Source: Xenopus tropicalis (lineage: Eukaryota > Chordata > Amphibia > Anura > Pipidae). Taken from it: DNA of 64,000 nucleotides. Positions 1 to 64,000 of the stretch are shown one piece after another; within the stretch, counting starts at the first letter, position 1; the number at the start of each line of letters is the position of its first letter. Location of the stretch: positions 33,084,201-33,148,200 of the forward strand of contig NC_030678.2 of NCBI RefSeq assembly GCF_000004195.4. Direction: 5' to 3'. The translations under genes were made by a program, and so were the position numbers. Under the pieces are notes generated by a model. That model saw only the letters and a list, made by a program, of their open reading frames with translations. It was not told the DNA's origin and made no database searches.

Positions 1-1430
1 TCTGAAATGGAATATTGCAAGGCAGCATAGCTAAGGGATACCATTATTATTTATTACCCTACTATGTAACCTGGCCTGTAGTTACCCAAACTTAGAAGCA
101 ATATTGGGATTTGTTGGGCCCGAGCAGGCCCATTTCTGTCAGTCTGCTGTGGGTACTTGGGGGCAACCTCCCAGATTATTTTAAATGCAGAGAAACATTG
201 TGTGTGGGCCCTGCCCTCAGCTGCCCACCCCATGAGATTTCAGTAAAATGAGACCAATGGATAAAGTGTGGGATCGTGATGTCAAGCCAATGTACTACTT
301 AGATAAACTCTTCTTAGCTTCATCAGTTTCTGACATCGCCAAGGAAAGAATGCTTTTAATTATAATTAAGATCACTTCCCAAATGGCCTGCCACCTGAGA
401 CACCAGCAAGGAATGTGACCAATGAATGGAGCCCGGTTTAGCAAGCTCCTGGTTTCAGGGTTGGACTGGGCCGGAGGGACACCAGGAAAAAACCTGGAGG
501 GCCCTGGACCCCACTAACCCTGACCTGTTCCTCACGGCACTGTATCCTCACTTGCCGTTCCCTCTCGTCCAATAAAAGCCGTGAGTTGAGGAAGAAGCGG
601 AAGATATGTAATATGTACCATATGTAATTTCCATATCAAGCAATGACAGCACAGAGCAGGGACAGGTAAGTGGGAAGGGGTTAAACTTAGGGCCAGTAAC
701 CCCCAATGGACTGACTGAATCATTATCACATTAATGAGGGGAACTCTTTATATGAACTGCTTATTATACGTAACACACAAGGGGCATGGCCAAAATTTTG
801 GCACTGCGCACTTCTGGTTATAGGGGCCCCATATAGATAACTTGTGCGGGGCCCTAAAGTTCTGATGGCAGCCCTGCCCATAACACCCCAGTCTGACACT
901 GCTTGATTTAGCAAATGTATAGCATTGCAATGGCAGCATTTTTTGGGTTTAAAAAGTATAAAAGTTTGAATGTATCCCTTTAATCACAATATATATGTGC
1001 ATCTATATATGTTTATTTTAGCTACAAATGCTCCATCTAGTGTTGGCTGTTGGCACCCAATGGTGAACTGTGTTCCATTCCTTTTCATTAGTCACATCTG
1101 TTGCTGTCTGTTATACCACTCCAGTGCCCTGTCATTGCAAGGCTGCATATTTCCCTGCAACAAAAATATTTATTGCTGGGTTTAAAGACAAGACCAGCCT
1201 TATTCTGGCCAGGCATAAACCCCCCATGCTGCATGGCCAATGGCCAGTCATTTTTAAGATGTGTGTTGCACCACCAACAAATACAACAGAATTTAAAAAA
1301 AAAAAGAAGGCAACAAACGTTTGCCTTGCCCATGAAGTTGGGTGCAGAAAGGGTCTTGACAATTCGATTCTGGTGAAGATTTAATCATGCTGATCAGATT
1401 AGGGGTGCAGTGGTGACCTCTGATCTTTGA
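1..1430. other. Intergenic start of window with MITE fragments
   Basis: No gene is recognised here. Around 458-510 there is a diverged fragment beginning CAGGGTTGGACTGGGCC, and at 862-876 the sequence ctgatggcagccctg matches the end of the hAT-type MITE found complete at 44034-44326. The small open frames on both strands overlap one another and have no recognisable domains, so I treat them as chance. Confidence 0.4.
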
Positions 1431-1439
1431 TAGGACTTT

Positions 1440-3600
1440 TTTTTGTGTAATTTATTTTTTGTAACTTGTAATTTTTATTTTTTCAGAACGAAAGCAAACA
1501 GTACATATACAGTTTATATAGGCGTTCTTATAAAAATCAACAGAGTAAAGGGGAGTGGCAGTGTGGTTCAACTTATATAGTTGCCTATCATTAATCTACA
1601 TATTGCAGATGGGAGTTATACCTGCTTATTGTGGCATCAAATTTATATTGTACTGTATGAACAAGGGTTTAGGGGGTGATAGATATAGGAGGAAGGGGGA
1701 AACGGGGAAGAGGTACAAGGGAAAAACTGGGGTTAACTAGTATTCACTGCGTACAAGTGCCCTTTTTTGTTTTGTGATTAGATCATGTTGCCGAGAAGTT
1801 CCCAGGGAAACCAGATTTTGAGATACTGGGGTATTTTGTTTTGTATATGGGCCAGTCTGTATTCAGATTGCATGGTATTATTGATTTTTCGTTTTATTTC
1901 CAGAATAGAGGGGATAGCATGGGACTTCAATTAACTGCTATGGAGATGCGGGCAGCCAAGAGTATCTGGGTGACAAGTTTTTGTGTAGGTTTTGAGAAGG
2001 TTTCCCCAGAAGGAGGATGAGGATATCTGACATATAACCTGTCGTATTAGTGTTAGGGTCTCATCCCAGAAGGTCTGTATCTGGGGCAGGACCAAAAGAT
2101 ATGAGGCAAGTCACCAGTGTGTCCACAGCCTCTCCAGCAGTTATGTGACACTTCAGCAAACAGTGCGTGAAGTTTAACCAGTGCATAAGGATTTTATAGA
2201 TATTTTCCCTTTGTCTGGTATAGGTAATTCCCCGCTTGGTGTTGTCCCATATATCTGCCCATTCATTTTCTTCTAGTTCCCTGCCAATATGGGTATCCTA
2301 TTTCCGCATGTAATTGTGTTTATAGTCTGTGATCCAAAAAGGGTCATTCAGTAGCTTATATATACTAAATATTTATCCCTTCTGCGGTAGGCCACTGATG
2401 GCCAGGCACTCAAAGGGCAATAGAGTGACTCCTTGGGCTGCCTGTAATATGGAAGCATAGTAGTGTTTCAGTTGAAGATATTCGTACCAGAGCATGGAGA
2501 GGCCTGAAGCCTTATCATTTATACTTTCTCTTGCTAGGAACGTTCCTTGGGTCTGGTTTTCAGGTCCCCGAGCAGTAATAAAGGACGACTGTAGCCAAGA
2601 GTAAAGATATTGTGAGGGTAAGGCAGGTTCAATTTCGGGGTTACCCAGATGGGAGACTAATAGTGATGTGTGGGACATTAGTCTATATTTAAATCAAGTT
2701 TCCACCATGGTTTCAAAGTATGTTCAGTGGCCTGCAAAGTATAGTCGGGATTCGAGGTGCATCTTTTCCCAGTTTGAACCATATCCATGCATTACAATGG
2801 TAGGGGAGAAATTGTGCGGCTTCAATTTTTGCCCATATAATATCAGACGTCCATCGAGACCAACCCAACAGTTGGTGATGGTGGGCCGCTTCATAATAGT
2901 GCTTGATTTCGGGCACACCTAGCACCCCTAGCTGGACTGGGGCAGTGAGTATCCTTTTGTTATCCTTCTGTCTCTCTTTCCCCCCAGATAAAAGTGTGTA
3001 GCATAGCTTGTACTTCTCTTAATGTCTGGGAAAACTGGAATGGGCAGTGTCTCAAAGAGATTTTGGGAGAATAGACATTTTTACAGAGGCTATTCTTCTG
3101 AACCAAGATATTGGGTAGTCTGCCCATTTTCTGTAGCTAAAGGTTTACTTCTTGAATTAGGGGGACAAAGTTATGTTTAAAGAGGTCCTCATATCTAGGG
3201 GTAAGGTGTGTGCCCAAATAAGAGATATAATCTTTCTTCCATTTATATTTGAACACAGATTAGATGGCCTCTATTATTGGAGGAGGGGTATGTATAGGTA
3301 GTCACGTATATATTATACCCTGAGTGGGTGCTATACGTATCTAGAAGGTTATGCGGAGACGGGAGGGAAACCCGGGGAATGCACAGAGTCTGCAAAAATG
3401 GCAAATTTGTAATGTTTAGATCCTACCTCCACTCCTTTAATGTCTGGATGGTTGCGTATAGTGGCTGCCAACGGTTCAATACTTAAAGCATAGAGGAGAG
3501 GCGAAAAAGGCAGCCCTGCCTTGTTCCATTAGAGATTTTGATTGGGTTGTTGGATTGGTCAGGTAGTTTAAGATAATGTTTAAGATAGTGGAATCTCCCT
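1440..3600 (-). mobile_element. L1/Tx1-type LINE remnant (ORF2 3' half)
   Basis: The - strand translates, across frame breaks, into recognisable ORF2 pieces of an L1/Tx1-clade non-LTR retrotransposon. Near 3540-3460 it reads GTRQGC, then after a one-base shift PFSPLLYALSIEPLAA, the reverse transcriptase block B. Near 3400 it reads FAIFADS, a decayed FADD catalytic box. Near 3210-3140 it reads YLGTHLTPRYEDLFKHNF. At 2925-2713 LGVPEIKHYYEAAHHHQLLGW corresponds to the post-RT region of L1 ORF2, and 2678-2373 is a further open piece. Stops and frameshifts make it inactive. The endonuclease and 5' part are missing. Its 5' side abuts a minisatellite. The lower limit, near 1440, is a guess at the 3' UTR end. 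Confidence 0.75.
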
Positions 3601-3610
3601 GTGAGGTGTG

Positions 3611-4670
3611 GTCCTCAGTGGCCACTAGGTAGGGAACTCGGCTCCTCAGTGTCCATTAGGTAGGGAACTCGGCTCCTCAGTGTCCATTAGGTAGGGAACT
3701 CGGCTCCTCAGTGTCCACTAGGTAGGGAACTCGGCTCCTCAGTGCCCACTAGGTAGGGAACTCGGCTCCTCAGTGTCCACTAGGTAGGGAACTCGGCTCC
3801 TCAGTGCCCACTAGGTAGGGAACTCGGCTCCTCAGTGCCCACTAGGTAGGGAACTCGGCTCCTCAGTGTCCACTAGGTAGGGAACTCGGCTCCTCAGTGC
3901 CCACTAGGTAGGGAACTCGGCTCCTCAGTGCCCACTAGGTAGGGAACTCGGCTCCTCAGTGCCCACTAGGTAGGGAACTCGGCTCCTCAGTGCCCACTAG
4001 GTAGGGAACTCGGCCCCTCAGTGCCCACTAGGTAGGGAACTCGGCTTCTCAGTGCCCACTAGGTAGGGAACTCGGCCCCTCAGTGCCCACTAGGTAGGGA
4101 ACTCGGCCCCTCAGTGCCCACTAGGTAGGGAACTCGGCCCCTCTGTGCCCACTAGGTAGGGAACTCGGCCCCTCAGTGCCCACTAGGTAGGGAACTCGGC
4201 CCCTCTGTGCCCACTAGGTAGGGAACTCGGCTCCTCAGTGCCCACTAGGTAGAGAACTCGGCCCCTCAGTGCCCACTAGGTAGGGAACTCGGCCCCTCTG
4301 TGCCCACTAGGTAGGGAACTCGGCCCCTCAGTGCCCACTAGGTAGGGAACTCGGCCCCTCGGTGCCCACTAGGTAGGGAACTCGGCTCCTCTGTGCCCAC
4401 TAGGTAGGGAACTCGGCTCCTCAGTGCCCACTAGGTAGGGAACTCGGCTCCTCAGTGCCCACTAGGTAGGGAACTCGGCTCCTCAGTGCCCACTAGGTAG
4501 GGAACTCGGCTCCTCAGTGCCCACTAAGTAGGGAACTCGGTTCCTCAGTGCCCACTAGGTAGGGAACTCGGCTCTTCAGTGCCCACTAGGTAGGGAACTC
4601 GGTTCCTCGGTGCCCACTAGGTAGGGAACTCGGCTCTTCAGTGCCCACTAGGTAGGGAACTCAGCTCTAA
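3611..4670. repeat. 31-bp minisatellite, about 34 copies
   Basis: A regular head-to-tail array with a 31-bp unit; the motif tagggaactcgg recurs at 3630, 3661 and 3692. Units differ by point changes only (gtgtccatt / gtgcccact; ggctcc / ggcccc), and neighbouring units share variants, which suggests recent homogenisation. Units with GGCCCC cluster in the centre (about 4010-4370) while GGCTCC units flank them. No long ORF crosses the array. Confidence 0.95.
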
Positions 4671-4872
4671 GCACAAGCCAGAACAAGTACTGTGTAGCTT
4701 TTTTTACCTGATATGCTTTTCTTTTACAGTTAATTTTTTTTAAAACAACTCCCAGCACCCCTAAAACTTTAGCAGGGGAGCAACAAACTGGCATTCAATG
4801 CAAAAAGAACGGAGCCACTCCCAGACAACTGGTTGGCTATAATGTTGCCCTGTGTGAGTAGAAGGCGCTTAC

Positions 4873-4931
4873 CTTGGGGAAGAGAGATGCCATCTCCGTT
4901 ACTGCTGAGTTTTTGCTGATCTCAGTGATCG
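4873..4931 (-). CDS. GIT1/GIT2-like coding exon (single exon)
   Basis: On the - strand the peptide AVTEMASLFPK (codons 4905-4873) is followed immediately by a consensus donor, AAG|GTAAGC. From memory, these eleven residues are identical to a segment near the C-terminus of GIT1, an ArfGAP and paxillin-binding scaffold, and nearly so in GIT2, just before the focal-adhesion-targeting helical domain. A possible acceptor (..aactcacag) puts the exon start at 4931, but the encoded upstream residues (ITEISKNS) do not match the GIT sequence I remember, so the 5' border is uncertain. The next expected exon is not found below 4870. In mammals GIT1 lies beyond the 3' end of TP53I13, but this exon lies upstream of tp53i13. 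It could be a real exon in a rearranged locus or a duplicated orphan. Confidence 0.5.
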
Positions 4932-5935
4932 CTGTGAGTTGTGGTGAAATGTGTGATAACAGCCAGGTGAGTGAGCCCCCAGCCCCCCTAATACCCCTTG
5001 ACTTTCCATGAAAAGAGCAGAGAGGCTTTAATATTGACACTAAGCAGGGAAGGATTTCAACCTTTTACATGAACATGTAGTTTCTCATATCCTGACCTGC
5101 TCTTAGCTACTTTGCAGGGGGGGTCACAGTGTTGGTGCCCTGGAGTGCAGCATGTCTTCTGTGCATAGTAGCACCTTACAGTAATGCAGGGCCTGAGCTA
5201 GGGGGGCAGCACTGAACCCCCACTGTGAAATAGGGGCGCACTTGTAGGAAATTGTATAATGCCTAAATAAAATATCAGCTTGTCTCCCCCCCCTCCCCCT
5301 GTAAGTTGGTCTGTGCCACTAACTGAGAGACAGTAGGTGATGGAGTGGCAGCAAGTGGAGCACCTAGATGACACCCTTGCCCTGGGTGCCAAACTCAGCG
5401 GCCAGTCTGCAGTGACATTTCACATTTAGGGTTGTTCCCTCTTACATGGCAATAAACAACAAGCATGGCACACAGGCAGCCACTGGCCTGCCACAGGGGG
5501 TTTGGGCTGATACGCTTGGCCTGGTGCTTTATTTGCAAATGATTATGATATTAAAAAAACAATTACAACTCCCTGTTTTGTTGGTGAAACTTTTCAATGT
5601 AATGGAATAGCTGCAGTACTGAAAAAATTAAAGGAAAAGGAAACATTAACTAGGGGGGGTGACATAAATTAATAACTTTTTACCCCAGGCTAGAACTTCT
5701 CTTCTTTAGAAATGCCTGGGGCCGGCTACTTTCTGTTAGAGGGCCGTGGCGCCATGTTCTTTCATTCTCCCAGGGTTCCCTTGCTGGACATATGCGCAGT
5801 ATATACCGGGTTCTTCTCCTTAAAACGTACATGTTCCATATTGCCAGTGCTGCTGCACAACAAAGCAATGGCCTTCATATTCTGTTGTATCAGCAATTTT
5901 ACATTATTATGGTAACCACTAGCAAACCATAGGTA
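4932..5935. other. Unassigned sequence
   Basis: No gene or complete mobile element recognised. Around 5186-5400 there is text resembling a degraded MITE (cagggcctgagctagggg). The two overlapping short open frames at 5680-5915 show no known domain and no clear splice signals. Confidence 0.3.
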
Positions 5936-5985
5936 TCTAAAGCTGGCGATTTTCGATCTTTCGTGTGACCATTGGACTTATTAGT
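5936..5985. mobile_element. Fragment of TAA-site MITE
   Basis: The run tggcgattttcgatctttcg recurs in the complete element at 59547-59866, so this is a truncated end of the same family. Confidence 0.55.
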
Positions 5986-6732
5986 AGCTAAAGAGATCTC
6001 CAAGGCACTTTGTATGCACTAAATTATTTTTGGGGTCTCTAAATGAGATACGTCAGTAATCCTATCCACAATGGGCATCAAACTGTTCAGTGGACCCTTG
6101 GCTTTCATATTTAGGAAGTTTATCCTTGGTACCTAATGTTATGTGGGAGATAAGGTGCTTGAAAGTGGAAGGTTTGATGCAATTTTCAGGGAATTCATCA
6201 GTTTTGGGAGAGCATTGCGACTCTGTAGTTTGGAGTAGTTTGACATTTAACACTCACCCAAATGTGTACTTTAAAAATGTATAATGTTAATGCAGTTAAT
6301 GTGTTGAATTTTCAGTAGCTAATGAGATCTCCGGGGCAATTTGTATGCACTAACTTCTTTTTGGGGTCTCTAAATGCCAGATACTTTGGTAATCCTATGC
6401 ACAATGAGCATCAAACTTCCAGTGGCTTTCATATTTAGGATGGTTTTTCTTGGTACCTAATGTTATGTGGGAGATAAGGTGCTTGAAAGTGGAAGGTTTG
6501 ATGCAATTTTCAGGTATTTCATCAAAACCGCCAATTTTGGGAAAGCACTGTGACTCTGTAGTTTGGAGCAGAAAGATATGGGTACCCATATTGAATTCAC
6601 CCAAAATGTATATGGTTTTAGGAGGTCAACATATTCTTTTGTGTTTTTACCCCACGTAAATGCAGCAAATGTGTAGCTAAAGAGATCTCAGGGGCAATAT
6701 ATAAGCTCTAGCTTCTTTTTGGGGTCTCTAAA
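5986..6732. repeat. Tandem ~331-358 bp repeat, two complete units and part of a third
   Basis: Landmarks ggggtctctaaa at about 6032, 6363 and 6721, and tagctaa-gagatctc just before each, mark direct repeats with spacings of about 331 and 358 bp. The units share the blocks ggtacctaatgttatgtggg and gaaagtggaaggtttgatgc. The third unit is interrupted at about 6732 by the CR1/L2 LINE and seems to resume at about 8377 (ctaaatgccag). No coding signal. Confidence 0.8.
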
Positions 6733-7423
6733 GGTAAACAAAGGTCCAGGACCGGATGGGATTCATCCCAGGGTATTAAATGAGCTGAGCGCTGTGATTG
6801 CCAAGCCTCTTCACATAATTTTTCAGGATTCGTTGAGGTTTGGCATGGTGCCGAGAGACTGGCGGATTGCTAATGTGGTGCCGTTATTTAAAAAGGGATC
6901 TCGTTCTCAGCCTGAAAACTATAGGCCTGTTAGTCTGACATCAGTAGTAGGAAAGCTTCTGGAAGGGGTAATAAGGGATAGGATAGTTGAATACATTGCA
7001 GTTCACAATACTATTAGTTTGTGCCAGCATGGTTTTATGCGTAACAGATCTTGCCAGACTAATTTAGTTGCCTTTTATGAGGAGGTGAGCAGGAACCTTG
7101 ATGCTGGAATGGCAGTTGATGTCATCTACTTAGATTTTGCTAAAGCGTTTGATACAGTACCTCACAGAAGGTTAATGATCAAATTGAGGAATATTGGCCT
7201 AGAACATAATATTTGTAATTGGATAGAGAACTGGCTGAAGGATAGAGTACAAAGAGTGGTGGTAAATGGAACATTTTCTAATTGGGCCAGTGTGGTTAGT
7301 GGAGTACCGCAGGGGTCAGTCCTTGGTCCTTTGCTTTTTAACTTGTTTATTAATGACCTGGAGGTGGGCATAGAGAGTACTGTTTCTATTTTGCTGATGA
7401 CACTAAATTGTGCAAAACTATAA
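6733..7423 (+). pseudogene. CR1/L2 reverse transcriptase, N-terminal part, frameshifted
   Basis: Encodes the palm and fingers of a non-LTR reverse transcriptase. Visible blocks in order: [38 protein letters not shown], then block [16 protein letters not shown] with the first catalytic Asp, and block [15 protein letters not shown]. Reading ends at 7423 because the frame shifts by one base near 7390, exactly before the FADD box (block C), which is readable only in the next frame. The annotated left edge of this frame is host repeat sequence; the element starts at about 6733. Without both catalytic halves in one frame the copy cannot make an active enzyme. Confidence 0.85.
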
Positions 7424-8226
7424 GTTCCATGCAGGATGCTGCCGCTTTGCAGTGCGATTTGACAAAATTGGAAAACTGGGCAGCAAACTGGAAAATGAGG
7501 TTCAATGTTGACAAGTGCAAAGTTATGCACTTTGGTAGGAATAATATAAACGCAAACTATCTACTGAATGGTAGTGTGTTGGGGGCATCCTTAATGGAGA
7601 AGGATCTAGGGGTTTTTGTAGATCACAAGTTGTCTAATTCCAGGCAGTGTCATTCTGTGGCTACTAAAGCAAATAAAGTGCTGTCTTGTATAAAAAAGGG
7701 CATTGACTCAAGGGATGAGAACATATTTTTGCCGCTTTATAGGTCCCTGGTAAGGCCTCACCTTGAGTATGCAGTGCAGTTTTGGGCTCCAGTCCTTAAG
7801 AAGGATATTAATGAGCTGGAGAGAGTGCAGAGACGTGCAACTAAACTGGTAAAGGGGATGGAAGATTTAAGCTATGAGGTTAGACTGTCGAGGTTGGGGT
7901 TGTTTTCTCTGGAAAAGAGGCGCTTGCGAGGGGACATGATTACTCTGTACAAGTACATTAGAGGGGATTATAGGCAGTTGGGGGATGTTCTTTTTTCCCA
8001 TAAAAACAATCAGCGCACCAGAGGTCACCCCTATAGATTAGAGGAACAGAGCTTCCATTTGAAGCAGCGTAGGTGGTTTTTCACGGTGAGGGCAGTGAGG
8101 CTGTGGAATGCCCTTCCTAGTGATGTGGTAATGGCAGATTCTGTTAATGCCTTTAAGAGGGGCCTGGATGAGTTTTTGAACAAGCAGAATATCCAAGGCT
8201 ATTGTGATACTAATATCTACAGTTAG
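7393..8226 (+). pseudogene. CR1/L2 reverse transcriptase, C-terminal part
   Basis: The second frame carries FADDTKLCK (catalytic block C, at about 7394), then the thumb and C-terminal region typical of CR1: WAANWKMRFNVDKCKVMHFG, EKDLGVFVDHKL, VRPHLEYAVQFWAPVLKKD, LERVQRRATKLVKGMEDLSYE, RRWFFTVRAVRLWNALPSDV and a natural stop at 8226. Apart from the junction frameshift the reading frame is intact, so the insertion is probably not very old. Confidence 0.85.
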
Positions 8227-8384
8227 TATTACTGGTTGTATATATATAGTTTATGTATGTGAGTGTATAGATTGGTTAGTATAGGTTGTGTGCTGGGTTT
8301 ACTCGGATGGGTTGAACTTGATGGACAATGGTCTTTTTTCAACCCTATGTAACTATATAACTATGTAACTATGTAACTAAATGC

Positions 8385-9257
8385 CAGCAGTTCATAGAAG
8401 GGTTTCCCAGCTGCACGTATACCTGATAACCCATTATCTGAACTCCATAATGTAAACTGTGCAGTGGGGTTTGCACTCTGGTACAGGAACATAAGCTGCT
8501 GTATCAATGGAGTTCCCTAATGCCCTTATATTTACAAAGTCTTTAGTCTTAATCTTTCTTACTTTCCTGGTAAATTTTCCCTTTATAATTTTGTTCTATG
8601 ATGTTTATTTTTTCAAAAGAACCAGGAAAAACTGTTATTATTTCATATGAATGTTTTCTATATGAATTAATTTATTAAAACACATTCCTTGAAACAGCAA
8701 TTGGTGTGTAGTGCTTTGGAAGACAGAACCTATTTGTCATTTTTCGCAGCACTAAGACAATATTGAACTATGTTGTTTATCCATTGTGGTACCAAATAAG
8801 CATTCAGCTGACCTCTGATGTTCTGCCTAATTGCCGGGCAATCACTTGCTATGGTTAAGTCCATTTTTAGAATCACTAATGACCGCCATAAGTTAACCTG
8901 GTAAAAGAAAAAGTCTGTAGACATTAAGGGGTTTATGTAATAAAAGACACTATGTTTGCCCAGGAGCAGTAACCTATATTAACCAATCAGTAGGAAGCAT
9001 TTCCTGGCCCCCTGATTAAAAGCAAACATCTTATATGTTGTTATTGGTTACATATGGGGGTTAATGCCTTCATGTTCCTTTGGTTAAAAAAAAAAAACAA
9101 TCCCTGAATTACAAAACACTCAGGCTGTTGGTAATTCTGAGAGGTGGCAAACAGGGTTTTTTTTTCTTAGCACTGGTACTGGAACAGATACAGTTTACAA
9201 GGTATAACTTATTTTGGTAGACAGACTAACATGCGGTACTAGGTTACATTTAGACAT
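8385..9257. other. Unassigned sequence upstream of tp53i13 exons
   Basis: No coding or repeat feature recognised. A first exon of tp53i13 encoding a signal peptide would be expected somewhere upstream of 10086, but I could not pick one out here. Confidence 0.3.
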
Positions 9258-9258
9258 A

Positions 9259-9944
9259 TAGGGGTTGATTCACTAAAGGTTGATTAGCGTTATTGCATGC
9301 TTTTTTGCGTTAAAATAGACATGAAAAAAAACGCAATTCGCTAAAGTATTATCGCAGGCGTTAAGTCGCATATCGCGTGCGTTAATTTGCGCGCAACCGC
9401 ATGTGTTAATTTTAACGCATTTGGTTAATTTGCGCGCCGAAATAATACTAACGCATGATTCACAAACACATATCCGTGCTAAATATTGCATTAGTCTGTG
9501 CGAAAATTAACACCTACTTGAGGCAGGCGGTAATTATAGAAAAGTACAGTTAATGAGCTTTTGGCAACACAATATGGACTTTGCAGCGGGATTTATTCAA
9601 GTCTGTGTTGGCCCCAGAGTGATGCAGCCGCCAGTTTGCAGGGAAATGGGCATTTTCAGAACAGTAGTTTTATGAAAGTAATGGCGTGTATGGCTAATAT
9701 GGCGTGTGTTTATTCGCACAAGGCGACAATTTGTGTGTGATGTGTTCATTAGTGCGCGTTGCATCAAATAATGCACAAGAATAATCTTTGCGACTTGAAT
9801 AACGCAAGCAGTATCACGTCTAAATTAACGCAAATATACTTTTAGTGAATCGTGTGTTAATTTGCGAAACATAAGAGGCGATAAAATTTTCAACGCATCG
9901 TATAAATAGCGCTCGTTTTAACGCACTTTAGTGAATTGGCCCTA
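9259..9944. mobile_element. MITE with TIR agggg(t/c)..attcactaaag
   Basis: An element of about 685 bp. Its left end (aggggttgattcactaaag) and right end (ctttagtgaattggccct) are imperfect inverted repeats. The interior is rich in short inverted motifs of the type ttaacgca / tgcgttaa and gcgc, as in foldback MITEs. No transposase is encoded. The target duplication is unclear. Confidence 0.7.
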
Positions 9945-10085
9945 TTGTCTTTTATTGCTGGAGGGCATTGCATGGCAATCACCGTAATAGAATTTATACC
10001 CAAAGTGTTGCTATAATGAATATGATATATAGTGTAGGTGCTTATATTCAGCTCTGTACACTTATCTGATTTATTTTCATTGCAG

Positions 10086-10160
10086 TTGAATATTCATGTA
10101 GACCTTCCAGACAAGAGTGCGTATACGTGTCCCAGGGGACACTGGCCTTACCCAGTTCAG
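10086..10160 (+). CDS. tp53i13: tp53i13 exon a (luminal/extracellular N-terminal region)
   Basis: First recognised exon of a + strand gene I assign to tumour protein p53-inducible protein 13, a single-pass membrane protein of poorly known function. The acceptor ttttcattgcag precedes 10086 and the donor CAG|GTATGA follows 10160. The 75-nt exon is read in phase 0 as LNIHVDLPDKSAYTCPRGHW-PYPVQ; the CPxxxWPxPxQ pattern resembles the human protein, as remembered, just after its signal peptide. The exon with start codon and signal peptide must lie upstream and was not found. Together with the four exons below, all junctions are phase 0. In mammals the product is p53-induced; nothing visible here shows p53 control. 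Confidence 0.75.
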
Positions 10161-11172
10161 GTATGAAACTGGCAGTTATTTCTGCTGCTTATACAGGACT
10201 GACTGCATTCAGTATTTACCTTCAGTCCTGGAATATATTCACCTTTCAGGGTTTGCATTACAGACATGGACTGAGCTTGTTTGCCTACATGGGTAATATG
10301 ACGCAGACATACAGGCAAAAGCAAGCAATCTGCAAAGCTAAACCTGAAAATGTAATAAAATTGCTACAAATGCAATAACAATTACAGGAATAAAATAAAA
10401 CATTAATTATGTGATCTTATTAGTATTTTGTGTCACAAAAACAATACTTTTTTATGGAAAAAACACTTAATAAGTAAAAAAATGTGTATGTCTAATGGAG
10501 GCTTCTCTATATGCAGACACATGGGTTTGAGATGCTGGAGGGCACCATGTGGCCCAAGATGGCATTGGGAGCAGGGCTCAAGGTGTCAGGGCCAGGTAGG
10601 GGTAGGTAGTTTCCAAGGTGGGGGTAATTTCAGATGCTAAGTTTACAAAATTGCTCTGTGTTCCATTGCTATAATAATAATATCTGTAGAGGCAATTTGT
10701 TGCAAGTATTATGGCTTATTAAGAGGGTAGGGATACGAATGCTGGTTCGTTGCTGTTTTAAGCTTTTATGATTGCCTGAGCTTTTGTTCTCAGCCAATCA
10801 TAAAGGAAACCCGGCGTGAGTTTACCAATGATGTGGGGTTTGGTGCCGGAAAGAGTTTGGCAATCTTAGAACATTTATCTGAAGGGGCTTTTGTAAGGAA
10901 GATTTCTGAGTTTTTCTTAAGCACAAAACCCCATGAGTAGTAATCTCACACTAGGTTTCTTTTTTGATTGCCTGAGCACAAAAGCTTGGTCAGTCCCCTA
11001 ATAGTTTTTCAATTAATGTAACTTTATAGCATAAAGAAAACATTTGTTAAAAACATTGTAGTCTGCAGGTACAGTTTGTATTGTTACTAATTCTTTCTCT
11101 CAGTGGAGTTTCTGGTCTGCATGTATTCCCATGAAGATCTATGTAGCCATCTAGGTACCATCTCTTCCTATT

Positions 11173-11428
11173 CTCATGGTGGCACAGTTGTTAGCCCTGT
11201 TGCCCTTCAGTGCTGGGGTCCTTGGTTTGATCCTTGCAGGCCACAATGTGCAAAGAGTTTGTGTTTTCTCCCCTGACTTGGATGAGTTTCCACCTGGTAC
11301 TGTGGTTTCCTCCCCCACTCCAATAACATATAGGCAAGTTAATTGGCTCCTGATAAATCTGACCATAGAGTGTGTGAATCGGATAGGGACCTTAGCTTGT
11401 AAGCTCCACTGGAGCAGGCACTGATGAG
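11173..11428 (+). mobile_element. tRNA-derived V-SINE-like element
   Basis: Starts ggtggcacagttgttagccc, a typical tRNA-like A-box head, with a B-box-like ggtttgatcc about 50 bp later. The conserved core gagtttgtgttttctcccc...ggtttcctcccac-ctccaa...ggttaattggct is followed by the 3' tail gggaccttagcttgtaagct. This order is characteristic of vertebrate V-SINEs, whose RNA polymerase III transcripts are copied by LINE enzymes. The following MITE starts directly after it. Confidence 0.75.
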
Positions 11429-11435
11429 AATGATG

Positions 11436-11766
11436 TACAGGTATGGGACCTGTTATCCAGAATCCTCGGGACCTGGGGTTTTCCGGATAAGGGATATTTC
11501 CGTAATTTGGATCTCCATAACTTAAGTCTGCTAAAAATCATTTAAATACTGAATAAACCCAATAGGATTGTTTTGCCTCCAATAAGAATTAATTTGATCT
11601 TATTTGGGATCAAGTACAAGGTACTGTTTTATAATTACAGAGAAAAAGGAAATAATTTTTTAAAATTAGAATTTTTTGCTTATAATAGAGTCTATGGGAG
11701 ATGGCCTTTCTGTAACTCAGAACTTTCTGGATAATGGGTTTCTGGATAAGGGATCCCATACCTGTA
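11436..11766. mobile_element. Palindromic MITE, CAGGTATGGGACCTGTTATCC family, copy 1
   Basis: Left end tacaggtatgggacctgtta and right end ggatcccatacctgta are inverted repeats. The inner motifs ggataagggat and tctggataatgggtttc pair across the element. It is complete at about 331 bp and is non-coding. Other copies in the window: 32574-32884 (truncated), 35421-35719, 53949-54278 and 61916-62200. Confidence 0.85.
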
Positions 11767-11848
11767 TAATCTCTTTAAGAGGCCAAAGAATATTTTGACA
11801 TGTAAGTAAAGGATGATAATAATAATATAGTTATCTTTTTCCCCACAG

Positions 11849-11884
11849 GTGTTTCCAAGCATTACCACCCAATATGAACCAGAG
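11849..11884 (+). CDS. tp53i13: tp53i13 exon b (36 nt)
   Basis: Micro-exon between acceptor ctttttccccacag and donor GAG|GTAAGA, phase 0, reading VFPSITTQYEPE. Its position between the CPxxxWPxPxQ exon and the FLYHPC exon, and its length, fit the corresponding human segment (VSPRVTYTRVSPGQ, from memory). Confidence 0.65.
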
Positions 11885-13482
11885 GTAAGAGGTGCAGCAG
11901 TGCCATTAACATTGTGCAAATACCCTTCATAGTAGAAGTCTGGCCACTAGATGTAGCACCAATGAGCAAATAAAAATGAAAAAACAAATCCAATACTCAG
12001 AATTGTGTGCATGAACCTGTTAATAAGAGAGCTTGGAATAATCTGACTCAGTTTTCCCATTTTTAAATTTAACATTGGAGAGAAAGAAAGGGAAGAGGAT
12101 ATAAATGCAAAGAAAATAAAGTAGAGTGCATGCGGAGCCTGTCACATACAAAAGTATCATTTTACACAAGGGTCTCCTTCAGAGCAAGCCATGGGCCCCA
12201 TCTCAAATTTCCTTGGGCAGCCTCTGGCCAAATATGCCAATTTGTAACTGGGAAAGGTCATTTACCAGTGATAGCCAGATGGCAATGGATGGAGGTGCTG
12301 TAGCTTTCCATTGGAGTAAAATTGCTTTTTTAGCATAATACAAAAGTTGGAGGTAACAGAGTTTAGTACAGATTCACAACCCCAGATCATCTACCGCTCC
12401 GAGAAGGCATACTAGTGGGGACTTGATACAGGGAACACTTAAAGCATCTGAGGCATATTGCAGTACTTCTCTCCCCAAAGTACAATTCCAAAATACATAG
12501 TGCTGGATTACTTATCCGGGCGCCCCACGGCCGCGCAAGGGTGAACAGCAGCCCCCCCACGCGAGCGCGCATGCGTGGGAGTTTACACTCACATACGGAG
12601 CAGTGGGGTGAGGTCCCCATCCCCCTTGTTCCAGCACTGGAGCTGTATGTCCTTTAGAGCATGGCTGTTGCAGTACTAGAATGCTTATCTCCTGTGGGGG
12701 TTCTGTATTTTTGGGGATCTAGAGAAAAAAGGGCAGTAGGCAGATCACCTGCATTTGCTTTTTTTGCAGAAGCAACACCGCATCTGTATGGACACTGAGA
12801 TAGCGTATGCAACCCCAATTCCCAACAGGTAAAATCATCCACATGTCCGCCAGATAAATGGGAGCCATTTCCCAGTGTACGCAAAGTATAGACTGATTAC
12901 AATAATACAGTTTTTAATGTGCTGCAATATTGCACCTTTTTCTATGTAATATATACATTTTCTTCTCTATTATGTTTGAAAAATGGAAATGCCAAAATCT
13001 AATTTTTTTTTATATACAGTATTTAATAAATATATCCTATTTTCACACAATCTATATATTTGAGAGTATGTGTATTGCCCCCCGCAGCGCTGGGTGCACA
13101 ACCTTGAGGTAGGATATATTTTGATTTTATGAAGCAATATGGGGAGCGAATCACATAGTTAACAACACTGCAGTACAACATTGGCATTCCTTACTGATAG
13201 AGAATGGGGATTTCTATGGGTATCCTAACGTTTTAGTTAAATGAAAGAAATTACAAGTTTTAAAACAGATAATTTGGTTACTTGCTTACAGTCATTAAAA
13301 AGAAGGCACCTATTGGGCAGTGCATATTCAGTGTCATTCTTTCACATTGGCAAATAGTCAGCTGGGGAGTCTCACACACTCGGTCTGATTTGTTACTGCT
13401 CATTGCAGAGCAAGTATAGAATTGATTGGGTAGAATTCCTGTTAGCATAAAGATATTTATTCTCTACCTTTATGCTTTGCAG
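11885..13482 (+). other. tp53i13: tp53i13 intron b
   Basis: About 1.6 kb without recognisable genes. A GC-rich patch near 12520-12610 includes the near-palindrome cgcgagcgcgcatgcgtg. AT-rich sequence lies at 12930-13060. No clear mobile element was identified. Confidence 0.5.
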
Positions 13483-13611
13483 CACGGAGGCGTTGTTTTC
13501 TTGTACCATCCTTGTGTTCACCCCAAACTGAAGAAAGCTTTGTCCCATGGAGCTCGCTCATGCAGATACAAGCACATAATCACCCCTCACATGAACCTTT
13601 CAACTGAACGG
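13483..13611 (+). CDS. tp53i13: tp53i13 exon c (conserved FLYHPC block)
   Basis: 129 nt, phase 0 at both ends, between acceptor ttatgctttgcag and donor CGG|GTATGG. It reads HGGVVFLYHPCVHPKLKKAL then SHGARSCRYKHIITPHMNLS and TER. This is the most diagnostic block: the human protein, as I remember it, has [20 protein letters not shown] and a TPDFSLTQDRPL junction at the same place. The two conserved cysteines are consistent with a secreted or luminal fold. Confidence 0.85.
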
Positions 13612-13786
13612 GTATGGGGTTTTTTCTCCTGACTGATTGTGTCCCAGCACTGTTAATGAGAATCTACTAGCCTGTCAATTGATTTCTTTATTAGGATTTT
13701 TCCTTCAAAAAACAATTTATAAGTTTGCAGAATGGCATATTTTAAAAAGATTACCTTGTAACTAGTCTGTTCTGTTCTTTCTTCAG

Positions 13787-13993
13787 CCTCTTGCCCTGGT
13801 CACTTGGGGCTCCACTCTGGAGATGTCCCATATAGATCTCTGTGAGGTTAAAAACTGGCTAATGGCCAACATGGGCAGGACTAGAGAGCAAGAGATGAAA
13901 ATGGATGGGTTGTATCAGCACTTGCTTATCCAGCCAGCATCAGTGATGTTTGATGAACACAACAAGAACATTTGCCCAACGGTTTGCTGCAAG
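13787..13993 (+). CDS. tp53i13: tp53i13 exon d (conserved WG.xLEM block)
   Basis: 207 nt, phase 0 at both ends, between acceptor gttctttcttcag and donor AAG|GTAAGA. It begins PLALVTWGSTLEMSHIDLCE, continuing RPL from the previous exon; human has RPLVLTAWGLALEMAWVEP at this place. It then encodes VKNWLMANMGRTREQEMKMD and ends ICPTVCCK. Four exons in sequence with matching phases and conserved blocks make a chance ORF very unlikely. Confidence 0.85.
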
Positions 13994-14673
13994 GTAAGAA
14001 CCAACTCTTCTCTTCTAGCTTCACCCTAAGGCTAAGGACCCACGGAGAGGTTTAATCTCCCACGATAGATCTCTGCTATCCACCGGCTATCGACCAGCAA
14101 CAATACGAGTTACCACTGGAAAGCGCAGCCCTTTCCAAACAGATTTATGAAGTCTTACGAAGTTGCCCAAAGGAGGAAACTTTGTGCGACTTCAGAATAC
14201 AGAAGTAATGGACTTTCCACTGGTGACTCCTATGATTGCCGATGGAAAGCCATTTTGCAGCAGTTAGTTGCCCACCATAGTAGTGGTCTATCGCAGCCGA
14301 CTGAACTGCTCTGTGGGTCCTTAGCCTTAGATTTTCACTGAACTGCTTTCCATGGACCTCAGGAGGTTATTTAAGTATTGTATCTCCCAGTGCTTGAGTC
14401 ATGTAGATGTTCAGGTAGCCATGGATATCTACAATGCCCGGTGGGCATTAGAGAGGATGATGGTTGAATTACTTGCAGGTCAGGTCTAGAAGACTATTCT
14501 ACTTTTATAAAATCAGCTTCTAATGGCTCTTGAATAGACCATAGTGTTCACAAGCTTGCATTGTGACCAGTCACTGTCACCCTTTATCTATTGCTTATAT
14601 CAAAAGTGTGGTCTTTTAAATCTGTATATGAAAGTATGCACCGCATATGAAATTTTCTTTAAATTGTCTTTAG
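13994..14673 (+). other. tp53i13: tp53i13 intron d
   Basis: 680 bp between two consensus splice sites (GTAAGA ... ttgtctttag). Almost half of it is the Harbinger-like MITE at 14030-14326. Confidence 0.6.
14030..14326. mobile_element. Palindromic Harbinger-like MITE in tp53i13 intron
   Basis: Ends ggctaaggacccac and gtgggtccttagcc are perfect inverted repeats, flanked by TAA on the left (14027-14029) and TTA on the right (14327-14329), the three-base TWA target typical of PIF/Harbinger elements. Much of the interior is also self-complementary (atctcccacgatagatctct / gcccaccatagtagtggtcta). Non-coding. Confidence 0.75.
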
Positions 14674-15132
14674 CAAGTAAAAAGTGGTTTAAAACGAAGA
14701 AGGGACCCTACATCACTTGGTTCTGCCCACATATTAGCAAATACTCCTATTTATAATGGCAGTGCAGAAATAATGAACAGTACTGCAGTGTCAGTAGAGC
14801 AACCAGCATTAGATGCCAATGAAAGCCAGCCTGTAATCGCACACACAGTATTGGGGACTGCTTTATCATCTTCAGAATCTGACGTTAAAGTCCATGTAAC
14901 ATTAATGCCTTCTAATGTGTCACGTGAAAAAGATGCCCTTGTGGATCCAGGGGGAAGACGTTATTTGGAGAGCAATGCATCTGGTGTACTACCCCTACAG
15001 AAAGAACCAACCTTTCTGGATACATCCAAAGGCTCCTCACCTGTACAAAGCAAGAACACATCCAGAGAGCCAGGAGGCAGCCAGGTTGTCCCATCACCAA
15101 TTGTCACGCAAAAAAGAATCAGGGGCGTCTAG
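14674..15132 (+). CDS. tp53i13: tp53i13 last exon, 5' open part
   Basis: After acceptor aattgtctttag the phase-0 frame continues QVKSGLKRRRDPTSLGSAHI... through a Ser/Thr/Pro-rich, low-complexity stretch (VLGTALSSSESDVKVHV, SSPVQSKNTSREPGGSQVV) to a stop at 15130-15132. The corresponding human region is also a poorly conserved Ser/Pro-rich linker before the membrane segment. The stop follows an A6 run (gcaaaaaagaat); the sequence beyond still looks coding in other frames, so this stop is probably not the ancestral end. Confidence 0.65.
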   Translation, partial: QVKSGLKRRRDPTSLGSAHILANTPIYNGSAEIMNSTAVSVEQPALDANESQPVIAHTVLGTALSSSESDVKVHVTLMPSNVSREKDALVDPGGRRYLESNASGVLPLQKEPTFLDTSKGSSPVQSKNTSREPGGSQVVPSPIVTQKRIRGV

Positions 15133-15565
15133 AACCCACAACAAAAGCATATCAGGAAAAACTACACTTAAGGGCCAGGACCAACCACCACCAAACAAAA
15201 ACAAAAGATGGCTGAGTTTCCTGTGGGGCTTTTACCTGCTACTGCTCCCAAACCAATTGCTAAGCCTCCTGTATGGCCTATATCTACTACTGATACCAAA
15301 CCAACTCCTGGGCCTCCTGTAGGGCCTATTTCTACTACTGCTCCCAAACCATCATAGAAGGCAAACAAGAGTGCAATTGCAAGCATTAACCAACAAAAGA
15401 GGCATCTGCTGCAGCACAGAAGGCTTCTGGTTTGGAAAAATGAAGGCTTGAGATGTTTTTATTTCTACCCCACGAACAGAGGAAGCAGCATGGGCGGCTG
15501 CATGCCTAACTTTCCTTTTTGTTTTGCTGACAAAGTCTGTATTGGCCGTCAGAAGGAATCGCCAC
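15133..15565 (+). pseudogene. tp53i13: tp53i13 last exon, 3' part with several frame breaks
   Basis: Coding-like peptides continue but switch frames. KKESGASRTHNKSISGKTTL is in frame 2 up to about 15195. Pro-rich FPVGLLPATAPKPIAKPPV followed by a second similar unit (GPPVGPISTTAPKPS) is in frame 1 to 15357. TKEASAAAQKASGLEK and then, after further stops, [18 protein letters not shown] (15476-15529) are in frame 2. The last peptide closely matches the remembered human membrane segment [18 protein letters not shown] and so marks the true C-terminal region; it ends at a TGA after VRRNRH. At least four changes of frame or stops in 450 bp mean either gene decay in this lineage or indel errors in the sequence. 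Confidence 0.6.
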
Positions 15566-15649
15566 TGAGACAGAGACCGTGGCTTGTGAGTAGAGAATCA
15601 GCGCAATATGAATGTTCACTAGATAATGCCATTAGAGACTTTCATTAAC

Positions 15650-15929
15650 AGGCAGATTTATTAAAACCTTAGACGTGCATATAAATTGCATCATCTATAG
15701 GTTGTCAGGTTAACGAACATAATAGCTTTCTGAGCATTTGTTCATAATCCATTTGCAGACAGAGTAGGGTGCAAGGATGTAACAATAATTTGACTACTGG
15801 GGTCCTCAGTGTATAAGGGGGATGATTTAACATTTCAGTATATATATATATGTGCAAAACAGATTCTTTCCCAAAGTTCAATTTATGAAAAATGTCATTA
15901 GCTGTATGTGTAAGGCTGAGGTTTGGGAC
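15650..15929. other. Flank between tp53i13 and the hAT element
   Basis: Short AT-rich spacer with a (TA)n run at about 15841-15850. No clear poly(A) signal could be assigned. Confidence 0.3.
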
Positions 15930-16035
15930 TAGGGATGTAGCGAACTATTCGCCGGCGAACTAATTCGCGCGAACATCGGGTGTTCGCAAGTCCGCAAATT
16001 CGCGAACTTTTGGCGATGTTCGCCATTTGGGTTCG
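15930..16035. promoter_or_regulatory. 5' terminal/subterminal repeats of the hAT element
   Basis: After the 16-bp inverted terminus there are at least six GCGAAC/GTTCGC hexamers in about 100 bp, including attcgcgaac and ggcgaac. The 3' end (23285-23382) has the same motifs in quantity. Repeated subterminal hexamers at both ends are the usual binding sites of hAT transposases; assignment to this transposase is inference. Confidence 0.6.
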
Positions 16036-16148
16036 CCTTAGCTGGCGCCAAATTTTGACCTCTCACCCCAGACCAGCAGATACATGTCAGCCAATCAGGC
16101 AGATCTCCCTCCTGGGCCACCCCCCCCCCCTTGGACCACTCCCTTCCA

Positions 16149-16156
16149 TATATAAA
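16149..16156 (+). promoter_or_regulatory. TATA box of the hAT transposase transcript
   Basis: TATATAAA lies about 220 bp inside the 5' end, in a GC/C-rich context. Initiation would fall near 16180, giving a 5' leader of about 2 kb that runs through both tandem arrays unless it is spliced. Confidence 0.45.
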
Positions 16157-16229
16157 CCGAAGCCCAGCAGCCATTTTACATTCTGCCTGTGTGTGCTTGA
16201 AGAGATAGTGTAGGGAGAGAAGCTGTGAT

Positions 16230-17308
16230 TGATTTGAGGGAGAGTTTAAGTAGGATTTCTGGCTAGTAATCTACTACTGCTCTGTATTTGTGTGGGGATA
16301 GGAGCTGTGCATTCATTTGAGGGAGAGTTTAAGTAGGATTTCTGGCTAGTAATCTACTTTCTACTGCTCTGTATTTGTGTGGGGATAGGAGCTGTGCATT
16401 CATTTGAGGGAGAGTTTAAGTAGGATTTCTGGCAAGTAATCTACTTTCTACTGCTCTGTATTTGTGTGGGGATAGGAGCTGTGCATTCATTTGAGGGAGA
16501 GTTTAAGTAGGATTTCTGGATAGTAATCTACTACTGCTCTGTATTTGTGTGGGGATAGGAGCTGTGCATTCATTTGAGGGAGAGTTTAAGTAGGATTTCT
16601 GGCTAGTAATCTACTACTGCTCTGTATTTGTGTGGGGATAGGAGCTGTGCATTCATTTGAGGGAGAGTTTAAGTAGGATTTCTGGCTAGTAATCTACTTT
16701 CTACTGCTCTGTATTTGTGTGGGGATAGGAGCTGTGCATTCATTTGAGGGAGAGTTTAAGTAGGATTTCTGGCTAGTAATCTACTACTGCTCTGTATTTG
16801 TGTGGGGATAGGAGCTGTGCATTCATTTGAGGGAGAGTTTAAGTAGGATTTCTGGATAGTAATCTACTACTGCTCTGTATTTGTGTGGGGATAGGAGCTG
16901 TGCATTCATTTGAGGGAGAGTTTAAGTAGGATTTCTGGCTAGTAATCTACTTTCTACTGCTCTGTATTTGTGTGGGGATAGGAGCTGTGCATTCATTTGA
17001 GGGAGAGTTTAAGTAGGATTTCTGGCTAGTAATCTACTACTGCTCTGTATTTGTGTGGGGATAGGAGCTGTGCATTCATTTGAGGGAGAGTTTAAGTAGG
17101 ATTTCTGGCTAGTAATCTACTACTGCTCTGTATTTGTGTGGGGATAGGAGCTGTGCATTCATTTGAGGGAGAGTTTAAGTAGGATTTCTGGATAGTAATC
17201 TACTACTGCTCTGTATTTGTGTGGGGATAGGAGCTGTATGTATTCATTTGAGGGAGAGTTTAAGTAGGTTTTCTGGCTAGTAATCTACTTTCTACTGCTC
17301 TGTATTTT
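16230..17308 (+). repeat. Tandem array, ~84/91-bp unit, about 12 copies
   Basis: Repeats of the block ggataggagctgtgcattca...ggatttctggctagtaatct. Two length classes differ by an extra seven bases (tttctac) near the join, and a minority variant has ggatagtaat instead of ggctagtaat. The variants are interspersed in a higher-order pattern, suggesting expansion of a multi-unit block. Located in the leader of the hAT transposase. Confidence 0.9.
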
Positions 17309-17312
17309 TTGT

Positions 17313-18210
17313 CTAAATAACAATTTGTCTAAATAACAATAATAATTCCGTGTCCAGAAACATCACTTGAGTGACGGTTTTCCACCAGCAATAATATATT
17401 CCGTATCCACTACTGTATACGTTGCCCTTGCAGGCCTTGTTGCCCGGTGTCTGCAACCAAGTGCCACCTAGCTGTGTGAGCTTTTTCACAATTTGTCTAA
17501 ATAACAATAATAATTCCGTGTCCAGAAACATCACTTGAGTGACGGTTTTCCACCAGCAATAATATATTCCGTATCCACTACTGTATACGTTGCCCTTGCA
17601 GGCCTTGTTGCCCGGTGTCTGCAACCAAGTGCCACCTAGCTGTGTGATCTTTTTCACAATTTGTCTAAATAACAATAATAATTCCGTGTCCAGAAACATC
17701 ACTTGAGTGACGGTTTTCCACCAGCAATAATATATTCCGTATCCACTACTGTATACGTTGCCCTTGCAGGCCTTGTTGCCTGGTGTCTGCAACCAAGTGC
17801 CACCTAGCTGTGTGATCTTTTTCACAATTTGTCTAAATAACAATAATAATTCCGTGTCCAGAAACATCACCTGAGTGACGGTTTTCCACCAGCAATAATA
17901 TATTCCGTATCCACTACTGTATACGTTGCCCTTGCAGGCCTTGTTGCCCGGTGTCTGCAACCAAGTGCCACCTAGCTGTGTGAGCTTTTTCACAATTTGT
18001 CTAAATAACAATAATAATTCCGTGTCCAGAAACATCACTTGAGTGACGGTTTTCCACCAGCAATAATATATTCCGTATCCACTACTGTATACGTTGCCCT
18101 TGCAGGCCTTGTTGCCCGGTGTCTGCAACCAAGTGCCACCTAGCTGTGTGATCTTTTTCACAATTTGTCTAAATAACAATAATAATTCCGTGTCCAGAAA
18201 CATCACCCAA
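17313..18210 (+). repeat. 168-bp tandem array, about 5.3 copies
   Basis: The landmark aataattccg recurs at 17341, 17509, 17677, 17845, 18013 and 18181, spacing exactly 168 bp, with over 98% identity by eye. Because 168 is 56 codons and one - strand frame lacks stops, the array produces a 316-codon repetitive open frame on the - strand, which I regard as an artefact. The last partial unit ends just before the transposase start. Confidence 0.92.
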
Positions 18211-18238
18211 GTTGTTGTTGTTTTGTAAAAATAAAAAA

Positions 18239-21200
18239 ATGCCAGGCAAAGGCAGGCCGCCACGCAGAGGCACTAGGGGCCGTGCTGCTATGATATCCTG
18301 TGGCCCTAGGAAATTGCCCAGTGTTCCGAAGGCACTTACCCTGAATTCCCAAAATGCTGAAGAGGTAGTTGACTGGCTTACACAGCACACCCCATCCTCT
18401 ACCGTTTCTAACTTTGCCACAACATCCTCATCCTCCTCTGCTATGGACACCCCACCTACCACTTCCACCGCCGCCCCTTCTTCACTGGAGTCAGAGGAGT
18501 TATTTACTCATGAGTTTGTTGAAATGAGTGATGCGCAACCATTATTGCCAGAAGAAGATGAAGGAGATGAGGATGTTACACCAGATATAACTCAGGCAGG
18601 CAACACAACAGAGATGGACATAAGGTGTGATGAGGTCCCCGCTGCTGCTGTCTTCTGTGAGCTGTCAGAAGAAATTGATGCATCTGAGGAGAATGATGAT
18701 GAGGAGAGTGATATTTTGTGGGTGCCCACAAGAAGAGAGCAAGAGGAGGATAGTTCAGATGGAGAGACGGAGAGTCAGAGAGGCAGGAGGAGATTAAGAC
18801 TTAGAAGAAGCAGGGACAGCTCCCAGGGAACAGTAGGGCAACAACATGAATCGGCACCTGTGGTCAGCCAGCCAACGCACCCGCCAACTTCTACTGTTAC
18901 TGCTAGAAAGCCCACATCAAAAGGCTCAGCAGTGTGGCATTTTTTTAATGTGTGTGCCTCTGACAAAAGCGCTGTAATTTGCAATGAGTGCAGTCAGAAA
19001 CTGAGTCTTGGGAAGCCCAACACCCACTTAGGTACAACTGCTATGCGAAGGCACATGAACGCCAAACACAAAGCACTATGGGAGCAACACCTCAAAGGCA
19101 GCAGCCAAACGCTAAGCCACCCTCCTTCTGCTCCAGCATCTTACTGCTCTACCTCTGCTGTCCTTGACCCGTCTCAACCACCCTCCACTCCGCCTTCCAG
19201 TTCCTGCTCATCTGCCCCCAGCCAAGTTTCTGTGAGGGCCATGTTTGAGCGTAAGAAACCAATGCCTCCGAGTCATCCCCTTGCCCGGCGTCTGACAGCT
19301 GGATTGTCTGCACTCTTAGCCCGCCAGCTTTTACCATACCAGCTGGTGGACTCTGAGGCTTTCCACCAATTTTTAGCAATTGGGACACCGCAGTGGAAGG
19401 TACCCAGCCGCAATTTTTTTTCACAGAAGGGAATACCACACCTGTACCAGCATGTGCAGAGCCAAATCACCGCATCTCTGTCATTTAGTGTTGGGGCAAA
19501 GGTCCATATGACTACTGACACATGGTCCTCCAAGCATGGTCAGGGCAGGTATGTCACCTACACTGCCCACTGGGTGAACCTGGTGATGGCTGGGAAGCAG
19601 GGAATGCGTGGTTCAACAACAGTGGAGTTGGTGTCACCGCCACGGGTTGCATGCGGGTCTGCCACCACCTCTACTCCTCCTTTGCTCTCTAACTCGTCTT
19701 CTAACTCGTCTTCTAACTCGTCTTCTAAGTCGTCTTCTAACTTGGCTTCTTCCTCGGCTTCTTCCTCCTCTGCTGCTGTGTCCTCCTCCACACCTGTGCA
19801 CCCCCAGCTCCACATAGGCTATTCGACGTGCCAGGTACGCCGTTGTCATGCTGTCTTGGGCATGACGTGCCTGGAAAGTAGAAACCATACCGGATCTGTA
19901 CTCCTGTCATCTCTGCACTCACAGGCCGATCGGTGGCTGACCCCACACCAACTGAAAATTGGAAAAGTGGTGTGTGACAACAGAAGCAATCTGTTGGCAG
20001 CACTGAGACTGGGCAATTTAACACATGTGCCCTGCATGGCACATGTTTTAAATTTGATAGTCCAACGGTTTGTCTCGAAGTACCCAGGATTGCAGGACAT
20101 TCTCAGGCAGTCCAGGAAGGTGTCTGGCCATTTCAGACGTTCCTACACAGCCATGGCACGCCTTGCTGACATTCAGCGGCGGCACAACTTGCCAGTCAGG
20201 CGTTTAATTTGCGACAGCCAGACTCGCTGGAATTCCACGCTAATGATGTTTGAACGTCTGCTGCAACAACAAAGAGCCATCAATGAATACCTATTTGAAC
20301 TGGGTGGTAGGACTGGATCTGCAGAGCTGGGGATTTTTTTCCCCCGTTACTGGATGCTTATGCGCGACGCCTGCAGGCTGATGCGCCCTTTTGACGAGGT
20401 CACAAATATGGTTAGTCGCACTGAAGGCACCATCAGCGACCTAATACCCTTTGCTTTTTTTCTTGAGCGTGCCGTGCGACGAGTGACAGATGACGCTGTA
20501 GACCAGCGTGACCAAGAGCCTGATTTCTGGGCGGAATCACCAGAACGTTCCCAGGCACCTGCTGCAACGCAGGGAGAGGTGTCAGAAGCGGAGTCAGAGG
20601 AGGAAGGTGGCTTTGTGGAGGCAGAAGACCAACAGGAGCAGGCTTCCCAGGGGGCTTGTGGTCACCTTTTGTGGAGCCCTGGTCTTGTACGTGGCTGGGG
20701 GGAGGAGACGGTGGTGGATGAGGACGTAGTCCTTGATAACGAGGAAGGGGAGATGGATACCTCTGCATCCAACCTTGTGAGAATGGGGTCTTTCATGCTG
20801 TCATGCCTGTTGAAGGACCCCCGTATCAAGAGGCTTAAGGAGAAGGACCTGTACTGGGTGGCAACGCTACTAGACCCTCGTTACAAGCATAAAGTGGCAG
20901 AAATGTTACCAACGTACCACAAGTCCGAAAGGATGCTGCATTTCCAAACCAGCCTGCAAAACATGTTGTACAATTCTTTTAAGGGTGATGTCACTCCACA
21001 TTCCAGGGGCAGAGGTGCCGGTAATCCTCCCACGAGCACACCTGAAAGGACAATGCACTTTGGCCACTCTGTAACGTCAGACATGCAAAGTTTTTTCAGT
21101 CCAAGGCAGCGCCAGGACCCTTCTGGATCCACCCTCAGAGAACGCCTCGACCGGCAGGTAGCGGACTACCTGGCATTAACTGCAGATATTGACACTCTGA

Positions 21201-21451
21201 GGAGCGATGAACCCCTGGACTACTGGGTGCGCAGGCTTGATCTGTGGCCAGAGCTGTCACAATTTGCCATAAATCTGTTGTCTTGCCCTGCCTCAAGTGT
21301 CCTCTCAGAAAGGACCTTTAGTGCAGCAGGAGGGATTGTAACTGAGAAGAGAACTCGCCTAGGTCACAAAAGTGTTGATTACCTGACCTTTATTAAAATG
21401 AATGAGGCATGGATCTCGGAGGGTTACTGCACGCCGGAAGACTTGTTCTGA
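18239..21451 (+). CDS. hAT transposase with BED zinc finger, intact, 1,070 aa
   Basis: Catalyses cut-and-paste transposition of the surrounding element in the nucleus. The start is the ATG at 18239 (MPGKGRPPRR); the longer frame begins upstream only with a TTG. Acidic, Ser-rich N-terminus (residues about 80-190), then a BED finger with C248-x2-C251 ... H272-x4-H277. The RNase-H-like catalytic core shows TTDTWSS with D427, VVCDN with D580, CMAH (C599, H602) and the SQTRWNS motif with RW at 663-664. An acidic insertion lies at about 775-850. The C-terminal hAT dimerisation block contains SVLSERTFSAAGG and ends near residue 1060. A low-complexity Ser run near 480-510 comes from small repeats. 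No stop or frameshift interrupts it, so it may be active. It belongs to the ZBED-like hAT group; host domestication is unlikely given the intact termini. Confidence 0.92.
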   Translation: MPGKGRPPRRGTRGRAAMISCGPRKLPSVPKALTLNSQNAEEVVDWLTQHTPSSTVSNFATTSSSSSAMDTPPTTSTAAPSSLESEELFTHEFVEMSDAQPLLPEEDEGDEDVTPDITQAGNTTEMDIRCDEVPAAAVFCELSEEIDASEENDDEESDILWVPTRREQEEDSSDGETESQRGRRRLRLRRSRDSSQGTVGQQHESAPVVSQPTHPPTSTVTARKPTSKGSAVWHFFNVCASDKSAVICNECSQKLSLGKPNTHLGTTAMRRHMNAKHKALWEQHLKGSSQTLSHPPSAPASYCSTSAVLDPSQPPSTPPSSSCSSAPSQVSVRAMFERKKPMPPSHPLARRLTAGLSALLARQLLPYQLVDSEAFHQFLAIGTPQWKVPSRNFFSQKGIPHLYQHVQSQITASLSFSVGAKVHMTTDTWSSKHGQGRYVTYTAHWVNLVMAGKQGMRGSTTVELVSPPRVACGSATTSTPPLLSNSSSNSSSNSSSKSSSNLASSSASSSSAAVSSSTPVHPQLHIGYSTCQVRRCHAVLGMTCLESRNHTGSVLLSSLHSQADRWLTPHQLKIGKVVCDNRSNLLAALRLGNLTHVPCMAHVLNLIVQRFVSKYPGLQDILRQSRKVSGHFRRSYTAMARLADIQRRHNLPVRRLICDSQTRWNSTLMMFERLLQQQRAINEYLFELGGRTGSAELGIFFPRYWMLMRDACRLMRPFDEVTNMVSRTEGTISDLIPFAFFLERAVRRVTDDAVDQRDQEPDFWAESPERSQAPAATQGEVSEAESEEEGGFVEAEDQQEQASQGACGHLLWSPGLVRGWGEETVVDEDVVLDNEEGEMDTSASNLVRMGSFMLSCLLKDPRIKRLKEKDLYWVATLLDPRYKHKVAEMLPTYHKSERMLHFQTSLQNMLYNSFKGDVTPHSRGRGAGNPPTSTPERTMHFGHSVTSDMQSFFSPRQRQDPSGSTLRERLDRQVADYLALTADIDTLRSDEPLDYWVRRLDLWPELSQFAINLLSCPASSVLSERTFSAAGGIVTEKRTRLGHKSVDYLTFIKMNEAWISEGYCTPEDLF

Positions 21452-21599
21452 CTGCCCATGCAGCTGTCCTTCTCTGCACGCTGCTTGACACCACACACAG
21501 CTGTCCTTTAGCGTCCTCCTCCACCACCGTACAAACTAGGGTGCAAATCCTACTGGCTTAATTGTAAGCCAAACTTTTTGGACAGGTAAATCCTGAATT

Positions 21600-22600
21600 T
21601 TTCTCTCTTCTACTCTTCTGTGCTTGTCACCCTATCTGAGTTCTTTGAAAGGGTTTGGCTGGGGCATGGTTATGATACCATCTAGCTTTGATGTTTTTAA
21701 TGTCTTCTGTGCTTGTTGTCACCCTATCTGAGTTCTTTGAAAGGGTTTGGCTGGGGCATGGTTATGATACCATCTAGCTTTGATGTTTTTAATGTCTTCT
21801 GTGCTTGTCACCCTATCTGAGTTCTTTGAAAGGGTTTGGCTGGGGCATGGTTATGATACCATCTAGCTTTGATGTTTTTAATGTCTTCTGTGCTTGTTGT
21901 CACCCTATCTGAGTTCTTTGAAAGGGTTTGGCTGGGGCATGGTTATGATACCATCTAGCTTTGATGTTTTTAATGTCTTCTGTGCTTGTCACCCTATCTG
22001 AGTTCTTTGAAAGGGTTTGGCTGGGGCATGGTTATGATACCATCTAGCTTTGATGTTTTTAATGTCTTCTGTGCTTGTTGTCACCCTATCTGAGTTCTTT
22101 GAAAGGGTTTGGCTGGGGCATGGTTATGATACCATCTAGCTTTGATGTTTTTAATGTCGTCTGTGCTTGTCACCCTATCTGAGTTCTTTGAAAGGGTTTG
22201 GCTGGGGCATGGTTATGATACCATCTAGCTTTGATGTTTTTTAATGTCTTCTGTGCTTGTTGTCACCCTATCTGAGTTCTTTGAAAGGGTTTGGCTGGGG
22301 CATGGTTATTATACCATCTAGCTTTGATGTTTTTAATGTCTTCTGTGCTTGTTGTCACCCTATCTGAGTTCTTTGAAAGGGTTTGGCTGGGGCATGGTTA
22401 TGATACCATCTAGCGTTGATGTTTTTAATGTCTTCTGTGCTTGTCACCCTATCTGAGTTCTTTGAAAGGGTTTGGCTGGGGCATGGTTATTATACCATCT
22501 AGCTTTGATGTTTTTAATGTCTTCTGTGCTTGTTGTCACCCTATCTTAGTTCTTTGAAAGGGTTTGCCTGGGGAATGGTTATGATACCATCTATCTAAGA
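21600..22600 (+). repeat. Tandem array, alternating 89/92-bp units, about 11 copies
   Basis: The block ggggcatggttatgatacca repeats at 21661, 21753, 21842 and onward. Unit length alternates because gcttgttgtcaccc (92 bp) and gcttgtcaccc (89 bp) take turns, so the array was amplified mainly as a two-unit block of about 181 bp. The last unit is diverged. Lies in the 3' UTR of the hAT transposase. Confidence 0.92.
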
Positions 22601-23284
22601 TATTTTTTCTGTCCTCTGTGCTTCAGTGGCTGCAACAAAAAAACCATAATTTTTTAGGAATGTACACATTCCTGATTTTTCAGGGTTCTGCAACTGCGGC
22701 AAAATCGTATCTTTTATGGTCACCACAGGTGATCGAAAAGGTAGGACAAACCTGGGCCCACACTGCAGAATCAGTGTTTTTTGGTTCACGTTACTGTACA
22801 TTGAATTACCTCTGCCTGACCATGCACGTGCGCACAAGCACGGTGACTGCTAAACACACCACTACAGAAATATTCCCACCGATGGGACGAACGTCCTGGA
22901 GGTGACAAGCAACTAGTAAAAACTAATATTCGCACACTTGACAGTATCATTAAAGCTTTTTGCGTTTTTTTTCGTTGCAGTAAACGCGGTGTTTTGTCTT
23001 TGCGTGTGAACCGGCCGTAACCTTTACACGACTTGATTGGAATGTAGATGCCGGACTTTTTAAAGCAGTTTATTACATAAGTTTAGGAATGTAGTATGTT
23101 TTCTCCCCTTAACAGCACAAAACGCAATGCTGTGTCAACAACGTATTTTTCAGAGAAATTTTTGCCCTTGATGCCCCTCCTGCATGCCACTGTCCAGGTC
23201 ATGGCACCCTTTAAACAACTTTAAAATCAGTTTTCTGGCCAGAGATGGCTTTTCTAGGTTTTAAAGTTCGCCTTCCCATTGAAG

Positions 23285-23382
23285 TCTATGGGGTTCGCAA
23301 AGTTCGCGAACGTTCGCACTTTCCGACGAAAGTTCGCGAACGGGTTCGCGAACATTTTTTTTTAGGTTCGCTACATCCCTAA
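23285..23382. promoter_or_regulatory. 3' subterminal GTTCGC cluster and terminal inverted repeat
   Basis: Contains several GTTCGC/GCGAAC hexamers and at least three ttcgcgaa palindromes ahead of the terminal gttcgctacatcccta, mirroring the 5' end. Confidence 0.6.
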
Positions 23383-23588
23383 TAGTACATAGTCATGATG
23401 CCTCCTGCCTCAGGGTGCTGCCTGGTCACAGCTAATGGGTGCCAAAATATGCAGCCCCACAACACAGCTTCAATCACACCATACCTCCCAACTGTCCCGC
23501 TTTACGCGGGACAGTCCCGCTTTTGCCACCCTGTCCCGCTGTCCCGGATAGGCCCCGATCTGTCCCGCTTTTAAAGGGCTCCGCTCCG

Positions 23589-23712
23589 GTGACGTCACTC
23601 GCACGTCTCCCCTTAGCGCCGCAGCTTCTGCACTGCTCGCTTCAGTTTTAACAAAAAGCCATTCACAGTGCAGAAGCTGCGGCGCTAAGGGGAGACGTGC
23701 ATGTGACGTCAC
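23589..23712. repeat. Long perfect hairpin inside the inverted-repeat element
   Basis: Arms 23601-23635 and 23666-23700 are perfectly complementary over 35 bp with a 30-base spacer. Outward, pairing continues through gtgacgtcac on both sides with two mismatches, giving about 47-bp arms. As RNA this would form a long stem-loop. Confidence 0.85.
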
Positions 23713-23809
23713 GAGGAGGAGAAGAAGAGCCCTGGGGGGAGGAAGCTGGTGGTGGTAGGAGCAGGGGGACGCTGGGGAGGACACTGGAGGAAGGTAAAGG
23801 CAACTGGAG

Positions 23810-24410
23810 GATGTTGGGGAGGATGTTGGGGGGGCTGAAGGATGTTGGGGGGAGCTGAAGGATATTGGGGAGGATGTTGGGGGGAGCTGGAGGATGTTGG
23901 GGGGCTGAAGTATGTTGGGGAGGATGTTGGGGGAGCTGAAGGATGTTGGGGGGAACTGAAGGATGTTGGGGAGGATGTTGGGGGAGCTGAAGGATGTTGG
24001 GGAAGCTGAAGGATGTTGGGGGAAACTGAAGGATGTTGGGGGAAACTGAAGGATGTTGGGGGAGCTGAAGGATGTTGGGGAAGCTGAAGGATGTTGGGGG
24101 AAACTGAAGGATGTTGGGGGAAACTGAAGGATGTTGGGGGAGCTGAAGGATGTTGGGGAGGATGTTGGGGGAGCTGAAGGATGTTGGGGGAAACTGAAGG
24201 ATGTTGGGGAGGATGTTGGGGGAGCTGAAGGATGTTGGGGGGGCTGAAGGATGTTGGGGGGAGCTGAAGGATATTGGGGAGGATGTTGGGGGGGCTGGAG
24301 GATGTTGGGGGGGCTGAAGGATGTTGGGGGGGCTGAAGGATGTTGGGGGGAGCTGAAGGATGTTGGGGAGGACGCTGGGGGGAGCTGGAGGATGTTGGGT
24401 GGATGCTGCA
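23810..24410. repeat. Irregular minisatellite, gaggatgttggggga-type unit
   Basis: Repeats of ctgaaggatgttgggg with alternating inserts (gaggatgttggg, ggaaa, ggag). It gives a Pro/Ser-rich 368-codon open frame on the - strand that has no recognisable domain and should not be taken as a gene. Confidence 0.85.
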
Positions 24411-24769
24411 GTGGGGAGCAGCCCATACTAGGGGGACACTGGGGGAGGACCAGCAATGTTTTAGGGGGTCCCTGCTCTAGCACCAATGCAAAACATAACA
24501 CCTGGCTACCAATGTCTGTCATGAGTCTGTCATTAAATACAGGTGCCACAGTGCATAATGAAATCCTTAGGGCCACAATATGTCATAAAATGATTGGGGC
24601 CACCGTGTCTGTCTTCTGGTGCACTTTGTGTATGTTATGCTTTACAGGTGTGGTTTTGTAAAATGGGCCTGTTTGGGGGGCGTGGCCATAAAGTGGGCGT
24701 GACCTAAAAAAATTGCAGACATTTTTGTCCCTCCTTCTGATTTTAAAATGTTGGGAGGTATGATCACAC

Positions 24770-25156
24770 GCGTCGTATCCTACAGCACAGATTACATACT
24801 AGTCTCTTCAAACCACTATCCGTATCCTCAGAACAAGGAAATATGAAAGACTATAAAATGGAATTGTGCTATTCTGGAATTCTATGATTGCACCTTTAAA
24901 CTTAAATAAAAGGCGCTGGTAACAGCTCTGTGGGGCTTGGGGTGACATATTCTAGATTCATGGGTGAATAGAAGCCCAGACTTGCAGCTTGCAATCACTG
25001 GGTAAGTTTTATGTTTCAGTCCTGAAAGGAGAATTAAACCCTAAAATGCATGAATCATATTGCAATCGAAATAACGTGTTACCCAGGGATTGCATCCACC
25101 ATAGGAATGAGCAAAAATGTATATGCCTTGGGTATAAACGGGGTTGAGCTGGACAC
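24770..25156. other. Unassigned sequence
   Basis: No gene or repeat recognised. A short T2-like motif (gagaattaaaccc) occurs near 25029. Confidence 0.25.
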
Positions 25157-25350
25157 CCTTAGGGCAGCGACAGACGGGGAGATTATTCGCCCCGCTACAA
25201 ATCTTTGTTGCCGCGAGCGACTAATCTCCCCGCAATGCCATCCCAACACCAAGAATGTAAATCGCCGGTGGGATGGCATACGCATCTCTACGATTTCCGG
25301 AAGTCACCCGAAGTTTCCTCTCAAGGCATGCCATACCACCGGCGCAGCTC
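25157..25350. mobile_element. Partial Harbinger-like MITE (cggggagatt..cgcc family)
   Basis: acggggagattattcgcc, cgactaatctccccgcaatg and the later gccggtgggatggcat match the complete element at 35098-35355. Only one end is clearly preserved. Confidence 0.65.
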
Positions 25351-25479
25351 TGCAGATGACCTGATTACCATTTCATTTCACAGCTTATCACAGTTCTTAA
25401 CAAAGTCACCATTTCTATTAGAACAGTGCCTAGGTTTACAAAATACTTAGCTCCTATCTACCTTTCTGAGACCTCTCCT

Positions 25480-25920
25480 CTACTCCTGGGCCCTTCTTGG
25501 CGCACAGGTGTCTGGCTGTCATGAGCGATCGCCGCTCCTTACCTACCACGAGTGATCGGCGGCGTCCTCCTTCTCGGCGCGGTGACGTCACGTGCTGTGG
25601 CACCAAATTAAAAAATAAAGGGACGCCAGAGACCCAGGTTCAATGCCCGAGTATAGCTCATTATTGCTATTGTGTTCCTGGGTCTCTTAGGCTTTCCTGC
25701 TTCTTCCGTTGCTGACCATCTGCTTGTTCCTGACCTTGAACCTTGCTGCCTGCCTTATTGAACCTTTGCCTGAACCTGACCTCTCTTTTGGATTTCCCCG
25801 AAACTGTACTTTGCTTGGACTCGCTGGAAAAGGACTTCCTCCTTGATCCTGACAACACCCCCCCCCCGTGGGTGCTGAAGGCCCCCGTTGACACTGGCCT
25901 AGGATGAAGCACACATCAAT
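25480..25920 (+). mobile_element. Possible LTR-like fragment
   Basis: A C/T-rich stretch with repeated ctgaccttgaacc and cctgaacctgacctct motifs, an aataaag signal at 25613 and tgacgtcacgtg upstream resembles long terminal repeats of frog gypsy-type elements. No paired copy, primer site or internal gene was seen, so this is tentative. Confidence 0.3.
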
Positions 25921-26910
25921 GGGTTGCACTTATTCAGAATTGAGGACCTATGTAGTCCTGCCACAGTCACTATCCCTGACTAGCAAGTTATTGACCCCTT
26001 CCTTCCACCTTGGTTCAGCCTCAGCTCCTCAGTTAGCGGCCATATTCCATATGGTAACTACCTGAGAGGCAGGGGGTGAAACTGCACTTCCAATAGGTCT
26101 GTCAGAGGAGAAGCACTGCAGTAGGGAAGGTAAACAGGGGGCCCAGTTCAAATTCTGCACAAAGGCCCCCAGTAACCACCACTTTCCAGAACTCTAAAGG
26201 GAATTTCCTGTCCTACAGTACCATCTAGTGACTGTACAATGTTATAACCAGGGACAGGGACATGTTAGACACAGTGTATACAAATACAGAATGTAGCAGT
26301 GCCGGGGGGAGAAATAGTAAAACTAGTGTTATGAAATACAGAGATAAGGGATGAGTAAGATATGATGTGAGAAGGTTGACCTTTAGCAGGCCAGGTAGAG
26401 TTACTGTGTACCAGGGATCAAATGTAATAAATAATAAGTAATTATAGTATTTAAAAAAGGACTAAATAATGTACTTATTGAAAGGAAGGATGCTCTATTT
26501 AGTCAGGAAAGCCTTAAAATATAGTGAGTGTATATGGATACTGATAGTCATTTCTTCCCAGGACCCAATATCCTGCAGCTGTAGATCTTGAAATGATTTG
26601 CTTAGGATAGTTAGATGCACAGGTTATATGCCCCCATTCCTCTATACAAGTTCACAGCAACCCCATTTCCTACTTATCCTGGAGGTCCTGTAACACCTGA
26701 ATATCTTGGGTGAAAAAGTATCCTAGGATATCTCAGCAAGATACACAACACTCGATAGCGTATACGAGGAGGGATAACATGGACATAACAATTTATATAC
26801 TATCAATATTCATTTTAGTAAGGGGAGATTATTACTGGCCAGGGGGGTGATTTGGCACTCTGGAGGCCTTGCTGATGCCCCTTTGCTTAAGTTTTCCCCA
26901 TTGGCCTATT
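25921..26910. other. Unassigned sequence
   Basis: Nothing recognisable on either strand. Confidence 0.25.
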
Positions 26911-27302
26911 CTTAGCAACTTTGCAATTGGTTTTCATATATATTTTTTATAGTTTTTGAATTATTTGCCTTTCTCTTCTGCCTCTTTCCAGCTTTCGAAT
27001 GGGGGTCACTGACCCCGGCAGCCAAAACTATTGCTCTATAAGGCTACACTTTTATTATTATTGTTACTTTTTATTACTTGCCTTTCTATGCAGCCCCTCC
27101 ATTATTCATATTCCCATCTCTCGTGTAAACTACTGCCGGGTTGCTAGGGTTAATAAAGCCGTAGCAACCAAATAGCTGCTAAAATACCAAATGGAGAGCT
27201 GCTGAACAAAACTAATTAACTGATAAACCATAAAAAATGAAGATCATTTGAAAAATGTCTACATCATTTTAAAAGTTATTTAAAGATGAAATACCCCTTT
27301 AA
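26911..27302. mobile_element. T2-type MITE (TTTAA target), 5' end truncated
   Basis: The right end atacccctttaa and the internal blocks gggggtcactgaccccggca and gttgctagggttaa are shared with the copies at 62780-63235 and 63480-63875. The left end is not clear. Confidence 0.7.
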
Positions 27303-30300
27303 CTTGCCTCATGCGCAGGCTCTTGAATGGTATCTCTGCTCTCGGCCCACCAGTGCCATAAAGCAGCCCTGCCGAATGATTTTCTCTTAAAAGAGCAGGT
27401 TTACCATTGACTGCATTTGGACTGTTGTCAGGTAGTGGTTTCTTTACAATGAGAAAACGCTTGCAGCAGATTGTAGATAGTGAGTCAATTTTACTGGCAG
27501 TACATGGGTAGGTGCATCCTATTCCTTTGTGCTATTCTGCCATCTAGTGGCCTTTGTGAGTAAGTCATCTGCTGCTATCATCTTTCACTGGGCAAGGTAT
27601 TTCTTCATTGATATTCTTAAAATTCTCTTACTTTGCATCAAACTACTTAGAACTCCTCAGCAATATCTGAAGTGCCCACTCCCTTAGTATTAATTGTAGT
27701 AATTTCCTAATAAAGCACCTGGCTCTGTCAACATCCTCTCTGCAATAAAATTTACATAGCACCAGTAAGGTATTATTATCTGCCATTGTTATAATGCTGA
27801 CACATTTACAAAGCAGAGATTATTTTCATCAGGCCCTTTGATGTGGCCAAATCTGGTGGCTGCCAAATCTGTGGTGCAGCTCTGATTTTGGAAGTCTAGT
27901 ACTGGGGGCAGGACTGGTTTTATGAGCCTAGATGCTGTTGTTGGATAGGGGGGCTATGAAGGGGCCCTTAGGCATGTTTGGACTAAAATTCAAATTAGGC
28001 CCTGGCAGAAAGGACCAAAGAACCTCACACAAGCCAAATATAAAGCAACAGTCTATGGCCGCTTACAGCTACAGCTGCTCCTTGGCATTTGCCAAAGCTT
28101 CCAGATTGCCAGTCCTGGCTTGTCTATAAATCTATAATTAGGCTCCTTTAAAAGACAACATCTACAAAAAATATAGACGTGTTTTATCGTTTGGATGTCA
28201 CTAACTTGTTTCCATTCTTTATTCTCCTGCTCTTTGTGCCCCCATGAACCCTAGGTATGTTCCTACCCTGCCTACCCTAGTTCCTGCCCTGATTGCCCTG
28301 TGTGTTACCATATTGCACCCATCAAACTGCATATCTCTCTGGGATGTCAGGGGCCCACTGGGTGTTTTTTCCCGGTGTCCCCCTGGTCTAGCCTAACCCT
28401 AAATAGCCAGGACCAGACCAGTGGCCTTTATAGCATTTTCCCTGGCCCACAGGTTGCCAGTCTGGGCCTGGTGGTTAGCATTACTGTATTGCAGCAGGGG
28501 TTCTAGAATTTATGGCAGCCAGGACACTATGGAGCATAATTACATATGTTGCCCATAGCAACCAATCAGATCTTGGCTTTTGTTTCTAACTTGTTGGTGA
28601 CCCATACCTTCCAACATTTTGAAAATGGAAATAGGGTCAAAAAGAAATGGGGCGTACAACGTGGCAATTTTTTTTTTTACCACATCCATTTTTGCAACCA
28701 CACTCTTCTAATACCACTCATTTGACTAAATTTGGCAGGTTATTTAAAGTTTGAACACATTTCTGGGGGTTTTGGGGTCTTGTTTTATGTGCGACTTATT
28801 AACTTTCTGGGCTCTGAGGGACAGCTGGGAGCTATGGGTGTCCGTTCAATTTTAAAAAACAATTTTTGATGAGGAACCCCTTTAGAAGCATCACAACCCA
28901 ACCCTAAATAAATCCACATACAAAGTGAAACATTGTTATAGTGTGCTTAGAACGTTCAATCAGAGCCTTGTCCTTGTTATAGAAATATTTTCCACTGCCA
29001 AACACAGACAAATTCTTCTTGCTTCTGTGACATTTAAAAACCAGAATGGATTTCTGAATTTCCATACTGTTAGAACTGAAAAAAAAAATCGTGTAAAAAT
29101 GCCACTATTTTATTTCCACAGACCCAAGTATTTAACTAGCACACATCTGTGTCCATTTGTTATTTCTGTAAAGTAAGCATTGGGTGCATAGATATAAAGC
29201 CTGTTGTATCTCACACAAGACACAGAGTACAGTGGGCCCAAAGTAGTCCTTTACTTATCATATGCCTGAGGCAAGTGTAATGTACACATTTTCCACTGAT
29301 CCTTGCACCCATAGGTACTCCATATAGTGCTTAATAAATCGTACACTAGTACAGGTCTGGACTGGGATTCAAAATAGGCCCTAGCATTTCAAGCACCCCA
29401 CTACCCCAATAAATAGTGATTGCCTATGGCATCTTACAGCAGTCCCTCTGGCATTTGCTAGAACCCACAGATTGCCAGTGCAGGCCTGCACTAGTTAGGG
29501 GCATTGTAGACAAAAATTTGTTTATAAATTAGTTTATAAGTCCTGCAAAGTTATCATCAAGTCTGAAAACTCAAGCAGCATTTACTGGCCTGTTTGAAAG
29601 TCAACATCTAGACTTAATACAAGCTCCTGCATGCTGTACAGGAGAATTTTCTAGGTGATTATAGATAATATATTATAAGATATAAATATGAGTGAAAATA
29701 ATCTGTTTTCTGTGGTCTGTCTATATGGGTGAGCCATCTTTCCTTTTTGCTAAGGTTATAGCTCCCATACAGTTCTTGCAGGTGGTGCTTGTGGTGTCCA
29801 AAGAAAAGGCACCCATTAGAAGCAGATAAAATCTAAGTTGGGCATACACTGAAGATTCAATTGCTTGGTGTCAGGCCCTGACTGGGATTTAAAATAGGCC
29901 CTGGCATTTCAAGTACACAGAGGCCCAAATGTCCCACTATCAGACCAATAAATAGTGATTATCTATGGCATCTTACAGCAGAACTAGGATGATCCAATCA
30001 TTAAGCTCCTCAAAGAAATGATCGGATCACAATGGGCAAGGGGACTGTATAAAACACACCACTGTGGTCCTCACCACCCATAAATTGGGCAATAGATTGC
30101 CAAATTAATCTCAATTTATCGGAGGGGGCAATTCCCACCTGTACAAGTAAAGTACTAAATGCACACAGGAGGGGCAATGGAATCAGTGGACTATCATCCC
30201 CAAATTATACATTTTTTATTACAAGCACCTGTCCAACCCCAATGCATGGAGTGATAGTTGTTTGCCCAAATTTGGCCAGCTGCTCATACATTCCTCACAT

Positions 30301-30990
30301 CACAGTTGTACTTTATCTGCCATTACCCGCACTAAATACTTATGTAGCTAAGACCATGGCTTATTGTTGCACTGTACTGGCAGGTCAAGGCCATAGGGGG
30401 CACTATATGGGAAATCTTTGGGTGGGAATACTCCATACAAGTGCTTGGCTTTGATTGTGGGTGTGGGGTGCCCCTGTCATGTGGCAAGATAAAAACCTTG
30501 CTCCAGGCGGCAGTATGCAGCAAAAAAGCTGGTCCCGGTACATTTAATAGCTGAAATTCAATTTTTTAAACCAGAAATTTAAACCCCATTATGATGCAAG
30601 CTATGACACAGCCATTATTTGTTCTGGTGCTGCCACTGTTAGTTTATTATACTGTAAAGTGAAGAACATGGCTAGCCCCATGTGAAATTTCATATTTCCT
30701 CTGACCTAGGAATGACTGAACCCTATGTTACCAACGTAACCCCCCTGCCATAACCATAACAATGTAATTTCCAAGAGCTTCAAGGTTCTATACACTTCCA
30801 TGTATGGCATTATTATTTACTACAAAATGATCCACAAAAGCATAGCAAAAAAATGCAAAATCAGAGAATTAATATTTTAATTTATGACTTGTTAAACAGA
30901 CCAATAATGAACCACGCAAAATGTGATTGATTCACAGCCAGTCATGATAAAGAACCTTGAAAATGATCCATGGACCTATAAGACATTTTC
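27303..30990. other. Intergenic region with fragments of short repeats
   Basis: No gene recognised. A dispersed motif, ggactggga-t-aaaataggccct...agattgccagt, occurs at about 29352-29480 and 29873-29990, with relatives at 27912-28110 and 28430-28475, indicating several copies of one short repeat. A fragment of the catacctcccaac element starts near 28604. This region is 3' of the connexin. Confidence 0.45.
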
Positions 30991-30999
30991 TTTTGTTTC

Positions 31000-32061
31000 T
31001 TAAAGCCAAGATTTTTTGATTTTATATATTTTATCGAGGCTACTATGCATACTGTCTGGGCCTTTCCTGGAGGTAGTATCACTGTTGTCATCCTGTGTAA
31101 AGGAAATGGCAGCTGAATGAGAGGGGAGACAACTGATCTTCTCCTGGGATAAACTGGAAGAACTCTTTAGCGCAAACCTTTCTTGTATGGTGTCCTTTAA
31201 GTGTATGAGTAAGCTGTTCTGCTCTGGGTGTAGAACCTTTGGCTTCTTGATACTCTTAAAATCACAGCAGGCAGAGCAGGCTAAGGATAAAATGCGAAAC
31301 ACATAGAACCAACCTAAGTAATGCAGTTCCACAAGGTTCAGAATGAAGCAGCCAAGTCCAACTCCAAACATGAAGTTTAGGAAAACAGTCTTTTCTGTGG
31401 CCCTTGAGACAAAGCAGTCAGTTGTAGTTGGACAAGGGTAGGTATGACATCGGAAAAGGTGAGGCACTTCAAAACCAAAAAGATAATACTGGCCCACCAG
31501 GAACCCAGCCTCCATCAGAGACCTGAGTACCACGTGGACAATATAGATGATGTGCATTTTGTCAAGGACTGGGATGGACCCTTTGAAATCTTTTCTTAAC
31601 TTTGGCTTAAATCCGGTTTCTTTCCATGAAGCATCTTTACCATCTATTTGTTGTTCAGTATCTGGGTTTACATTACTCTCAGACAGGTGTTTTTCAGCAG
31701 ATAGGCTCTGAATCAGCTCCATGACATAGGCCTTTTCCAGTTCAGTCTTCTCATCCTTGGCAATTTTATGCAGGACATAGATGATATAAAAAATGGAAGG
31801 TGTTGAAACCAGGACAATCTGAAATATCCAAAACCTGAGGTGTGAAACAGGAGCAAAACTGTCATAGCACACATTATTGCAACCAGGCTGAAGAGTGTTG
31901 CAGGTAAATTTGGACTGTTCGTCTCCATACATTGCATCTCCCACCAACGTTACCAAAAGAATGCGAAAAATAAGAAGCATTGTCAGCCATATCTTTCCAA
32001 TCACAGTGGAATGGTTCTGGACTTCTGTCAAGAGACGCCCCAAGATAGACCAGTCCCCCAT
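31000..32061 (-). CDS. Connexin (gap junction protein), 353 aa, intact
   Basis: Forms hexameric hemichannels that dock into gap junctions at the plasma membrane. Start ATG at 32061 (MGDWSILGRL), eight bases inside an exon that begins after ttttccttactag. The N-terminal helix is followed by TM1 (about 20-41). Extracellular loop 1 has C54-x6-C61-x3-C65 (CNTLQPGCNNVC) and SHLRFW; TM2 is about 76-98. The cytoplasmic loop is about 99-168 and lysine-rich, and TM3 is about 170-193. Loop 2 has C205-x4-C210-x5-C216, then SRATEKT and TM4 (about 225-250). The tail of about 100 residues is Ser-rich, with ending KSWL. All six loop cysteines are present. EVPHLFRC, QYYLFGFEV and LNLVELHYLG resemble gamma connexins, while GDWS is alpha-like and CNTLQPGC delta-like, so I give no symbol. 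Confidence 0.95.
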   Translation of the reverse strand: MGDWSILGRLLTEVQNHSTVIGKIWLTMLLIFRILLVTLVGDAMYGDEQSKFTCNTLQPGCNNVCYDSFAPVSHLRFWIFQIVLVSTPSIFYIIYVLHKIAKDEKTELEKAYVMELIQSLSAEKHLSESNVNPDTEQQIDGKDASWKETGFKPKLRKDFKGSIPVLDKMHIIYIVHVVLRSLMEAGFLVGQYYLFGFEVPHLFRCHTYPCPTTTDCFVSRATEKTVFLNFMFGVGLGCFILNLVELHYLGWFYVFRILSLACSACCDFKSIKKPKVLHPEQNSLLIHLKDTIQERFALKSSSSLSQEKISCLPSHSAAISFTQDDNSDTTSRKGPDSMHSSLDKIYKIKKSWL

Positions 32062-32069
32062 TTTTGGAC

Positions 32070-33750
32070 CTAGTAAGGAAAAATTACAATATGCACAGTT
32101 TAATGAGGAATATATATATGTTAAAGGTCACTACACCTTTCTCCGCTTTATATGTGCCTGATGAGGTAGATGTAGATTTGGAGTGATACTGCTATAGCAA
32201 TAGTGCTAATGCAATGAATATGGAAGCTCTTTAGCAAAGTGAGTGCTTTCTCTATTGGGGGATTTAGAGAGCTGTGCTGAGTGAACCTGTTCCTTCCCTC
32301 CTGCTTTAAAATCAGAACTGTGCATAGTGGTATCTGTTGGTGATGCCACTACTGCCCAGTTGGTACAGCTCAGCAGAGCTGGCAACCCTCCCAGACAGTT
32401 ACCCTGTGCTGAGGTGTGTCGGTAGGGTGTGGTCAGGGTGCAATGGGTCATGATAAATAACAAATTGGCCATGGTTGGGAGTTCTCAGGGACTGTCCAAA
32501 AACAGCCACCTCTGGCAGGCTGGCAGCTTTGGATCAGAGTAAAACGCAAAGCATGATAATAGCAATCTAAGACTACAGGTATGGGACCTGTTATACAGAA
32601 TGCTAGGGACCTGGGTTTCCCTGATAAAGGGGTCTTTCTGTAATTTGGATCACCACGCCTTAAGTCTGAATAATAATATAAGCATTAATTAAACCCAGTA
32701 GAATTGTTTTACATCCAATAAGGATTAATTATAATCATAGTTGGTCTCAACTAGGTACTGTTTTAGTTTTATGTACTGTTTTATAATTATAGAGAAATGG
32801 GAAATAATTTGTAAAAATTTGAATTATTTGGTTAAAATGGAGTTTGTGGGAGATGGCCTTCCTGTAATTTGGAATTATCTGGTCTACACAATCACATTCA
32901 TTTGAAAGGGGGGGGGGGGTTCAAATGCCCATATAATTAACATTTTAACTATAACCCCAATAATACCATTGTAATGGAAGATTTTGATTGGATATCACTT
33001 AATTTTATTGAAAATGCTATTGTTCTAGGAAACAAATGACATAAATACACAGTAGAATACATGCCTATAAATAGGGATTAGTAATACGTTGGTTGTAATA
33101 CTTGCTTAGTGACGTCACATGACGCTCTGAAACTTTGTAAGAAATAATGTACTTCCTAGTGTAAAATATACAAAATAAATTAAAGCAGGGAACCTAGAAT
33201 TATATTAACAACAATTCTCTATGTTTATGTGTATATAGCCTTATACTTCTACTATAGACACAGGGCATAAAGATAGGGCAACAAGGACATTTGCACTCCA
33301 GCCTTATTATATTGTGTAACAATTGTTAGACATTTTAAGAACGTGCCTAAAACATATTCATCCTGCCACATTGAACTACAACAATGGAGATGCTGGGAGA
33401 TCTGTTGTTTAACAACAGATGAAGGGTCACGCGTGGGATATCCTTGATTTATGTAATATTCTCCCTCTGGTGGGGGACACAGCCTTCTTACATTGCCAAT
33501 GCCTCTCTGATCTAACTTACCGTTATTTACAGAAGGGTTAGTATTATACCATTTTTATAGCATATTTTATAGATTTGCACTCAAATTAAACTCAAATGAT
33601 ACGTACAAAAAAATCTCATTGTAAAGATTACATTTCCTGATCATTTTTCATAATACTTTATTACTTTGTCTCCTTTCAAAATAGAAAAAAGTCTGATTTT
33701 GAAAGTAAATGAAGAATTAAAAGTTAGTGTCAGAGAAGGCAGAAACTTAC
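32070..33750 (-). other. Probable connexin 5' UTR intron
   Basis: On the - strand a donor AAG|GTAAGT (exon end 33751) and an acceptor ttttccttactag|GTCC (exon start 32069) bound this stretch. Connexin genes usually have an untranslated first exon and one coding exon, as here. A truncated MITE sits inside (32574-32884), as does a G-run near 32908. Confidence 0.55.
32574..32884. mobile_element. CAGGTATGGGACCTGTTATCC MITE, copy 2, truncated
   Basis: The left end tacaggtatgggacctgtta is intact. The right half decays at ggaattatctggtctaca and the terminal cccatacctgta is missing. Confidence 0.75.
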
Positions 33751-33850
33751 CTTAGTGGGTGCCCTGGTGTCAGGCAGAGCCAACGACAGTGGTGACAGTC
33801 ACATCGCTGGGTCCCAGGCGAGAGCAGAGTGTATGTGAGGGACCCTGCCG
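33751..33850 (-). other. Probable untranslated 5' exon of the connexin gene
   Basis: On the - strand a 100-nt segment lies between a pyrimidine-rich acceptor (cttacctctccccag) and the consensus donor AAG|GTAAGT. It has no useful ORF. It could instead extend further 5' as a first exon. The assignment rests only on splice-site quality and position. Confidence 0.4.
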
Positions 33851-34733
33851 CTGGGGAGAGGTAAGAGAATAGGCTGACAGCACATATCCAAATTGTTTAT
33901 CTCACAGACTCATTGTACAGCATGGGTGACAAAAACGTTCAATTTACAGTGAGTGACAAAGACATAAGAGTTACATGGGGTCATCTCCTCTGCAGCTATT
34001 CAGCCGCTCAGCACTATAGAACATGCCAGAAAAACACCAGGCAAATAAAGAAACTTTAGGCCTATTTGCATTCAACATGCAACTATATACAATACCAGCA
34101 CACAAGGGAGTCCCTGGGTTCAGTTTCTACTGATAAATGATAAAACTCCGGGGAAGGTTTACTTAGCATGAGAGATGAAACCTAATTTAATGCATTATTT
34201 TCTTCCATATGGAAATATGAACATCTCTTTCAACCTAGTTCTGCCTGTTATCTCCAGAATTCTCTGTTCCCACTAGTTATTCTGCAAAATCTCTGTTTGC
34301 TCAGTCAGGTGTCCACCTCTGTGTAAATCGGCTCATGTAGGGGGTCACACAGTGCTGACACTGAACCTTGTGGAAGCATGTTATATGGCTTGCTGGAATG
34401 AGAACCTGCTAGCTAGATTTGTTGTGATATATATGTGTGTGTGTCAAGCTGCAAATCTGCCCATATAAAACTAACAATAAATGGTCGCTGCAGTATGACT
34501 TCCCCTGAAATTCCTCTCCCCCAATCACATACGCACTTCACAATCTTAACTCCTGATAAACACATTCAAAGCCAATCATAAAACAATCTTGGTGGTCTGC
34601 ACTTCTATCCTCAATCGCATACTGCTAATTGGTTTCCACCAAGCACCCACCATGACTAGAACCAAAGGTTATATTAGAGGCTGAATAGCCAGTGGTGTAG
34701 AATAGGTGGCCTAAAAAAGGCTCTAGGTAGTAA
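33851..34733. other. Unassigned upstream region of connexin
   Basis: No gene seen. A short (gt)n run is at 34432-34443. No clear TATA box could be tied to the connexin exon. Confidence 0.25.
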
Positions 34734-34931
34734 GGGTGAAGACACACGGAGCTACTTAGTAGCAGCTACTTGTCACAGCTACTAAACACCAGAAAATCCC
34801 CTGCCATAGACAATACTAAGAATTGCCTCTGCTAAAACACACGTAGAGACAATTATCAGTAAATGATCATCATTGTCTACTTTTGTAGCCGTGACAAGTA
34901 GCTGCTACTAGTAGCTCTGTATGTCTTACCC
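34734..34931. mobile_element. Palindromic Harbinger-like MITE with TAA duplication
   Basis: Ends gggtgaagacacacggagct and agctctgtatgtcttaccc are imperfect inverted repeats; TAA flanks both sides (34731-34733 and 34932-34934). Internal cttgtcacagctact and agccgtgacaag also pair. Confidence 0.75.
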
Positions 34932-35097
34932 TAAGGGACTCCTCCCCACAATTACAGCTAACACTAAGGGAAGAACTAAAGAGACTACAGCTGGGATTAC
35001 ATGGACCAATATAAGACGCTGGCTAGTTCCACTTATTGTCCTTTTTTAAATTGTCCTCTTTTACTGGCCAGGCTGTGGCTGGTACATTACCCACTAA

Positions 35098-35355
35098 GGG
35101 CTCTGGCACACGGGGAGATTAGTCGCCCGCGACAAATCTCCCTTGTCACGGGCGACTAATCTCCCCGAGTTGCCATGACCCGCCATTCCACCGGCGAACA
35201 TGTAAGTCTGGAAATCGCGCCGCCGCGTGTGCCATCCCGCCGGCGACTTACATGTTCGCCGGTGGGATGGCGGGTCATGGCAACTCGGGGAGATTAGTCG
35301 CCCGCGAACATGGAGTTTTGTCGCGGGCGACTAATTTCCCCGTGTGCCAGAGCCC
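35098..35355. mobile_element. Near-perfect foldback MITE with TAA duplication
   Basis: 258 bp, almost entirely self-complementary. The first ~40 bases (gggctctggcacacggggag...) pair with the last ~40 (...ccccgtgtgccagagccc), and the centre (gccggcgaacatgtaagtc / gacttacatgttcgccgg) also pairs. TAA at 35095-35097 and 35356-35358 is the target duplication. GC-rich and high in CpG compared with the flanks. Confidence 0.85.
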
Positions 35356-35420
35356 TAAGGCCAGTAAAATGCATTTTGCCATTTTAGGTATGCTAAGACC
35401 CAGACAGCCCCAAAATAAAG

Positions 35421-35719
35421 TACAGGTATGGGACCTGTTATCCATAATGCTTGGGACCTGGGGTTTTCTGGATAAGAGATCTTTCCATAATTTGGATCTC
35501 CATAACTTAAGTCTGCTATAAATCAAATAATATAGAATAAACCCAATAGGACTGTTTTGCCACCAATAAGGATTCATTATATCTTAGTTGGGATCAAGTA
35601 CAAGGTACTGTTTTATTATTACAGAGAAAAAGGAAATAATTTTTAAAAATCAAAAGTATTTGCTTATATTCCGAGTTTTCTGGATAATGGGTTTCCAGAT
35701 AAGGGATCCCATACTTGCA
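35421..35719. mobile_element. CAGGTATGGGACCTGTTATCC MITE, copy 3
   Basis: Begins tacaggtatgggacctgtta and ends agggatcccatacttgca; internal ggataagagat and tctggataatggg pair. Complete. Confidence 0.85.
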
Positions 35720-35884
35720 TACAGTGCTAGTCGGTGCCATCTTACAGCAGCATTTGATAGAACATCTCGATTTGGGTTGGGAATTCTGGAATAAACTCTG
35801 GCAGTAAGGGGCACTTTTTTTTACTTTTTTTTTTCAATTTTGAGAAAAAGTTGATTTTTTTTTTTACATCTAGATGTTTTTGAG

Positions 35885-36640
35885 ATTTCTGGGCGGGTTC
35901 AGGCCAACCTCGGTACATTATTTGCGGGTTCAGGTTCTGCTCTCCCCGCCCACAACCTAACACTGCTGGCCTTAGTCTTCCGGGTTCTGAATTTATAGGA
36001 ACAAGTAGTGCTCCTTATGTAAAGTAATATAGTACATAGTAGTGAAGTGCAGGCCAGCCAGATACCCATGGAACCCATGGGTTTACCTGTGGGTTGGGTG
36101 GGTTCAGCCATCCTTGGCACATTACTTATTGGTTGAAGGCGAGTTTGGGTTCAGCCTCCCCGCCCACGACCAAACACTGCTGGCCTTAGTCTTCCGGATT
36201 CTGGTGTAGCTGATAGAGAGGTTTGGTTGTGGACCTGGTTTGGTTACTATCTCTGCAGGTGGATTATTAGAGAGGGTTTGCTGTGGGACTTAATTGGTTA
36301 ATATATATATATGGCTAGGGGATGATAGGGCGAGCCATAGACACCAGAGTATAAGTACAGCCTATGTGCTAGCTAGTGATGTGTGGGTCGAGAAAAACTC
36401 TATCCACACGCGACCCGAACCCACCCTGCTCCCAACCTGAACCCAACCCAGCTTCTGCCCTGTTTTTATAGACCCATGCCCACCCTGCCCCGCAATGATA
36501 TCACAAAAGGGAGGGACATGGTGGGCACAGGTCTATAAATTCAGAAGCTGGAAGTCTAAGGCCAGCAGTGTTAAGTCGCAGGTGCGGAGAGCTGAACCCG
36601 AACCCACCTGTGACCCACAAGTAATGTGCCGAGGTCCAAA
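35885..36640. repeat. Three diverged copies of a ctggccttagtcttccgg repeat
   Basis: ctgctggccttagtcttccg occurs directly at about 35963 and 36177 and in inverted form near 36545-36565 (aagtctaaggccagcagtg). Each copy is close to a gggttcgggttc/cccgcccac block. These look like partial copies of one inverted-repeat element, two direct and one inverted. No coding potential. Confidence 0.65.
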
Positions 36641-36781
36641 TCTTTTTGGATTCTGAAAAGACTTACCTTTGTGAATCTATTTTTTTTTTTTAATTTAACA
36701 TTTTCACTGAAGAAGAAAATTGTGGAGATTCAATGCATACATTCACCAGATCCAATAAATGTTTATATGGAAAGAATATAT

Positions 36782-36856
36782 ATTGTATATATATATACAT
36801 GTACATATATGTATATATATATATATATATATATCTATCTATATATATATATATAC
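36782..36856. repeat. (TA)n microsatellite
   Basis: Imperfect ta/tatc dinucleotide run immediately before the foldback element at 36922. Confidence 0.9.
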
Positions 36857-36921
36857 AAAATGCTGAGAAGCTGCACACCATAAGGTTATGTTGATACCTG
36901 GGTGCCTGTGCAAAAAGTAAG

Positions 36922-37120
36922 TATACAGGCTGGAGTGACGGCACGCAAAGGATTTTCACAAAGAAGTTGCTGGGTCAAAAAATAGAGTAAATTAGAGGTT
37001 TATTGTGACCAGCGTTTCAACTCCACACAGGAGCTTTCATCAGGGATACCACACCACAGTGAAACAAACCCAATAAGCCCAAAAATGGCGCCAATATTGT
37101 TGCTAGTCCGTCACTCCAGC

Positions 37121-37127
<7 letters not shown>
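36922..37127 (-). mobile_element. Small foldback related to the Penelope-like 3' end
   Basis: Perfect 20-bp inverted ends, tatacaggctggagtgacgg (36922-36941) and its complement (37108-37127). Read on the - strand it holds a hammerhead-like core (37007-37043). Also on the - strand, a ggcgccattttt block lies 5' of the core, the same order as in the adjacent Penelope-like element. I infer a non-autonomous, diverged terminal segment of that type. (TA)n tracts flank it. Confidence 0.6.
37007..37043 (-). ncRNA. Hammerhead-ribozyme-like motif
   Basis: The - strand reads CTGATGA, then a stem of agctcc / ggagtt with a short loop, then GAAAC-GCTG-GTC. The CUGAUGA and GAAA cores and the minimal two-pair stem III of Penelope-type hammerheads are all present. 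A convincing stem I is not evident, so self-cleavage is unproven and may need a dimeric form. Confidence 0.5.

Positions 37128-37162
<35 letters not shown>
37124..37162. repeat. (TA)n microsatellite
   Basis: Uninterrupted ta dinucleotides between the small foldback and the Penelope-like inverted pair. Confidence 0.9.
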
Positions 37163-37168
<6 letters not shown>

Positions 37169-37303
37169 CAAATGGATCAGGCACTCACATATCAGCAGGA
37201 TTTAGGGTGCCTGGGTGCAGAATTAAAGGTAAAGATACTGCAGAAAAGATACTCCGCACTCACAGGACTTATGAAAAATAAAGAAATAATTTATTGGTCA
37301 AAC

Positions 37304-37343
37304 AACTAACGTTTCGGCTGGCGCAGCAGCCTTTCTCAAAGTG
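37304..37343 (-). ncRNA. Degenerate hammerhead-like motif at Penelope 3' end (left)
   Basis: The - strand reads CACTTTGAGA-AAGG, stem ggctg / cagcc with loop ctgcgc, then GAAAC-GTTA-GTT. The GAAAC and stem II parts are good; the CUGAUGA box is replaced by TTTGAGA, so activity is doubtful in this copy. Confidence 0.4.
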
Positions 37344-37882
37344 ACTCAGTGTCAAACAAATCCCCTAATTAAACCCAAAAAATGGCGCCAAAAAACCAGT
37401 ATGACATCATCAAGTGGGAGTGTACAAAATTACTATGAAGGTAAATGAGAGAGCAAGAAAGAGAAAATACTAAAAAAGCGAGAAAAGAATATATATAACT
37501 AATGTGAATGGGTTGTTGAGGTGGAACCAGTGTACAGCACCCGTGTTAGAAAAGAAATGTTTAGAAAATAAAGAACAAAGAGCTGATCCCTAATGGTACT
37601 GAACTGTAACTCACACGCGCCAACCGTCTAGGGTTAAAGCTAAATGTACTGATAAAGGTAGTAGCGTTCACCAGACGGCCAAGTTTAAGCCAAAGGGAGA
37701 GGTGATTATGTACAGGACAAAATAATCTGTCCCAATCGCTGTTGTCATGTGTGCCCAGGCTTGCGAGTAGTATTAGCGCTTGATAATTGCGTTGTACATA
37801 AAAAATGCCGAAGCGGCATGCATAGAGCATCAATAACATAGTGTGCGTGGCATATAACACCAAGCAAAAAACGTCACCTGGG

Positions 37883-38277
37883 AGGAAAAACTAACCACCA
37901 AGTATTATATTGCCGTAGTGACAGCTAGTGTCGCGTATGAGCACGGAATCTACCCCACCAGGGGGGACCCGGAAAATCAATACGGTCCACACGAATGTAC
38001 TGTTCACGTAGTAGGCAAGGCTGTCAGAGGCGAAGCTCGGGGGGCACACAGAGCGAAGGGAGGCAGGCGGCAAGGCCGATCGGGTGGTGGTGTCCGGACC
38101 CAGCAAAGGGGGGGACCGCCAGCCACTAGATACAGAACCCTAAATGGGCAAGCGGGGGGGCTAGGTAGAGGCTGCCGTGTGGTTGGTACCAAGGCCGATC
38201 GGGTGGTGGTGTCCGGACCCAGCAAAGGGGGGGACAGCCAGCCACTAGATACAGAACCCTAAATGGGCAAGCGGGGG
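37883..38277. repeat. Extra segment with 119-bp direct duplication
   Basis: aaggccgatcgggtggtggt begins at 38072 and again at 38191, a spacing of 119 bp; the second unit runs on into the sequence shared with the right arm. The segment is absent from the right arm, which joins cacctgg directly to ggctaggtag. Either the right arm lost it or the left arm gained it. Recombination between the ggctaggtag repeats could explain a loss. Confidence 0.75.
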
Positions 38278-38600
38278 GGCTAGGTAGAGGCTGCCGTGTG
38301 GTTGGTACCAGGGATAGCTAGAAGTAAGTGCAAGATGAATAGTAAAAATAAAAGATAAAACCAGAACAGAGGACTGCAGAATAAGAACAGGTAAACTGAA
38401 TTGTACTCATACAAAGGTAAGAGTGTGAAGGAAACAGATAAAGGAGACAGAGTAACCCCACGGTAACCAAAAAGGAATTGCAACAATTTCATATGTAGCA
38501 TATTAAACAACCAGCTTGGTCAGCAACAATATAGCAAACTATAAGGAATAGGGTATTTAAACTATGCGGAACATAGTATAGTCAAGGAAGTAGTCCAGAG

Positions 38601-40505
38601 TCACTTTAAGTAAAATGGGGAGTATGAAACCATTTCATTAAGGCCATTTGGACAGATCGTGTTCAGTCTGTGCATCCATTTCAGCTCGATTTGCAAAAGT
38701 AGTTTATCCCGGTTTCCACCTCTTGTTGGCGGGGGAACAAAGTCTATCAGCATGCTGCGTAGGCTGGACAGCGAATGTTTCTTCAGTAGAAAATGTGCAG
38801 CAACAGGTGTACTCGCTTCTCCTGTGGTGAGGGCAGAGCGTATAGCGGACCTGTGGTTTGCCATACGGTCCCTGAAGGGGGTGATGGTTTTGCCAATGTA
38901 CATAAGGCCACAGGGACATTTGATAAAATAGATGACATATTTAGAGGTGCAAGTGAGTCTGTGTCTGATTGGTATTATACTGCCAGTGTGTGGGTGATTG
39001 AACACGGGGCCAGTTATTAGTGAACTACATGTGGTACAGTTAGGACACTTGTAACAACCAGGGCGGGCAGAGGGCAACCAAGTGGCCAGGGTCTCGGAAC
39101 TGTAGCTATGCATAGGGTCTGTTTTGACTAGTAGGTCACGCAAGCTCCTACCCCTTTTGTAAGCTATGCGAGGGGGAGTCCTGAAGATAGGGGGAAGGGA
39201 GCGGTCATTTTCAACCACTGACCAGTGGTATAAAATGGAGTCAGTTAGGTATTTCTTGTCTGGAGTGAATGTTGTCACAAAGGTAAGCCTGTCACTTTGG
39301 TTTTCACGTGGGGAAGCCGAGTTGGTCTCCAATGTACACGAGCGTGGCAAACTTAGAGCTCTTTCCTTGCTTTGAAGTAAATCATGTAGACTGTAACCCC
39401 TCTGTAAAAAACGTTGGACCAGATCATCCAGTTGTAGATGTAAGAGATGTCGATCAGAGTTATTGCGTACCATCCTGACCATTTGGGAATAGGGAATACT
39501 CCTCAGTAAATGGGGCGGATGGCAGGAGGAATGGTGTAGTAAGGTGTTACGGTCTGTAGGTTTCCTATACGTAGTGGTAGTAAAAGTGGAGCCAGCGAGG
39601 GTAATGGTCAAATCCAAAAAAGCGACCGATACTGGATCTATATGGGCGGTAAACTTGATAGTAGTAGGTAGGTCATTTAATTCCTGGACCATTGTTGCAA
39701 ATTGGTCTTTAGTCCCTGACCAAAGAATCAGCAGATCGTCAATATAGCGAAATAGCCTATAAATATGTGTTCTATATTTTGGAAAGATGTAAAGATTCTC
39801 AAAGTGGGACATAAACAGGTTAGCAAAAGAGGGAGCGACATTAGAGCCCATACTGGTGCCGCTAATTTGGAGGTAGTAGGACAATTCAAATTTGAAATAG
39901 TTCAAGGTCAGGCAGTGATTCAGCAGTGTTATTAAAAATTCAGTGGGAGGTCTGTCCCGGTCGGGTTGGTCTTGTAGGTACTGCTGGATGACAGATATTC
40001 CTTCAGTAATAGGGATAACTGTATACAGAGAGGAGACATCCATTGTAGCGAGTAGAAGTTTGCAAGGTAGAGGGTGTAAGTCCTGTAATTTGCCTAGTAG
40101 GTCACCCGTGTCCCTAATGTAGGTGTTCATTTTCTGTACTATAGGCTGTAGGTAATAATCAACAAAGGTAGAAAGGGGTTGTAACAGTGAGTCACAGGCA
40201 CTCACTATAGGTCGGCCAGGTGGTTTGGTTAGATTTTTGTGGATTTTAGGTAAAGTGTAAAAAATGGGGCATTTCGGAAACTCCTTGGTTAAATAGTTAA
40301 AGACATCTGTGGTAATGAAACCACCCTGTAAGCCTAATAGCAGTGTGTTGTCAATGATTTTCTTATAGGTAAAGCCAGGGTCCCTGTCAAGTTTGCGATA
40401 AACAGTAGTGTCTGTTAGTTGTTGCATGATTTCCTGTCTGTAGTCAGAGTAGTCTAGGACCACTACAGAACCCCCTTTGTCCGCAGGGCGGATAGTAATA
40501 TTGGG
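38601..40505 (-). CDS. Penelope-like RT with GIY-YIG endonuclease (5' truncated, otherwise open)
   Basis: Encodes the C-terminal ~634 residues of a Penelope-type polyprotein, from [12 protein letters not shown] to the stop. The longer open frame reaching 40670 starts with a TTG and its first ~55 residues are antisense of the neighbouring copy, so they are not native. Visible in the 689-residue frame: RPADKGG (61-67), [18 protein letters not shown] (152-161), [10 protein letters not shown] with catalytic D211, [15 protein letters not shown] (271-285), YIDD (309-312), FLDLTIT, a cysteine-rich linker ([10 protein letters not shown]), and the GIY-YIG block YVIYFIKC...YIGKT (578-595) with downstream R and H. 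All catalytic residues are present, but there is no start codon or promoter of its own. Confidence 0.9.
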
Positions 40506-40506
40506 G

Positions 40507-41017
40507 CGACAACCACGGTCCTCTGTGCAGCCACCACCCCGTATATCCACAGCTTCACCCAAGTCCCATTTTTTAGGGACACATTCTCGCCCCCCCCTAG
40601 GGGGCGTCCCAACAAAAGGCGAGGTGGGCGACAACACCCATTCCACAAGAAGTTTACGGCCACGGAACAAGTAGTTTTTAACCTCAGCACATACACCCTG
40701 ACAGAACCTGAACTCTCCCTCCTATCAAAGGGATTGTCCTTTGTCCCCACATCCAAATCTTACACCCTTGACACTATGATCGACATACACAGGTTCCAAC
40801 GCAGTATGAAACTGCGGGACCATTTCCGTACTTCCCCTACTACCATTCTGACACCATTCAGAGCCCCCAGCCAATTCGAACCCCCCAATACCCCGAAGTC
40901 TATTGCAGCATTCACCAGATTACTGATAGACGAAACTGGTAAACACAGATTACCTACAAGCACCTATTCTAATCTCACCATTAGTGAAAGGGAAGCTATC
41001 ACTTCACTGGCCCAAAA
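40507..41017 (+). mobile_element. Central spacer: 5' coding part of right Penelope-like copy
   Basis: The 511 bp between the two arms are unique. On the + strand they read through [20 protein letters not shown] then [14 protein letters not shown], the usual Penelope N-terminal pattern, and continue in frame into the right arm. This shows the right copy is longer at its 5' end, and that the left copy is truncated at the junction. Confidence 0.75.
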
Positions 41018-42922
41018 CCCCAATATTACTATCCGCCCTGCGGACAAAGGGGGTTCTGTAGTGGTCCTAGACTACTCTGACTACAGACAGGAAATCATGC
41101 AACAACTAACAGACACTACTGTTTATCGCAAACTTGACAGGGACCCTGGCTTTACCTATAAGAAAATCATTGACAACACACTGCTATTAGGCTTACAGGG
41201 TGGTTTCATTACCACAGATGTCTTTAACTATTTAACCAAGGAGTTTCCGAAATGCCCCATTTTTTACACTTTACCTAAAATCCACAAAAATCTAACCAAA
41301 CCACCTGGCCGACCTATAGTGAGTGCCTGTGACTCACTGTTACAACCCCTTTCTACCTTTGTTGATTATTACCTACAGCCTATAGTACAGAAAATGAACA
41401 CCTACATTAGGGACACGGGTGACCTACTAGGCAAATTACAGGACTTACACCCTCTACCTTGCAAACTTCTACTCGCTACAATGGATGTCTCCTCTCTGTA
41501 TACAGTTATCCCTATTACTGAAGGAATATCTGTCATCCAGCAGTACCTACAAGACCAACCCGACCGGGACAGACCTCCCACTGAATTTTTAATAACACTG
41601 CTGAATCACTGCCTGACCTTGAACTATTTCAAATTTGAATTGTCCTACTACCTCCAAATTAGCGGCACCAGTATGGGCTCTAATGTCGCTCCCTCTTTTG
41701 CTAACCTGTTTTGTCCCACTTTGAGAATCTTTACATCTTTCCAAAATATAGAACACATATTTATAGGCTATTTCGCTATATTGACAATCTGCTGATTCTT
41801 TGGTCAGGGACTAAAGACCAATTTGCAACAATGGTCCAGGAATTAAATGACCTACCTACTACTATCAAGTTTACCGCCCATATAGATCCAGTATCGGTCG
41901 TTTTTTTGGATTTGACCATTACCCTCGCTGGCTCCACTTTTACTACCACTACGTATAGGAAACCTACAGACCGTAACACCTTACTACACCATTCCTCCTG
42001 CCATCCGCCCCATTTACTGAGGAGTATTCCCTATTCCCAAATGGTCAGGATGGTACGCAATAACTCTGATCGACATCTCTTACATCTACAACTGGATGAT
42101 CTGGTCCAATGTTTTTTACAGAGGGGTTACAGTCTACATGATTTACTTCAAAGCAAGGAAAGAGCTCTAAGTTTGCCACGCTCGTGTACATTGGAGACCA
42201 ACTCGGCTTCCCCACGTGAAAACCAAAGTGACAGGCTTACCTTTGTGACAACATTCACTCCAGACAAGAAATACCTAACTGACTCCATTTTATACCACTG
42301 GTCAGTGGTTGAAAATGACCGCTCCCTTCCCCCTATCTTCAGGACTCCCCCTCGCATAGCTTACAAAAGGGGTAGGAGCTTGCGTGACCTACTAGTCAAA
42401 ACAGACCCTATGCATAGCTACAGTTCCGAGACCCTGGCCACTTGGTTGCCCTCTGCCCGCCCTGGTTGTTACAAGTGTCCTAACTGTACCACATGTAGTT
42501 CACTAATAACTGGCCCCGTGTTCAATCACCCACACACTGGCAGTATAATACCAATCAGACACAGACTCACTTGCACCTCTAAATATGTCATCTATTTTAT
42601 CAAATGTCCCTGTGGCCTTATGTACATTGGCAAAACCATCACCCCCTTCAGGGACCGTATGGCAAACCACAGGTCCGCTATACGCTCTGCCCTCACCACA
42701 GGAGAAGCGAGTACACCTGTTGCTGCACATTTTCTACTGAAGAAACATTCGCTGTCCAGCCTACGCAGCATGCTGATAGACTTTGTTCCCCCGCCAACAA
42801 GAGGTGGAAACCGGGATAAACTACTTTTGCAAATCGAGCTGAAATGGATGCACAGACTGAACATGATCTGTCCAAATGGCCTTAATGAAATGGTTTCATA
42901 CTCCCCATTTTACTTAAAGTGA
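40690..42922 (+). pseudogene. Penelope-like RT/GIY-YIG, right copy, one frameshift and YIDN
   Basis: Two overlapping open frames (to 41795, and from 41711 to 42922) encode the same protein as the left copy plus ~95 N-terminal residues. A one-base loss near 41711 (gttttgtccc here, gtttatgtccc in the left copy) shifts the frame after PSFANLF. The RT catalytic box is YIDN rather than YIDD, removing a catalytic aspartate. The GIY-YIG region is intact. Differences from the left copy are otherwise few (for example V/A before FLDLT, C/R in LVQxFLQ, M/T in RLNxICP). Upstream coding extends to at least 40690 but no ATG is evident. Confidence 0.88.
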
Positions 42923-43890
42923 CTCTGGACTACTTCCTTGACTATACTATGTTCCGCATAGTTTAAATACCCTATTCCTTATAGTTTGCTATATTGTTGC
43001 TGACCAAGCTGGTTGTTTAATATGCTACATATGAAATTGTTGCAATTCCTTTTTGGTTACCGTGGGGTTACTCTGTCTCCTTTATCTGTTTCCTTCACAC
43101 TCTTACCTTTGTATGAGTACAATTCAGTTTACCTGTTCTTATTCTGCAGTCCTCTGTTCTGGTTTTATCTTTTATTTTTACTATTCATCTTGCACTTACT
43201 TCTAGCTATCCCTGGTACCAACCACACGGCAGCCTCTACCTAGCCCCAGGTGACGTTTTTTGCTTGGTGCTATATGCCACGCACACTATGTTATTGATGC
43301 TCTATGCATGCCGCTTCGGCATTTTTTATGTACAACGCAATTATCAAGCGCTAATACTACTCGCAAGCCTGGGCACACATGACAACAGCGATTGGGACAG
43401 ATTATTTTGTCCTGTACATAATCACCTCTCCCTTTGGCTTAAACTTGGCCGTCTGGTGAGCGCTACTACCTTTATCAGTACATTTAGCTTTAACCCTAGA
43501 CGGTTGGCGCGTGTGAGTTACAGTTCAGTACCATTAGGGATCAGCTCTTTGTTCTTTATTTTCTAAACATTTCTTTTCTAACACGGGTGCTGTACACTGG
43601 TTCCACCTCAACAACCCATTCACATTAGTTATATATATTCTTTTCTCGCTTTTTTAGTATTTTCTCTTTCTTGCTCTCTCATTTACCTTACACAGTAATT
43701 TTGTACACTCCCACTTGATGATGTCATACTGGTTTTTTGGCGCCATTTTTTGGGTTTAATTAGGGGATTTGTTTGACACTGAGTCACTTTGAGAAAGGCT
43801 GCTGCGCCAGCCGAAATGTTAGTTGTTTGACCAATAAATTATTTCTTTATTTTTCATAAGTCCTGTGAGTGCGGAGTATCTTTTCTGCAG
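41018..43890 (+). mobile_element. Penelope-like element, right arm of inverted pair
   Basis: Inverted counterpart of 37237-40506, with almost no mismatches by eye over 2.87 kb. It ends at ggagtatcttttctgcagta, followed by a (TA)n tract at 43891-43906. Confidence 0.88.
43785..43824 (+). ncRNA. Degenerate hammerhead-like motif at Penelope 3' end (right)
   Basis: Same layout as 37304-37343 on the other strand: TTTGAGA-AAGG, stem ggctg / cagcc, then GAAA-TGTTAGTT. Here GAAAC has become GAAAT, so this copy is further from the consensus. Confidence 0.35.
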
Positions 43891-44033
43891 TATATATATA
43901 TATATATGTGCGTGTGTGTAGAATGTATGGTATAAGTGCTTGGATAGTGTGATACAGATATAAATATGTGCTGATGTGTGTGCCCAGAGCTATTGAGCTT
44001 GCCATATGCATCCCTGCTGTGCCGTGCCATAGT

Positions 44034-44326
44034 CAGGGCCACCATCAGGGGGGCACAGGGGGGACAATCATCCCGGGCCCGGAGGTTTTTAGCTTTAAAG
44101 CTTTAATCAAGTCCGGGCCCTCACTTCCTCTGGCTCTGGCGGCGTCCTCCGCTATGTGCCGCTACTTCTCCGCTTTTATAAGTTTGCGCCCATGCGTGCT
44201 GACGTCACACCCACGGGGCGCAACCTTATAAAAGCACAGAAGTAGCTGGGAGCCGCGGCACATACCGGAGGACACCACAGCAGCAGGCAGCAGAAAACTT
44301 TATTGTGATTTCTGATGGCGGCCCTG
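44034..44326. mobile_element. hAT-type MITE with perfect 8-bp target duplication
   Basis: Ends cagggccaccatcag and ctgatggcggccctg pair at 14 of 15 positions. gccatagt is duplicated exactly at 44026-44033 and 44327-44334. Inside, gcttttataagtttgcgccc pairs with a later gcgcaaccttataaaagc. An end of the same family is at 862-876. Confidence 0.9.
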
Positions 44327-44334
44327 GCCATAGT

Positions 44335-45136
44335 AGATTATAGCTTTCTGACAAGGGGGTGACGGTGGCAGGATTTAATAGCTTCTCCCTAGTTCCTAAA
44401 AAGCAGGATACATTGCATTGCCATCAACATTTATTAACATTATGGTTTAAGGGAAAGTATAGAGAACAGGGGTGGGGTGGCAATTATTATTAACCATACT
44501 AACCCAGTACTAATTGAGGTTATGTTCCAGCTATAGCGGGAGAATCCAGGATAATTAGATCATTTGGCCCTGGATATGACGATGGGTTTAGGAAAAGTCG
44601 ATCTGGGGACCGCATCAACGAGCCTATGCGGTCCCCGATCCGACTAGATTTTTTAACCTGCCCGATCGAGATCTGGACGATCTTAGGCCAGATAACGGTC
44701 GGGCAGGCCCATCGGTAATACCCATACACGGGCTGATTAGCTGCTGAATCGGTCTAAGGGACTGATATCGGCAGCAAAAATCGGCCCGTGTATGGGGACC
44801 TTAAGGTGGAATCATGCCCTCATAGTGACCAACCTTGTGGGTGAGGCAGGGGAGATATATTATTAGTTACATTATATTATCTAAACAATGATATATTATT
44901 ATGAGAACTAATTAGTAACTGAGAAGGTCACATAAAAGTGAACCCCAATCCCAGTTGAACACAGAATAAATCAATGGCTTGGTGATGTTCCTGCTATTGA
45001 CGGACCATTGTACCCACCCCATTGCCCTTGGAGAAAGGGGACAGGATGGAGTTAGGGTAGAGCCCTCACTTTCTAAGTATTAGTGAGAAACATTGGTCCA
45101 CCTGGGACCAAACACAGCTAGGGCTGAAACTGTGAC
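44335..45136. other. Intergenic, with a partial TAA-site MITE at about 44530-44805
   Basis: gcggtccccgatccgacta, gcccgatcgagatc and atcggcccgtgtatgggga show internal complementarity and resemble the MITE at 59547-59866. Ends are not well defined. Otherwise nothing. Confidence 0.45.
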
Positions 45137-45643
45137 ATAGCTCCCAACTGTCCTGATTTTCGCGGTACAGTCCCTCTTTTCACAGCTCAACCCACAGTCC
45201 CGGATTCTTATTGAAAAGTCCCTCATTTCCCTTTGATCTCCTGCACTGAAGCTAAAAAGATACAAATTTAATTAAGCAAGTAGCTTTTGGCAGAGAGCCC
45301 AGCTCCCAGCCCAGCTTCACCTGCACTTACAAACATTGTTTCTCACAAATAAATGGGCTTTTGGCAGAGAGCCCAGAAAGTTAACAAGTCACTCCTACAC
45401 TGAGATACAATTGTAACTAATAAGCTAAACGGGTCTCTTGGGGGAACTGAGACTTGCAGCTTAAAGGGCAATTTCAGCTTTTTTAGCAAAACTGTAACAA
45501 CACCTAAAACCCCCAGAATTGTGTTTAAACTTTAAATAAAATTTATAGCAAAATGGGCGTGGCATTTGGGTGTGTGTGGTTGCAGAATGGGCGTGGTCAC
45601 ACAATTTTCGCTGTGCCGCCATTTCAAAATGTTGCGAGGAATG
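45137..45643. mobile_element. Second copy of the catacctcccaac element
   Basis: Left end catagctcccaactgtcc, with agtccctcttttc and cagtcccgg motifs as in 23480-23560; right end atttcaaaatgttgcgagga-atg. The ends are diverged and no target duplication is visible. Confidence 0.65.
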
Positions 45644-45789
45644 CAATGAAATAGAGTCATAATATTGGTGACCCTCATACTAAAAAAGTTAATAGAAAGT
45701 GATGTATCCCTAATAAATAAGGTCCAAGGATTGTTTGCCTTGGTATATGTTATGGTACCAACTGTTATATAAATTACTTTAAATAACTA

Positions 45790-46085
45790 TATATATGCTG
45801 TGCGGGGAAGACTGGACTTGTAACAAACTACCCCTGTTTCTGGGACTCCAGAGAATGACCGCCTGGTGATGGCAGTGTGGACTTTTGTTTTACTTTGTTG
45901 GAAATTATTCTGGACTCTGTTTTGTTGACCTTTTTTATCCCTTCAAACACGGAAGCTGAGTTGTGTTTTGTTTCACTGTGAAAAATAAAGCACAGGCAGG
46001 AGCCTGCTAATGTTGCAGACCTGAGTGCCTGTCTCATCTGTGGAGCCGAGTTACCTACCTGCTGCTACCAGATATTCACCCCCCT
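45790..46085 (+). mobile_element. Possible LTR-type 3' fragment
   Basis: A T-rich block with gactctgttttgttgacc, an aataaag signal (45984) and then gaccgag-like text ending in ctgctaccagatattcaccc resembles the R/U5 part of a frog LTR. No partner or internal genes. Confidence 0.25.
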
Positions 46086-46109
46086 TTTAAAATCTTTTCC
46101 AGATAAATA

Positions 46110-46240
46110 TTTAAAGGGGATCTCCACTCAAAAACTGATTTTTTCCAAATGCAATTAAAAGCAACTTTCCAATATTCATGAATTAAAAATGTCCAAAGGT
46201 TTTAAAGCCATTTGTAAATATAGCAGAAGCCAGATGATTA
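46110..46240. mobile_element. T2-type MITE left end
   Basis: Begins tttaaaggggatctccactc, the common start of TTTAA-site MITEs, followed by caactttccaat. The right end is not found. Confidence 0.5.
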
Positions 46241-46547
46241 ACAGACCTGAAGGAAGCTTGCCACAACATTGATCCAAGAGTCAGAATAAGAGAAAAGCAG
46301 AGCTGTCAATCAACCCCAACTAGGGAGATAATAATCCACTCCAGGCCTTTTTGAGACCTTATATCATGTTATCATCTAGTGTGAAGAGGAATTTAGGCCT
46401 AACAAAAACAGGAGTGGATCATTTTCATTATGTGCCATTACCCTAAGATACTGCAGTATAGATTTCAAAGCAGCCATTTACATGTATAAACAAAGTATAG
46501 TTTGGGAAATAAAATACATTTTACCCCACAGGCAACACATTTTAGAG

Positions 46548-46852
46548 CAGTGATCCCCAACCAGTGGCTCGTGAGCAACATGTTGCTCCCCAACCCTTTC
46601 GATGTTGCTCTCAGTGGCCTTAAAGAGGTGCTTGTTTTTAAATTCTGGGCTTGGTGTCGCTTTTTGGTTGTATAAAAAACAGGTGTATTGCTAAACAGAG
46701 CCTTCTGTAGGCTGCCAGTCAAAAAAGGGGCTAACAAATAACCAATCACAACCCTTATTTGGTACCCCAGGAACTTTTTAAATGCTTGTGTTGCTCACCA
46801 AGTCTTTTTACATTTAAATGTGGCTCACGGGGCAAAAAGGTTGGGGATCCCT
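46548..46852. mobile_element. hAT (Charlie-like) non-autonomous element
   Basis: Starts cagtgatccccaacc and ends ggttggggatccct; flanking octamers ttttagag (46540-46547) and ctttagag (46853-46860) match at 7 of 8 positions. gtggctcgtgagcaacatgt near the left and gtggctcacgg near the right pair. A related fragment lies at 51797-51880. Confidence 0.8.
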
Positions 46853-46860
46853 CTTTAGAG

Positions 46861-48160
46861 CCACCCACAAAACCAAACCCAAACCAATCCAGTCTGCACA
46901 TGCATTTTAAAATTTAGCACCATTTAGGAGAAGAACCTCCTTATACTTTTCCCCAGAGCTGGGTCTGCTGTCTTTATTGTTAAATACTGTTTCTGGTAGT
47001 TGCCAGCATTCGCAGATGTCATATTTGGGGGGGTAGTGAAAGGGTTAAATGATCTGAAAGCTCACATTTTCAGTACAGGGATGACGTGACCGGTTAAATT
47101 ACCCAGCCATTATAGTGCAAGAGGCTCCAGTCCAGTTTTTCCAGAAATGTCACCTAAAGATGGCTGCTGGCTCCTAGGTGAGTGAGGCTTGGTGTTACAA
47201 CAAACAACTCTGTTTATGGTGTTTACAAATGGGTGTATAGTAAGGTCAGGCAGATATCTGGTGGGTAACAATAGCAAAGTGCACTAAGTGTTTTCCTAGT
47301 TAGAGAAGGAAAGCTTCAGCAAGGGCAGGTCTAGCTAAATGCCATCCAATAGCAAATATACCCTGTGGAACTTTGTTCTAAATGCAATTATTTGTTGATG
47401 TATACAATGAAATCCAGTTGCAGTCACTATATTTATTACAATTACTAAGGGGAGAGAACCCCCTAACTGGCTTAATAAAAGAAAATGTAATTCTAAGCAG
47501 CTTTCCACTAAACATTAATTACACATTTTAAACCTGTTTTGTCACTATAACTGCTATTTAAAGCAGTATTGGGGAGATTATGATTGTAATTGTGGCTATG
47601 GCACAAAGTAATTACAGAGATTTAGAAGTATGTGCTGACTCTGGGGAGGATAGTAACTTAAGGGATTGTACAAACTTATTGTACAGCGCTGCGGAATATG
47701 TTGGGGTTTTATAAATAAATGTTAATAATAATAAGTTAAAAAATAAAAGCTATTGGTAATTGCACTGGGGCACTTTAGCCCTTACCTGAGTAAATGGGCA
47801 ACATTAGTTGTATATTGCTGTACAACCATATGGCACTGGTTATGGGAATCAGTGAAAGATACTAAATCTTATTTGGGCAGCTCTCTCTCATTTAAGATAA
47901 ATATGTATATAAAAACTGTAACTCCTAAATGACTTGTTACATGGCAATGATGCAGGTGAGCGCTGTTAATAAAGACATTACCATAAAACTCAAAGACAAC
48001 GTGATTTTATTTCGCGGAAAAAAAAAATAAAGAAATATATTGCGGAAATGTTATATTTTCTGATAGATTTCAAATCCGCGGAAACGAGGGAAACCTTGCG
48101 AGGTGACTGTAGGATATAGGCTGAAGGTCTGGCTACGAAAGGGTTACCCCTTGCCGAGGC
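46861..48160. other. Intergenic region upstream of the 48.2-kb promoter
   Basis: No gene identified. At 47675-47735 cagcgctgcggaatatgttg and ttataaataaatgttaata form the 3' tail seen in many frog SINE/L2-type repeats. An ATG-containing stretch ending in CTAG|GTGAGT near 47180 looks like a donor site but has no supporting domain. Confidence 0.4.
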
Positions 48161-48162
48161 TG

Positions 48163-48190
48163 GTCATGTGACGCAATGACATGTTATAAA
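48163..48190 (+). promoter_or_regulatory. Core promoter: E-box, bZIP-like site and TATA box
   Basis: gtcatgtgac (48163-48172; contains TCATGTGA, an MITF/TFE-type E-box core) overlaps tgacgcaat (48169-48177, like ATF/C/EBP composite sites). Ttataaa follows at 48184-48190, about 25-30 bp before the inferred start of transcription near 48215. The flanks have more CpG than the rest of the window. Confidence 0.55.
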
Positions 48191-48214
48191 GGGAGGAGCG
48201 TTCGCCTCCATTAT

Positions 48215-48338
48215 TTCTAACAAGATCCTGAAGGAAAAGAAAAAGGGTAAAAAAAAAAAAAGGGGGGAGGAAGAGGGGAAGCTACAGACGGAACCGGGCT
48301 GAGCTACTGAATGAATGTGACTTGGGCAAGTCCCAGCG
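48215..48338 (+). other. Probable first exon of an unidentified + strand gene
   Basis: Lies downstream of the TATA box; purine-rich (A12 and G-rich run at 48251-48280), it ends at a strong donor, CCCAGCG|GTAAGTA. An ATG at 48311 (MNVTWASPS...) is open to the donor but may be an upstream ORF in a noncoding exon. I found no second exon before 64000, so the first intron would exceed 15 kb. The gene cannot be named from this window. Confidence 0.5.
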
Positions 48339-48715
48339 GTAAGTATGCTGCTTCTCTGTGGGGTTCATGTTGTAGCCGGGCTGCAGGGTTACAGGGTTAC
48401 TGCGCCCACATCGCTGCGCTAGCCCCGACTCCTGCGCCCACACTGCCCGGGGCTCGCTAGGCACTCTGGGAGTCTGAGTGCGGCAGATGCGCCTCACATG
48501 TAAGCGTACGGCCGCCTTCAGGGAAGCCTTTTAGCGCTGGAATGGAGGGACATACTCATATGGGCTGTACTGGTATGAATGGGATTACACACTGGGCTGT
48601 GTAACTGGGGTGGGTTGGGAATTATAGCTATGGATGTGTTGGCTGTAGCCTAATGGAATTGTAACTTGGGCTGTAGGACGGTAATGGTGTGGGGAATTAG
48701 CTTAAACTCTAGAAT
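48339..48715 (+). other. Start of inferred long intron, GC-richer
   Basis: The sequence after the donor retains CpG and GC-rich text to about 48540 (gcgctagccccgactcctgc), as expected for the downstream half of a CpG-rich promoter, then changes to ordinary AT-rich sequence. Confidence 0.35.
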
Positions 48716-49935
48716 TATTGCTGGGGCTGTAATATGATGGGAATGATACTGTAGCCTGGACTGTACAGCTGTAATGGGATGGGAATAATACTGTAGCCTG
48801 GACTGTACAGCTGTAATGTGATGGGAATGATACTGTAGCCTGGACTGTACAGCTGTAATGGGATGGGAATGATACTGTAGCCTGGACTGTACAGCTGTAA
48901 TGTGATGGGAATAATACTGTAGCCTGGACTGTACAGCTGTAATGGGATGGGAATGATACTGTAGCCTGGACTGTACAGCTGTAATGTGATGGGAATGATA
49001 CTGTAGCCTGGACTGTACAGCTGTAATGGGATGGGAATAATACTGTAGCCTGGACTGTACAGCTGTAATGTGATGGGAATAATACTGTAGCCTGGACTGT
49101 ACAGCTGTAATGGGATGGGAATGATACTGTAGCCTGGACTGTACAGCTGTAATGGGATGGGAATGATACTGTAGCCTGGACTGTACAGCTGTAATGGGAT
49201 GGGAATGATACTGTAGCCTGGACTGTACAGCTGTAATGTGATGGGAATGATACTGTAGCCTGGACTGTACAGCTGTAATGGGATGGGAATGATACTGTAG
49301 CCTGGACTGTACAGCTGTAATGGGATGGGAAATGATACTGTAGCCTGGACTGTACAGCTTGTAATGTGATGGGAATAATACTGTAGCCCTGGACTGTATC
49401 AGCTTGTAATGGGATGGGAATAATACTGTAGCCTGGACTGTACAGCTGTAATGGGATGGGAATGATACTGTAGCCCTGGACTGTACAGCCTGTAATGAGG
49501 GAATGATACTGTAGCCGGACTGTACGCTGTAATGATGGGAATGATACTGTAGCCTGGACTGTACAGCTGTAATGGGATGGATACTTAGCCTGTACTGTAC
49601 AGCTGTAATGTGATGGGAATGATACTGTAGCCTGGACTGTACAGCTGTAATGGGATGGGAATGATACTGTAGCCTGGACTGTACAGCTACTGTAGCCTGG
49701 ACTGTACAGCTGTAATGGGATGGGAATGATACTGTAGCCTGGACTGTACAGCTGTAATGTACAGCTGTCTGTAGCCTGGACTGTACAGCTGTAATGGGAT
49801 GGGAATGATACTGTAGCCTGGACTGTACAGCTGTAATGTGATGGGAATGATACTGTAGCCTGGACTGTACAGCTGTAATGTGATGGGAATAATACTATAG
49901 CCTGGACTGTACAGCTGTAATGTGATGGGAATTAT
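48716..49935 (+). repeat. 42-bp minisatellite, about 28 copies
   Basis: Unit built on actgtagcctggactgtaca plus gctgtaatg(g/t)gatgggaatg; the landmark recurs every 42 bp (48791, 48833, ...). GTGATGGG and GGGATGGG versions tend to alternate, suggesting an 84-bp higher-order unit. The copies at 49320-49620 carry many one-base insertions or losses absent elsewhere. Lies about 380 bp inside the inferred first intron. Confidence 0.93.
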
Positions 49936-50489
49936 ACCATAGTGTGTATAGCTGGGGCTGTAATTTGATGGGAACAATACTGTAGCTTTAACAGTGTGGC
50001 TGTAATGAGAGGGAAATAATGCTGTAGGTTGGACTGTGCTGGTGTAATGTGATGGGTGTTATACTGTAATTGGACTGTGTGGCTGTGATAATGTAGTGTG
50101 TGTTGTAGGAACAGTAATGCTGTGGGGATTGTAACTTGGGTTGTTGTGCTGTAATATGATGGGATTTATACTGTAGGACTAATGGTATATGACCTATAGT
50201 TTGGGTGCTAGCACTGTAATAGGAGTTACAACATGGGATGTTAGGACTGTAATGGAAGGAGGAGTAAGTCTGCATTTATTTAATGGGTGGGGATTGTATC
50301 TTGGACTGTAATGGTGAGGAAGTTGTGACTTTTCCTTTGTTAGTAAAAGCACTAGAGCAAGAACTGTAATGGGGTAGAAATTATACTGTAGCTTGGATTG
50401 TAAATCCATTTACAAATACTGTTAAACCACTGAGCATCTTTATGTAATGTATTGAAAAGATTCTAAGAATTACATTTTCCTTTATATAT

Positions 50490-50738
50490 CTTCAAATCCT
50501 TACTATTCTGGCACAGGCTTAAGTCAAAATTGCTGTTTGGTTGTTGGGGGGGTTTAGGGGGTTAGGTCTTTTTAGGGCTTCATTTTGCATTTTGCTATGA
50601 GATTACTCCTTTGTTGCTAGGTAAATATTCCATAGCAACTAAATTCCAAGCCAGAGAGCTGCAGAACAAAAAACTAAAGAATAAAAAAAAGTCAAAATCA
50701 ACACACTACTAGTGTAGAACTTCACCTTAAGCAATTAT
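50490..50738. mobile_element. Partial T2-type MITE
   Basis: gttgctaggtaaatattccatagcaac and agagagctgcagaac match the interior of the copies at 26911-27302 and 63480-63875; the end cttcaccttaagc is diverged. Confidence 0.5.
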
Positions 50739-51662
50739 TAATTATGGGTGTGTGAGCTCAGGGGCTGGAACTGCCATTGGGCTTCCCTGATCTGCACCCA
50801 AGTGTCGCCTAGCATACCTTTTGCATGGTAACATTTGGTGTAAATAAAAAGCAATGGAATGCCAATAAGCAGCAAAATGTTTACTACTTTATGAGCTGAA
50901 ACATTTTGTACTTTGCTATCTATGCAGGCAGAGAGAGGATGAGGCACAGATCCATGTGGCCCTTACCCCAAGAAGGCCCTGACTGTACATAGGGCTTGTT
51001 TGCAATTAGTACACAGATGCTTCCCCTACAATATATGATGGCTGAACAACTTTTGTAGTGGTGTGCCAGTACTGTACAACAGTTCTAATAAATCGGAGAG
51101 CTTACCTGCTTGTTGGTTCCTATTTTAAACCCATAGTTTTATAAGTGGGAAGCGTAGGACACAGAGCTTCACTTTTAGAGTGTCCCTCCTATTACTTTGT
51201 TAGTTCCTTAATTGTGTGAGTTGGAAGCGTAATGGCACGTTATGGGCCTGTATGGTCCACTGGTAAAGTTTGAAAATAACAAGGAGAGATTACAGAGTGT
51301 GCAGCCAGAATCCTGTCGGCTGCCTCATTGAGAAGAATGGTTTTTAAAACTAAACAGGCTGGTGTTTTTTATGCAACAATGTCTCCCAAAAATCAAACAT
51401 ATTATCTTGTATTTTTATTGGTTGGTATGTGCCCTCACTACATGGGAAAAATCGTGCAGCTCTGCTTTGAGATGTTGCTGTCTCCTATCAATGGACCTTT
51501 AAATAAGCTGAATCCGTAAGTGAGTGGGAGTGTATGGACAGGCTTTTTTTTGTTCTGAAGGGGGGAGTCTTGAGGCAATGCTTAAAAGCAGGAAGGCGCT
51601 GGGAGAATCAGATAATGAAGGGGTTTTTCCTGGCAATGTGCAGATTGTCAGCTTCCATCATT

Positions 51663-51667
<5 letters not shown>

Positions 51668-51716
<49 letters not shown>

Positions 51717-51735
51717 GTATGTATGTATGTATGTA
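51668..51735. repeat. (TA)n / (GTAT)n microsatellite
   Basis: About 45 bp of pure ta dinucleotides followed by a short (gtat)n run. Confidence 0.95.
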
Positions 51736-51796
51736 TCTATGGGTGTGTTGTGTATATGTTTGTGCTTCCCATTCATACTGCCTTTCAGCAATTAAG

Positions 51797-51880
51797 TGGT
51801 TCCCAACCCGTGGCTTGAAAGCAACATGTTGCTCCCAGTGGCCTCAAAGCAGGTGCTTATTTTTTTGAATTTCTGGTAAG
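51797..51880. mobile_element. Fragment of hAT Charlie-like element
   Basis: gcaacatgttgctccc, cagtggcct and aggtgctta match the left part of 46548-46852. Confidence 0.6.
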
Positions 51881-52038
51881 GAGGCAAGTTTTGGTTGCAA
51901 AAATTATTTTTAACTGTATTTGATATTGAATGCTGTTGTCTGTTTGCTGGTTTATATATTTTCTGCGTTCCTGATTATGACACCTGAAACATAGTAGCAG
52001 AAGTGGCTCTGGTTTCAATTATGATTGGAAATAGCTTT

Positions 52039-52286
52039 AAAGCTGATGTTCCATGGAGAGGTTTAGTTGCCCACAATAGATTTCAGCTACCATGGGTGAC
52101 TAATAAAGTTGCCCAAAGTTGACTACAGGAAGAAAACTGTTTGACTTCGGAAAACCAAAGTGGTATATAAGGCTTTCCACCAAAGATTGGTATTGTTTCT
52201 GGTGGAAAGGCATTTTAAAATAATTAGTCGCTCGCGTTGGCAGAGATCTATTGCGGGTTACTAAACCTCTCCATGGTACATCAGCC
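52039..52286. mobile_element. Palindromic MITE (gctgatgt.ccatggagagg ends)
   Basis: gctgatgttccatggagagg at the left pairs with cctctccatggtacatcagc at the right. Internal agttgcccacaatag and gactaataaagttgcccaaag resemble the element at 14030-14326. The target duplication is not clear. Confidence 0.7.
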
Positions 52287-52846
52287 TAAAGCCATTAAAA
52301 ATGTATACTGGAAAAGACTTATAATTTTATTTTCTTTCATTTTGCCAAAAAAAAAGTTGAGTGATGTTGCCAGTGGAACAGGCTTTGATTGATTTTGTTT
52401 CTGTAGCGACTGTTATACACAGTTCCACTAGCTGATGCCAAGCTTTCACACTGTATTTAGAACTTGGCCTAACTGTACTGATGCCTTGTGCTGTAAGAAT
52501 TTACATTTTTTCTGCAATTCAAGAGCTAATGAGATCCCTTGGCATGGGCATATGGCATAGGATGCTGCACTGTGAGTCAGTGCTTTTGTATTTATTCAGG
52601 ACCCATTAGAAATTTCTAACATACCTCATTTTTACTGGTTCCCATGTTAGTACTAGGGTTGGTTAATCTGAGTGTCACTACTGAAACAATTTTGTTCTTC
52701 TGGTGGTTTTTTTCTAATAGATTCTTTAAGAATCCATCAACTCTGCAAACAAAATAGAATGTTAAAGCACAATAGTTATGTGGTTAATGTAAGTGAGAGA
52801 CTTAAACAAAGTGTATAAACTAATTTATGATTTCAGAATTGAGAAT

Positions 52847-52944
52847 AGTTCACATAATATATAAGCATATACAGAAATCATGAAAGGGCAACTAGATGTA
52901 TGCCCTTTCATGATTTCTGTATATGCTTATTTATTATGTGAACT
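52847..52944. repeat. Long hairpin, 44-bp arms, 10-base loop
   Basis: 52847-52890 and 52901-52944 are reverse complements with a single mismatch in 44 positions, separated by actagatgta. Such a short loop with long near-perfect arms is unusual among the other repeats here. Confidence 0.92.
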
Positions 52945-53439
52945 TTTCCCCTGCCCCCTTCCCCTCTTTTTTTTCTGTATCCCCCTCCCCATCCTATTTC
53001 TTGAAAATCAATAAAGAAAGCTTACAATCTAAGACCCCAGCACATTTATACAACACTAATAAGCAATATTCTATGTTGCTTAGAGGTAGTTCACCTGTAA
53101 AGGAAAGTTACAAAATGTTAGGCACCCCCCGTAATAAGATTTGCTTACATAAAACCCCCGGTTGCTGCTCCTGTTAGGAGAAAACTGCACCGGCCAGGAT
53201 GTACCGTATGCGAGAAAGCGATCCTTTTCCTCCTATGGTCTTTGTGCATGCACAGTACAGTTAAAAGCCGAACTATAACAAAAAAAAAAAGCTGGCTTTT
53301 TTGCTCATCTGTGCATGCTTGGGCCCCGGGAACACTGCAAAAAGAGGAGGATTGCTCGTCTGCATTTACCCTGGGCTAGTGCAGTTTTGGCATGAGTACC
53401 GGCCTGCAGTTTCAGGTAAGCGATTACAATCACCGGGGT

Positions 53440-53600
53440 TACCTAACATTTAGCACTCCCTAGTGACTTGGGTTTAAATGCCGGGGAATTCCCTACCAGT
53501 CATTTGAACTGAAGAAGCCATTCGGATGAGTGGTGAAACGTTTTCAAGAAAAACACAGAAAAGTCCAGTTGTTTTAGATTTAATTTTACTAGATACCCTT
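53440..53600 (+). mobile_element. Possible Penelope-like terminal fragment
   Basis: Contains a hammerhead-like segment (53509-53545) followed by agtccagttgttttagattt, text that in many fish and frog genomes follows gaagaagcc...gtgaaacgt. No coding part is attached. Confidence 0.4.
53509..53545 (+). ncRNA. Hammerhead-like motif
   Basis: CTGAAGA, stem gccattc / gagtggt (with G-U pairs) and loop ggat, then GAAACG. The CUGAUGA box has one change (A for U), and stem III pairing is weak. Confidence 0.35.
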
Positions 53601-53629
53601 TTCTTCTCCTTTTACTTTGTGTTATATAA

Positions 53630-53868
53630 TGTCCTATCTTAGCAATTCTTCAGTATTTTTTTTTTTAAATTGTTTGCAGATGCTTTTTGCTTTCAAGTTT
53701 CAAATGAGAGGCACTGAACCCCAGCAGCAAAAAATCTATTACTTATTCTTAATTTTGCTCTTATTTAGTCTTTTTATTCAGATCCTCTTCTATTCATATT
53801 CTAGTCTCTCCTTCAAACCACTGCCTGGTTACTAGAGTAAATTGTCTAAAGTTGAACTACCCCTTTAA
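53630..53868. mobile_element. T2-type MITE, right part
   Basis: gaggcactgaaccccagcag, the block ctgcctggttactagag and the end gaactacccctttaaa identify the family; the left end is missing. Confidence 0.65.
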
Positions 53869-53948
53869 AGGACACCCATTACCCTGCCAAACACATTCCA
53901 AGTGCTGTAGGCTGACCCAATCAGTGTTGGGAGAAATAAATTAGATAT

Positions 53949-54278
53949 TACAGGTGTGGGATCTGTTATCTGGATACCTGTTATCCAGAAAGTTCCAAAT
54001 TACCGGAAGACCATCTCCTATAGATTCCATTATAAGTAAATAATAATTTTAAAAAATGATTCCCTTTTTCTCTGTAATAATAAAACTGTACCTTGTACAA
54101 TTAATTCCGACTAAGCTATAATGAATCCTTATTGGAGGAAAACAGTCTTATTGGTTTTAATTCATGTTTAAATGATTTTTTTAGAAGAGTTATGGCGTGT
54201 AGATCCAAATTACAGAGACACCCCTTGTCCGAAAAACCACAGGTCCCAAGCATTCTGGATAATAGGTCTAATACCTGA
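53949..54278. mobile_element. CAGGTATGGGACCTGTTATCC MITE, copy 4
   Basis: Ends tacaggtgtgggatctgtta and aataggtctaatacctga, in the inverted orientation relative to copy 1; complete but diverged. Confidence 0.8.
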
Positions 54279-54279
54279 A

Positions 54280-57200
54280 TACTTTTAATCAGCCAAGAAG
54301 CCATGATTTTGCCTTAAAATCAATAATAAATTAGTTGTATTTTATTTAAACAAAGCCTTGTGCTCAGTGGGGGGAAATACTCCATTCCTTGGTTTCCTGT
54401 CAATCCAGGAAATATTATGTTCTCTGTAAATGTCAAGTTTGCTTATTCTCATGATGAATCAAAGCAAGTTCATGGCATCTCTCATTGTAAGCCATTTTGC
54501 ATGTTTTTACCCAGAAATACCATTTGTAAGGCTGAGTTCCAAAAATACCACGCAGAATTTAAAAAATGCAGCTATAATAACACTTTGCTTATTAGTATTC
54601 AGTGGAGCCAAAATACTGGAATGTATTCTTGTATGGGAGCCGCATTCCTTGCAGTATGGAATTGTGACACTTGGCCAAACTTCTCTTTGCAGGGCCAAGT
54701 CTTACCCCGGAGAGAGCTGTGGCTCAACCTTTGGCCCTTTTCCTAGTATTGGTTGTAGCCAGTGAACTTGGATACTGACACAGGGAACCTTTAGGAGAAG
54801 TGCTGGATCCAGGAATGCTGTGGTTATAGGCAGTTTTGGGAGATGACATTTGGCTGCCCCACAAAGCCCTGAGAGTTTAGACTGTTGCATATGGGGACTG
54901 GAGCTTGCTGGGATTACTGGGAATAGAGAAGTTTGTATTTGCAGTTATAGGATATTTATCATTATATGACTGCATGCAATATTTATATTTATTGGTAATA
55001 TATTTCAATTCAAAAAAGTACTTCCATGACGCTTAGAGGCACCAGAAAAGTTCTAAAGTGAGGCAGGCTGTCTTAGTCAGTGACTGATGGTAATCTCCCT
55101 TTTGCAGAACAGCAGATTTAACTCTGCTCTTTCCAGAATAATTCACTTAACTCTATAAGCTCCAGAGGTAAGCTTAAATGGGCTGGAAGGTCAGTAGGAG
55201 AGGGCTTGCTTTCAAAAAGACAAAAAAAAATTAAAGCTAAAAATTAAGTCTCACAATCTGGTTGCTCGGGTCACTGCCCATAGCACCCAGATTGCATTTT
55301 ACTTTTCATTAAGCAAAAGATAAATCACTTGTAGACTTAAGTAGCTTTGCTTATTTCAATGTACAAGATAACAAGTTTGCTTTTTTGGAGATGTTCCCTT
55401 TCTGTTCTAGACAAGTTCCCTCGTGATCGATGGTTTGTGTACAGCTCACAATGAATAACTTAATATTTACATAATTACATTTCATTCTCATGGTAAAGAA
55501 CAGGGCAAATGGTGTGTGCTTGGGCCCTAAAGCTAACTACACACAGACAAAACCATATTGCTCACCCATTATTCACTTTGCATTCAGGCCTGTACAAAGC
55601 CCAGGACTGGAACCAGCCAGTACACTGTAGGCCTGGGTAGGTAAAACAAGTTACTGCTGGAAACACATTACTAACCTATTACTCAGTGTCTCAGTGCTTC
55701 CGGTAGCGATCTCAGGGTGCTTGGGGTTGCACTTAATACCAGCTGGATAACCCTTTGCCTAAACCTTGGTATCTCAGACTGCGAGGCCCGCTTCACTACC
55801 ATTGTTCACTGGCTATATGTTACTGCAGTGAAATAACTCTGAGCCCAGTTACAGGTTTACAGGTCAAAACTACATTTAAATAGCTCATGACATGTACATT
55901 TATATATAGAAAATTCTACACGTCATAAAATGCCAAGGTGACTTTTAATATTAAAGTAGACTTTATTGCTTATAATATACAAGTTTTAATGGTTTATGTG
56001 ACACCACTTAGCACCTTAAATAATATATGAACCATTTTTCAAGGCTATATTTTGCAAATTATTCATGGCTTTTGTGGAAAAGAACAGTAGTGTTTGAAGA
56101 ACCCTAATTGGCCAGTTGTAATCTGGGAAGTGATGCATGAAAGGGTGCTAACTATGTTCACCATGTTAGGCCTTGGTGAAAAAGACTTGTGCAGTGTGGC
56201 GTTATCTTTTGTTGTGGTACATGCACCTTCTGTTAGTGCCCCAACCTCGTTCCAAGCCAATCGAGGTGTAGGAGGTAATGCTTGTGCTTTTAAGGTGGCC
56301 AAATACAGGCCGATTTATGCTGCTTTCAGCCACTTTCGGCCGACTTATTAGTTTATATGCCAGTGTATGAAGCCCTCAGACGTGCCTGCTCAACTTATAT
56401 CTGCTAAAAATCATTGAGATGTTGATGGGGCGGCCTTGATTTTACTGCTGGATCGAGGGCCGCATTAGCATGTTGATGCAGTTCTTGACCTGAACAATCT
56501 CAGCCTGATATTGCCCACTTTAGGTAGGAATATCAGGGAAATATCTGTATGGATCCAAGTGGATTTTCACAGGTATGGCCAGCTTTATGAGCAAGAAATG
56601 CTTTGGTTCCTCCTTTTCTTGTGTATGTGGATTGCCCTTGGCACCCAGGATTAGCTTGTTGAGGAGTCTGGGTATTGTAGTCTGTAACAGCTTGGGTGAT
56701 GGGGACTTTGACTGGCGGCAACGCTGCCAATGAGATTTCAGGAATCATCTATGCTGTTTAATTGAACAGCCATTGCACTGCTGCTCTGCAACTCCCTGCG
56801 TTCTGTGAAGCTAGCCAGTAGATGCTGGAAGATCTGGTTCAGCAACAGCTGGAGGGCTGTAAGGCTGGGCATTCCTGCCTGAGTTATGTGTCTTTAGAAG
56901 TACTACACATTCCTTATTTATTGCTTGTCATGCTTATCTGCAGCCAGTCAGCACATTAAATGTTGTCTTGTTTCAGGGAAAATCTCCAGATATTCCCAGG
57001 CTTCCTGGTGCAGCAGGGCATGCTAGGGTTTCATATCTGCGCAGTTATTAAAGTATCACTTGTCCTTCTTTACGCTGGCTTTCCTTTTTACAGATGCAAA
57101 TGTTCACCCCAAACCTGCTTGCTACCGCCAGACGTGGGACAGTGTGGGAATGCAGCAGGTTGGACTCTGTGTGAATCATTAGAGAGACTGTGAGAAATAC

Positions 57201-59540
57201 AGCAGGCTGTGTGAGTGTCCGAGAGAGACTGTTCACAATGCTACAGTCTGTACCAAGAACAAATGTCAGTTGAGAAGAGTCCTTGGCAAATGCATCAGCA
57301 GATGAAGAAATCTGCACTCAGAGCTTTTAACTGAGGCCTTATGGGCAAAGCTGGCCATACACCTAGGTTAGGTCATTAAATGAGTAGATCCTGATTATGG
57401 TTTGGCTACCCTCACACTGGGCCAAGCCAGCCTGATCGACTCATTCAGCCCTCAGATACATTTATCTTTCTTTCTTATTAATAACATTGGCATTAAGTAT
57501 CATTTTTATCGGTCAAGCTGGTAAAACACTGGCCAGGTGGCAACCCTAGGCCCAGGAGACACATTAATATTAAGCAGCATCAATGTGCGGATTTGATCTG
57601 TGTCCAATGGGATTTTCCATCCCGGGCCAAATTTCATCCAGATATTGTCTATACAGGCTGTAAGGAGTGCTCCATACATGGACCAATAAACTGACCGCAC
57701 TGCTAGAGTGAATGACTGCAACGGTTGGTAGTCGCCAATCTATCTATTATTGTGTGAATTTTCAAAGATTTTTGTTTAGATTATATATTGTGTTGTGCCC
57801 ATTGCTATGCTATGCTGTCAAAGTTAGATTGGCCTTAGATACCCATATCCACCATTATGGATATTAAACAGTTAAACCTAATGTCCCTTTATCTTTTATA
57901 CCGGCGCCTGAATATCAACAGACTTCTGACTGGAAAATGAGTCTAGCAAAGCAAAACTATTCCTCTGTGACTTGAAAGATAAGTCGGCACAAACCGTGAC
58001 CAGTGGAGTTACAGAAATATTTGTACAATAAGGAACACTTCAAAAAGTGCACATTATACAAAAGAGGATCAGCAATGAATGTAACTTAATTGCAATGGAA
58101 TGTGATATTTAAATGTCCCCTTTTGCACTGCCAGTTCTGCATCTTGAAACAGTGTAGCAGATATCAGTTCTGCTATAGGATTGTTGCATGCTTCTTTACA
58201 GGTCTGTTAACTGGCTGACTTCTGCTACATTGCTTCAACCAGGAACGCAGGGGAGTGTGTCTTTCAATAGCAATTGCCTTTACAAAATAATTTTAAAACC
58301 CCTGAAATATATTAGTGATATTTTGTAAATTTTGTAAAATTTTGTAAAAAGTTGCCTAGAATTATGCTTTCTTTTATAAGACAACAAAACCAAATATTTG
58401 AAGTGCGCATTTGGAGTGAAAATGCATCCTTAAAGCATTTCCACCCTAAAATCCACCCTGTGTCTGCACTGTACGGCTGACCCAGTACCTGACTTAGGCT
58501 CACATCCAGGGAGCAGAAGACCGTGGATAGATTTTTACACCAGCAGAGATAACAACCCAGAGTTCCATTAGCCTTTGGCTATTATAACATTGTGTCTTGC
58601 AGCCCTTTCAGACCTCAGAATGTACCATTGGTCTTGGTGTTCCTATCCATTTTGAATATAATAGAGATATAGGGGAACTTTAGTATTCTAACTAAGTAAT
58701 ACAGCCCAAACTTGGTACATTTGAAACCTCAAGATATGTAATTTCAAATTCAGTAAAAAAAAAAAGGTGTTTGGTTCACAAATTCGGAGTTGATCTTTGC
58801 TGTCCTTTATTAGTATCATACATACCTACCTGTGAAAATAACTTGTGTCTCATGTTGCACCTATGCTGTGGAATTCACTAACTTGCTCAGTCAGACTGAA
58901 CCCTAGCCTCAAGGCTTTCTACCATTCCCTGACAGCACCTCTCCGCAGGGAAGCTCACCTGACACCTTAAAGGGAAAGTTGACCTTTTAGAGAAGTCTGT
59001 ACATTACAATAGGATATATAAAAATATAATAATATATATTCTAGGTAACTAGCTCTAGAAGTATCCCTCTGGAGGAGGGCCAGTTTGGCCATGCCAGTAG
59101 GTGTCTTTACATATGCCAGCCCAGGGCCCTGTGCTAAAATGTAATTTTATATAGAATTCTGTTGCTTGTTCCCTTTGCATTCTGCTGTTTCCTGCAAGCT
59201 AGGAGTGGTTTGATGGTTGAGTCAGATCGCATGAATTCTGTGTTTGTTCCTTCTGGTCCTGAGCAGGAGAGGAATATAATGTAACTAAATAATTAATTAT
59301 AGCACTGCTTGTAATTAGTAGTGTTTTACATGTAAGATCACATTGACAGCATACTGCTGCTGCAGTATAAACTGGCATATATGTGTATTGGCAGATATGA
59401 AGATTTTTGAAGTCACTTGATCCCAAAACTTATTACTGTCCATAGTGCATGGTGAGTGAAAGCCACAAGGTGAGCTTCTGATGAACAAGAAGGCATACTA
59501 TTTCTTTAGGGGAAAGACCCACTTTGAGATTTGTCTTCCA
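54280..59540. other. Intron-like region with no supported gene
   Basis: Overlapping open frames at 54360-54765 have no recognised domain and no splice context. Fragments at 56290-56520 and 57350-57450 (ctggccatacacctag) resemble TAA-site MITEs. No exon of a known protein was identified on either strand. Confidence 0.4.
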
Positions 59541-59546
59541 CTGTAA

Positions 59547-59866
59547 AGCTGGCCACACATGTGGCGATTTTCGATCTTTCGTGCGACCATCAGTCAATCA
59601 CTAACATTCAGGGCTGAATCGTCAGATATGGAGGTAGAAACAATAGAAATTCTACCTCCTTCTGCTGATTCAGCCCTGAAGGTAGATTTTGCTCAGGCTC
59701 CTTCAAATGGCGCCCGATCAAAATCTTTTAACCCGCCCGATCGGCGCATCGACCGATATCAGCAGCCGTCTGCGATATCGGTCGCCTCGCCGAGTTGCAA
59801 TACACGCACCGAATATCTTACGAAACGAGGTTTCGTACGATCTTATCGGTGCGTGTATGGCCAGCT
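59547..59866. mobile_element. TAA-site MITE, complete
   Basis: Ends agctggccacacatg and tgtatggccagct; TAA at 59544-59546 and 59867-59869. Internal cagggctgaatcg / tgattcagccctg and gaccgatatcagcagc / gcgatatcggtc pair. CpG-rich (cgatcggcgcatcgacc). A short copy is at 5936-5985. Confidence 0.8.
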
Positions 59867-59869
59867 TAA

Positions 59870-61915
59870 ACCTGCACTACAACGGATGACAAATCTCCAA
59901 AATGCCTTTTGCTTTACATTGGGTGTGATTACTCCTGAACGCAATCTCTGTGTACCATAGCCCTTAAATCCCCCCAAACAATGATTTCCTGTGCTTGGGA
60001 CTGGCAGATGCAACAGGGTTTAAATACATTATGGTTTTGTGTCATTTGAATCATTTATCTCTATTGCCTGTAAGTTCAAAAACACCTCCCACCTATTCTG
60101 GCCATACCTTACTACCTCCCTACCTACTGACAGGTATATTGTGAGCTTTGCCCATGACCTGAAAATCTTGGGTGTGACTGATCCTGGCTTTGCACGTAAA
60201 GGATTTATTTATTTTTTTTAAACAATATTTATACAAACACAGCCAGTTCATAACTTTCTTAATCTCACAAAGGTCTAAATAAACCTGCCGGTTCACTCAT
60301 GGGTCAGATGATATGTTGTTCTGAAAGTCATTTTTGTGCCATTTCCCTTAATAGCCAACCCAGAACAAAAGGGTTAGTGAATTGAATTAAGTAGCCTGGG
60401 CCTGTTACTTTTTTCTCAGTGAAGTGGTGCAACAGCCTGGGGTCTGAGGTAGGCAATTATATATTCATTGGGGGGATTAACCCAAGTAATTGGGAATTGT
60501 CTGCCGGTGCTTGAGGGTGTATTGGTCACAGTGGTCCCTGAGAAAAGTCTTACATGCAGTGGCAAGTGTACCATGAGCCTTACATTGGTGGAACACAGTG
60601 TTTCTGTGCAGCCTGATCCTTCAGCCTGTGTTCAGATTGAACCAATACCATGCATGGCCGCAGGCTACATTTCTACTGTGGCAGGTAGCCTGAGGTAGGT
60701 GCAACCCCCTGCTGCTTTTTGTTAACACATAGGTAGCTTGAATTGCCCCTGCCACCTCTTGGTCAAATAGAACGCCAGTCAGTACTGATGCTTTACAGCT
60801 CAAAATATTCTCCAGAGCATTGGCACTGCCAGGCATTTTTGCATTCAACTCAATTTAAGGACATGATCCATGTGCTAGCAGCCGTACAGTGTGCCATCTA
60901 GCAAAACTATTTTTTGACATTGTATCTTTGACTTTTTAAAGAGGAAATTAAGTTTCGCTAGAAACAGTTTTGTCTTTAATTTGAACTGAGCTGAGCTGTG
61001 CCTCCTGTGTACAGGAATATGACATTGTGCATAGAAAATTCTTTCTATATCATTTGGATCTCCATATTAACCTTTAATCTTGCATTATAATTTAGTTCCA
61101 TCTAATAGGTAATAGGTTTACAGGTTTGATGGGTTTTTCAGTAATGTTGCTGGTCTCTTTTGTTAGTGTGCGTGAGTGGCGCTGTGACGGAGGATAGGCT
61201 TGTCTGCCCAGCGCATCTGCTTTCAGTTTTAGCTGCTGTCCCTTTCTCTGGCAAGGCTTGCTTTTCTGGAACTGACAGGCCTATTACTATGAGTGCAGAC
61301 CTTCTGTGCCGGCTGCTTTGTTAGGAACAAGCTGCCTGTCTCCTTCCATGAATAATTCAGAGAGGTTTTAAGTTCTGCACAAAAATAATAAACACACTCA
61401 GCCGACAGAGACCCCATGTTTAACTGCTGGTATAAGGCTGTAGCTTTTTTCCGGCACTCGTTGGGTTAAGGAAGGGTTTACATTAGGAGGGGGTAGTGCC
61501 TATTATTACATATGCAAATACAATCACTAGATAGCCCCTTTTTACAAACTGGAACATTCAGGAGCTGTGACTGTGGGTGGGGTTTGCTTGGAAACAAAGC
61601 CCACTTGGTGGTCTTGTTGAAAGCTCAATTGACTACAGTGAATGTCTGCACAGGTTTGGGGAATCAAAGGTCGGCTCTTATCTCTCATTTGCCACCCTCC
61701 TTACACCCTCTGGCATTTCCTAGGTGTGCTGGGCAGGAATGTAACATTGCGGCAGGGCTGCTGAGTAAGTAGCAATTGCTTTGCTCAAATATTTGCTGTT
61801 TGTATGTGTTGGTAACACCTTTTCTACTGAACAACACTGCTGTTTGTTTCTTTTTCACTGCTGACTCCAGGGTGGGCAAATGAGACCACAGTAGACCCAT
61901 CGGCAAACTTCACTA
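59870..61915. other. Intron-like region with no supported gene
   Basis: Nothing recognised on either strand apart from ordinary short open frames. Confidence 0.3.
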
Positions 61916-62200
61916 TACAGTTTTGGGATCCATTGTCCGGAAACCCATTCTCTAGAAAGCTTTGGATTAATTGAAGCCCATTTTTCATAGACTTAATTTT
62001 AAAATGAAAAATAATTAAACTTTTTCTCTATTATAAAAGTACTAGGTACTGCATTATTATAAAATTAAAGCTTTTTGGAGGCAAAGTAGCCCTGGTGGGT
62101 TTATTTAGTTTTTTGTTATAGAGCTCCAAAATACAGAAAGCCCCCTTATCTGGAAAACACTGCATCCCAAGGATTTTGGACAACAGGTCCCATACCTGCA
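61916..62200. mobile_element. CAGGTATGGGACCTGTTATCC MITE, copy 5
   Basis: Begins tacagttttgggatccattg and ends caacaggtcccatacctgca; internal ccttatctggaaaaca. Inverted relative to copy 1 and diverged. Confidence 0.8.
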
Positions 62201-62779
62201 TCAGTATATATGTTAGATGCACTTCCAAGTTAACTTTTCGGATGATGCCTTTTATCTGCCCAGCTGCTTGTGAATTCTTTGCTGTTGAATTAAGATAAAT
62301 ACTGTGACCCCAATGCTTAATATTTCATGTTCTATATGTTTTGTGTCCATTTTCTATTGCTAATCAATATGTAAGTTCTGGCCCTGTGGTGAATACAGTC
62401 CAGGTTTGGTGCATATTGGCAGTCTAATTACATACAGTTCTACTAAAAGTGCAAGTGGCAGAGCATTGGTGCCTGCAGGGTGTCCTTTGGTCTAAAGGTG
62501 GCCATCCACTATAAGATCAACTCTTTTGGGAAGTTGCCAAGTCACCGTAAGTGGGCGATATTGAACTAATTCGATTGTCTGGCCCTAGGGCAGAGGCCTA
62601 ATGTAATATAAACGTTGTTGAGTAGATGGTGAATCCGTATAACTAAATGAAGCTGGGCTGTATTTTTCTTTCTTTTCTGAATTAAAGTGGAATTTAAGTT
62701 TCCATGTGTTTGCTGCAGTTGGAGGTGTCTGCAGTTAGAAAATTGACTTGTTTTATTTAAATAGACGCCTGTCAACCCT

Positions 62780-63235
62780 TTATTTTAAATGAGAAGGGAA
62801 GTTCACCCAAAATATAACTTTTAGTTTTTTTTTTGTTTTTTTTTAATATATTGTAGCAACTTTTCAATTTTTTGTCATTTTTTTTCTCAATTTTCAAGTT
62901 ATTTGCCTTCTGCTGCTTTCCACATTTCAGATGGGGGTCACTGACCCTGTCAGCCAAAACCCTCTTGTAGGTTTTATTAATATTGTTCCTTTTTATTATT
63001 CTTTGAAAGATGAATAAGAAAGGCTGGAAAATGAACAGGAGAGAGTCAAAATACAGTCACTGCATGGTTGCTGGAGTAAATTTTTATCCTTTCAACCAGT
63101 TAGCTGCTGAAATTCTAAATTATATAGCTGCTGAACAAAAATCTAAATTATTCAAAACCTATGAAAATTCAAAAACAAAAAATGAAGACCAATGTCTCGA
63201 AATATCATTGTCTATGACTTGTAGCAGATAGGTAT
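62780..63235. mobile_element. T2-type MITE, complete or nearly so
   Basis: Starts aatgagaagggaagttcaccc, contains atgggggtcactgaccctgt and tagctgctgaacaaaa, blocks shared with 26911-27302. Right end weakly preserved. Confidence 0.65.
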
Positions 63236-63479
63236 TCAGAAAGTGAGCTACTGTATGTGTTCTTAGGAAGTCACTGGAAGCTGTATGGGAAGCTGATGTA
63301 TGTCAGTATGGGAAGTATGGGATATATGTATGGAGCCCTGCATTGCATGCAGCCTGTTGCTTGGCTGGTGAGTCTAAAGTTGTCCATACACGCACTGATA
63401 TTGTATGAAACAAGGTTTTTGGTGTGTGTATGGAATAGTGATATTCATTGTAGAATATAGGTAGGTTATGTCTATAGTG

Positions 63480-63875
63480 TTTAAAGGGGTTGTTCATCTT
63501 TGAGTTAATGTTTAGTATGATCTAGAGAGTAATATTCTTAGACAATTTGCAATTGGTCTTCATTTTTTTTTTTTGTAGTTTTTGTTATTTCAGTTTTTGT
63601 TAAGCAGCTTTGGAGTTTCTGGTTGCTAGGAACCAAATTACCTTAGCAACCAGAGTTGTTTGAATGAGAGACTGATCTCAGGATCTCAACAGGAGAGGAC
63701 CTAAGTTGTAGCCTCACAGAGCAATCGGTTTTGGCTGCCAGGGTCAGTGACCCCCATTTGAAAGCTGGAAAAAGTCAGAAGAAGGAGGCAAACAGTTAAA
63801 CTATAAATAATAAATAATGAAGTCTAACAGAATTGGCCATTCTAGAACATACCAAATGGTGTACCACCCCTTTAA
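63480..63875. mobile_element. T2-type MITE, complete, TTTAA flanks
   Basis: Left tttaaaggggttgttcatct and right gtaccacccctttaa are inverted ends in TTTAA target sites (63480-63484 and 63871-63875). The interior has ggttgctaggaacc / ccttagcaaccag and gggtcagtgaccccc. Highly typical of Xenopus. Confidence 0.85.
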
Positions 63876-64000
63876 GTCCCCCCCCCTAAAAAATACAGCA
63901 GTGAAAGGGTGAACCTTGGGCTACATCGCGTGCCATTTGGAGAGCCGAAAGTAGTATTAGAGCGTTACAATTTTAATGCAAAACAAATCTGGAAAGGAGT

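Follow-up and report, generated by a model that had tools for sequence, protein, structure and literature searches.

The 64-kb window analysed here (the whole stretch of Xenopus tropicalis DNA that was studied; C2:33084201–33148200, part of a 181-Mb contig, zero N) carries two Penelope-like elements (PLEs) that lie head to head between TA tracts (Table 1). The inverted repeat reported in the initial annotation, with arms at 37237–40506 on the minus strand and 41018–43890 on the plus strand, was found at exactly these positions. It comprises four inverted blocks without gaps: three, of 1539, 694 and 445 nt, are scored at 100% complementarity and the fourth, of 221 nt, at 95%; 511 nt separate the inner edges. 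Base-by-base alignment of the arms, which that annotation had proposed as a check, revealed 8 substitutions in about 2872–2875 aligned bases (0.28%), every one a transition, together with three gaps of 1 nt each (one falls at the extreme end of the alignment) and a segment of 396 nt (length as aligned) present in the left arm only. When compared to other copies of the element, five of the eight differences occur in the right arm alone and three in the left arm alone. On the left strand an open frame runs for 706 codons; about 72 of these, at its start, lie outside the arm and are the antisense of the right copy.

Table 1. Features of the head-to-head PLE locus (positions within the window)
Feature	Position	Strand	Remarks
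(TA)20 tract, left target flank	37124..37163	.	Tail of left arm directly adjoins
Tail of left arm, site A to site B	37164..37236	-	Without counterpart on right arm
Left arm, B-ended, 5'-truncated PLE copy	37237..40506	-	Part of ORF2 (RT and GIY-YIG) and 3' UTR
Tandem duplication, 119 bp	38071..38308	-	Most of the duplication lies within the segment absent from right arm
Centre junction	40503..40506	.	The two halves overlap by 4 nt; microhomology GGGG common to both copies
Right arm, A-ended, 5'-truncated PLE copy	40503..43893	+	Longer, without tail, ORF2 frame split
"Spacer", 5' part of right copy	40507..41017	+	ORF1 end overlapping ORF2 start
T TTT TTA heptamer, ORF1 phase	40569..40575	+	In ORF1/ORF2 overlap; putative -1 frameshift site
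(TA)8 tract, right target flank	43891..43906	.	

The assignment to the Penelope-like elements and the head-to-head layout, both already proposed, are supported by a match to RVT_1, by GIY-YIG homology and by the inverted arms. The left-arm protein has a predicted RT domain, as is characteristic of endonuclease-bearing PLEs: its RVT_1 match has an E value of 2e-6 and 28.1 bits, slightly below the gathering score of 29.6, and X. tropicalis proteins named as RT domain-containing share 63–83% identity with it (P0001–P0005, P0007). The C-terminal GIY-YIG endonuclease is predicted by homology only. The focal protein gave no match to Pfam GIY-YIG up to E 10; its relatives P0046, P0047 and P0051 pass PF01541 in the region that aligns with the focal protein, and residues Y598, Y608, G610, R619 and H623 of this region are invariant in all six aligned sequences. 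The best matches in a protein homology search (120 listed among the 203 that reached E ≤ 0.001) were proteins of X. tropicalis, X. laevis, other amphibians and fish as well as metagenome entries, and a PDB sequence search returned only two matches, with E values of 0.32 and 0.4. The partial tandem or inverted arrangement that marks PLEs is present in inverted form at the focal locus and as a tandem pLTR in the relatives L010, L018 and L023, and the optional tail on one end is likewise found at the focal locus. Hammerhead ribozymes in the pLTR are frequent in PLEs, albeit not universal. Since they do not count as a defining feature, the lack of any hammerhead hit in Rfam (E values up to 10) within 30000–50000 or 36900–38000 was not counted as excluding a PLE.

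A longer copy of the element, L010, contains an ORF1 of 289 aa (stop to stop) upstream of ORF2, which it overlaps in a different frame, and a direct pLTR. Compared to L010, the left focal copy lacks any ORF1 and the right copy lacks most of it; both are therefore 5'-truncated. As noted initially, the right copy is the longer one at its 5' end, reaching 511 nt beyond the match of the left copy. However, these 511 bp, which had been described as unique sequence, continue the right copy in the 5' direction and have matches in other copies of the genome, so that the idea of a unique spacer was rejected in favor of element sequence.

The overlap of ORF1 and ORF2 spans about 163–172 nt. In 12 of 13 copies, belonging to several subfamilies, it contains the heptamer T TTT TTA in ORF1 phase, the corresponding sequence of L026 being TTTTTTT. 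The motif GCCCCC...GGGGGC follows 12–13 nt after the heptamer in 12 of the 13 copies and is absent in L026, and the minimum-energy folds vary among copies. Because such heptamers arise in 10–17% of codon shuffles (four single overlaps), the argument is their conservation across subfamilies rather than their presence. A literature search pairing "Penelope-like" with "ribosomal frameshifting" yielded no paper in the literature covered.

Both 3' ends of the focal pair point outward into (TA)n, but they end at different sites. The right arm terminates with ...CTGCAG bordering TATATA (site A), while the left arm runs about 70–75 nt past site A to ...TTTGGACTT, again bordering TATATA (site B). The limits initially given for the arms are thus correct for the inverted repeat, but not for the left copy, whose 3' end extends about 70 nt further outward as a tail. 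This tail contains a CAGGCAC...GTGCCTG hairpin, which is predicted in another subfamily too. In the 11 units whose ends could be classed, a (TA)5+ run borders 21 of 22 outer ends, the sole exception being the B end of L012, as against 5 of 391 window stretches of equal length. No target-site duplication is readable inside the TA tract because such tracts hide it, and no TA tract was found between the heads of the focal pair.

The centre of the focal unit was the subject of a separate search, as the initial annotation had suggested. A 200-nt query across the junction matched at full length at the focal site only (39 candidates scored); the remaining matches each lay inside query positions 1–100 or 97–200, none spanning the junction. 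As no second copy of the focal centre occurred among these 39 candidates, amplification of the focal unit as a whole was rejected. In the head-to-head units examined, the centres fall at different places in the element, with short overlaps of 0–4 nt or 2–28 nt of filler; the filler of L015 is a local duplication.

The arms of the focal pair are 0.28% apart and 0.73–1.70% from the other young copies compared; for the older copy L030, divergence is 2.9–7.6%. In a tree from which two short arms (L010, L013) were excluded, the arms were sister to each other in seven of eight two-arm loci, the exception being L024 (support 84, distances of about 0.002). Since the arms of one locus are each other's nearest relatives, they most likely derive from one event, and the initial view of one insertion event is supported for the focal pair as the most likely one, as is its recent origin; the suggestion of twin priming, if of the L1 type, is not supported as it stood, because both focal arms contain the 3' end of the RNA.

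The use of one A and one B end is not confined to the focal pair. Among 13 head-to-head loci in the set L009–L031, picked mainly by coding similarity, 11 have one end of each type. The outer ends of L031 lie outside the sequence compared. L027 has two tails; as its right 3' end is unlike the left one and seems to come from a different PLE family, we read this locus as a putative composite. Three 3'-end queries (in the focal one, the tail occupies query positions 171–246) were searched against the 1.451-Gb assembly of 167 contigs, and the new classed outer pairs were mixed in 14 of 14, 10 of 10 and 14 of 14 cases. Overall, including the 11 loci read by sequence, 38 of 38 classed outer head-to-head pairs combine one A and one B end, a sample drawn from the best 40 of about 1500–1900 candidates per query. 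Two likely duplicates are contained in it, namely C1:73.6/78.9 (one unit, different flanks) and C4:46.5/18.3 (identical flanks), and counting each once leaves 36 mixed pairs. Left unclassed were C7:53217304 (L034) in the first query, C7:100759054, C9:51513833 and the side fragment C5:131577762 in the second, and C2:63870577 and C6:108809124 in the third. A B/B row, C5:89219175/89221155, was discarded as an outer pair, as it represents the inner tandem junction of L010, the outer end of which is A.

A query without the tail stops at site A and therefore has no bias toward tailed ends. Among its best 40 candidates it returned 14 head-to-head pairs, all within the 38 mixed ones and none of them A/A, together with six A and seven B ends that were classed but unpaired, some of which may have mates too short or too diverged for listing. 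Three insertions are one-sided by sequence, each having just one 3' end and TA sequence next to its 5' end, namely L011 (A), L022 (B) and L023 (B). If ends were chosen independently and at equal rates, the chance of finding only mixed pairs would be 0.0005 for 11 of 11 and 6e-8 for 24 of 24, figures that presuppose independent events and refer to the best 40 candidates scored per query. In several short pairs the arms are nearly equal, and some of these pairs in the focal subfamily end at query positions 59–67 or 92, near a hairpin at 74–89, as if both cDNAs had stalled at the hairpin.

We consider it probable (roughly 0.7) that the focal structure is one insertion of an endonuclease-bearing PLE into (TA)n, made by target-primed reverse transcription on both sides, which began at two neighbouring start sites, with the heads end-joined. 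The element endonuclease would cut both strands of the (TA)n target, and each free 3' end would prime cDNA synthesis on the element RNA. The right-arm cDNA would start at site A and the left-arm cDNA at site B, some 75 nt farther downstream, which would be why the left arm has a tail. Both cDNAs would halt short of the RNA 5' end, at different points, and repair would presumably join the heads by end joining across the 4-nt microhomology. In a two-sided insertion, each of the two start sites may serve a single time, perhaps because a dimeric enzyme binds both. We give about even odds to the general rule that a two-sided insertion uses A on one target strand and B on the other, and a one-sided insertion either of them. 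Should it be true, the insertion complex would be an asymmetric pair of reverse transcriptases at two fixed places on the element RNA, and head-to-head pairs would be its direct footprint. The simple scheme does not account for L034 and L027, and the lack of a readable target-site duplication and the shortness of the centre overlaps (0–4 nt) also count against it. A variant with a leading and a trailing reverse transcriptase on one RNA, in which the A arm would always be longer, was rejected, as the lengths split 6 to 5 among the 11 units: the A arm is longer in L009, L010, L012, L013, L024 and L030, the B arm in L015, L016, L018, L028 and L029.

Two-sided priming explains a locus whose arms could otherwise pass for a recent inverted duplication, as had indeed been suggested. 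That the pair stems from a later inverted duplication of one copy, or from two separate insertions, is improbable: the eight substitutions and the 396-nt segment by which the arms differ would suit it, but the arms are nearest relatives, no TA tract separates the heads, and tail-to-tail neighbours number 0, 0 and 1 in the three 3'-end tables. Moreover, each arm has an end that is missing from the other (the tail on the left, the 511 nt on the right), which disfavours a plain inverted duplication and likewise self-priming, whereby a cDNA or antisense transcript would fold back and copy itself. For self-priming speak the palindromic centres with short loops in L012 and L032 and the short palindromes L037–L041, whose locus-specific variants are present in both arms, as would also be expected from self-copying. 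However, copying cannot add a tail to an arm, yet in 6 of the 11 units, among them the focal one, the tail sits on the shorter arm; neither arm can therefore be a copy of the other, and we regard self-priming, which would need extra steps, as highly improbable. Through its A and B ends, each head-to-head pair records that reverse transcription started twice, separately, which again argues against self-priming.

An already existing head-to-head unit may also have been copied, its read-through RNA being reverse transcribed from the tailed end and a template switch at the hairpin setting a new centre; the A and B ends would then be inherited. Such copying would likewise yield one end of each type, and the palindromic unit found at two sites as L032 and L033, which share the centre in 99.7% identical units with unrelated flanks, indicates that whole units can be copied; the A and B ends would be inherited there, and so would part of the A/B count if such copying were frequent. 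We nevertheless judge it unlikely for the focal locus, whose centre has no second copy among the 39 candidates scored. Furthermore, the 11 units examined have different centres, fillers of 10–28 nt in L013, L015 and L030 resemble end joining, and the process would require read-through from outside promoters. Long, near-identical inverted repeats are a known assembly hazard. The assembly is a polished PacBio CLR assembly, in which small repeat indels may be errors, but half of it is in contigs of >14.6 Mb, as far as the accessible part of its description states (PMC10794172). The absence of N from the window, the distinction of the arms by SNPs and the 396-nt segment, and the many similar units in the genome make an artefact the least credible explanation. 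Two-sided insertion thus read, the A and B ends bear on how PLEs make tangled direct and inverted copies and provide a concrete prediction for an in vitro PLE assay.

In L1 twin priming, the inverted segments are different parts of one RNA. The scheme proposed here is similar in that the second target strand would also prime on the RNA to give an inverted segment, but whereas the RNA parts do not overlap in L1, both focal arms include the same RNA 3' region. Head-to-head Penelopes with an optional tail on one inverted end are already known: PLEs of the rotifer Adineta vaga have inverted pLTRs and a tail, which is said to hold for fruit flies and fish as well, and self-priming was proposed there as the origin of inverted copies, in the accessible part of that report (PMC3846280). 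It also describes small RNAs of mainly antisense polarity from rotifer Penelope copies. Compared to what is accessible on A. vaga, the X. tropicalis arms are about 2.9 kb long, the target is (TA)n without a readable target-site duplication, and all 38 classed pairs of this one genome bear the tail at one end only, one further composite locus having two. Neither a strict one-of-each rule nor a link of two start sites to head-to-head copies was found stated in the literature covered, including the accessible parts of PMC3846280 and PMC11167929, a weak indication of novelty as subscription journals were thinly represented. The closest biochemical counterpart is Poseidon of Anolis carolinensis (PAc), which as purified protein cuts and extends both strands in vitro; its reverse transcription begins at two internal sites next to each other, which form the limits of the tail (PMC11167929, accessible part). 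Its start site did not differ between strands in vitro, which counts against assigning A and B to one strand each, and the parts of that report at hand do not link the start sites to head-to-head copies. The tail is about 75 nt in X. tropicalis and 30–40 nt in PAc (PMC11167929), and no hammerhead was matched at the focal X. tropicalis locus; nevertheless, the two systems resemble each other in the pair of neighbouring start sites, one at either limit of the tail, in the AT-rich target and, given that PAc cuts and extends both strands, in the two-strand cutting and priming that we infer for the focal insertion.

ORF2 of the focal Penelope-like element (PLE) overlaps ORF1 in the -1 frame, as read from the window and from the longer copy at L010, which shows ORF1 upstream of ORF2 (see the table for coordinates). 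The overlap contains a T TTT TTA heptamer conserved in 12 of 13 PLE copies, and a G+C-rich inverted repeat lies downstream of it. Judged from sequence, the heptamer and this inverted repeat form a putative programmed -1 frameshift site of the PLE; the literature searched yielded no earlier description of programmed -1 frameshifting for Penelope-like elements.

Features and their positions
Feature	Location	Remarks
ORF1	L010:3972-4841	
ORF2	L010:4670-7090	
T TTT TTA heptamer	window 40569-40575	ORF1/ORF2 overlap
L034 head-to-head unit	C7:53217150-53217800	
Matches to stretches from L010/L014 loci	window 11433-11768, 32574-32868, 35421-35721, 53942-54281, 61914-62201	
Inverted repeat	window 35094-35359	115-bp, 93% complementary, 36-nt loop
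Small element	window 36927-37122	left of head-to-head unit
Hairpin then GAAAC	around window 37300-37350 and 43780-43830	3' UTR of both arms; by eye

In the head-to-head unit L034, the left arm is made up of antisense sequence from the 5' part of the element, together with the tail, the stretch between the alternative outer 3' ends A and B; within the stretch seen, its outer start is neither A nor B. TA tracts repeatedly hold short palindromic head-to-head PLE ends of ~220-300 nt (L032, L033, L037-L041). Two of these, L032 and L033, lie at separate sites yet have the same centre, so palindromes of this kind may be mobile as whole units. The flanks common to L037 and L038 identify these two loci as part of a larger duplication.

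The L010/L014 stretches matching five window sites come from outside or beside the PLE copies of those loci, and their recurrence probably reflects another interspersed repeat. The 115-bp inverted repeat matches a miRNA model, with a score under that model's gathering score.

The small element also sits between TA tracts, has short inverted ends (CAGGCTGGAGTGACGG) and contains a short motif common to PLE 3' UTRs. By eye, its minus strand carries a hammerhead-like CTGATGA...GAAAC. The 3' UTR hairpins of the arms gave no Rfam match (both arms searched, the left arm twice); on visual inspection, hairpin plus GAAAC (TTTGAGAAAGG) brings to mind a hammerhead whose core is altered.
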